Part shown: positions 1-30,035 of the stretch, piece by piece
Layout: every line of letters begins with the position of its first letter
Numbering within the stretch: position 1 is the first letter of the stretch
Virus record (IMG/VR): IMGVR_UViG_3300026519_000052
Location: 1-30,035 of that record
Reading direction: 5' to 3' (one strand)
Length of the DNA: 30,035 nucleotides
Source: a virus
Made by a program: the position numbers and the translations under genes
The notes under the pieces: generated by a model
Database searches by the model: none
What the model was told of the DNA's origin: nothing
The model's input: only the letters and a program-made list of their open reading frames with translations

Positions 1-410
1 GGGTTATAATAACTGGCACACTATCCCATAAAGACGGTCATTCAATAACGGATGAGATACCATTAGATATTGACAAAGGATCAGGGCGTAGCAGCGTTCA
101 AGCTGTCGGTTCAACCATATCATACGGTAAGCGTTACCTCGTAGGAATGCTCCTGAACCTCGTATTTGAAGGCGAAGATGATGATGGGCAAACGGCTGGG
201 TTTATTCCTTTGAGCCAAGACCAAGCTTTGGAGATAAAAAAGCTCCTCCAAGAGACTGGCGCGGACGTGAAACAGTTTCTTAATTGGGTTGGCGCACCAA
301 ACGTAGACGAAATGGACGCTAAGAACTATCAGAACGCGGTCGCAACGCTTAAGCGTAAACTTCAAAAATCTGCAGAAGAAGCTAAACCAGCGGAAGAGGG
401 AGCAGAATAA
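1..410 (+). CDS. erf: ERF-family single-strand annealing protein (5' partial)
   Basis: The frame is open from base 3 to the TAA at 408-410, so the start lies outside the window and only about the last 135 residues are seen. The visible part carries the conserved ERF core, QAVGSTISYGKRYL followed by an acidic EGEDDDG stretch, then a variable tail rich in Glu and Ala. ERF proteins (P22 Erf type) bind single-stranded DNA and anneal complementary strands during phage recombination and genome circularisation. A YqaJ-type exonuclease lies about 480 bp downstream, so the two probably form a resect-and-anneal pair. The stop overlaps the next start (TAATG), which suggests translational coupling. The family call is by recognition; the internal ATG at 147 is not the real start because the conserved motif begins before it. 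Confidence 0.8.
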   Translation, partial: VIITGTLSHKDGHSITDEIPLDIDKGSGRSSVQAVGSTISYGKRYLVGMLLNLVFEGEDDDGQTAGFIPLSQDQALEIKKLLQETGADVKQFLNWVGAPNVDEMDAKNYQNAVATLKRKLQKSAEEAKPAEEGAE

Positions 411-664
411 TGGGAAGAATTGGAAAAGCACCATGTTCTCCGCCATGGACTGTAGTTTTTGAAAAAGTTTTTAACAAATTTGGTGAAAATATTTGCAATA
501 TCACGCGCCATATAGAAGAAAAAGAAAACACTAATCTAATAGCCGCTGCCCCTGAAATGCTTGAAGCTTTAGAAATAGCACAACATTGGGGATATGGGCA
601 GACACCTAGTGTTGAAGAAGAAGAAAAGGTACAAAACGCCATAAAGAAAGCGAGGGGATTATGA
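410..664 (+). CDS. small phage protein of unknown function
   Basis: 84 aa, starting inside the stop codon of the ERF gene (TAATG) and ending in an ATGA overlap with the next gene, so it sits tightly within the early operon. The C-terminal half has a NLIAAAPEMLEALE helix of a kind common in small phage proteins of unknown role, followed by an acidic EEEEK stretch. No catalytic motif, signal peptide or membrane segment is visible. The location between two recombination genes is the only clue to its role. Gene reality is well supported by the coupling at both ends. Confidence 0.65.
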   Translation: MGRIGKAPCSPPWTVVFEKVFNKFGENICNITRHIEEKENTNLIAAAPEMLEALEIAQHWGYGQTPSVEEEEKVQNAIKKARGL

Positions 665-888
665 TCGCAGGAGAGCAGATGTTGCCAGAAAACAGAGCTA
701 TGGAGCACATAGAAATTCTTAAAAATAAGATCAAAGAGTATGAAAATATAGAATTAGAACCATATGACGCTGGAATATTTAGTGATAGCGGCGGTGGAAA
801 TGTCGGCTGGTGGCAAGATTATCTCCGCGCCGAACTTGAAAGGGCTTATGAGTTTTATCAGAGCCAATTACCAAAGGAGGATTTATAA
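661..888 (+). CDS. small acidic protein of unknown function
   Basis: 75 aa, coupled to the gene before it by ATGA and to the exonuclease after it by TAATG. An alternative start at the internal ATG of MLPENRAMEH (679) is possible. The product is helical and acidic, with a Gly-rich centre (SGGGNVGW) and many Tyr residues. I recognise no domain. It may be an accessory of the recombination pair, but this is inferred only from position. Confidence 0.6.
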   Translation: MIAGEQMLPENRAMEHIEILKNKIKEYENIELEPYDAGIFSDSGGGNVGWWQDYLRAELERAYEFYQSQLPKEDL

Positions 889-1775
889 TGCTATTTTTCC
901 CAGCCATACATAACAGCGAAGAGTGGTTTGAATGTCGGCGCGGTATGCCAACTTCATCTTGCTTTGGTAAGATTATAAACCCAGAAACAGGAGTAAAAGA
1001 ATACGCTAAATTTGAGGGCGCAGTTGAAATACACGAAGGCACAAAAACTATCGAGCAATTAGCAAAAGAGCTGGATGTCTCGAAAGATACAGTCAAGAAG
1101 TATGTTAAAAAATATCACCCTGATTGTCCTTCGGAAGACTTGCCAAAGCCTAAACTTCTAGCAGGAGCAGAAACCTATGCCCACATGCTTCTTGCGGAGA
1201 TTATTATGGGAGAGAGCCTTGATAAGTTCCCTCCTTCGTTTTGGATGGAGCGTGGCGCACTCATGGAGCAGGAAGCAGCAGACCTCTATCAGTTCGAAAC
1301 AGGACACACGCTTGATCGAGGCGGCTTTATGACGGACGATAAAATGAGATGGGGATCTTCGCCTGACAGACGCATCCTTGATGATAAAGGGGATTGTATA
1401 GGCTTTCTTGAAATTAAATGCCCCGCGCCGTGGACGCATGTTGAGAATTTACTTAAAAAAGAAATTGATAAGACTTATGTTCCACAAGTTCAAGGGCAGA
1501 TGCTTGTTGGTGAAGCTAAGTTTGTAGACTGGTTTTCATACCATCCAGATATGCCCCCATCATTAATACGCACACCGCGCGATGATGATTACATATCTGT
1601 ATTATCGGAGGGACTTATTATGTTTGACAATATGATGTTAAGGAAACTCAAAGAACTCCTTGAAGTCGGTGCTATAGACGAAATCCCACAAAAATCTATG
1701 CCAGAGTTCCATGATGCTATTCAAGAGCTGATAGATAGTGACGGTGACTTTAAAACTACGTTGATGGCTGGGTAA
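888..1775 (+). CDS. YqaJ/lambda-exonuclease-type viral recombinase nuclease with an HTH-like insert
   Basis: 295 aa. In these nucleases one strand of a DNA end is degraded so that an annealing protein can act on the other. Visible motifs in order: W13 and R17-R18 of the N-terminal block; G123-x3-E127 followed by A130; D160 in SSPDRRI; and E175-x-K177 in FLEIKCP, the D...ExK metal-binding core of the PD-(D/E)xK fold. Q199-QxQ-type residues (VPQVQGQM) follow, as is usual in the family. Residues about 47-80 form an extra segment with a helix-turn-helix look (TIEQLAKELDVSKDTVKKYV) between the first and second nuclease motifs. The start follows a strong site (aaaggagg) and overlaps the previous stop. 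It pairs functionally with the upstream ERF protein. Confidence 0.85.
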   Translation: MLFFPAIHNSEEWFECRRGMPTSSCFGKIINPETGVKEYAKFEGAVEIHEGTKTIEQLAKELDVSKDTVKKYVKKYHPDCPSEDLPKPKLLAGAETYAHMLLAEIIMGESLDKFPPSFWMERGALMEQEAADLYQFETGHTLDRGGFMTDDKMRWGSSPDRRILDDKGDCIGFLEIKCPAPWTHVENLLKKEIDKTYVPQVQGQMLVGEAKFVDWFSYHPDMPPSLIRTPRDDDYISVLSEGLIMFDNMMLRKLKELLEVGAIDEIPQKSMPEFHDAIQELIDSDGDFKTTLMAG

Positions 1776-1804
1776 CTTTAAGGAGAAAAAAGCTGAAAAA
1801 ACAT

Positions 1805-1833
1805 TTGACATTAAGGATCAAAGGGCCCATTAT
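1805..1833 (+). promoter_or_regulatory. candidate sigma70-like promoter
   Basis: A perfect -35 box TTGACA (1805-1810), a 17-nt spacer and a -10 of CATTAT (1828-1833, 4 of 6). It lies 37 nt before the start of the 66-aa gene and would let the cassette from 1870 onward be transcribed independently of the recombination genes. Seen by eye only. Confidence 0.4.
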
Positions 1834-1869
1834 TGAGTCACTAGATAACAAAAACCAAGGAGAGCCAAA

Positions 1870-2070
1870 ATGAACCCGATCGAATTTAAAGCTTTTTGTA
1901 AAGAAAGCCGCAAAGACTTCTTTAAAAAATTTCCAGCCCCGAAAACAAAAGAAAGGAACTTTTGGAGAAATGCGAATCGCCATGCGAATAACGCGCTTGA
2001 AGATGGATACTATAACCCTGAATTTTTCTGCGGTTCGGCAAAAAAAATAATCGAATTATTAAAGGCCTAG
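1870..2070 (+). CDS. small basic protein of unknown function
   Basis: 66 aa, rich in Lys, Phe and Asn, with no recognised domain. It has a strong ribosome-binding site (ccaaggag, 8 nt before ATG). The same ccaaggag leader precedes the LRR gene 57 bp downstream, suggesting a shared origin or shared expression level. It is the first gene after the candidate promoter at 1805-1833. A 26-codon reading frame with a CTG start at 1793 ends in an ATGA overlap with it. Confidence 0.55.
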   Translation: MNPIEFKAFCKESRKDFFKKFPAPKTKERNFWRNANRHANNALEDGYYNPEFFCGSAKKIIELLKA

Positions 2071-2127
2071 CCTCCTGCTGCCAGACTTTCAAGCTAAAAG
2101 TAGACCAAAAAACCAAGGAGAATTAAA

Positions 2128-2802
2128 ATGATTATTAAAATTGATGGAGTCGAGTATAGCGAACTACCAAAAGAGGCTGTCTTTGAAACGGCTAAAGAGG
2201 TTCGGCTCCGCGACCTGCCGTTATTGAAAGGGCTGCCGGCCATGCCCGAGGCTGAAGAAGTTTGGCTCCATGACCTGCCGTTATTGACAGAGCTGCCGGA
2301 GATTCCCAATGCTAAAAAGGTTCGGCTCCATGCCCTGCCGTTATTGAAAGGGCTCCCAGCCATGCCCAATGCTGAAGATGTTTTGCTCTATGCCCTGCCG
2401 TTATTGAAAGGGCTGCCGGCCATGCCCGAGGCTGAAGATGTTTTGCTCCATGACCTGCCGTTATTGACCGAGCTACCGGCCATGCCCGAGGCTGAAGAAG
2501 TTTGGCTCCATGACATGCCGCTATTGACCGCGCTGCCGGAGATTCCCAATGCTAAAAAGGTTTGGCTCCATGACATGCCGCTATTGACCGCGCTGCCGGA
2601 GATTCCCAATGCTGAAGATGTTTTGCTCTATGCCCTGCCGTTATTGAAAGGGCTCCCAGCCATGCCCAATGCTGAAGATGTTTTGCTCCGTGACCTGCCG
2701 TTATTGACAGAGCTGCCGGCCATGCCCACTGCTAAAAAAGTTCGGCTCCGCGACCTTCCGTTGATTTCAGGCTATGATATGAAAAAATATAAGATTAATT
2801 AG
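2128..2802 (+). CDS. leucine-rich repeat protein built from 20-residue tandem units
   Basis: 224 aa. After a 22-residue leader come nine full 20-residue units (from about residue 23) and a partial tenth, then a short Lys-rich tail. A typical unit reads EDVLLYALPLLKGLPAMPEA. Spacing of LP, LL and the Val-x-Leu strand is regular and resembles the 20-residue LRR class known from YopM/IpaH proteins, which form curved solenoids used for protein binding. No enzymatic domain, signal peptide or membrane segment is attached. The ribosome-binding site is strong (ccaaggag). Repeats are almost identical in DNA, so the gene is recently expanded or homogenised. The partner is unknown; a protein-binding role in the host cell is inferred. 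Confidence 0.7.
   Translation: MIIKIDGVEYSELPKEAVFETAKEVRLRDLPLLKGLPAMPEAEEVWLHDLPLLTELPEIPNAKKVRLHALPLLKGLPAMPNAEDVLLYALPLLKGLPAMPEAEDVLLHDLPLLTELPAMPEAEEVWLHDMPLLTALPEIPNAKKVWLHDMPLLTALPEIPNAEDVLLYALPLLKGLPAMPNAEDVLLRDLPLLTELPAMPTAKKVRLRDLPLISGYDMKKYKIN
2194..2763 (+). repeat. 60-bp in-frame tandem repeat array
   Basis: Nine complete 60-bp units plus half of a tenth, with no length variation, so the frame is kept. Units differ by block swaps rather than scattered changes: the first two residues are EE, KK or ED; the third block is WLHD, LLYA or RLHA; then LKG, TEL or TAL; then PAMP or PEIP. The units at 2341-2400 and 2641-2700 share an unusual synonymous variant (ctcccagcc) and differ at only a few bases near the end, which points to copying between units. 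Confidence 0.9.
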
Positions 2803-2817
2803 TAAAAGGAGAAAAAA

Positions 2818-3000
2818 GTGAAAAAAGATGAAATGAGGACGGCGAGAAAAAAACTTGGCTTAACACAAGAAATGCTAGCCAAAAAGCTAGGGCTATCTGG
2901 CTCTAGGGTAGTTCGCTCTTATGAGCTAGGAGAGAAAAGGCCAGGAGGGCCTGTCGTAAAATTGATGGAGATATTTTTAAGGGAGCTTGAAGAAAAGTGA
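2818..3000 (+). CDS. XRE/Cro-CI family HTH transcriptional regulator
   Basis: 60 aa, GTG start preceded by aaaggag at the right distance; 15 bp after the LRR gene. Residues 5-55 form a single HTH_3-type domain: TARKKLGLTQEMLAKKLG, then SGSRVVRSYELGEKRP, where Q, the recognition helix and the Y-E-x-G-x-R-P ending match the family. There is no extra dimerisation or peptidase domain, so it is a minimal regulator of the size of Cro or of restriction-modification controller proteins. The reading frame continues after its TGA into the methyltransferase fragment downstream. Target operators were not identified. Confidence 0.8.
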   Translation: MKKDEMRTARKKLGLTQEMLAKKLGLSGSRVVRSYELGEKRPGGPVVKLMEIFLRELEEK

Positions 3001-3297
3001 AAAAACATAAAAGAGAACGCGATTGTTTATGGCATCCAAGGAAATATGATTGGAAGAGAAGACCATAACGGCCCTCAAGGTTCAGGTTATCAAGAAGAAA
3101 TATCTTACACATTGAACACCACAGACAAACATGCTGTAGCTGGAACATTAACCACATCATACGGTTCGCGTGGAGTTGATATGGATCAAATAGGCAAATT
3201 AGGAATACGAAGGTTGACACCTATCGAGTGCGAGCGACTTCAGGGCTTCCCAGATAACTACACAAACGTTCCTTGGCGCAGAAAAGAATTAGTTTAA
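3001..3297 (+). pseudogene. internal fragment of a C5-cytosine DNA methyltransferase
   Basis: The readable part contains GIQGNMIGREDHNGPQGSG and RRLTPIECERLQGFPDNYT, both highly typical of the C-terminal target-recognition and motif IX region of Dcm-type enzymes. The similarity starts upstream of the only ATG (3046), at about codon 3016-3022, with no start codon there. The frame stops at PWRRKELV before the usual GNSMA motif X. The cofactor loop, the PCQ catalytic motif and the ENV motif are absent. A protein could still be made from ATG 3046 (83 aa), but it cannot methylate DNA alone. It sits in the same frame as the XRE gene, separated by that gene's TGA. A decayed gene is the simplest reading. 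Confidence 0.7.
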
Positions 3298-3351
3298 GAT
3301 TGCTTTGAACGTAACGATAATGTATCACATAACTGAAAGGATACAGATACA

Positions 3352-3567
3352 ATGAAAAAACAGCCCCTTACAGACAAACAAAAAGAGGTTCTTTCTTACA
3401 TAAAGGATTACATCTCTGAAAACGGATATTCTCCATCTTGGGAGGAGATCGCAGATAGATTTGACACAGGCATTACGAATGTTCGCCGTTACATCAACTT
3501 TCTGGTGCAAAAAGGTCACATCACAAAAGACAATACCACTCGCCCGCCAGAGATAACGATGGTTTGA
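3352..3567 (+). CDS. stand-alone LexA-type winged-helix DNA-binding protein
   Basis: 71 aa. It matches the N-terminal DNA-binding domain of LexA: LTDKQKEVLSYIKDYISENG, then YSPSWEEIADRF and a final wing region ending in PPEI. LexA's C-terminal self-cleaving peptidase with its Ser-Lys dyad is missing, so RecA-triggered cleavage is not expected. Single-domain versions occur in phages as small regulators. The ribosome-binding site is gaaagga. It is the last gene before the terminator at 3720-3750. It could compete for host SOS boxes or act on a phage operator; neither can be told from sequence alone. Confidence 0.75.
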   Translation: MKKQPLTDKQKEVLSYIKDYISENGYSPSWEEIADRFDTGITNVRRYINFLVQKGHITKDNTTRPPEITMV

Positions 3568-3719
3568 ATAGCTCTGGCCTAAACAGTCTCGAAGATAATC
3601 AGAGCGTCATTTTTGCTCTTGAGGAGCACAGAGGAAAAACAAAAGCTTCAGAGGTTCGTACATTTTAACGAATAATAAACTTATGTGATCTATGTTAGAC
3701 ATTCCCCCACACACAAACT
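3568..3719. other. non-coding gap before the convergent terminator
   Basis: About 150 bp with no convincing gene on either strand. It contains one copy of a 19-nt sequence (3604-3622) repeated exactly at 28496-28514. The rest is AT-rich with no clear promoter. Confidence 0.5.
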
Positions 3720-3750
3720 AAGCCCTGCTTTAACGAGCGGGGCTTTTTTT
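3720..3750 (+). terminator. rho-independent terminator at convergence point
   Basis: A 9-bp stem (AAGCCCTGC / GCGGGGCTT, one G-T pair) with an 8-nt loop is followed by seven T residues on the plus strand. It ends the rightward early operon. The leftward block stops right at it (spanin stop at 3749), but the T tract favours termination of rightward transcripts. Confidence 0.85.
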
Positions 3751-4213
3751 ATTTGTCTGGCTTGTTTTTGGAAGCCCAAGTTTTATTTATGAATGATTGG
3801 CAAGATATGAGCTGAAGGCGATGCTTCTCCGCTAGACCTGCGTAATCAAATAAGGCTCCAGTATCAATTCCATTTCTTTGAGCATGTCCGTCTCTGGGTT
3901 CTGCATCACGTCTGCTGGTGGTGTCGGTAACTGGTACACACACGGATGGGCGCACCCGCTTAAGGTGAGCAATACGGCGGTTAAGGTTAGAGATTTGGGT
4001 TTGAAAGTCACTGGAAACCTCCTGCGTTAATTGTTTGTCTTCTTCGCACTGTTTTACGATTTCTTGCTGCGCCTTGGCTATATCCCGATCGTGCGATGCC
4101 CTAATAAGGCTAACGTGGACATTGTGAAGGGCAAAGCCTATTAAAGCCATACCTGCGGCTCCTGCGGCGAATTTCCAATACTTCAAAAGAATGACGATCA
4201 TTTTCGCTTTCAT
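3749..4213 (-). CDS. Rz-like i-spanin
   Basis: 154 aa. A basic start is followed by one membrane segment (about residues 14-30, FAAGAAGMALIGFAL) and then a long periplasmic region predicted as coiled coil (KAQQEIVKQCEEDKQLTQEV), which is the layout of inner-membrane spanins. The later LNRRIAHLKRVRP stretch, the Cys-containing proline segment and the terminal LQLISCQSFI are features I associate with Rz-type proteins of alphaproteobacterial phages. Spanins link inner and outer membranes and complete lysis after holin and endolysin. It is the last gene of the leftward block and starts in an ATGA overlap with the gene before it. I saw no clear separate or embedded o-spanin lipoprotein. Confidence 0.65.
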   Translation of the reverse strand: MKAKMIVILLKYWKFAAGAAGMALIGFALHNVHVSLIRASHDRDIAKAQQEIVKQCEEDKQLTQEVSSDFQTQISNLNRRIAHLKRVRPSVCVPVTDTTSRRDAEPRDGHAQRNGIDTGALFDYAGLAEKHRLQLISCQSFINKTWASKNKPDK

Positions 4214-4410
4214 TTCCCTTTATTGACCATTTGAACGATTTGGCCAGATTGCCGATTTGAGACGTAACGCTCAATCTTCTTTGCTTCCTCGATAACATCC
4301 TCCGTTATAGCCCCTTTCATAATCTTTCGGGCTTCTACAGCGCAATTGAAGCGTATCCAATCCTCGTGCACTCTTTCCTCATCAAGCATCTTCTTTGCTT
4401 CCTCGATCAT
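4210..4410 (-). CDS. small protein of unknown function in lysis cluster
   Basis: Up to 66 aa, charged and helical, with paired repeats EEAKKM and EEAKKIE. Two starts are possible: ATG at 4410 (29-nt overlap with the upstream gene) or ATG at 4389 (8-nt overlap, preceded by aaagaag). Its stop overlaps the spanin start (ATGA). No membrane segment or known motif. Coupling on both sides supports it as real; function unknown. Confidence 0.5.
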   Translation of the reverse strand: MIEEAKKMLDEERVHEDWIRFNCAVEARKIMKGAITEDVIEEAKKIERYVSNRQSGQIVQMVNKGK

Positions 4411-4642
4411 CGCCTTTTTTAGCTGCTTTCAAATACTCCCAGAAACCAAGCCCTGCAATAGCGGCAGGCACTCCAAGATAAGCCATGACCTTGCCAACTT
4501 CAAAATCAACGAATACGTCTGTCCAAAAAACCATCAAAAACCATAGAACACTAAAGGCAAGGCCATAATAAGCAAAAACCCTGCGATTAAATAAAGGGTC
4601 GTTTATCTTGGGTTGCGGAACTAAATTAGTTTTTTTTAACAT
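4382..4642 (-). CDS. small two-segment membrane protein, candidate holin
   Basis: 86 aa with two hydrophobic segments: about residues 24-42 (VFAYYGLAFSVLWFLMVF) and 50-70 (GKVMAYLGVPAAIAGLGF), and a charged C-terminal tail (KAAKKGDDRGSKEDA). This size, topology and location a few genes before an Rz-like protein and after an M15 endolysin fit a holin, the protein that sets the time of lysis. No family-specific motif was recognised, and two other membrane proteins nearby compete for the role. It overlaps its upstream neighbour by 17 nt. Confidence 0.5.
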   Translation of the reverse strand: MLKKTNLVPQPKINDPLFNRRVFAYYGLAFSVLWFLMVFWTDVFVDFEVGKVMAYLGVPAAIAGLGFWEYLKAAKKGDDRGSKEDA

Positions 4643-4892
4643 GTCTTTTCTTCTTCTTTGCTCTATACCAGCTCCACCAAACCCAAGGCAGGTTTACGGC
4701 TAGGAATGCGATTAGTGCTAGTAAGGGGTAACCCCTACCTGCTATGGCTGCGGAGAAGTTATAATCTGCGCATAATTTACACTTAACATTAGCATATTTA
4801 GCATCGTGAACTTGACATTCAAACCAAAATTTACTTTCAAACCAATCTCTAAACCAAGGAATGGCAGGCATTGTGCAATATCTTTTGGTCAT
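4626..4892 (-). CDS. small membrane protein with a phospholipase-A2-like HDxxY motif
   Basis: 88 aa. The N-terminal half carries C26-x2-H29-D30-x2-Y33 (CQVHDAKY) and later A42-D43, the arrangement of the His-Asp catalytic pair in phospholipase-A2-like folds and in short phage proteins that resemble them. A hydrophobic segment follows (about 53-74, YPLLALIAFLAVNLPWVWW) and then a strongly basic tail (RAKKKKRHVKK), so it should be anchored in the inner membrane. Lipid cleavage during lysis or entry is possible but inferred. The stop of the upstream gene overlaps its start (ATGA). Confidence 0.5.
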   Translation of the reverse strand: MTKRYCTMPAIPWFRDWFESKFWFECQVHDAKYANVKCKLCADYNFSAAIAGRGYPLLALIAFLAVNLPWVWWSWYRAKKKKRHVKKN

Positions 4893-5200
4893 ACTTCACC
4901 TCCTTGCGTTATGGGGGGTGCTTTCACTTCAATAAAACTAAAGGCAGTTAATTGACCCATGCCTGCTTCAAATGGTGTTCCTGACAAAGAGGCAATGTAA
5001 AACTTACCCTCGATCTCGCGCACCGTATCCCATGTTGTGGTTAGCACAGCCTCATAATTATCATCACCAGACTTCTTGCCTACAACGCCACCATCAGCTA
5101 CGGTAAAACCTTCATTAACCCAGTACTGCCTAGCCATCATGTTAATAGCGTCTAAGCAGCTTTGGGCTTCTGTTTGTGTGCTAAATTCTAGGTAACTCAT
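4889..5200 (-). CDS. phage protein of unknown function
   Basis: 103 aa, soluble, mixed alpha/beta composition. A helical N-terminus (LEFSTQTEAQSCLDAINMM) is followed by several strand-like stretches. It has no membrane segment and no motif I recognise. Coupled by ATGA to the membrane protein after it and about 20 bp downstream of the lectin-like gene. Its location suggests a particle or lysis accessory, nothing firmer. Confidence 0.55.
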   Translation of the reverse strand: MSYLEFSTQTEAQSCLDAINMMARQYWVNEGFTVADGGVVGKKSGDDNYEAVLTTTWDTVREIEGKFYIASLSGTPFEAGMGQLTAFSFIEVKAPPITQGGEV

Positions 5201-5221
5201 TATTTAGTTTCCTTTTGTGTG

Positions 5222-5947
5222 CTAAATGTTTGCCCATGAAATCCCCCATTTTGACCCAACATACGAGCCTATTTGATTAACCTCAACGTCGCTCAATAGT
5301 CGATTATATGCTATAACTTCAGCAACATTGCCGATTAATGGATTTAAGCCTCCACTTCCGAAAGCTCCTATATAATCGATATAATTAACCGCATCCATAC
5401 GCACCACCCAAATATTCTTGCCTTCATTTTGCGCGTTCGTTCGCCCAAGATCTATGTTTGTGCCAGACACAAAGGCCCCGCCATTTACTGAAGCCTCGCC
5501 AGCATGCCCCCCGCTTCCGTCAACTGATATATCATAGTAAGCATCTGGAGAATTTACAGCAACAAAAACGTAGTGACCAACATTTGGTAAGAGACTCCCG
5601 ATCAATGCGCCAAGAACCCCGACTCCATTTATTTTATCCGCGACAAATATTAAAGTCCTGTATTCCTGATTTGATGTTAATTGTAAAAAGTCGCTATCAA
5701 AGGATAAGACGTTTTTTCCGTTTAGCGCGCCAGATCCTGTCAATGGCTGAGACGCGCCGGTGGTTTGAGTTGCGTGATTAAAATTTCCGCTTTTGTCATC
5801 CCACTGCGAAACGGCTCCCGCAATATCTGTGATGGTAGACCCATCCGCAGCATCAAGCCACACTGCGAGATTGGCTATGCTGGTAGGCGCAAAAACAGAG
5901 CTTGCACTTAATCCACCAAAACCTAGCTGTCCCAAACGAAGTAACAT
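5222..5947 (-). CDS. LamG/concanavalin-A-like beta-sandwich protein
   Basis: 241 aa. The start of the domain is typical (LAVWLDAADGSTITDIAGAV, then QWDDKSGNFNHATQ), and so is the end (GNVAEVIAYNRLLSDVEVNQIGSYVGSKWG), both hallmarks of LamG-like jelly-roll domains that bind sugars or other ligands. The short N-terminal stretch of about 25 residues is Gly- and Leu-rich and may attach it to the particle. It sits between structural and lysis genes, a few hundred bases from the spike genes, so a host-surface-binding or decoration role is likely. No catalytic residues can be assigned. Confidence 0.65.
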   Translation of the reverse strand: MLLRLGQLGFGGLSASSVFAPTSIANLAVWLDAADGSTITDIAGAVSQWDDKSGNFNHATQTTGASQPLTGSGALNGKNVLSFDSDFLQLTSNQEYRTLIFVADKINGVGVLGALIGSLLPNVGHYVFVAVNSPDAYYDISVDGSGGHAGEASVNGGAFVSGTNIDLGRTNAQNEGKNIWVVRMDAVNYIDYIGAFGSGGLNPLIGNVAEVIAYNRLLSDVEVNQIGSYVGSKWGISWANI

Positions 5948-5950
5948 AAA

Positions 5951-6307
5951 TTATTCCTTTTCGCTTATATACAGAGTTCCACTTGCCCCCTCTTGAATGG
6001 CTGATATATATTTTTTGTTAGGCTTTTTTTGCCCATATCCTTCAGATGGTCGCCCGCCAAGAGAAATATCGTAATAAATGCCAGCAGGGAAATAGTGATC
6101 GCTTGTTGTTGCAGCATCTCCTGATGTATCAGACAGCTTAATGAAGCAGGCTGTCGTAGCAAAAATAGACACGATAACCGTATCAGTTTTGAATGCTGTA
6201 GAGTTGTTTGCGGCCGTAGCAGAAAAAGCAACGGAGTGAGCACCGCCTTCTCTCATTGTCAAGGCTGGTATGGGAGTTCCATTATTATCAAATATCATTT
6301 CAGTCAT
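5951..6307 (-). CDS. small beta-rich protein, likely minor virion component
   Basis: 118 aa, rich in Thr, Ser, Ala and Gly with alternating strand patterns (VIVSIFATTACFIKLSDTSG) and a terminal SGTLYISE. Such compact beta proteins with an ATTACFIKL-like strand are common among small head or tail components of phages. No membrane or signal sequence. It lies 3 bp before the lectin-like gene, in the same operon. Role inferred from composition and context. Confidence 0.5.
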   Translation of the reverse strand: MTEMIFDNNGTPIPALTMREGGAHSVAFSATAANNSTAFKTDTVIVSIFATTACFIKLSDTSGDAATTSDHYFPAGIYYDISLGGRPSEGYGQKKPNKKYISAIQEGASGTLYISEKE

Positions 6308-6311
6308 ATTA

Positions 6312-6725
6312 TTATCCTTTCAAAAGTTCAAAATGTGGCATGTCTTGTCTTTTCCAATGACCACCCCATTTAATTTTAACACCAACTTCCATGGCAGCCT
6401 TAAACATTAGAGTTGCAATCATAACAAAGTTTTGTCGATTTTCCCAGTCGACGCGACCATTTATAAAAGGAACTATATCGATAGCATGCCCGAAGCCAGT
6501 GTCAGCATCAATTAAATGTCTACTATTTAATGTCCAAGTTACTATCTGCCCTGGTTTATCGCGCCCTTGAGAATATAATGCTTTTTGCTCTTCGAGAGTG
6601 CGCACTCCTTGCGCGATTGAGAAATCAATAACGCCATATTTAAGAGCAAGTATCGCGCATCTCTCTAAGTCTGGATGAACTCCTATAAGTCTTTTTTTGC
6701 TTGTTCTCCCAAATAAAAACCCCAT
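6312..6725 (-). CDS. M15-family peptidoglycan peptidase (endolysin)
   Basis: 137 aa, the size of a single-domain M15C enzyme (L-alanyl-D-glutamate or related peptidase). Features: SQGRD at 52-56; H70 in NSRHL and D83 in GHAIDIVP as the first zinc ligands; a WGGHW turn at 120-124; and H131 in DMPHFEL as the last ligand, with D128 the likely catalytic acid. It would cut peptide cross-bridges of the cell wall at lysis. There is no signal peptide or membrane segment, so it needs a holin. The start overlaps the stop of the upstream coiled-coil membrane protein (TAATG). The spacing between H70 and D83 is longer than in the shortest relatives, with six extra residues. Confidence 0.85.
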   Translation of the reverse strand: MGFLFGRTSKKRLIGVHPDLERCAILALKYGVIDFSIAQGVRTLEEQKALYSQGRDKPGQIVTWTLNSRHLIDADTGFGHAIDIVPFINGRVDWENRQNFVMIATLMFKAAMEVGVKIKWGGHWKRQDMPHFELLKG

Positions 6726-7048
6726 TAATGACCACCTCCGCTAGTGAAAAATAACTGCACTGCCTTAACAATGCCAGTTGCGCCAGTCCCGCCTAAAGCA
6801 CTTAAACCAATAATGCTCAATATGGCTTTTTTCTTGGTCAGTTGATAATCAGTTACTGCAGGCTCTACATGGTCAAGACGGTGGTGCGCTTTTTCTACAG
6901 ATGTATGCATTATATCCATGCGTGTCAGAACTTTGTCGAGTTTCTTTTCCATGGAAGAGTGGCTGGTTACCATAGTTTCTTTTAAATTATAAATCTGGGC
7001 TTTTTGGCTTCCCAGTGCTTCAGATATTTTGTCAATTTCGTGCGTCAT
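6725..7048 (-). CDS. coiled-coil protein with one C-terminal membrane segment
   Basis: 107 aa. Residues about 5-70 form a heptad-rich helix (SSMEKKLDKVLTRMDIMH, VEKAHHRLDHVE), followed by a Lys cluster and one hydrophobic segment (about 77-98, LSIIGLSALGGTGATGIV) with a short Gly-rich tail. This resembles XhlA/DUF1515-like proteins that accompany phage endolysins. It is directly coupled to the M15 endolysin gene, so a holin-like or endolysin-anchoring part is likely, but the membrane proteins at 4382-4892 are rival holin candidates. Confidence 0.55.
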   Translation of the reverse strand: MTHEIDKISEALGSQKAQIYNLKETMVTSHSSMEKKLDKVLTRMDIMHTSVEKAHHRLDHVEPAVTDYQLTKKKAILSIIGLSALGGTGATGIVKAVQLFFTSGGGH

Positions 7049-7058
7049 GTGCTCCCCT

Positions 7059-7637
7059 TTAAGCTGTTATGTTGCCAGAAAGAACCCACTCGTTAGTTCC
7101 GCGCTTATATAGTCGGGCTTGTCCGTATTGCCCTGATATTTTCAATGTCCCCGATGGATTGATCGTTACTCCTGAAGCTGCTACGAGCGTGACCTGCCCT
7201 GCGCCTATCTGGGTTATTATGATCTCTGAGCCTATTGGATAAGCAACGGTGTCATTGTTCGGAACTGTCAAATTGACAGCAGTAGCCTTGTTTATTTCAA
7301 CGAATTTATAAGCGTCTGCAATAACCAGAGTGTAATCATCCGTTTGCGTGTTTATATCTCGAGCATCTGTCATGCGAATATTATCAAGCGTCCATTGGGT
7401 AACGTCTGCGCTATCCTTCAGGACGATTTTATATGATCCCTCAAGGAATATATCTGCTTCGCCGTTTGCATCCAAAACAACAGGATTTGCATTTGAAACG
7501 TAATTTAGTGCATCCGTATAACTGGATTTTGGAGAAGAAGTGCCTGCATAATACAAATAAACTTTGCCACCAACGAGAGGAGCACCCTCCGCATCAAAAG
7601 CTCTGAATTTACCGCCTGAAAAGTTTAAAGCTGCCAT
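7059..7637 (-). CDS. short spike-like protein with P22-type head-binding adaptor
   Basis: 192 aa. Residues 8-90 repeat the N-terminal adaptor of the neighbouring tailspike: GKFRAFDAEGAPLVGGKVYL, then NPVVLDANGEADIFLEGSYK and QWTLDNI. This is the region that fixes such spikes to the portal vertex. It lacks a beta-helix; instead there is a roughly 90-residue beta-rich domain (NLTVPNNDTV ... RLYKRGTNEWVLSG) like the small terminal domains of phage fibres. It may be a second, alternative receptor-binding protein, or an adaptor on which another protein docks. It lies 30 bp downstream of the tailspike gene. Confidence 0.7.
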   Translation of the reverse strand: MAALNFSGGKFRAFDAEGAPLVGGKVYLYYAGTSSPKSSYTDALNYVSNANPVVLDANGEADIFLEGSYKIVLKDSADVTQWTLDNIRMTDARDINTQTDDYTLVIADAYKFVEINKATAVNLTVPNNDTVAYPIGSEIIITQIGAGQVTLVAASGVTINPSGTLKISGQYGQARLYKRGTNEWVLSGNITA

Positions 7638-7667
7638 TTTATGTTCCTTTTTTAAAAATATAACGCA

Positions 7668-9494
7668 TTAGAATGTTCTCCTTTCGGAGACGATAAACCA
7701 GTCCGCGCCGTTTGAATAAAGCATCACGTAATCGTTTTGATCGTCAAGAGCGACATCATACCCGCCCTCGATGCTCAATACTTTTAGAGTTGTCCCGCCT
7801 GCGCTATTGCGTTTTATGATGGTTGTTTTACCAACACACCGAGCATCTGAAGCAGCACGAAGGGCGACCGTTGTGTTTGAAAGAGGGGATATGAGGTGAA
7901 AGAATATATCAGGATCAATATCCGTCAAAGTCGCACCAGTTACTGATGTGTCATAAAATTTACTCTCCCGCTTTGGAAGATTTGTCGCAAATATGCTCCA
8001 ATCTGCGCCGTTTGAATAAACGATGATGTAATCACCTTTTTTTAGCAATTGGAAGTTACGCCCATCTGGGCCACTGCTTGCATTGTCTGCTCGGCGGATA
8101 GTTATCACGTTTTCGGATATGTCCGTCTTTTTGACAAAGTATAGTCGACCAGTAGCATCCGCAGGAGAAGGAAGGTCAAAGTTGAATGCGCCATTAAAAG
8201 AGGAAAGGAGCTGCACAGGTTCGGTACTGGTCGGGGCTGTGTCTGCAGCGGGATTGACATCATAGAAACGGCTCTCCATATTGAGCTGTTCGATAATAAT
8301 GTCTGTGGCGCGGGTCTGGGGGAGATGAAACCTGTCGGGAAATCCTGCATTCATTGCAATGTAACGCTTTTCTCCGTCTGTATCGAGAATGGAAGCACCG
8401 GCTGTCGCATGGAAATAATTCAAGAAGGACATCGGGCCGTCAAAACCATCCCCTGATCCTGTATCCATCCAAATACCTGAAGCACCGCCCAAACATTCAG
8501 CCGTGAAGTTCATTACGTAATTTTGACCTGTGACATCTCCATAGCGCATACAGGCAGTTGCGCCAGAGTGCAGATTGGCTTCACAGTCCACAAAAGAGTT
8601 GCCGTATCGGCCAGCATCAATATTGAAACCTATTTTATCGTTGCTCATAGCCTGGCCATGGCTGTAAACGCGGGTATTTCGGAAGTAATTAGCGTTTGGA
8701 GTATCGCCGCCAACGTCACGCTTGAGATACACGCCCATATCACGAGGACGCTCAATAAGAAGGTTTCTGACAGAATTCCAGTAAACCGGATAGTTTGTAT
8801 TGTCCCCGCCGTCCAAACATATGCCTATTACAGCGTCCCAGACGCGAACGTTATCGACCAAGTTAGAAACGCACTCTCTTGTGTTCCCGCGCATCACAAT
8901 AGCCTTATTCCCCCCTACAATAGATAAATCCTTGAGAGTTGCGTAAGAGCCTTCAAAGACAACGCCGTTGTAATTTGTGTGATATGAAGATGCCAACGTA
9001 TCTTTGCTGAATGGATCAACGCGGAACTGCAATATGGAAGTGTCACCTGCGCCATAAAGCATTTGAAAATTCTGCAATGTGATTTGTGCGGTTAGGTAAT
9101 AACTCCCTGCAGGAACAAATACAGAGCCGTTATTTGCTGCCAAAGCGTCAATGAAAGCCTGTGTATCATCCGTTGTTCCGTCTCCGATCGCGCCATAATC
9201 CACAACACTTGCATTCTCGATCGCGTTATATCTTTGCTCAATATTATCAACTGACCACTGCTGAACATCGTTTGAGTCTTTGAGAACCATCTTATACGCT
9301 CCACGAAGCCATACATTAGCTTCACCATCGCTATCGAGGATTACAGGATTTGAGTTTGCGGACGCGCCTGTGAAGTCTGTAAACGTCTCTTTTGCATCGT
9401 CTGATCCTGCCTTGTAGGTATAGAGCTTCCCGCCTGAAAGTGGTGCACCTTCTTCATCAAAAGCTCTGAACTTGCCTGCAAGGAAAGGGTTCAT
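7668..9494 (-). CDS. tailspike: head-binding adaptor plus pectate-lyase-type beta-helix
   Basis: 608 aa. Residues 1-92: adaptor (GKFRAFDEEGAPLSGGKLYT, NPVILDSDGEANVWL, QQWSVDNIE), as in P22-like spikes. Residues 97-400: right-handed beta-helix beginning with the pectate-lyase-3 signature VVDYGAIGDGTTDDTQAF and continuing with parallel rungs rich in Asn, Gly and Val; this part usually binds and cuts surface polysaccharide. Residues 407-503 and 510-604: two related C-terminal modules, each starting ESRFYD or ESKFYD and ending in YSNGADW. The active-site residues cannot be assigned by eye. The start overlaps the stop of the ejection protein gene (TAATG). Confidence 0.85.
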   Translation of the reverse strand: MNPFLAGKFRAFDEEGAPLSGGKLYTYKAGSDDAKETFTDFTGASANSNPVILDSDGEANVWLRGAYKMVLKDSNDVQQWSVDNIEQRYNAIENASVVDYGAIGDGTTDDTQAFIDALAANNGSVFVPAGSYYLTAQITLQNFQMLYGAGDTSILQFRVDPFSKDTLASSYHTNYNGVVFEGSYATLKDLSIVGGNKAIVMRGNTRECVSNLVDNVRVWDAVIGICLDGGDNTNYPVYWNSVRNLLIERPRDMGVYLKRDVGGDTPNANYFRNTRVYSHGQAMSNDKIGFNIDAGRYGNSFVDCEANLHSGATACMRYGDVTGQNYVMNFTAECLGGASGIWMDTGSGDGFDGPMSFLNYFHATAGASILDTDGEKRYIAMNAGFPDRFHLPQTRATDIIIEQLNMESRFYDVNPAADTAPTSTEPVQLLSSFNGAFNFDLPSPADATGRLYFVKKTDISENVITIRRADNASSGPDGRNFQLLKKGDYIIVYSNGADWSIFATNLPKRESKFYDTSVTGATLTDIDPDIFFHLISPLSNTTVALRAASDARCVGKTTIIKRNSAGGTTLKVLSIEGGYDVALDDQNDYVMLYSNGADWFIVSERRTF

Positions 9495-11659
9495 TATTTA
9501 CCATCCTTAATGAGCTTAAGTTTCTCTATGGCTTCAGGTAACAATCGGAGTTGACCATCCTGAACATCGTTTCTTACACCCATAAACCCTAGTTTTTTGA
9601 CGATCTTATCAAAGTTTTCCTCTCCAAAGAGTTCTGAAGCAATATCTGGGTCAAGAGTTCCTTTCCTTGCCTGATCCGCATACTCTTTCTCTCCGAGGTC
9701 TTCAAATATTTCAGCAAATAGCCTGTTCTTATTTTTAGGAACACTCAAATCAAGGATGTTTTTACTGATTTCAGGAGGTATTTCATATTCATATTTAAGT
9801 TTTCCGTAGCCTTCAATGGGATTGAACCTACCTGTATCATCATAAAAGAAAGAGCTGTCAAAACCCTTCGAGCTTGGCTTTCCTGTTTCAAAGGCTTCTT
9901 TGGTATTTGTAAAAATCCTTTCTGGTTTGGAAGACTTAGAGGTTCCTTGAGTAGCCTTTTTTTTCAAACCTTTACTCAAGTATCCACCAGACGATCCAGC
10001 CGTAGGAGGCAATTTACCGACACTGTCAGGGCGAAGTGCTCTTTTAACAAGCGCAGGGCTTCTATTATAGGCTTGATAACCTTTCGCAGCTCCAACCGTA
10101 GCAGCCGCACCAAGGGCAGCTCCTCCCAGCTTCGCACCAAAGTCACCCTCTGTCTTGTATGCGCCTATTGCAGCACCAGGGGCGGCGGTTAGGGCATAAT
10201 ACGCAGCTAGACGCTCTGCTGTGCCGCTATCTCCGATTTTACCTTTAATCAGATCACCAACACGAGCGAGGTCGCCAAGGTCACCGGCCTTTCCGGTTGC
10301 CACATTCTTGGCACCCCAGTTCGTAATTACACGATTTTTCAGCAAGGCCGGACGAATGTTGCCCTCGGACGCGCCTTTAGCAATCAGCGGCTCGATGGTC
10401 TTAAGGTTCTTGTATTGGTAACGAGCTTCGCGGAGCAATGCGCGAGCTTCAGGGTTTCCATCTGTCGAAATATCTATTACCAAGTCCATGAGGTCGCCCA
10501 GATATTCCTTAACACCAGGGTCGGCACGTTTGATTTTCTTTGTAAGAACTGATCGAATGTCACCGATCTTTTCACCAGAGATTGTTCCGTCTTCTCCGAG
10601 GTCTTCAATGAAAGAACCTATTGTCTTTTTGAGGGCTTTTACCTTATCACCAGAAATAGCACCTTCAGCATCGTCTATGATTGCCATTATTTTCTGGATG
10701 TGATTTTCGTTTATTTGAAGAGTTCTGCCACCAAGGACATCATCAAATTTCTTTCCAATATCATTGTAAGCCTTCTCTGCAAGATCATCCGTAATACGAT
10801 CACCTTCTTGACCTATTGTCTTCAGGATAGCGTTGTTGAATGCTTTTTGTTGAGCTTCAGCAAAAGCTTTACCGCCAGATAAAGGAACACGCCCAGATGT
10901 GGACGTTATAAATTCTCTTGATTTACTGCCTGTGATTTGATCTAAGCCAAGAGGAATATTATGCTTTTGCGCAAGTTCTGCGGTCTGGCGAATAACATCA
11001 TCTACCTTGGGAGCGATTGTATTCTTTAATTTAGAAACACCCGCGCCGACACCTGGAATAGCACCACCCACAACAGCACCCATCTTAGCCCCTTCGATTG
11101 CGCCTTCGAGACGTTCCCCTTCATCGGCTGTACCAGCTCCATAAGCCCCGCCATAGACGGCACCAGCACCAGCACCTTTAGCAATACGCGTTGCGGTCTT
11201 GCCAGACCGAAGTAAATTGCCAACAGCGGCTCCTCCTGTTTTTGTTGCTGCGCCTGCTCCACCTGTAACTACTCCTCCTGCTAGATTTGCCGTCAAGCTC
11301 AATACTGGACGTTCTTCCATTTGACGCTTAAGATCTTGTTTCGTAGTTGCTCTCGCTTCAGGCAAGAGGTCACTGTATTTCTCACCAGTAACAACAGAAG
11401 CAATACCTGCTCCAATACGATCCGTGATTTCATCGGCGAACCCAAAGGTAGCACCCTGCAACCCTTGGTCAAGAATGGTTTTACCCACAGACGGCCTGTT
11501 ATCACCTGATTTTTTTTCCTGTCCCGCATTTTGAGACTGGTTTGAATAAAAGGTGTTCATCTGACGCATAGACATCAGGCCTTCAGTAGAAATGTCAGAA
11601 AGCCTTCCCTCGCGGAAGGCCATCAAATCCTGCGTAGTAATTTTTGATAGATCATCCAT
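9494..11659 (-). CDS. large DNA-ejection (injection) protein, P22 gp16-like role
   Basis: 721 aa. The N-terminal region includes LQGATFGFADEITDRIG (68-84), a motif I associate with large internal proteins of podoviruses. Residues about 120-210 are extremely rich in Gly and Ala with glycine-zipper patterns (GGVVTGGAGAATKTGGAAVG, GAGAGAVYGGAYGAG, GAVVGGAIPGVGAG), suited to forming a channel in the host inner membrane. A long helical middle and a basic, low-complexity C-terminal part follow. In P22, gp16 leaves the head with the DNA and aids its passage into the cell. The assignment rests on size, composition and position next to two other ejection genes. Confidence 0.65.
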   Translation of the reverse strand: MDDLSKITTQDLMAFREGRLSDISTEGLMSMRQMNTFYSNQSQNAGQEKKSGDNRPSVGKTILDQGLQGATFGFADEITDRIGAGIASVVTGEKYSDLLPEARATTKQDLKRQMEERPVLSLTANLAGGVVTGGAGAATKTGGAAVGNLLRSGKTATRIAKGAGAGAVYGGAYGAGTADEGERLEGAIEGAKMGAVVGGAIPGVGAGVSKLKNTIAPKVDDVIRQTAELAQKHNIPLGLDQITGSKSREFITSTSGRVPLSGGKAFAEAQQKAFNNAILKTIGQEGDRITDDLAEKAYNDIGKKFDDVLGGRTLQINENHIQKIMAIIDDAEGAISGDKVKALKKTIGSFIEDLGEDGTISGEKIGDIRSVLTKKIKRADPGVKEYLGDLMDLVIDISTDGNPEARALLREARYQYKNLKTIEPLIAKGASEGNIRPALLKNRVITNWGAKNVATGKAGDLGDLARVGDLIKGKIGDSGTAERLAAYYALTAAPGAAIGAYKTEGDFGAKLGGAALGAAATVGAAKGYQAYNRSPALVKRALRPDSVGKLPPTAGSSGGYLSKGLKKKATQGTSKSSKPERIFTNTKEAFETGKPSSKGFDSSFFYDDTGRFNPIEGYGKLKYEYEIPPEISKNILDLSVPKNKNRLFAEIFEDLGEKEYADQARKGTLDPDIASELFGEENFDKIVKKLGFMGVRNDVQDGQLRLLPEAIEKLKLIKDGK

Positions 11660-12814
11660 TTAGATTGCCCCTCTTTTCCGAAGTTCTGCTGTTATAGGGT
11701 CTTCGCCTTGAGGTGATTGTTGTTGACCACCAATAGCCGCAGGCTGGTTGAATATCTCATCGCTTTCAAGAGCTGGATATCCGTAGTTTTGTCTAACAAT
11801 ATCCAAATTCACCTTACGAAGATCAGCAGCTCTTTGATTGATAGCCTGAACCTCCTGAAGACGCTCTTTTACAAGCTCAACATCATTCATATTTGCAACG
11901 ATCTCTTTCCAAGCCCGTTGTGCATCACCCTCTGTCTGAACACCTTTATTCAAGCGAAGGCTATCATTACGGAGCTTTTCAAGAGTTGATTTGAACGAAG
12001 CATAGTTACGGCTGACTTCGCTTGACATTCCTACTGCGTTTTGTCCTGCCATTAGATAGTTTTTGACTGGGCCAAGCTCTAAATCACCTTGATCTATTTG
12101 TCCAACCAGTGCGCCAAGATCGGCGTTAATTTGACCAGAAAGACCTATCGCTTCAACTTCTTCTTTTTGGAGCTTCAAGGCAGATGTGGGCATAGGCTTA
12201 AGACCATAAGTTGGATCACTTGCGCGTTTCTCCCGCTCCTGAAGATCGTTCGCATATTTTTCCTTCTCAAATCTGAACTTTTCATTTTGGAACTCTTGCT
12301 GACGCTGTCGCAATTCAAGCTCAGCTCCTGAAAGGTCACGGCGATGATCTGCGTTTTGCTGGTCAATCACTAACTTGTCACGGCGGAACTGTTCGTCTTG
12401 ATTGTCTTGAGTTTTACCGTATTCGAACTTCTCACGAGAAAACTCGTCATTCCGTTGCTGGCGTTCAATAGACATTTGCTCTTGATATGTCATTGCGGCT
12501 TGTCCGAGTTGCTGGACTATTTGCGGATCATATTCAGCAGGAAGCATATCAAGCTCCTCGATACCATATTGGTCTGCAAGTGAACGTGCTCTATCGTATG
12601 ACGCTTGATCTCGGACGGATGATAGCAATTTCATGCCTATCTCTATTTTTTTTTCAATCTCGTCATAATCAGGTTTTCCTTCGGCATCTTGTGCTTGCTG
12701 CATTTGACGCTCGTTATCTTGAACATGCTGTGATTTTAACTCGTTGTTGAGTGTTTGTGATCTGGCATCGCCAGGTGTCATTACTCCGAGTGGAATTCTT
12801 GGGTCTAAAGTCAT
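11660..12814 (-). CDS. DNA-ejection protein, long coiled coil, P22 gp20-like role
   Basis: 384 aa. Residues about 100-205 are a continuous Gln-, Glu- and Arg-rich coiled coil (MTYQEQMSIERQQRNDEFSR, LELRQRQQEFQNEKFRF). A helical region and a Gln/Pro-rich tail ending ITAELRKRGAI follow. Such proteins sit inside the capsid and are expelled ahead of the DNA. Genes flanking it are the other two ejection proteins, in the same order found in many P22-like genomes. The stop abuts the next start. Its assignment is contextual, with no catalytic motif visible. Confidence 0.6.
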   Translation of the reverse strand: MTLDPRIPLGVMTPGDARSQTLNNELKSQHVQDNERQMQQAQDAEGKPDYDEIEKKIEIGMKLLSSVRDQASYDRARSLADQYGIEELDMLPAEYDPQIVQQLGQAAMTYQEQMSIERQQRNDEFSREKFEYGKTQDNQDEQFRRDKLVIDQQNADHRRDLSGAELELRQRQQEFQNEKFRFEKEKYANDLQEREKRASDPTYGLKPMPTSALKLQKEEVEAIGLSGQINADLGALVGQIDQGDLELGPVKNYLMAGQNAVGMSSEVSRNYASFKSTLEKLRNDSLRLNKGVQTEGDAQRAWKEIVANMNDVELVKERLQEVQAINQRAADLRKVNLDIVRQNYGYPALESDEIFNQPAAIGGQQQSPQGEDPITAELRKRGAI

Positions 12815-12825
12815 GATGTTTTCTC

Positions 12826-13569
12826 CTATTTAAGCCAATTTTTGACTTTTTTTGATTTAAAGAAGTTTCCTAATGACGAGCCTGCGCTAGACAAACCAGA
12901 CTGCCAAGCATTAGCAGAGCCGACCACGCCTGCGGCTGTAGCATTTGCCCCTTGAGTACCGTACTCTCCGACTTGGTTTACAACGTCTCTGTCGTTCGTT
13001 GTAAGAAGACTGGCTGTTTGCTGCCCTAGACCTGCTTGCGAAGCTAGAGAGTTGTAGAGGTTGGTTTGTTCTGTCGTATATCGGTTATATGCTCTTGCAT
13101 ACTCATCCGATGCCATTTCTTGAGCAAATTCATTCAAACGTTTCTGCGTTGCACCAGATAAAAGACCACCACGAGACGCAGCGGAACGCTCAATAGCTTT
13201 TTGTCCTTCTGCAAGGCGGCGATCATATGCAGGATCATCCTGATAATTTGATCCTGAATTGTCGAATGTTTGATTAAGATACCCGAAGCTCTCCGATGGG
13301 TTAACCAGACCTTCAATCTCCTGCCGTGTATAACCATCCGTATCTCGTCCTTGGAGATAATCAATGTGGAACTGCGCCAACCTACCAGCATCAAGATATG
13401 GCTTTTGATCCTCTCGTGCTTGTACTGATTGTGCCTGTTGCGCCTGAATAGCTCTATCGGACGCTGCCGCCTGAATAGATGCTGATTTCTTTGCTGCCTT
13501 CGAAGCAGAACGCGCTCCTAATACAGATGTTCCGATACTGACGGCTGCGCCAATGACTGCTCCGACCAT
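12826..13569 (-). CDS. DNA-transfer/ejection protein (p32-like, P22 gp7 role)
   Basis: 247 aa. A hydrophobic N-terminus (MVGAVIGAAVSIGTSVLGA) is followed by a helical Ala/Gln-rich region. The family hallmark is DDPAYDRRLAEGQKAIERSA followed by SRGGLLSGATQKRLNEFAQ and then NRYTTEQTNLYNSLASQAG. This pattern is characteristic of phage DNA-transfer proteins common in alphaproteobacterial podo- and siphoviruses. P22 gp7 has a comparable size and place. The N-terminal segment may insert in membranes during entry. The C-terminus ends in a Lys-rich FKSKKVKNWLK. Confidence 0.75.
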   Translation of the reverse strand: MVGAVIGAAVSIGTSVLGARSASKAAKKSASIQAAASDRAIQAQQAQSVQAREDQKPYLDAGRLAQFHIDYLQGRDTDGYTRQEIEGLVNPSESFGYLNQTFDNSGSNYQDDPAYDRRLAEGQKAIERSAASRGGLLSGATQKRLNEFAQEMASDEYARAYNRYTTEQTNLYNSLASQAGLGQQTASLLTTNDRDVVNQVGEYGTQGANATAAGVVGSANAWQSGLSSAGSSLGNFFKSKKVKNWLK

Positions 13570-13571
13570 TT

Positions 13572-14036
13572 TTAATCTCCTATGATTTTAGAAAAAGTGA
13601 CTTCATCGGCCCTGTATCCGAGCATTTCGAATAACCGGCTAAGATCAGGCTCTTTCTTGGTTGTAAGGTAAAATTTCTTAACCCCGCGCTCTGCAAGGCT
13701 CTTTTCAACGAACTTGAGTAATTTAATCCCTGTGCCTGAAAATCTATATTTCGGGTGAAGGTAGAACGCGAGAGTAAATCCCATGATCGTCTCGCTATGG
13801 TGTATATGTGGCTGAACGCTAGATACATGATACCCAACGATAGAGCCATCAACGCGGACAGAAACGATATGAAGAACTCCGTTACTCCACATTTCTTCGT
13901 ATGCTTCTTTCCAAACACAGACAGGCATTGCTTCTTGATCGAGTTCCGTTTCCATCCAATGAGTTTCGAACAGATAAGCGGCATCGTCAAAGTTCTCAAA
14001 TTCATCAACTTGAATTGTAACATTAGACAATTTCAA
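13572..14036 (-). CDS. GNAT-family acetyltransferase in the virion gene block
   Basis: 154 aa, one GNAT domain: a beta-strand pair around GVLHIVSVRVDGSIVGYHV (about residues 53-71), then FTLAFYLHPKYRFSGTGIKL (about 87-106), whose R-x-x-G-x-G/A portion corresponds to the acetyl-CoA loop, and the terminal LFEMLGYRADEVTFSKII. The usual loop Q/R-x-x-G-x-G/A is modified to RFSGTG. Related GNAT-like genes lie among internal-protein genes of other podoviruses. It may modify a virion or host protein. It overlaps the upstream minor-protein gene by 14 nt and is 2 bp from the ejection gene after it. Confidence 0.75.
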   Translation of the reverse strand: MKLSNVTIQVDEFENFDDAAYLFETHWMETELDQEAMPVCVWKEAYEEMWSNGVLHIVSVRVDGSIVGYHVSSVQPHIHHSETIMGFTLAFYLHPKYRFSGTGIKLLKFVEKSLAERGVKKFYLTTKKEPDLSRLFEMLGYRADEVTFSKIIGD

Positions 14037-14361
14037 CCCCCGAAATATGGAGGTTTACCTTCGATGCCGTAGATGCTAGAGCGCGAATAAAGTCTCCAGC
14101 GTTCATTATATGCCCTTCAATCTCATACGCTTCGTATGTCTCTCCTGGTCCGATAGCTTTTGCTTTCAATGCAATATTGGTAACACCCGCCGTTCCTCCT
14201 GTTTCCACAAGATGTACGGTGATGGTTTCAGGAGCAGAGCCGTCATTGGTCAAAGTAACCTTCTTCAAAACGGTTCGTGTGCTGGCAGGAACGGTGTAAT
14301 ACGTTGCAAGAGCACTTGTCAGTTGTGCAGGCGTAAATAGTTTCTTGGGGGTGACTGTCAT
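14023..14361 (-). CDS. small beta-sandwich protein, probable minor virion component
   Basis: 112 aa, predicted almost wholly as beta strands: VLKKVTLTNDGSAPETITVH, LIALKAK-like strands and a final VNLHISGVEIV. The arrangement resembles the Ig-like small proteins found near tail genes of many phages. It is the first gene after the largest gap in the virion block, which holds a candidate promoter (14453-14481). A GC-rich inverted repeat brackets its ribosome-binding site. No specific function assigned. Confidence 0.55.
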   Translation of the reverse strand: MTVTPKKLFTPAQLTSALATYYTVPASTRTVLKKVTLTNDGSAPETITVHLVETGGTAGVTNIALKAKAIGPGETYEAYEIEGHIMNAGDFIRALASTASKVNLHISGVEIV

Positions 14362-14362
14362 A

Positions 14363-14390
14363 GCGGCCTCTCGGTTTTTGATCGGGCCGC
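14363..14390 (-). promoter_or_regulatory. inverted repeat over the ribosome-binding site of the 112-aa gene
   Basis: In the transcript, GCGGCC pairs with GGCCGC just 1 nt before the AUG, with a 16-nt loop that contains the Shine-Dalgarno-like gagagg. The stem would mask part of the ribosome-binding site. The stem is only 6 bp, so its effect is uncertain. Confidence 0.35.
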
Positions 14391-14452
14391 GTTACCGTTC
14401 TGGCTCGGAACGTACGCTAGGCGACATTGATTTGATTGAGCCTTTAAACAAC

Positions 14453-14481
14453 ATATTAACCTATTAATAAACGTACGTCAA
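14453..14481 (-). promoter_or_regulatory. candidate sigma70-like promoter inside the late block
   Basis: On the minus strand, TTGACG (14476-14481), a 17-nt spacer and TAATAT (14453-14458). It would drive the small beta protein, the acetyltransferase and the ejection genes separately from the upstream head genes. The ACGTACGT palindrome overlaps the -35 edge, with a related ACGTACG at 14410-14416. Confidence 0.4.
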
Positions 14482-14486
14482 TCTGC

Positions 14487-15854
14487 TCAAAGTTCTGCGC
14501 TAGCGAGTATCTTGTCTGAAGTCCCTCTATGGATATAAAAACGACCAGAGGTAAGACCAGAAAACAGGTCAACGCTTATGCGCCCATTATCTGCTGTATT
14601 CTCGTGCGTTGTACTGATGCTTGCAGATGATTGGGAGTGATCTGCTGTATATCCATCTGTCATATCGATTGCTCCTGTAGCTTCGTAGCTTGGGGCTGAT
14701 CTCATACCAGGATGGGAAACAGGCACTTGCATATTACTGCTCGTGTTCGCAACTCCTACAAATCCCACTATAGGGCGTAAATATCTGTGGATTAGAGTTT
14801 CTTCCAGCTGAAGAGGTCTATTCTCGAAGAACCGTGATTGCTGACCAATAGATAACTGAAGCTGTCCAAGATAAAAATTCTTCGTTGTCACAGCTCCACA
14901 ATCCAGCTCCACCTCTATTTCAATACCGTTCTTGCAGTCGGTCATATCTGGAATTGGGAACTCAAGAGAGAAATTAGTATTATTGGGAACTGATATCGTG
15001 ATCTGGTCAATCTGGGTTACTGTTGTGAAGTCGTTCGAGCTGTCCGCTTCCGATATGGTAATGATTGCGTCTATAGAAGAACCTTGGTCATGATAAACGC
15101 GGCATGAGAAGTTTGCAGGCTTATCGATAAATCTCGTGGCAATCAGGCTTTCAATTCTATGTCTAAAATGTATAGCCCCTGATCCGGTCAAAGTTGCGCC
15201 ATTGACGCGGCAGGCATACCCTGTAATATCTGCAAGAGAGAATGAAGCCGATACCTGCTCAACAGTCCCCGCGCTTACTGTGCCACCAGCCTTTACAGCA
15301 AGGAGATCAACCGCGCCATATGCATAGCTGGTTGTCAGTGATTTGCTTGCGCGTTGTGAGGATATGCATCCGCCATTTATAATTCCGTTTACTGTGCCAG
15401 CGATATACTTCTCATCGGCAAAACGGCGTGTGTTGTGTGTTTCTGCGGACAAAAGTATATCCGTACGATCTTGTCCGTTCTGTCCTGCCTTTTCGTATGA
15501 TAAAGCCTGAATAATTTCCTGATTTGGGTCTTTTGTTGCCCGATTTCCGTCCTGACTTTCCAATAGAGCGTTAAAAGTTTCCACGTCTCGCCGGACCTGC
15601 CCGATTGATGGTGGAGTTTGAAGCTCCGAAGCCTGCGCTAATACCTCAAGGTCACGATTGACCGAGGATGGAAGCGTATCAAAGTCATATGCTTGCTGTA
15701 CCTCAAGGTCACCAACTGGCGTTACCTCGCTGTCACCAGCCCTGCGATAAAACAGATTGAACCAATTTGCCCATACAGGGGACAGGAAGCCGTTAGAGCC
15801 AATAACTGGCTGTTGGATAGGAGGAGGAGGAACAACGCGCTGTGAGATAGACAT
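14487..15854 (-). CDS. virion fibre or tail-closure protein
   Basis: 455 aa. The N-terminus is proline-rich (RVVPPPPIQQPVI), followed by GFLSPVWANWFNLFYRRAG, an attachment sequence seen in short fibres and closure proteins of podoviruses. Residues about 60-140 are helical. From about 150 to the end it is beta-rich with a galactose-binding-like jelly roll (GAIHFRHRIESL, FSLEFPIPD, EIEVELDCGAV) and a terminal small domain ending FYIHRGTSDKILASAEL. It lies directly after the gp10-like gene, where P22 encodes its tail needle, so it may replace the needle or carry a fibre. Function is inferred. Confidence 0.6.
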   Translation of the reverse strand: MSISQRVVPPPPIQQPVIGSNGFLSPVWANWFNLFYRRAGDSEVTPVGDLEVQQAYDFDTLPSSVNRDLEVLAQASELQTPPSIGQVRRDVETFNALLESQDGNRATKDPNQEIIQALSYEKAGQNGQDRTDILLSAETHNTRRFADEKYIAGTVNGIINGGCISSQRASKSLTTSYAYGAVDLLAVKAGGTVSAGTVEQVSASFSLADITGYACRVNGATLTGSGAIHFRHRIESLIATRFIDKPANFSCRVYHDQGSSIDAIITISEADSSNDFTTVTQIDQITISVPNNTNFSLEFPIPDMTDCKNGIEIEVELDCGAVTTKNFYLGQLQLSIGQQSRFFENRPLQLEETLIHRYLRPIVGFVGVANTSSNMQVPVSHPGMRSAPSYEATGAIDMTDGYTADHSQSSASISTTHENTADNGRISVDLFSGLTSGRFYIHRGTSDKILASAEL

Positions 15855-15857
15855 TTT

Positions 15858-17294
15858 CTATGAACTCCCCTTTTTAGCCTGAACACTTCCAGCCATTAGG
15901 AATACTTTACATCGAGCGGACGTAACGACCTTGAATACACGATCACGAGAACGTCCAAGCCTATTCCAAAATACGCGCCATTTACGGCGACCAATCTTAC
16001 CAGCTTCTCGCCAATGCTCATTACCGAACTCGCTCCCGCCATCATCTGACCAAGAAAGCATTACATTTGGAGTAACGTCTTCGTCCGCACCATCATTTAG
16101 ACCGACACCTGTTTTCATGATAAGCGTCATTCGATCGTAAAATATCCAGTCTTCATCGCTATCGGAAAGGTGAGGGCAAGTGCGCTCTCTGCGTGTTGGA
16201 TTCCCATCGTCATCAAAGAACTGAAGACTTTGCTCATAAATCTTGCCATTATCGTAATCACCAACAAGATGCTTTCCGAATGCAAACACATGGACGTTTC
16301 CTCTGTGGCGGGTATATTGCCCAACTTGCATGTCGAAGTAAGCTCTTTCGTGCCACTGATTAAGGTTAATATCGTAAACCCACGTTGTGTTTGCGGATTC
16401 AAAGTTCAGCACATAAAAATAATGTCCATTCTCTTGATAAGTGAAAGCCCAGGCATCCGAAAGATCAAGATAACTCTGAAGAGCACTCTCAACGGCGTGT
16501 GTTGATATGCGCTGCGGTTGGTAGCCAGTAGCCATCCATATAACACCGAAACCTTCCTCATCGTTACCAACCCAAAATATTGTATTTGCTGTCTTGGCAA
16601 TCGTTCCCTTTGAAACGCATCCATATTCAATAAACGCGCCCTGTATGCGCTCGAAGGGAAAGTCTGCATTTCCTGAATTAAACACAACCTCGATAGATTT
16701 TTCTCCGAAGAGCCATATTTCTTTACGCAGAGCAATAACGCCGATCAGGTCGTCAGGAGAACCCTCGGCACTGGCAAACTCAAGAGGATCAATAGTCGCT
16801 CCTGAATAAAGGCTTGTAATGTAATATTTTCCTGTATCAGGCTCATTGAATACAAAATATCCATCAACGAACGTCACCATATCAGCACCAGCCCAGCCAG
16901 CACTTACGATCTGATCGAAGCTATTTGTAGCAAGTGTTAATATCCATCCATCAGGGCCATCAACGCATATAAGCTCTTGACCGTTATCAGCCATAGAGAC
17001 CATGCCTGCAGTCGTGTTTATTGTTCCTCTGCTGGTGAATGTCTTGTCAGCGTAAAGCTCAAACAGGGTGTTCCCTGCCATAAAGAACACGCGACCTTTT
17101 ACTTTATGTCCGCCCCGTATCTTGTTTACTGCCAAGTCGCAGAACTGAAGAAGACCAGGCGTACCTTCTAAGGCGCCGAGGTCTTTTGATGTTTCGCTTT
17201 CAGAGCGTACGAGCTGGAGATTTATAGAACGCTGCGCGTCAAATTCGACCTCTGGGTAAACGTAAGAGGGGCCGATAAATGTAAATCGTGCCAT
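15858..17294 (-). CDS. packaged-DNA stabilisation protein, P22 gp10-like
   Basis: 478 aa, close to P22 gp10 in length. It starts with FIGPSYVYPEVEFDAQRSIN and GTPGLLQF, then a series of beta-propeller-like repeats, including HKVKGRVFFMAGNTLFELY, MADNGQELICVDGPDGW and DLIGVIALRKEIWLFGEKS. These fit the phage stabilisation family, which forms a hexameric ring below the portal and gp4 and keeps packaged DNA from leaking. It follows the gp4-like gene with 1 bp between them, the same order as in P22. I am confident of the family. Confidence 0.85.
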   Translation of the reverse strand: MARFTFIGPSYVYPEVEFDAQRSINLQLVRSESETSKDLGALEGTPGLLQFCDLAVNKIRGGHKVKGRVFFMAGNTLFELYADKTFTSRGTINTTAGMVSMADNGQELICVDGPDGWILTLATNSFDQIVSAGWAGADMVTFVDGYFVFNEPDTGKYYITSLYSGATIDPLEFASAEGSPDDLIGVIALRKEIWLFGEKSIEVVFNSGNADFPFERIQGAFIEYGCVSKGTIAKTANTIFWVGNDEEGFGVIWMATGYQPQRISTHAVESALQSYLDLSDAWAFTYQENGHYFYVLNFESANTTWVYDINLNQWHERAYFDMQVGQYTRHRGNVHVFAFGKHLVGDYDNGKIYEQSLQFFDDDGNPTRRERTCPHLSDSDEDWIFYDRMTLIMKTGVGLNDGADEDVTPNVMLSWSDDGGSEFGNEHWREAGKIGRRKWRVFWNRLGRSRDRVFKVVTSARCKVFLMAGSVQAKKGSS

Positions 17295-17295
17295 A

Positions 17296-18009
17296 TCATT
17301 CTCCTGTCAGCCAATTATACGCCTGACCACCATTGCCGAGATACTCATTAGGTGTTTGGAGCTGGTTAATCGTAACATTTGCTCGTTTAATATCTGCTTT
17401 AGACGTTACCGCCAGACTGATAAGATCGTTAGTGGCTTTCTTGCCGTATTCTGGCCCCAACTCAATAGAAAGATTGTACTTGAAAGCGCGTTTATAAGCA
17501 GGAGGCACGATTACAGTATCCGAGAGAGACGTAAATCCTGCAAGTTGTCTCATCGTATATAAAACCGCGCTATATGATCCATCGGTTGGCACAGGCCAAA
17601 AACGCAAATTCCGCAATGGGAATGCGGCATCATCGTATATCAATTGTGGAAGGACGGAGCTTGTCGCCTTGGTTACTATTTGGCTGTATTCCTGATAATT
17701 CTCTGTGTATCGGCAGGAGAAGTCGCTGTTATTGCTATCACGAGTTTGTGCCTTCTCGATACGAACGGGGCGGGAAGTGTTGAAATCACCACCCGCGCCC
17801 ATTGTGTAAGTAGACTTGCCAGGAGTAAGAGCAAATATCTCAATATCAACTCCATATACGGCTAATCTTTCAGTGTTCCAAGCTTCAATCATCTCGTTGA
17901 GACGTGTCATTGCACCTTGGAGTTCTGCAGCAGTTGGTGTCTCTTCGATGGCGACTGCGCCTATTTTCTGGAGAGCATCCGTACAGATGTCATGAACGCT
18001 GGTTACCAT
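17296..18009 (-). CDS. tail accessory factor, P22 gp4-like head-completion protein
   Basis: 237 aa, against about 166 in P22. The N-terminal helical part DICTDALQKIGAVAIEETPT followed by AMTRLNEMIEAWNTERLAVYG is the diagnostic gp4/P22_Tail-4 pattern. A beta region (YTMGAGGDFNTSRPVRIEKA) and a C-terminal helix (KADIKRANVTINQLQTPNEY) come next. It binds the portal and makes the platform for the gp10 ring. In P22 the protein also has a peptidoglycan-cutting activity; whether this one does cannot be seen. Order portal to coat to gp4 to gp10 is conserved here. Confidence 0.85.
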   Translation of the reverse strand: MVTSVHDICTDALQKIGAVAIEETPTAAELQGAMTRLNEMIEAWNTERLAVYGVDIEIFALTPGKSTYTMGAGGDFNTSRPVRIEKAQTRDSNNSDFSCRYTENYQEYSQIVTKATSSVLPQLIYDDAAFPLRNLRFWPVPTDGSYSAVLYTMRQLAGFTSLSDTVIVPPAYKRAFKYNLSIELGPEYGKKATNDLISLAVTSKADIKRANVTINQLQTPNEYLGNGGQAYNWLTGE

Positions 18010-18021
18010 CGAAGCACCTCA

Positions 18022-18432
18022 TTATTTCTTTGCAGTTTTTGACTTCTCATCGTTTGATTTGAAGCCTTTTTTTGTAGCTGGGTTGGTGTTTTTGGCAGTG
18101 CCTTCTTTGGCATCTTCATTGACGGACAAATCCAGCTCCTGCCTTAGATCATCGATAGTGCTTTCAAGCGTATCAATGTGGTCTTCAGCTTTTTCAAGTT
18201 GCTCTTGAAGATCAACAACCTGAAGCTCGGTGTCTTTGAGAGTGGCAGTAACCTTTTCAAGAGTTTTTGCAAGCTCACCAGCAGCACCTGCAGGCGGGGC
18301 AGACTTCTTAAGGCCTTTTGCTTCACGAGGGCTATCAGCCCAACCTTTACCCAGAGCGTCTTCATCATCTTTTGTTGCACAGAGACAAGGCTCATCGGAT
18401 TTATGATATTTCCACTTTGGATATTCAGACAT
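18022..18432 (-). CDS. small head-associated protein with acidic coiled coil
   Basis: 136 aa. The N-terminal 40 residues (YPKWKYHKSDEPCLCATKDD, LGKGWADSP) form a short module often found in phage head-region proteins. Residues about 55-105 form an acidic coiled coil (LQVVDLQEQLEKAEDHIDTL), and the tail is Lys-rich (KKGFKSNDEKSKTAKK). It lies between the possible decoration protein and gp4. Probably a minor head component or assembly factor; the evidence is compositional and positional. Confidence 0.55.
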   Translation of the reverse strand: MSEYPKWKYHKSDEPCLCATKDDEDALGKGWADSPREAKGLKKSAPPAGAAGELAKTLEKVTATLKDTELQVVDLQEQLEKAEDHIDTLESTIDDLRQELDLSVNEDAKEGTAKNTNPATKKGFKSNDEKSKTAKK

Positions 18433-18469
18433 TGTGTTTTCCTTTCATTGAGTTGTTTTAAACGATAAC

Positions 18470-18489
18470 GAAGGGGGCGAACCCCCTCC
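18470..18489 (-). terminator. stable UUCG-loop hairpin between head genes
   Basis: The leftward transcript reads GGAGGGGG-TTCG-CCCCCTTC, an 8-bp stem (one G-U pair) with a UUCG tetraloop. It is followed only by a weak T-rich stretch, so it may be a partial terminator, a 3'-end protection element or a processing site. Position after the coat and possible decoration genes would help keep tail-gene expression lower. Confidence 0.45.
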
Positions 18490-18501
18490 GCATCAATTCA
18501 T

Positions 18502-18990
18502 TTAGCTGACAGTTGCAGAGAACGGAGTTGCTTCTATCCCTGTAGCAGAACCACGGACATTTACAGCCCATGTATTTGCAGCAACGTCAATTAGCTCGAT
18601 AAAGTCACCTTTTATACCTCCAGTTGTAGAGCCGTTCAAAGTGATAGTGTCGCTGGTCGCCGCAGTTTCAAACGCAACCACGGTATTTGCCGCATCTTGC
18701 GCATTCACTGCCTGGCCAACCAACACATCATCGCCGTTCGCCACTTTGATAGTCGTGTCAGATGTGACTGTCGTACCAAGATACAAACGGAAGTGAGCAC
18801 CATTACCAGTTGCAGCTGGGAGCGTTACCGCTTGCCCAGCCGCTAAGTTCAAAGTGGTCACAACTCCTTGATGCTTAGTTCCTAGCGTCAAAGTAGTGTC
18901 AGTTACATTTACCGGAGGACGAGGGTTGATCCCGTCAGGGAATGCTCCATCAGGACTTCCGGTGATTGGTGTAGTTGTAGAATTAACCAT
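18502..18990 (-). CDS. beta-rich protein next to coat, possible head decoration protein
   Basis: 162 aa, very rich in Thr, Ala, Val and Gly with no Cys. N-terminal region has GSPDGAFPDGINPRPPVNV; the rest alternates strands (LTLGTKHQGVVTTLNLAAG, AHFRLYLGTTVTSDTTIKVA). It is encoded immediately after the coat gene, and its strong site (aggag) and place suggest a highly expressed virion protein such as a capsid decoration protein. No known decoration motif is recognised, so the call is tentative. Confidence 0.5.
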   Translation of the reverse strand: MVNSTTTPITGSPDGAFPDGINPRPPVNVTDTTLTLGTKHQGVVTTLNLAAGQAVTLPAATGNGAHFRLYLGTTVTSDTTIKVANGDDVLVGQAVNAQDAANTVVAFETAATSDTITLNGSTTGGIKGDFIELIDVAANTWAVNVRGSATGIEATPFSATVS

Positions 18991-19023
18991 TTTCAGGTCT
19001 CCTTTTCATGTTTGAGTTTGAGA

Positions 19024-20241
19024 TTAGCCAGAAATCCGAGCAGCAAGTTCAGGTCTTAGGGTTTTCCATCCGCCCAGAACATCGATACGCATCGGAGCGC
19101 GGTCGTTCGTGATGTCGTATGCTTTTACGACACGCATGGACATACCAAGACGCTTAGATGTGACACGCTTAGCCATCCAAACACCAGATGGAAGCTCCAA
19201 GTCCGCACAAGCGAAGGTGAAGGCATCTTTGTGGAATGCTAAGTTCTGTGGAGTTGCGGTGTTGGAAGCTCCGAATACTGATACAACCGCATTATCTGCG
19301 ATCCCGCCAGTAACGGTTTGGTTCTGACCGCTCGTAACAAGAGCAGGAGAAACGCTAACAGTCATATCGCCACTGCCGTTTGCTGTCGCATTGGCTGTAA
19401 CAACGAACTGACGAAGCTCACCAGTAGATTGACGGTTTTGAGGGTTAACAGCATATACACCGGCGAAAGTTATAATATCGCCTGCTTTAAGCTGATCTGC
19501 CGAAGTCCATCCATCTAACGCAATTGAAGAACCTGAAGAAACAGCGCCATTCGCAAGAACAGCACCTCCTGCTACGTTTGCAGCATAAGTTCCAATTGTG
19601 TGTGACACAACGTTTTGATCCATTTCAAACTTGAACCCAAGAGCGCGTCCCATACGACCAGAATGATACTGATCTGAAATAGTCTTAGCTGGGTTTTGCA
19701 AGGTCAGGTTTGCATTGGAGATCGTAGCTTGAGCCAGAGGATTGATAACGCAGCAACGTTGATCGTCCACAGGTGCGGCTTCGTTGTCCATTTTAACACC
19801 AGCCATTAGATAGGTCAGGTTGGTATTTGGCGTTGTGCCTGGAGTTCCCACATGATTGTAAATGTCCTTGTAAAGCTCCATTCCGTCACGGTCGATCATA
19901 TTGGCGACTGTAGCGATCTGTGGCTTAAGAACACGGTCACTGAAGCTATCAATATCAAGCGTCAGTTCTTTAGTGGTGAAGGATACGTCACAACCATATT
20001 GAGTATCGAGTGTGACAGGTACTGAAGTCTCGTTGAAGCCTTCGACATTGATTGTCGGGCCACGGCGACCTTCGAAGCGAGCAGGTTTACGAACGTTGAC
20101 CGTTTGACCGATCTTAGCTCCATCTCTGGCAAACTGGTCATCGTATTCACGAGTAACGTGTTTGGTAAACATGAGTTGGTTTTCAAGAACAGCCAGTGCT
20201 TCGTTTGTAATTTGGCTGATCGTTAGAAGCGTGTTGGACAT
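19024..20241 (-). CDS. major coat protein, P22 gp5 family
   Basis: 405 aa, slightly shorter than P22 coat (430). The N-terminal helix (NTLLTISQITNEALAVLENQ), GQTVNVRKPARFEGRRGP, and VPVTLDTQYGCDVSFTTKEL are typical of this branch of HK97-fold coat proteins. Residues about 220-320 contain the inserted beta domain (LKAGDIITFAGVYAVNPQNR, ELRQFVVTANATANGSG). The C-terminus (SMRVVKAYDITNDRAPMRID, VLGGWKTLRPELA) is conserved. It assembles on the scaffold encoded immediately upstream. The start is 26 bp after the scaffold stop with a clear ribosome-binding site (aaggagg). Confidence 0.9.
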   Translation of the reverse strand: MSNTLLTISQITNEALAVLENQLMFTKHVTREYDDQFARDGAKIGQTVNVRKPARFEGRRGPTINVEGFNETSVPVTLDTQYGCDVSFTTKELTLDIDSFSDRVLKPQIATVANMIDRDGMELYKDIYNHVGTPGTTPNTNLTYLMAGVKMDNEAAPVDDQRCCVINPLAQATISNANLTLQNPAKTISDQYHSGRMGRALGFKFEMDQNVVSHTIGTYAANVAGGAVLANGAVSSGSSIALDGWTSADQLKAGDIITFAGVYAVNPQNRQSTGELRQFVVTANATANGSGDMTVSVSPALVTSGQNQTVTGGIADNAVVSVFGASNTATPQNLAFHKDAFTFACADLELPSGVWMAKRVTSKRLGMSMRVVKAYDITNDRAPMRIDVLGGWKTLRPELAARISG

Positions 20242-20267
20242 GATGTCCTCCTTTTAGAGTTACGGGT

Positions 20268-21221
20268 TTAAAAACTCCGCCGTCTCTGTGATCGCTCCTT
20301 CAAATATTCTTCATAGTTTTGATCGTCTGGTGACTTTTTCGACTTCGAAGAACCTTTAACAGGAGTTATCGGCGGCGGTGACTTCGATGTTTTCTTAGCA
20401 GTACTGGCTTCTTTCTTGCCTTCACCTTTCGGAACTTCAAGACGTGCTTCGATTTTGGCGACCTCTTTATTTATTTGCAAAATAGTCATGCTAGCCATCT
20501 TTTTACCGATCTTGGGGTTTTTGGCGATGTAATATGCAACATCTGGCCCCATTTCGCTATCAAGAAGAGCCTGCTGCATGCCAATTGTAAGCGGGCCGTC
20601 ATAATCTTCAATAACCTCGTCAAAGTCTTCGTGTCTCGTCTTCGCATCAGCAATGCCTTCCTCGTACTTCTGAACTTTAGTAGTTTGCGCGTCCTTGAAC
20701 TCCGTTTTCTTTGCTTCGGTCTGACGTGTCTCCTCGGCTTTTTTAAACTTCTCATCGACTTTCCAGTCTGTGAGAGCTTCCGAGTACTCGTCATACGTTT
20801 CAAAATCCTTGGGTGTTGGCTTCTTTGCAGGCGCGTCTTCAGCTTTCTTTTGATCTTTGCTCTCCTCCTCTGAAGAACGATCTTTTGTACCCAGAGCTTT
20901 TTTTCTCCAGTACTCTTTTTCGTCTTCAAGGCGAGCTATCTTTTTTTGAAAGCCACCGCGTTTGCGTTTTTTCTGCCGACCACTGTCTTCATCGTCCGAC
21001 TGATCTTCATCATCACCCTTATCATCGTCTTCGTCCGCACCATCATCGTTGTTGTCACTGTCTTCGCTTTCTTGAGCGTTTTTGGCGGCAACAGCTTCTT
21101 GAGCCAGCCTTACCTTTTCGCTTTCGTCTTCGTTTTCAGTAACCACATAGTCACGTTCGTTTTTCGTAGCATCATCAGAGATTTGCTCTCCAGAGCCTTG
21201 TAGGTTTTGATCGTCAGCCAT
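20268..21221 (-). CDS. capsid scaffold protein (P22 gp8 role)
   Basis: 317 aa, close to P22 gp8 in length, almost all helical and highly charged. Residues about 45-85 are strongly acidic (NNDDGADEDDDKGDDEDQSD) and followed by a basic KKRKRGG. The C-terminal end is basic and Ser-rich (KKTSKSPP, KGSSKSKKSPDD, EYLKERSQRRRSF), as expected for a coat-binding tail. No enzyme motif. Placement between portal and coat makes scaffold the natural call. A candidate promoter with a palindrome lies just upstream. Confidence 0.75.
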   Translation of the reverse strand: MADDQNLQGSGEQISDDATKNERDYVVTENEDESEKVRLAQEAVAAKNAQESEDSDNNDDGADEDDDKGDDEDQSDDEDSGRQKKRKRGGFQKKIARLEDEKEYWRKKALGTKDRSSEEESKDQKKAEDAPAKKPTPKDFETYDEYSEALTDWKVDEKFKKAEETRQTEAKKTEFKDAQTTKVQKYEEGIADAKTRHEDFDEVIEDYDGPLTIGMQQALLDSEMGPDVAYYIAKNPKIGKKMASMTILQINKEVAKIEARLEVPKGEGKKEASTAKKTSKSPPPITPVKGSSKSKKSPDDQNYEEYLKERSQRRRSF

Positions 21222-21271
21222 AAAGTTTTCCTTCTGTTGGGTTCCAGTCCCGAAATAGGACGCCAGTTCCA

Positions 21272-21307
21272 GTTACAAAATTGTAACAGATTTTACACCA
21301 ATGTCAA
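21272..21307 (-). promoter_or_regulatory. candidate promoter for scaffold/coat with overlapping palindrome
   Basis: On the minus strand: TTGACA (21302-21307), a 16-nt spacer and TACAAT (21280-21285). The dyad GTTACAA-aa-TTGTAAC (21272-21287, 7-bp arms) sits over the -10 box, as an operator would. The promoter is about 60 nt before the scaffold start, in the 108-bp gap after the portal gene. It could boost scaffold and coat expression. Confidence 0.5.
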
Positions 21308-21329
21308 AAGGCACTTTTTGATATGTTTT

Positions 21330-23363
21330 CTATTGCGATATATCTTGCTCTTGTTGAGTAGATAAAGGCTCGTTATTTCCGAGCTGATTTAGACGCGCAG
21401 ATATGTCATTGAGTTGCTTTTGTAGGATGGCGTTATTGGCCGCCCCCGATTGCTTCATTTGCTCAAGAACCAGCCTATTTTGAAGCTCTGAATTCTTCAT
21501 ACGCTCTTTGCTTTCAAGTTCAGCTTGCTTGTTATCGATTGTACCTTGCGTCTTCTCTAGGGCTTCGGTTAGATGCCCGATCATTTCATCCTGTTTAGCC
21601 ATACGATCCTGAATTTTCTTAGGCGTTTCTGGCTCTTCTTCTTCACCCTTAAGAACACCTTCAGGTAACAATTTCTTGAGACGCTCGGCTATATCGGACG
21701 CGCCAGGCCAATCCATATTTTTAACCATGAGATCACCTGCAATATCCATGAGTTTAGGATAAGACTGCGTGATTTCTACCATGCTGGCAGCAGCTTCCTG
21801 ACGGCGAGTATTGTAAGATGGCCCAGTAGAGACAACGATATCATACTTTCCTGTGGTCATGTCATATATGCGGCGTTCGCCCTTTTCGCTTTCAAAATAT
21901 GCGTTGATTTTTACGAGTTCGCTTTCACCATCTTCGTGAAGAATACGGATTACACGCTCCGCATCATAAATTTTGGGGATAAGATCAACCAATATCACAC
22001 CGAGATACCGTATAGCGCGGGAAAGGTTGTCGATATAATGGAAATTGGCAACATCGCCCTCGGCTTGTCTGGCGAGAATGGCTCTGCCCGACTGCTCATT
22101 TCCTTTTGCTCCAAGTGAAGCATCATATATTCCAGTTGTCCCCTTCAAATCTTCGGATGCCTGGCGAATACCCAGAGCGAGGGCTTGGACTGGTGGCTCT
22201 GCGCTATTTCTCTGTGGCGAAGGTGCTATTTGTCCTCCAATAGTAACTGGTTTGTACACAAGTCGGGAGTATGCCTTGGTGTTCGCGTTATCCCAGAACC
22301 GCTCATAACCTTCGTCCTGTCCTTCAGCCATGATAAACGGTGCTTTGGGAGCGAGTGCGAGTGCTTCTGTAAAGGCTGTGGAATTGTAGTTATACAGGCG
22401 TTGAGCGTCCATGCTGTCCGAGACCATTCCCCGAATAACGCGCTTCCCGTCTATGTCGTAATCCTCACCAAGAACAGGAATAACAGGGATAAAGTTACCA
22501 GCCCAATCTTGCTTATCAAGCTCCTCGAGAGCTGTAATTTTACTCCAAACAACCTTTTTGACGGTTGTATCGCGCTCATTAACGATATTGAACTCTATGC
22601 CTGCTTCTTCGAGCTGTTTTTTATCGTCTTCATCGATCACGCGCTTATCATCTAGCAGGAATATTTTCTTGTGGGTTTCTTCTATTCGGAAGTATTCAGC
22701 AATTCGGATAAAGTCCTCATTCATCCAATCGGGCTGTGTATTGCCAACGCTTGCCATCTGATAGTCAGCTGTTTTATTCCCATCGTAATCATTTATAAAA
22801 TCATCTTTCGGAATATCAGAAACTATAAAGCACCATTTAGCATCGGAGTAATCATGCTCAATGCATGATGGGTCAAAGTAAACAGTAAACGGATTTTTAA
22901 TCCTCTTGATCTTGATCTCCTGGTCAAAACTATCATCGTAACAATACTCGGTTAGAACTCGGAAGTAACCAAGACCGATAGAAGCCTGCATATCGCAAGC
23001 CGTGTCATACGCAACGTCCGCCTGCGAGGATGACTGTATTTGACGGCACATACCGTTGATGATCTCTGCGGTTTCTTGTGTTGCATCGGCGGTCGGCAGG
23101 ACTTTGATTGACGGTCTATTCTGCCTTGCATCGTTCGTTACTTGGCGGATGAACTTCGGGAGCTGGTTAATGGTGATACAAGGGCGGTGCTGCAGGGCGC
23201 GTTCTTGCTTGATGTTATCGGGCCACTGATCGCCTGCGCGGAACTTAAGCTCTTCCAAGGCGCGTTTTCGGGTGTCGCTTTCTGCTTCCTCTGCAAGTTT
23301 AAAACGTTTTAAAGCCGTTTTTATTGTCTTGTTGTCCGTAAGTGAAATAGCTTCTTCTAGCAT
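21330..23363 (-). CDS. portal protein, P22 gp1-like
   Basis: 677 aa, close to P22 portal (725). Landmarks are the N-terminal helical part with RHRPCITINQLPKFIRQVTN followed by RQNRPSIKVLP, the wing region with a VYFDPSC-type turn (NPFTVYFDPSCIEHDYSDAK), and GVILVDLIPKIYDAERVIRI. A long Gln- and Glu-rich helical barrel follows (about 590-650, LTEALEKTQGTIDNKQAELE) and the tail ends QQEQDISQ. Portal rings form the DNA entry vertex and bind terminase and gp4. The ribosome-binding site is ctggagat. Family recognition is strong. Confidence 0.9.
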   Translation of the reverse strand: MLEEAISLTDNKTIKTALKRFKLAEEAESDTRKRALEELKFRAGDQWPDNIKQERALQHRPCITINQLPKFIRQVTNDARQNRPSIKVLPTADATQETAEIINGMCRQIQSSSQADVAYDTACDMQASIGLGYFRVLTEYCYDDSFDQEIKIKRIKNPFTVYFDPSCIEHDYSDAKWCFIVSDIPKDDFINDYDGNKTADYQMASVGNTQPDWMNEDFIRIAEYFRIEETHKKIFLLDDKRVIDEDDKKQLEEAGIEFNIVNERDTTVKKVVWSKITALEELDKQDWAGNFIPVIPVLGEDYDIDGKRVIRGMVSDSMDAQRLYNYNSTAFTEALALAPKAPFIMAEGQDEGYERFWDNANTKAYSRLVYKPVTIGGQIAPSPQRNSAEPPVQALALGIRQASEDLKGTTGIYDASLGAKGNEQSGRAILARQAEGDVANFHYIDNLSRAIRYLGVILVDLIPKIYDAERVIRILHEDGESELVKINAYFESEKGERRIYDMTTGKYDIVVSTGPSYNTRRQEAAASMVEITQSYPKLMDIAGDLMVKNMDWPGASDIAERLKKLLPEGVLKGEEEEPETPKKIQDRMAKQDEMIGHLTEALEKTQGTIDNKQAELESKERMKNSELQNRLVLEQMKQSGAANNAILQKQLNDISARLNQLGNNEPLSTQQEQDISQ

Positions 23364-23460
23364 TTTGTATCTCCAGTAGGTTCTCTTTTTCTAAAGTGGA
23401 TTTGTTCACATCTTCGTAAATTTTACCACCTTGAATGACTTTTAAAATAGTTTTAGGCAT
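23299..23460 (-). CDS. possible 53-aa gene between large terminase and portal
   Basis: The 139-bp gap between large terminase and portal contains an ATG frame starting MPKTILKVIQGGKIYEDVNK that runs 62 bp into the portal gene in another frame. The site before the ATG is weak (aaagaa). The N-terminal part reads like a small soluble protein; the overlapping C-terminal part is unremarkable. It may be real but weakly supported. No function known. Confidence 0.3.
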   Translation of the reverse strand: MPKTILKVIQGGKIYEDVNKSTLEKENLLEIQNARRSYFTYGQQDNKNGFKTF

Positions 23461-23502
23461 CGCAATTCTTTACACAATATATGAATTTTAACATTTAGAC
23501 AA

Positions 23503-25101
23503 TCACCCGCCGAGCCATCCCTGACCACCATAATCACCACCAGCAGAAAATACAGGGTCAATAATGGCTTTTTCTTTAGGCCATATCAATTGCAATTTTG
23601 GTTCAAAAAGCCGCGCTAGAGCATCTAGCATATCATCGTGGATGGGGACTGGAAATGGTTTGAACTCTTCATTAATGAAATCTTCAACAAGATCGCGGGT
23701 TTTTCCTGTGGAATCTGTGTAATTCAGTGTCCGCGGGAAGAGTATGCGACCCTGCTCAAAATAGGGAATAAGTCTTCTAATTCGATCATTCTTTGATGTT
23801 GAGCCTCCAACTTCCGTTATTTCAAAGTCGTAGTTCTCAATCTCCATTTGCCCTTTGATATGGTCTATATCTGCGTCCTTTCCATATTTCTCATATCGAA
23901 CGCCGTCTTGCCGTATTGGTTTATATTTACGGTGCCATTCCATCATTAATCTGGTGCGCTCTGTGAGATTTAGGCGATCACGTACGATATTCAGTATGCG
24001 TATTTTCTGATCAGGGCATAGGAGCGCAACCCAACCGCATGTGTAATCGTTCGTTTTTTTCTTATCGTTCGCTGGATCAAACAGCAGATATACATTACCG
24101 ATTTTGAGATTGACGTTATCGTAATAACGCATCCAAGATGCTTTAAAGCCCTGCGTATCATCGGCAGTTGGGTTCATCATCAACTGACAACCAAAGATAT
24201 ATGGACCTTGGTCACGGCGTTTTTCTGCCAGCCGTTCAGGCGTAAGCAACACAGGAGAGCCGTCTGGAGTTCCGTCATCGGTTGCAGCATAAATGCGCGG
24301 GATAGCAGATTTGCTGTCCATAATTGACCGATAGGCGTCGTTGAAATGATAGCGAGTGCCGATAAAGCGTCTTAATCCACCCTCTGCGCCAAGATTGTAT
24401 GAGTTTTGTAGGCTTTCGAGTGTTTTCTTCATCATTTCAGGAGTTGTTACACTGGCGGGAACAACCACATCATCATAAACAAGAACTCCAAAGTGCTTCC
24501 CGATAGGCTGCCCATCCACAACGCCCCAAGCTTCGATAGTCTGCTCTTTCGGGTTAGATTTACGGCGAACGCTTATGCCCTCGTCCTCTGACCACTTGGG
24601 CGCACTACGCTTAGGATCAGACCATAATATTTCAGGATACAGTTCCTTCAGGACTTGGTTTTGCTCAAACTCCTGCTTTATTTGGCGCAGGAAGCCTTTA
24701 GCAATAGGGCGAGAGTGGGAGAATATGCCGAATGTAAGCTCTTCAGGGAGGATAGGATCATCGCCGTGGCTGGCTATAATATCTTGAATGGTCTTGCCAA
24801 ACGTTATGATCGTGGATTTGTAGTGCTCACGCGCCCAGAGATCAAGATATCCGTCTGGATCGTCTTCAACTTCACGGCATCTTTCGAATAGCCATTTATG
24901 CTCGATGTCTGCGCGGTTCAGGAGGTATCGTAGGAGAAAATAGAGATCGGTGCGCCCTAAATACCTAAGATGATGTGTCCGCTCCATCTCTGGCAAACTG
25001 CGCAAGGAACTCATCAGTTGCGGGTAGGAGGACAGTTTCATTCTTGATTGCCCCGCCGTCTTTTCCTGTGTGCTCGATTTGAGTTCTTTCGCTCCAGCCA
25101 T
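23503..25101 (-). CDS. terL: terminase large subunit (packaging ATPase and nuclease)
   Basis: Up to 532 aa. ATPase: LWAREHYKST (88-97) as the degenerate Walker A, VLVYDD (206-211) as Walker B. Nuclease: D342 in LLFDPAND and the HDDMLDAL block (488-495) supply RNase-H-like acidic residues. It translocates DNA into the prohead through the portal and makes the headful cut. The long start (25101) overlaps the small-subunit gene by 137 nt but has a good site (aaggat, 7 nt before). In-frame ATGs at 25014 and 24987 would cut the overlap to about 50 or 23 nt and still keep the conserved RTDLYFLLRYLLNRADIEHK region. The exact start is open. Confidence 0.9.
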   Translation of the reverse strand: MAGAKELKSSTQEKTAGQSRMKLSSYPQLMSSLRSLPEMERTHHLRYLGRTDLYFLLRYLLNRADIEHKWLFERCREVEDDPDGYLDLWAREHYKSTIITFGKTIQDIIASHGDDPILPEELTFGIFSHSRPIAKGFLRQIKQEFEQNQVLKELYPEILWSDPKRSAPKWSEDEGISVRRKSNPKEQTIEAWGVVDGQPIGKHFGVLVYDDVVVPASVTTPEMMKKTLESLQNSYNLGAEGGLRRFIGTRYHFNDAYRSIMDSKSAIPRIYAATDDGTPDGSPVLLTPERLAEKRRDQGPYIFGCQLMMNPTADDTQGFKASWMRYYDNVNLKIGNVYLLFDPANDKKKTNDYTCGWVALLCPDQKIRILNIVRDRLNLTERTRLMMEWHRKYKPIRQDGVRYEKYGKDADIDHIKGQMEIENYDFEITEVGGSTSKNDRIRRLIPYFEQGRILFPRTLNYTDSTGKTRDLVEDFINEEFKPFPVPIHDDMLDALARLFEPKLQLIWPKEKAIIDPVFSAGGDYGGQGWLGG

Positions 25102-25471
25102 ATTTATATCCTTGGGTTTTTAAGTAGAAATGAGCGTCTTGGATGCTGCCATCTATTCCACGACGATAAACTCCTTCTCCCATCTTCGCAACTGCTTCTG
25201 CCTTGGCTGTTTCAAGTTCGAGCTTGTAATGACGTGAGAGTGTGTCGACTGATATTTGAAGTTGCGCTGCGACTTCTGCATAGGGAACGCCATAAGCGAC
25301 TAAAGCTTTTATAATACGTTTATTTTCTTCTGTCTTTTCGTGCTTAGGCTGCCCCCAGCTTCCTTCAGGTGCGCCGTGTGTTACAGGATTAGGAGAGCCA
25401 TCAGATAAAACCTTACGCTCATCAGATTTAAATCCTTTTTTCGGTGTTTTGCGCTCGTACTTTTTAACCAT
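24965..25471 (-). CDS. terS: terminase small subunit
   Basis: 168 aa. Its start overlaps the end of the methylase gene by 8 nt and its stop lies inside the large-subunit frame. After a basic N-terminus, residues about 47-82 form an HTH: NKRIIKALVAYGVPYAEVAA followed by QISVDTLSRHY, used in small terminases to recognise the pac site. A helical oligomerisation region (LETAKAEAVAKMGEGVYRRG) and the KTQGYKYGWSERTQIEHTG segment, common to this family, follow. Position just before the large subunit supports the call strongly. Confidence 0.85.
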   Translation of the reverse strand: MVKKYERKTPKKGFKSDERKVLSDGSPNPVTHGAPEGSWGQPKHEKTEENKRIIKALVAYGVPYAEVAAQLQISVDTLSRHYKLELETAKAEAVAKMGEGVYRRGIDGSIQDAHFYLKTQGYKYGWSERTQIEHTGKDGGAIKNETVLLPATDEFLAQFARDGADTSS

Positions 25472-26675
25472 TTACAAGCTCCGCTTTCTCGCCTGTGAAC
25501 TCTTCCCATCGGCGTATAACAACATCACAGTAGCGCGGGTCGAATTCCATCGCATAAGCTTTACGTCCAGTTTTCTGCGCGGCAATAACCATTGTGCCGG
25601 AGCCGACAAAAAGGTCTAGAACCGCATCCCCTGGCTTCGTGTTGTTGAGGATTTGATACTCGAACAAGGCAACTGGCTTCATCGTGGGGTGATCTATGGA
25701 CTTTGTGGGGCGATCAAATTCAAGGATGGTGGTTTGCTTACGATCGGCAGCCCAGTAGTGCGCTGCGCCGTCTTTCCATCCGTACAGGCAAGGCTCGTGC
25801 TTCCAATGATAGTCTTGCCGTCCCATAACCATGGTGTTTTTGAGCCAGATCAAGCACTGGCGGATCGTCCATCCTGCTTCTTGAGCTGCACCTCGGAAGT
25901 TATATCCCTCACTATCAGCATGCCAAATGTAGAACGCTCCACCTTTTCGGAGATTATTGTTTGCATTTTTGAAGCAAGACACGAGGAAATCTCGGAAATT
26001 AGCATCAGACATCTGATCGTTTTCAATTTTAAGTGCATCTTTAGTCTTTCCTTCGTACGCCACGTTGTACGGTGGGTCGGTTAAAAGCATATCTGCTAAA
26101 TAACCGTCCATAAGGGTTTCAACTGCGCTGGTGTCGGTACTATCGCCGCACATAAGGCGGTGTTGTCCGAGCTTCCATATCTGCCCAGCCTTTGATGTTG
26201 GCTCTTCAGGAGTTTCGGGAACATCATCAGGATCTGTATTGCCGTCTTTGCTGTCAAAGTTGAGCTTTGAAATATCTCCAAGTGAGAAGCCTGTAAGCTC
26301 TACGTTGTATCCAAGCTCTTTCAAATCTCCGAATTCAGCAGCAAGCAGACCATCGTCCCAGCCAGCATTATCAGATAGCTTGTTATCGGCTATCACGTAA
26401 GCTTTTTTTTGTGGATCACTCCAGTTCGAAGCTACGATGCAAGGAACTTCATTAATACCAAGATTTGAAGCAGCGAGCAGGCGAGCGTGTCCAGCCAGCA
26501 CTATATCTTTCTCATCAATTAAAATAGGCATAGTCCAGCCCCACTCTTGTATCGATGCTTCAATTTGCTTAATTTGCTCTTCGCTATGAGTTCGGCTATT
26601 ATTCTCATATCCAACCAGATTATCAGTTGATATCATGAATATTTTATTTGCTGGCCATGCAATAGTTTTGCTCAT
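25464..26675 (-). CDS. ParB-like domain fused to a DNA N6/N4 methyltransferase
   Basis: 403 aa. Residues 1-110 are a ParB/Srx-type domain with NNSRTHSEEQIKQIEASIQE and GHARLLAA (62-69). Residues 165-395 are a methyltransferase with DPPY at 200-203 (motif IV) preceding FVGSG at 356-360 (motif I), so the motif order is the beta type. HPTMKP (329-334) is also present. It would add methyl groups to adenine or cytosine in a sequence-dependent way, perhaps to protect phage DNA or mark the pac region; no endonuclease partner is seen. Such fusions often lie just before small terminase genes. The ribosome-binding site aaggaga is 11 nt from ATG. Confidence 0.85.
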   Translation of the reverse strand: MSKTIAWPANKIFMISTDNLVGYENNSRTHSEEQIKQIEASIQEWGWTMPILIDEKDIVLAGHARLLAASNLGINEVPCIVASNWSDPQKKAYVIADNKLSDNAGWDDGLLAAEFGDLKELGYNVELTGFSLGDISKLNFDSKDGNTDPDDVPETPEEPTSKAGQIWKLGQHRLMCGDSTDTSAVETLMDGYLADMLLTDPPYNVAYEGKTKDALKIENDQMSDANFRDFLVSCFKNANNNLRKGGAFYIWHADSEGYNFRGAAQEAGWTIRQCLIWLKNTMVMGRQDYHWKHEPCLYGWKDGAAHYWAADRKQTTILEFDRPTKSIDHPTMKPVALFEYQILNNTKPGDAVLDLFVGSGTMVIAAQKTGRKAYAMEFDPRYCDVVIRRWEEFTGEKAELVNG

Positions 26676-26730
26676 GCTCTTTCAAATCTCCTTAAAATTC
26701 TCTGCAATTGTAGCATATTAATCCAAGTTA

Positions 26731-27279
26731 TCAAGCGGATGATTTTTCAGAGAATTTTAATATTCTGCTTTTTACGGATTTATAATAACTTGTTTTTTGT
26801 AAAATCCTTGATAGGATTTCACCAGATGGCGGCAGAAATGGATCTTCTTTGGTCGCCCCACGCCAGAGGTCATCGCAGGTATGGGCAATCGCAATTAGGC
26901 TAGATTTATCGCCAACAGCTGCGCTGGCTATATCCGAAATAATTACGCCATCCTTTCCGACTTCGCGCGCTGGGAAGTGCGCTAGCAGCCTAGTTAGCCA
27001 GTAAACAGCATTTTCGTAATCGGCTTTAATTTCAGTAAATTCCAAGATTTTTAAGGCGGTCTTCGCGTCCCGCTGGTTGTCTGGTTTTATCATCCATAGC
27101 TTGATTGTGCGCATTTTCGAGAGAATATCCGAGACCTCTTCCGCTTTTAGGTTTCTCTGGTAGTCTATAATCGTTTTCCCAGCTTTTATCTCTAATCCAT
27201 CGGAACATATCGGCGTTTTTTTGTCCTTCATTTTCACAATATCTGCGGTATTTGGCAATACCTTTTCCAATTCGCTCAT
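26731..27279 (-). CDS. protein of unknown function, overlapping the replication gene
   Basis: Up to 182 aa. The ATG at 27279 has a near-perfect ribosome-binding site (aaaaaaaggag, 6-7 nt away) yet lies 248 nt inside the DUF1376 gene in a different frame. The best-looking protein-like stretch is after residue 78 (YENAVYWLTRLLAHFPARE, then LIAIAHTCDDLWR and FLPPSGEILSRIL). The pattern W-x-x-R-L with a C-terminal P-S-G-E resembles parts of small phage replication accessory proteins, but I cannot place it. Non-ATG starts near 27045 would remove most of the overlap. Confidence 0.5.
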   Translation of the reverse strand: MSELEKVLPNTADIVKMKDKKTPICSDGLEIKAGKTIIDYQRNLKAEEVSDILSKMRTIKLWMIKPDNQRDAKTALKILEFTEIKADYENAVYWLTRLLAHFPAREVGKDGVIISDIASAAVGDKSSLIAIAHTCDDLWRGATKEDPFLPPSGEILSRILQKTSYYKSVKSRILKFSEKSSA

Positions 27280-27898
27280 AGCTTTCTCCTTTTTTTAACA
27301 TATTTTTAAATTGTTCTTTTGCTTTAGATTTATGCCCTTTGTTTCGGATATTTGGATAGGCTTTCCAAAATCGCTCAAACAGCCCATCAAACGTTTCTGT
27401 TGCCCCTTCGGGCATAAGAAAAGATGTTTTTATTACCGTCCCCCCTTTGGGGGTTAGGGGGGTAGATACGTTAGTATCTACTGTCTCTGTCTCTGTCTCT
27501 GTAGCATCGGCACGCATACCATCCGCATGCGAGACGCATTTAACTGTTTGATTTTCTTTGGTTTTACCCCAACGCTTGTTTGCTGCTTTTTCTGCTGATG
27601 CTGACCGTCTTTTCGTTTTTTTGTCTTGAATGTCCAATTGTTTGTCGCAAAAAGCATGGTGAAACATGCCGTTTTTATGCGTAAAGAATGCGGTTACTAT
27701 GCCCTTCGCATCTAACCACTTGTTTTCATTGACACCTGCTATCCGAGCAAGAGCTAGATCGTTGTCTGGTAAAGGTTCTCTTGTCTCCATATAATGATCA
27801 ACTAGGCGGCGATATATTCCGTCCTGCTCCGCACTTAAATGTAGTGTGCTTTTCTTGAATATTGCCGGATACCAAGGAAACCAAAAGTCGTTGCTCAT
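27032..27898 (-). CDS. DUF1376 (YdaU-type) replication protein
   Basis: 288 aa. The N-terminal 100 residues are a clear DUF1376 domain: FWFPWYPAIFKKSTLHLSAE, DGIYRRLVDHYMETREPLPD, then KWLDAKGIVTAFF and CDKQLDIQDKKTKRRSASAE. These winged-helix domains are found in phage initiators or helicase loaders. Residues about 165-245 have FWKAYPNIRNKGHKSKAKEQ and FRWIRDKSWENDYR, the other conserved block of these proteins. The linker has a GA-rich repeat giving ETETETV (gtctct repeats at about 27482-27502 on plus). The ribosome-binding site aggagg is strong. A role in origin recognition or helicase loading is inferred. Confidence 0.75.
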   Translation of the reverse strand: MSNDFWFPWYPAIFKKSTLHLSAEQDGIYRRLVDHYMETREPLPDNDLALARIAGVNENKWLDAKGIVTAFFTHKNGMFHHAFCDKQLDIQDKKTKRRSASAEKAANKRWGKTKENQTVKCVSHADGMRADATETETETVDTNVSTPLTPKGGTVIKTSFLMPEGATETFDGLFERFWKAYPNIRNKGHKSKAKEQFKNMLKKGESYERIGKGIAKYRRYCENEGQKNADMFRWIRDKSWENDYRLPEKPKSGRGLGYSLENAHNQAMDDKTRQPAGREDRLKNLGIY

Positions 27899-27907
27899 AG
27901 TTTCCTC

Positions 27908-28075
27908 CTATTTATTAACTTCTTGTTTTTTTAATTTTTCAGAGATCATTATATTTAATTCTGCACTGATTGACCGTCTGTTTTCTTTTGAAATTTTGTC
28001 TAGGAAAGCCCTGTTTTCAACGTCTATCGCAAAAGTGAATTGCTTTGAACCGTTCTTTTTAATATATTGCGCCAT
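27908..28075 (-). CDS. Arc-like ribbon-helix-helix repressor
   Basis: 55 aa from ATG at 28075, chosen because aaggag lies 7 nt before it; the longer form from 28105 has no such site. The layout is that of Arc/Mnt: strand KQFTFAID, helix ENRAFLDKISKENRRS, helix ISAELNIMISEKLKKQ. These proteins bind operators as dimers of dimers through the strand. Its own promoter region contains an imperfect inverted repeat and an 11-nt motif that also occurs in the divergent control region at 28.6 kb. It is therefore likely to control itself and perhaps the early promoter, as Arc does in P22. Confidence 0.8.
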   Translation of the reverse strand: MAQYIKKNGSKQFTFAIDVENRAFLDKISKENRRSISAELNIMISEKLKKQEVNK

Positions 28076-28103
28076 ATTTATTCTCCTTTGTTTATACATA
28101 CAC

Positions 28104-28143
28104 ACAACCTATATAGACTTAATGTAAATGTATATCAAGTTGT
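28104..28143 (-). promoter_or_regulatory. promoter and candidate operator of the Arc-like gene
   Basis: Minus strand: TTGATA (28133-28138), 17-nt spacer, TATATA (28110-28115). An imperfect inverted repeat, ACAACTTGATATA versus TATATAGGTTGT, brackets the promoter. The spacer contains ATATACATTTA (28125-28135), also found at 28615-28625 on the plus strand. All point to repressor binding at this promoter. Confidence 0.5.
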
Positions 28144-28178
28144 GCTGACACCTAAATTATTAGATAGATGCCAGCACA
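28141..28178. repeat. inverted repeat near the Arc-like promoter
   Basis: TGTGCTG (28141-28147) and CAGCACA (28172-28178) can pair, with two further pairs (CA/TG) after one mismatch; loop about 18 nt. A short T run follows on the plus strand, but no plus-strand gene ends here. It may be an operator-type dyad next to the -35 box or a weak terminator. Confidence 0.35.
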
Positions 28179-28232
28179 TGTTTTTAGTCTTTATTGTGAT
28201 CGAACAGATCGTCTTGTTTCTCCGCAAGAGCT

Positions 28233-28542
28233 TCATAAACCATCTGGCGAGAGGTTTCGTACCCATCCCGCGCCGATAGGTTTGCTTCGAAAAAAGCGCA
28301 TAACATCGTCAAACGCCCTTTTGTCAATGCCCTTTACTGCGAGATCGTATCTTGGTTGAAACTTTAATTTTGTAATATCGCCACCAGCGTCTCGGAGAAG
28401 AAGGAGCGTTGCTCCACTTGGGGCATTCTTTATAATTCTCTTTTTGGTGATGTCTGCAATCTAAACACATATGATTACGCTTAGAACGGTTGAAGGCGTC
28501 ATTTTTGCTCTTGAAATGGTACTTTTTAAGATGATTGCTCAA
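28233..28542 (-). pseudogene. broken DUF1064-like gene (frameshift)
   Basis: First part: a frame with TTG start at 28542, preceded by aggag at 7 nt, giving SNHLKKYHFKSKNDAFNR and a zinc-ribbon-like CLDCRHHQKENYKECPKW; it runs on to a stop at 28324-28326. Second part: the frame shifted by +1 near 28420 encodes SGATLLLLRDAGGDITKLKF followed by QPRYDLAVKG, down to a TGA at 28233; that frame has no start codon. The second part resembles the LLLLxxAGxIxxLxxQPxFxL core of DUF1064 proteins, nuclease-like phage proteins. One intact gene may have been split by a single-base change. A longer GTG start at 28584 is unlikely because a promoter overlaps it. Confidence 0.4.
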
Positions 28543-28570
28543 GTGGTCTCTCCTGTGGTTCTTGTTTCGG

Positions 28571-28598
28571 ATTATAAACGACACCTCTTAGCAGTCAA
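28571..28598 (-). promoter_or_regulatory. strong leftward sigma70-like promoter
   Basis: Minus strand: TTGACT (28593-28598), 16-nt spacer and a perfect TATAAT (28571-28576). Transcription would start near 28563, just before the aggag and TTG of the first leftward gene. This marks the likely origin of the leftward block. Confidence 0.6.
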
Positions 28599-28614
28599 TA
28601 AAAAGATGCATTTA

Positions 28615-28625
28615 ATATACATTTA
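28615..28625 (+). promoter_or_regulatory. candidate operator motif between the divergent promoters
   Basis: ATATACATTTA, identical to the motif in the Arc-like gene promoter (28125-28135 on the opposite strand). The match extends to 14 of 16 bases (ttaATATACATTTAaa versus ttgATATACATTTAca). It lies between the two divergent -35 boxes, where a bound repressor could act on both. Confidence 0.4.
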
Positions 28626-28642
28626 AAAGTGCGCTTATTGTG

Positions 28643-28671
28643 TTTACAATGCTTTTAAAACGATCTATAAC
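28643..28671 (+). promoter_or_regulatory. strong rightward sigma70-like promoter
   Basis: TTTACA (28643-28648), 17-nt spacer and TATAAC (28666-28671), each 5 of 6 to consensus. It would start transcripts near 28678, giving a leader of about 110 nt before the first rightward gene at 28789. Confidence 0.6.
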
Positions 28672-28713
28672 ATAACACATAAGCTTTGTACTTGGAGAGC
28701 AGTTATAACCTTA

Positions 28714-28749
28714 TGACCGCGCCCCTCCCCCACACGCTGGGCGCGGTCA
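28714..28749 (+). promoter_or_regulatory. GC-rich hairpin in the leader of the rightward operon
   Basis: TGACCGCGCCC (28714-28724) and GGGCGCGGTCA (28739-28749) form a perfect 11-bp stem with a 14-nt pyrimidine-rich loop. No T run follows, so it is not a simple terminator. In the leader RNA it might protect the 5' end or bind an antitermination factor. Confidence 0.5.
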
Positions 28750-28788
28750 CCTAAATAATAAATAGAAAAATATCAAAAGGAACAGAAA

Positions 28789-29067
28789 ATGAAAAATGAA
28801 ACAACTGAACTTATGCTTCAAAACCACGGATTAGCAGTTATAGCGGGATATAAGCGTCCCAGAAACGATAATATAAAGAGAATGCGCCTTGAAGACATAG
28901 ACGCTCGGATAATCTTCCATGAAAATAATATAAGCAATATGGTTGGTCTTGCCTCGATATGTAGGGACAGTAGGGAACGTAGAAAGATAGCCCTTGAGAT
29001 TGGGTATAGCCGAATTGAACTTGATTGTATTTTAAAACCTTTAAAAGAAAGATTAGAAGAATGTTAG
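28789..29067 (+). CDS. early protein of unknown function
   Basis: 92 aa, first gene after the rightward promoter, with a good site (aaaaggaac). Charged and helical: NDNIKRMRLEDIDARIIFHE, then CRDSRERRKIALEIGYSRIE. No recognised fold, membrane segment or signal. Being first in the early operon, it might regulate or take over host functions; this is inferred from position only. It overlaps the next gene by 7 nt. Confidence 0.6.
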   Translation: MKNETTELMLQNHGLAVIAGYKRPRNDNIKRMRLEDIDARIIFHENNISNMVGLASICRDSRERRKIALEIGYSRIELDCILKPLKERLEEC

Positions 29068-29372
29068 AAATAGAAAAAGACACTTATTGGACTTTTGAGC
29101 GGGACGATATGGTTTTTGACGCAGACTTTAAAAGCCGTCAAGAAGCCCAAAACGCCGCTGATGAGGATTATCAAGAAGAGTGTTTGGACTTGCTTGATTG
29201 CAAAAATGGAGAGACCGCCAGTGCAGAGATAAACCTGATCGAATATATATATGATGATGAGGGCGAGCGCGTAAAAAAACAGAAAGTTCTAAGCAGCGTA
29301 GATTTTGAATACTACCACGGCGACCTTAAGGAGCATGGAACACTTTATAGCGGTGAAGGAGGAGTATTATGA
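29061..29372 (+). CDS. acidic early protein of unknown function
   Basis: 103 aa from ATG 29061 (MLEIEKDTYWTFERDDMVF), chosen because it gives a 7-nt overlap (ATGTTAG) with the previous gene and follows a purine-rich site; a longer start at 29025 exists. Very acidic (AADEDYQEECLDLLDC, EYIYDDEGERV). Ends in an ATGA overlap with the next gene. Small acidic early phage proteins often mimic DNA or bind host proteins, but there is no specific evidence here. Confidence 0.6.
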   Translation: MLEIEKDTYWTFERDDMVFDADFKSRQEAQNAADEDYQEECLDLLDCKNGETASAEINLIEYIYDDEGERVKKQKVLSSVDFEYYHGDLKEHGTLYSGEGGVL

Positions 29373-29602
29373 CAGTATATCACACATACTATACAAAAGT
29401 TTCTCATCACGAATACAAAGAAATTGACGTTGATATTGAAGCCTGCAGAGATGGCGGAGACCCTATCGTAAGCATGCAGGCTAAAGATGGCTCTAAAAGC
29501 CGCATAACACTTAATTTAGGCGAACTTCGAGAGCTGGTGCAGATCGGAGAGCGTTTTCAAAAATCGCACCAAATAATGGAAGGAAATTACAATGACGAAT
29601 GA
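29369..29602 (+). CDS. early protein of unknown function
   Basis: 77 aa, strong site (gaaggagg) and ATGA coupling. It begins MTVYHTYYTKVSHHEYKEID, has an apparent strand-rich first half and a helix LGELRELVQIGERFQKSH. Soluble, slightly acidic. No family recognised. Part of the same small-gene operon. Confidence 0.55.
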   Translation: MTVYHTYYTKVSHHEYKEIDVDIEACRDGGDPIVSMQAKDGSKSRITLNLGELRELVQIGERFQKSHQIMEGNYNDE

Positions 29603-29611
29603 AGAAATATA

Positions 29612-30035
29612 ATGATTAAAAAATACACACCTGCACAATGGACTATTGAATATGGCCATACACAAAAAGATACAGGCCTCACATACTTTCATATAGATAG
29701 CGGACACTATTATACGGTTTGTTGCAATCAATTTTGTTGTGCAGAACAAGCCGAAGCCCTCGGAGAAAAAACCTGCATTGCCGTAGTCAAGATCGTCATA
29801 GATCGTGAGCGCATATGGTGCTTCCCAGAGCGCAGATCAGAAGCTAAACCCCTCCCTATAACCAATCGCCGGTTACACGAAATGGAAGGTTTTATGAACG
29901 TCCTGCAAATGATGGACTTCTTTGACGATCATTACGGGCTGCCCTTTACAGGATACTGGCATGTATGGCGTTCAAACGATGCCGAGGATGTTGAGGGCTT
30001 CATGACTGCGAGGGAGCGATACCGTAAAAGCAAAG
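29612..30035 (+). CDS. protein of unknown function, runs off the window
   Basis: An open frame from ATG 29612 (MIKKYTPAQWTIEYGHTQKD) with no stop before base 30035, so at least 141 residues. It includes paired cysteines (VCCNQFCCAEQAEALGE) and an aromatic-rich end (GLPFTGYWHVWRSNDAED). The ATG overlaps the stop of a seven-codon frame (ATG at 29592, TAA at 29610-29612), which is itself preceded by aggaaa and may couple translation. Function unknown. Confidence 0.55.
   Translation, partial: MIKKYTPAQWTIEYGHTQKDTGLTYFHIDSGHYYTVCCNQFCCAEQAEALGEKTCIAVVKIVIDRERIWCFPERRSEAKPLPITNRRLHEMEGFMNVLQMMDFFDDHYGLPFTGYWHVWRSNDAEDVEGFMTARERYRKSK

What the first reader, a model, noticed from the sequence alone, without database searches (positions are those of the whole stretch)
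2128..2802. LRR protein of homogenised 60-bp units in a phage early region
Nine exact-length 20-residue LRR units plus a partial one, differing by swapped blocks and sharing rare synonymous variants between non-adjacent units (2341-2400 and 2641-2700). This indicates ongoing recombination or gene conversion, perhaps changing the binding surface rapidly. The unit length matches the YopM/IpaH LRR class, but no toxin or ligase domain is attached. A phage protein meant to bind a changing host target, or an anti-defence factor, would show such a pattern.
Basis: partly seen in the sequence, partly recalled or inferred. Interest (0 to 1): 0.6.

Follow-up and report, generated by a model that had tools for sequence, protein, structure and literature searches.

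The report
Phage leucine-rich-repeat protein in accessory cassette
A P22-like phage co-binned with a Micavibrio-type bacterium carries, in a small gene cassette that a sister phage lacks, a repeat protein predicted to fold into a curved binding scaffold whose nine near-identical units have been reshuffled by recombination; what it binds is unknown.

Summary
ORF 2128-2802 encodes 224 aa with nine gapless 20-residue units (2221-2760), a diverged N-terminal unit and a C-terminal stub. AlphaFold2 gives a confident LRR solenoid (pLDDT 90, pTM 0.83). Recombination among units is supported: 60/136 site pairs fail the four-gamete test, PHI-type tests give p about 1e-4 to 1e-2 at codon level, and units 3 and 8 share a 59-nt exact block. 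I found no sequence relative in phages, plasmids, IMG/VR, GTDB contigs or several hundred related genomes.

New: sister-phage contigs lie in the same assembly. One (C9) has the same flanking genes but lacks the whole 1.5-kb segment (66-aa ORF, LRR, XRE regulator, cytosine-methylase remnant). The two sister contigs carry other repeat proteins. So the LRR gene is an optional cassette beside the phage's Erf/YqaJ recombination genes.

Not supported: the strict YopM/IpaH class (asparagine absent, unit partition 12+8 instead of 11+9), and selection focused on the binding face (all non-core positions vary alike, dN/dS about 1). 'Rapid change' cannot be tested without an allele. Best reading: a cytosolic, phage-made host-protein binder, probably counter-defence or host takeover; the target is not shown.

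The parts
2128..2802 (+). LRR protein gene, 224 aa, pI 4.8
   Evidence: ORF; AF2 solenoid, pLDDT 90.3, pTM 0.83; YopM/SspH/IpaH LRRs by sequence and fold; pI
2221..2760 (+). nine exact 60-bp (20-aa) LRR units, typical unit LLTELPAMPEAEEVWLHDLP
2161..2220 (+). diverged first unit; the preceding residues act as N-terminal cap (short strands, then a helix)
   Evidence: sequence; DSSP on model
2330..2388 (+). 59-nt block identical to 2630-2688, five units away; carries the rare CTC-CCA synonymous pair
1776..3275 (+). 1.5-kb segment (66-aa ORF, LRR, XRE, MTase remnant) absent at the same locus in sister contig C9
   Evidence: C9rc 1938-3158 matches window 536-1771 (86%) and C9rc 3189-3469 matches window 3276-3556 (91%)
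1805..1833 (+). sigma-70-like promoter TTGACA-17-CATTAT at the head of the cassette
   Evidence: consensus match only
1870..2070 (+). 66-aa ORF of unknown function; RBS context repeated before the LRR gene (1850-1873 and 2108-2131, 88%)
2818..3000 (+). XRE-type HTH regulator, 15 nt after the LRR stop codon
   Evidence: HTH_3 2.6e-9
3046..3297 (+). C-terminal remnant of a DNA cytosine-C5 methyltransferase
   Evidence: phrog_16528 3.4e-18; Pfam 3.3e-6
888..1775 (+). YqaJ/RecE-like exonuclease with a helix-turn-helix insertion
   Evidence: Pfam YqaJ 4.5e-16; phrog_149 1.6e-22
1..410 (+). 3' part of an Erf ssDNA-annealing protein gene, cut by the contig start
   Evidence: phrog_155 4.6e-15; complete gene in C9
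3352..3567 (+). LexA-type HTH gene, first shared gene after the cassette
   Evidence: 91% DNA identity in C9
3720..3745 (+). intrinsic-terminator-like hairpin ending the early operon

Best explanation
The gene is an optional (moron-like) cassette in the early operon of a P22-type podophage co-binned with a Micavibrio-like alphaproteobacterium. It encodes a small cytosolic LRR solenoid with no catalytic domain. It works as a pure protein-binding scaffold, made early in infection (or from its own promoter), that binds and blocks a host protein. The most likely role is counter-defence or host takeover. The array was built by repeated in-register unequal exchange or gene conversion of 60-bp units, for which the neighbouring Erf/YqaJ genes are a plausible motor. 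Shown: the solenoid prediction, the intra-array recombination, and presence/absence between sister phages. Inferred: early expression, cytosolic site, target class, and the part played by Erf/YqaJ.
For: Single-sequence AF2 model with one strand per 20 aa, pLDDT 90; the best structural matches are LRR domains used to bind partner proteins. Mosaic array. All nine non-core positions vary; of 11 core positions only two change residue, conservatively (M/I, L/M), so the fold is under constraint. Early-operon position beside Erf and YqaJ. Cassette missing in the sister phage at an 86-91% identical locus. Promoter-like site at its head. Array GC 55% against 44% for the phage contig. No hydrophobic N-terminal segment is seen in the sequence.
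Against: No homologue of known function and no expression data. PADLOC has no match (it lists defence, not anti-defence, proteins). Variation is not concentrated on the concave face: 21 of 84 triples of variable positions do as well or better. Pooled dN/dS of about 1 also fits loose constraint. The adjacent XRE gene and the promoter could instead mean expression from a lysogen.
Confidence: 0.45

Rival explanations
1. Lysogenic-conversion moron: expressed in a lysogen from its own promoter under the adjacent XRE regulator, it alters the host (for example superinfection exclusion or regulation), as the P22 ORFan pid does for the host dgo operon.
For: Cassette with its own promoter-like site (10 of 12 matches) and an XRE gene 15 nt downstream; absent in the sister phage; precedent for P22 moron ORFans (PMC3573128, abstract).
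Against: No integrase among the ORFs scanned, so lysogeny is not shown; the promoter scan found 7 sites against 3.5 expected.
Confidence: 0.25
2. The repeat array drifts by neutral replication slippage and unequal exchange; mosaicism reflects only its tandem nature, with no selection for a changing surface. The LRR has a fixed target or a dispensable role. (This concerns how the array evolves and can hold together with the other explanations.)
For: dN/dS about 1 pooled, similar variation at concave and other exposed sites; the gene is dispensable in the sister phage; the other repeat gene, in sister contig C21, shows the same mosaicism.
Against: The hydrophobic/proline frame is strictly kept (pN 0 at strand-inward positions, 0.048 at the other frame positions), so the protein is maintained.
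Confidence: 0.35
3. LRR plus XRE form a toxin-antitoxin-like or autoregulated pair that stabilises the phage.
For: 15-nt spacing; the XRE resembles the MqsA/HipB/Y4mF antitoxin HTH.
Against: No catalytic or membrane-active domain in the LRR; XRE hits are generic HTH matches below the family cut-offs in NCBIfam; phage XRE regulators are common.
Confidence: 0.08
4. Virion or adhesion protein (LRR used for receptor binding).
For: LRR-like repeats occur in the annotated 'putative tail protein' gp93 of Synechococcus phage S-CBWM1.
Against: The gene lies in the + strand early operon, opposite to and apart from the - strand structural genes; gp93 has a different repeat type.
Confidence: 0.05

Closest known systems
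Bacterial-class LRR domains of type III effectors (YopM, IpaH, SspH, SlrP)
   Same: 20-residue units, LPxLP variable segment, non-catalytic LRR solenoid; PDB phmmer 1.8e-5 (IpaH7.8) and 3.2e-4 (YopM); VIA Z 19.4 (YopM, rmsd 2.8, 208 aligned) and 18.2 (SspH2, rmsd 2.6, 209 aligned)
   Different: Phage gene. No NEL ligase domain or secretion region. The HCS asparagine is replaced by Leu/Met in all units. HCS of 12 (AxxVxLxxLPxL) plus VS of 8 (xxLPxMPx) instead of 11+9. Units highly homogeneous.
LRR proteins of giant viruses (BFVD)
   Same: Best viral structural matches: A0A481YQM5 E=3.2e-4, TM 0.66; Marseillevirus LCMAC201 TM 0.73
   Different: 18-23% identity; eukaryotic viruses; no evidence of common descent beyond the fold
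S-CBWM1 gp93, annotated putative tail protein
   Same: Phage protein with repeats containing CSSLTSFPALP
   Different: Longer, different repeat (about 23 aa, BspA-like by my reading); annotated as tail, not early
phrog_21719-type LRRs in same-order genomes
   Same: LRR-like tandem repeats of about 20 aa in related bacteria
   Different: GAPxxVxGxFxCxxNxLTSL repeat, no LPxLP; a different LRR type
Hexapeptide-repeat (GISAGW) and FNAPxLxxSGxIxL repeat proteins of sister contigs C9 and C21
   Same: Early-region tandem-repeat proteins in sister phages; the C21 one is predicted as a beta-solenoid with 20-aa units
   Different: Unrelated repeat classes; different loci in the operon

Membership tests
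Leucine-rich repeat (LRR) fold | tandem LxxLxL-type units forming a curved parallel-strand solenoid | tested here: met
   AxxVxLxx in every unit; AF2 one strand per 20 aa, pLDDT 90; VIA Z up to 19.4, 541 of 570 chains at Z>=8
Bacterial-class LRR (YopM/IpaH/SspH type) | unit length 20-21 | tested here: met
   exactly 20 residues, no indels
Bacterial-class LRR (YopM/IpaH/SspH type) | VS with two Leu-Pro motifs, xxLPxLPxx (N-subtype, 9 residues) | tested here: inconclusive
   LPxLP-like LP[AE][MI]P in all nine units, but the VS is 8 residues by my partition (definition from PMC5976695)
Bacterial-class LRR (YopM/IpaH/SspH type) | 11-residue HCS LxxLxLxxNxL with Asn/Cys/Ser/Thr at position 9 | tested here: not met
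   position 9 is Leu or Met in all nine units and the spacing gives a 12-residue HCS
NEL E3-ligase LRR effectors (IpaH/SspH) | C-terminal NEL ligase domain | tested here: not met
   the protein ends 13 residues after the last full unit; no NEL match in Pfam or NCBIfam, only a sub-threshold SspH2 hit over the LRR
P22-type podophage (genome context) | P22-like portal, terminase large subunit and major head protein | tested here: met
   phrog_156 2.5e-142, phrog_38 1.4e-48, phrog_283 2.8e-78; P22-like portals 40-45% identical
Moron / accessory cassette | present in one phage and absent at the same locus of a close relative, with own promoter | tested here: inconclusive
   absence in sister contig C9 shown; promoter is only a consensus match
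Anti-defence protein | restores infection of a host carrying a defence system | not testable with these tools
   needs an experiment

The most novel reading that the evidence does not exclude
Phages of this lineage keep a swappable 'binder' gene in the early operon, filled by unrelated repeat scaffolds (LRR, 20-aa beta-solenoid, hexapeptide repeat). The phage's own Erf/exonuclease pair reshuffles their units to retarget a changing host defence protein: a phage counterpart of a variable-receptor system.
Probability: 0.1. Interest if true: 0.8.

Novelty: new variant of a known kind. Interest (0 to 1): 0.42.

Why it matters
Phage-made LRR binders are little described, and this one comes with a natural gene-absent sister at the same locus and an array that records recombination. 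If it binds a host defence protein, it would be a compact natural repeat scaffold whose specificity can be changed by unit exchange, and phages co-binned with Micavibrio-type bacteria would be a place to look for more. If not, it still shows tandem-unit recombination at work beside a phage recombination module.

Tried and rejected
(1) Homologue searches with the protein: phages tblastn to E=10 (none); plasmids (only E 5-7, among them a NEL-type LRR protein); IMG/VR and GTDB patterns (none); 104 family genomes and 385 class genomes, a few in common: only the window. (2) A profile of overlapping four-unit blocks (A1): family genomes, PDB, IMG/VR: only the window and weak YopM/IpaH7.8 hits. (3) A generic LPxLP LRR probe found S-CBWM1 gp93 and unannotated Listeria phage records; gp93 was read and has another repeat type. 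(4) phrog_21719 hits in related genomes are another LRR type. (5) Record L091 (human faecal) holds a long protein with longer LRRs, not the same type. (6) A fixed, non-recombining array: rejected by the PHI-type tests. (7) Selection focused on the concave face: not supported. (8) DNA-mimic idea: pI 4.8, but the outward strand residues are E/K/D, W/R/L and H/Y/R, not an acidic face, so not favoured. (9) End-overlap (circular contig) test: no terminal repeat in the window. (10) Repeat scan of the 70 portal-bearing IMG/VR loci: the only array like these 20-aa solenoids was C21's own; the loci cover early regions only in part. (11) Exonuclease search of IMG/VR for syntenic early regions: none.

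Full report
WHAT IS THERE. The window is one whole contig (C6, 30,035 bp) of a 1.74-Mb, 34-contig assembly. It is phage in character throughout: P22-type portal, terminase and major head protein on the - strand (P22-like portals 40-45% identical), and a short + strand early operon at both contig ends. A host gene from another contig of the assembly (glycyl-tRNA synthetase) is 91% identical to a Micavibrio sp. MAG, so the bin is a Micavibrio-like alphaproteobacterium. That the phage infects it rests on co-binning only.

THE GENE. ORF 2128-2802 encodes 224 aa. Nine units of exactly 20 residues occupy 2221-2760, preceded by a diverged unit and a short cap and followed by a stub. AlphaFold2 from the single sequence gives pLDDT 90.3 and pTM 0.83, with one strand per unit. 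Foldseek's top PDB hits are the LRR domains of SspH1/SspH2; VIA-align gives YopM Z 19.4 (rmsd 2.8, 208 aligned) and SspH2 Z 18.2, but many other LRRs follow within about 3 Z units, so this shows an LRR fold and does not fix a subfamily.

LRR CLASS. Published bacterial-class units have an 11-residue HCS (LxxLxLxxNxL) and a 9-residue VS (xxLPxLPxx) (PMC5976695). Here the strand frame AxxVxLxx is followed by Leu/Met-Pro-Leu-Leu, then xxLP[AE][MI]Px: 12 plus 8, with no asparagine. So length and LPxLP match, and the asparagine ladder does not. It is a close cousin of, and not a clean member of, the YopM/IpaH class. There is no ligase domain.

RECOMBINATION. The synonymous pair CTC-CCA occurs only in units 2341-2400 and 2641-2700; around it 59 nt are identical. 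Sixty of 136 informative site pairs are incompatible with any single tree of units without repeated mutation. Incompatibility is lower for neighbouring sites than for shuffled ones (nucleotide level p<=0.0002; codon level p 0.0001-0.011), the mark of exchange in tracts. Assembly error is unlikely, because the contigs overlap by 127 nt and the longest exact repeat is 59 nt. What is not shown is that this is recent or adaptive. Pooled dN/dS is 0.99. The strand-outward positions 13, 15 and 17 (pN 0.35) vary little more than other polar positions (0.30), whereas strand-inward positions do not vary at all. My split into exposed and core positions was partly made after seeing the variation, so the 1.54 against 0.24 ratio is descriptive only.

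SISTER PHAGES. Searching the assembly with the portal and with the contig ends found two more phage contigs. C21 (15,415 bp; same length as IMGVR_UViG_3300026519_000107, and matching the fetched part of that record) is 84% identical to window 18222-27397. C9 (4,402 bp) carries PAPS-reductase-like, Erf, exonuclease, LexA-HTH and DnaQ-like genes. The last 127 nt of the window equal the first 127 of C9 (reverse complement) and the reverse complement of the first 127 of C21 exactly, so all three meet in the assembly graph. Which piece belongs to which phage cannot be settled here. In C9 the exonuclease (86% DNA identity) is followed directly by the LexA-HTH gene (91%): the 1.5 kb at window 1776-3275 is absent, and only a short stretch shared with the end of the methylase remnant is left. 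The LRR gene is therefore accessory. The segment begins with a promoter-like TTGACA-17-CATTAT, and imperfect 21-nt RBS-like repeats (1780-1800, 2806-2826) flank the 66-aa ORF and LRR pair, a possible exchange point (inference). The array is 55% GC in a 44% GC contig.

A RECURRING THEME, WITH CAUTION. C21 encodes a different 20-aa-unit repeat protein in its early operon (3027-3887 -; 12 units; AF2 beta-solenoid, pLDDT 84; also mosaic, PHI-type p<=0.0002). C9 ends inside a hexapeptide-repeat (GISAGW) protein, a type found in 12 IMG/VR loci. Three contigs with three unrelated repeat proteins is suggestive, but three is few, they sit at different loci, and repeat proteins are common in phages.

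HOW IT LIKELY WORKS. A small acidic LRR scaffold without a catalytic domain and with no visible export signal acts by binding. Its place between the recombination genes and the early terminator (3720-3745) and its absence in a sister phage fit a host-directed accessory protein; counter-defence or host takeover is the most likely class, a lysogen-expressed moron the main rival. Neither is tested. The Erf/YqaJ pair next door is a plausible driver of unit exchange (inference from known annealing/exonuclease systems).

LIMITS. No homologue was found in any collection searched; metagenome contigs could not be searched. Pattern-based scans find close relatives only, so absence is weak evidence that the protein is unique. 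The literature searches returned no paper describing a phage early LRR protein of this kind, in an open-licence library only.

Noticed in passing
L089 (C21) 3027-3887, - strand: Sister phage gene for a 20-aa-unit beta-solenoid (APQLVKSGDINLGDFKYDFN-like, 12 units). It starts with the same MKNETTELM leader as window ORF 28789-29067, so the window phage may have lost it, or C21 gained it, by recombination between leaders.
   Followed up: partly
L179 (C9), first 270 bases (- strand): Contig ends inside a hexapeptide-repeat (GISAGW) protein gene; relatives in 12 IMG/VR loci; no Pfam or PHROG match.
   Followed up: partly
3046-3297: C-terminal remnant of a DNA cytosine methyltransferase; C9 keeps only a short stretch of its end, so the locus seems to have lost a methylase in steps.
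   Followed up: partly
888-1775: The YqaJ exonuclease carries a helix-turn-helix insertion (residues about 49-77) that differs from the C9 copy more than the rest of the protein does.
   Followed up: no
29909-30035: Window end, C21 start and C9 start share exactly 127 nt: assembly-graph junction of sister phages in one bin.
   Followed up: yes
25464-26675: ParB-like plus N6/N4 DNA methyltransferase fusion next to the terminase genes (PADLOC MTase_II 2.1e-135).
   Followed up: no
L006, L009, L011, L012: One same-order genome (G115) holds ten matches to a GAPxxVxGxFxCxxN-type LRR family, an expanded repeat family in these bacteria.
   Followed up: no

Follow-up and report, generated by a model that had tools for sequence, protein, structure and literature searches.

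In the Arc/Mnt system of phage P22, the Arc operator sits between the -35 and -10 elements. In alphaproteobacterial phages, boxes for the host cell-cycle regulator CtrA are found in promoters and in the gaps between divergent gene blocks, and such boxes have been tested, according to a report on CtrA-controlled phages and 'lytic deferment' (PMC9437464). A site of the form TTAA-N7-CTAA is bound by CtrA at hemE, as described in PMC11264516. Divergence of operators and immunity between related phages is reported for Cluster A mycobacteriophages (PMC6550527), whose control regions can be near-identical except at a putative regulator site.

The stretch of DNA analysed here, referred to as the window, is 30,035 bp long and makes up the whole of contig C6 in an assembly totalling 1.74 Mb. 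A leftward run of terminase, head, connector, DNA-ejection, tail and endolysin genes identifies it as phage, and a second, smaller block of genes is transcribed rightward. The right end of the window shares an exact 127-bp overlap with contig C9, which continues for about 1.2 kb and then reaches sequence 98% identical to the left end of the window; the map is therefore circular and about 31 kb long. Approximately 1.2 kb of the map is known through C9 alone, and the two proteins read on that contig match PAPS reductase and ERF. The best match to a fragment of the host RpoC among the 80 loci kept came from a Micavibrio sp. MAG, at 85% identity; this is a set from which records very close to the window's own genome were possibly excluded, and the phage is associated with a Micavibrio-type alphaproteobacterium. 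Micavibrio is predatory, so the host is possibly predatory as well. The regulation of Micavibrio phages looks little studied in the literature searched (no titles naming Micavibrio or prophage were found among the matches listed), and no literature was found that deals with CtrA in predatory bacteria and Micavibrio. The same assembly also contains a relative, phage B, which consists of contig C21 (15,415 bp, agreeing in length and match coordinates with IMGVR_UViG_3300026519_000107) and, by our assignment, C9. About 19.8 kb of this phage is assembled, and it is thus incomplete; over the longest aligned stretch it is 84% identical to the window.

The segment separating the two gene blocks would serve as the bidirectional control region of the phage, with one promoter reading into the leftward block and the other into the rightward block. 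The features of this segment and of the Arc-like gene are as follows, the sequences and positions being direct observations:

27908-28075, minus strand: gene for a 55-aa Arc-like ribbon-helix-helix protein, start ATG at 28075-28073, AGGAG upstream
28110-28138, minus strand: promoter-like site of the Arc-like gene, TTGATA (28138-28133), 17 nt, TATATA (28115-28110), 9/12
28117-28140, no strand: imperfect 24-bp palindrome, candidate operator, 18/24, containing the motif at 28125-28135
28141-28178, minus strand: strong hairpin without a T run, directly upstream of the -35 of the Arc-like gene, z -4.60 for 28100-28200
28324-28544, minus strand: remnant of a DUF1064/Holliday-junction-resolvase-like gene, frame broken and shortened; open and 147 aa long in phage B
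28571-28598, minus strand: leftward promoter-like site, TTGACT (28598-28593), 16 nt, TATAAT (28576-28571), 11/12
28612-28626, no strand: exact CtrA-type box, TTAA-N7-TTAA, sharing its bases with the divergent motif
28615-28625, plus strand: ATATACATTTA, the divergent copy of the motif, centred midway between the two -35s and within the half-operator-like ATTTAATATACATTTA (28610-28625)
28622-28650, plus strand: alternative rightward site TTTAAA-17-TACAAT, 9/12, its -35 overlapping the motif
28643-28671, plus strand: rightward promoter-like site, TTTACA (28643-28648), 17 nt, TATAAC (28666-28671), 10/12
28644-28658, no strand: second CtrA-type box TTAC-N7-TTAA, 7/8, spaced 32 bp from the first box and sharing bases with the rightward -35
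28714-28749, plus strand: G+C-rich 11-bp hairpin in the rightward leader, z -2.97 for 28678-28792, identical in phage B

Like the P22 Arc/Mnt system, this phage has a small Arc-like protein and a candidate pseudo-palindromic operator between a -35 and a -10. In contrast to that system, the promoter marked in this way is the gene's own, and the second site, which matches half a palindrome only, overlaps neither of the divergent core promoters. An antirepressor region was not noticed in the phage, nor was an integrase found among the 29 window proteins scanned out of the 46 reading frames listed; the name 'central switch', which the first-pass annotation had given to the region, is therefore unsupported in its lysogenic sense. 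The arrangement resembles that of the CtrA-controlled phages of PMC9437464 in that the host has CtrA and an exact TTAA-N7-TTAA box lies between divergent blocks. It differs from what is described there in having one exact and one 7/8 box instead of a dense cluster, and in that the box coincides with a candidate site for a phage repressor. The situation in the Cluster A mycobacteriophages is mirrored by the window and phage B, but on the scale of two phages and one site, and with repressor and lysogeny putative at most (compared with PMC6550527).

Two strong promoters facing away from each other had been proposed for the region, and this description held in part. Both sites are at the places given, and the predicted leftward promoter (11/12) is better than chance, since only 4 of 300 shuffles of the divergent region contained a promoter scoring 11 or more. 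The rightward site (10/12), on the other hand, does not end its -10 in the usual T and was therefore missed by the promoter scanner, and scores of at least 10 were seen in 57 of 300 shuffles. Promoter-like sites as such were not in excess in the surrounding 3 kb, where 6 were found against 7.5 expected. In phage B the leftward site reads TTGACT-16-CATAAT, and the rightward site TTTACA-17-TATAAC is unchanged. It is mainly this identity that argues for the putative rightward promoter; the -35 of the alternative rightward site, TTTAAA, becomes GCTAAA in phage B and is not kept. The block headed by the leftward site comprises the nuclease remnant and the Arc-like gene as well as replication, packaging, head, tail and lysis genes. 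The hairpin in the rightward leader (28678-28792) is present nowhere else in the assembly and has no T run, and it was included in a comparison of window positions 27900-28900 with Rfam, which gave no match.

The 55-aa protein appears to resemble Arc-like ribbon-helix-helix repressors, as judged by matches that are weak but concordant: PHROG phrog_3180 'Arc-like repressor' (E 5.9e-4) and the Arc construct PDB 1u9p (E 0.0018). The fold typical of such proteins is a beta strand followed by two helices in an intertwined dimer; an AlphaFold2 monomer model made from the single sequence shows one long helix besides two strands (pLDDT 75, pTM 0.32). Pfam and NCBIfam gave no match to the protein. No relatives were found among 20 candidate stretches in IMG/VR or in 50,697 phage records, and 142 genomes of the host's order yielded only weak matches in 2 other genomes (E about 0.006). 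Since these protein searches did not yield a set of relatives, the conservation of the motif is judged on one relative, phage B.

At the promoter of the Arc-like gene, read leftward (28140-28117), the palindrome runs from 2 bases upstream of the -35 to 1 base short of the -10, and thus covers the -35 together with 16 bases of the 17-nt spacer. The motif within it had been assigned to the promoter spacer; 8 of its bases do lie there, whereas the other 3 are the last bases of the -35. A palindrome score of 18 was equalled in 164 of 2000 local shuffles and at 13 of 30,012 window positions, so that taken alone the palindrome is a weak and not significant operator signal. We infer that the Arc-like protein would most likely bind this palindrome and, by covering the promoter at its -35 and spacer, would repress its own gene. 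Autorepression of this kind is plausible.

The 11-mer ATATACATTTA was found exactly at 28615-28625 (+) and 28125-28135 (-), with no other copy in the window, in agreement with the earlier claim that the divergent region and the Arc-like gene promoter share it; upon extension, 14 of 16 bases agree between the two sites, as had also been stated. The motif is not frequent elsewhere in the genome either, as the whole 1.74-Mb assembly contains 4 copies, the remaining two lying between genes that we take, from their translations, to be sucC/sucD and rpoC/rpsL. Of the inner 7-mer TATACAT, the window has 5 copies against 2.83 expected, and 3 of these copies are in the two promoter regions, the third of them at 28093-28099; it was absent from C21 (15,000 bases) and present once in C9. 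CATTWA words occur four times, as tandem pairs in the two regions, an arrangement seen in 34 of 2000 shuffles in what was a post hoc comparison.

For comparison of the divergent site with the palindrome, a 16-nt half-site consensus was built from the two palindrome halves of the Arc-like gene promoter. Across both strands of the 30-kb window the divergent site was the best match besides the source halves (26/28, the next being 21), and shuffled versions of the divergent region reached 26 in 2 of 1000 cases. In the phage B contigs (15,000 bases of C21, and C9) the best score was 21. The match is not independent of the shared word, because one palindrome half contains that word, and the divergent copy matches one half only. 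The opposite arm of the palindrome, which had played no part in finding the motif, scored 9/12 against the divergent region (506/1000 shuffles, not significant), or 12/16 (56/1000 shuffles) at 16 nt, where the centre is included again. A consensus widened to fit all three sites, AYTTRATRTAMATKTA, had 8 matches in the 1.74-Mb assembly when up to one mismatch was allowed, the reversed control having 4; only 3 of the matches were exact, and by construction these are the three source sites.

The divergent motif is centred on 28620, the midpoint between the two -35s being 28620.5, and is separated from the -35 hexamers by 16 and 17 bp, so that neither core promoter is occluded. Each predicted start site (as derived from the -10s) is roughly 50-65 bp downstream of it in its own direction of transcription, and blocking of a core promoter would for this reason not be expected from this position. 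The single most likely reading, to which we give a probability of about 0.4, is that the divergent 11-mer is a second, half-palindrome site for the Arc-like protein. Bound there, the protein might occupy an A+T-rich upstream element shared by both promoters, or it might displace an activator, for which CtrA would be the obvious candidate since a CtrA box sits on the same bases.

Comparison with phage B bears on this reading. The divergent regions of the two phages align over 171 columns with 6 substitutions, 4 of which are consecutive and fall within the 11-mer, which reads ATATATTGCTA in phage B; these changes are directly observed. Such clustering would have a hypergeometric probability of 1.3e-4 if substitutions were independent, but independence does not hold, and runs of at least 4 substitutions are not rare between the two phages (20 in 12,320 aligned columns). 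The phage B half-site matches either palindrome arm at 8 of 12 positions, compared with 10 and 9 in the window, indicating that the putative repressor half-site is weakened and not erased. Two other genes occupy the place of the Arc-like gene in phage B; a search of 15,000 bases of C21 gave no copy of that gene, and neither did one of the rest of the assembly. This pattern fits the loss or change of an operator together with its repressor, in a single case and with an incomplete phage. Among 104 genomes of the host family, DNA of the divergent region was found only in the window's own assembly (C6 and C21), and an exact 29-nt conserved piece was found in IMG/VR in the C21 record alone. As to conservation of the motif, then, the one relative compared has nearly identical divergent promoters but four changes inside the motif itself.

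The suggestion in the first-pass annotation that the Arc-like protein represses both itself and the central switch is partly supported. Arc similarity, the palindrome at the gene's own promoter and the altered motif in phage B, where the gene was not found, speak for it; the divergent site, however, is outside the core promoters, matches half a palindrome only, and is also a CtrA box. Control of both divergent promoters by the Arc-like protein is supported in part only.

The shared 11-mer could instead be a chance match of two A+T-rich promoter regions with no common regulator, an explanation that we consider possible, if somewhat doubtful. When the two upstream regions were shuffled with dinucleotides preserved, 29 of 2000 shuffles shared an 11-mer and 4 of 200 reached 14/16, which puts the significance of the shared motif at about 1-2%, uncorrected for looking elsewhere. 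The picture changes when the search is widened to every intergenic stretch of 40 bp or more, of which the gene list of this analysis gives 13: 161 of 400 shuffled sets held at least one pair of stretches with a common 11-mer, and the 2 pairs observed were reached in 23 of 400 sets. The window overall contains 790 direct and 183 inverted 11-mer pairs. The shared word is therefore notable for the named pair of regions, but not across the window, and the opposite palindrome arm lends it no independent support. Coincidence agrees less well with the location of one copy in a palindrome with Arc-style placement and of the other midway between two -35s, and with the alteration of the motif in the one relative where the Arc-like gene was not found.

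According to another explanation, which we regard as unlikely, the divergent site belongs to the CtrA of the host and not to the Arc-like protein, the shared word being coincidental; the two boxes would then tie the rightward block, and perhaps also the leftward one, to the state of the host cell. The host does encode CtrA (NF045991, 407 bits against a cut-off of 350), and two one-mismatch boxes lie just upstream of its gene. Shuffling of 28599-28671 gave an exact box in 216 of 5000 cases and an exact box plus a second in 94 of 5000, whereas the 44-bp gap between the -35s, shuffled by itself, gave an exact box in 128 of 5000. In phage B both boxes are found at 7/8, the first as TTAA-N7-CTAA, with 3 of the 4 changes located in the N7 spacer, and published precedents exist in PMC9437464 and, for the hemE-type TTAA-N7-CTAA, PMC11264516. 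However, CtrA boxes are not in excess around host ctrA, in the genome or in the window: 3 one-mismatch boxes were counted in the 3.2-kb locus around host ctrA against 4.92 expected, and 79 boxes genome-wide against 99 in the reversed control. The window has 2 exact boxes, one of them in a coding region, against 1.05 expected (33 of 100 shuffles equal this), and thus no concentrated excess. Nor is there a dense cluster like the 12 boxes reported for vB_BsubS-Delta. Moreover, no box of at least 7/8 was found in the intergenic stretch preceding the Arc-like gene. The 11-mer that this stretch shares with the divergent region would be left unexplained.

The CtrA and Arc-like protein readings are compatible and not mutually exclusive. 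They would be united if the repressor site of the phage coincided exactly with a box for the host CtrA, such that both proteins compete for the same DNA. We consider this combination quite improbable; under it, phage B, with its weakened half-site and the hemE-type CtrA box kept, would separate the two functions naturally. If the overlap is true, one operator would be shared by a repressor of the phage and a cell-cycle regulator of its host, a small case open to testing, for which the two co-assembled phages offer a ready-made four-base difference. If the ordinary reading, with the Arc-like protein acting through its palindrome, holds alone, the locus adds another phage repressor that regulates itself. 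With just 2 copies in the host, the 11-mer is rejected as a motif of general use there.

Further relatives were compared with the window. A third relative, in genome G058, has a TerL 64% identical to that of the window, and searches of its contig C19 with the replication and Arc-like proteins found nothing. The G058 TerL (L039, 7420-9957) matches the window TerL in two pieces with about 300 residues between them, an insert that we presume to be an intein. A homologue of the second rightward protein is encoded in two loci, L207 and L208, whose control regions, compared by eye and unaligned, show no apparent relation to that of the window. In L207, from a more distant phage contig, the palindrome CGTAA-N2..4-TTACG occurs three times (859, 2023 and 3706), at least twice between main genes, which is the kind of repeated operator that would be wanted in the window. 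In phage B (L001, 3061-4020), two successive rightward genes have similar leaders and the same first codons (MKNETT); the first of them encodes a repeat protein that is absent at that position of the window.

Within the window itself, a short rightward frame at 3046-3297 matches a model for cytosine-5 DNA methyltransferases solely in its C-terminal part. In addition, the DUF1376 replication gene (27032-27898) overlaps by its 3' end, over 248 bp (27032-27279) and in a different frame, with the 5' end of a gene for a 182-aa protein (26731-27279), and both frames are open in phage B too. The 32 substitutions counted in this overlap are distributed over codon positions 1, 2 and 3 as 18, 3 and 11 in the replication gene, and as 3, 11 and 18 in the 182-aa gene.
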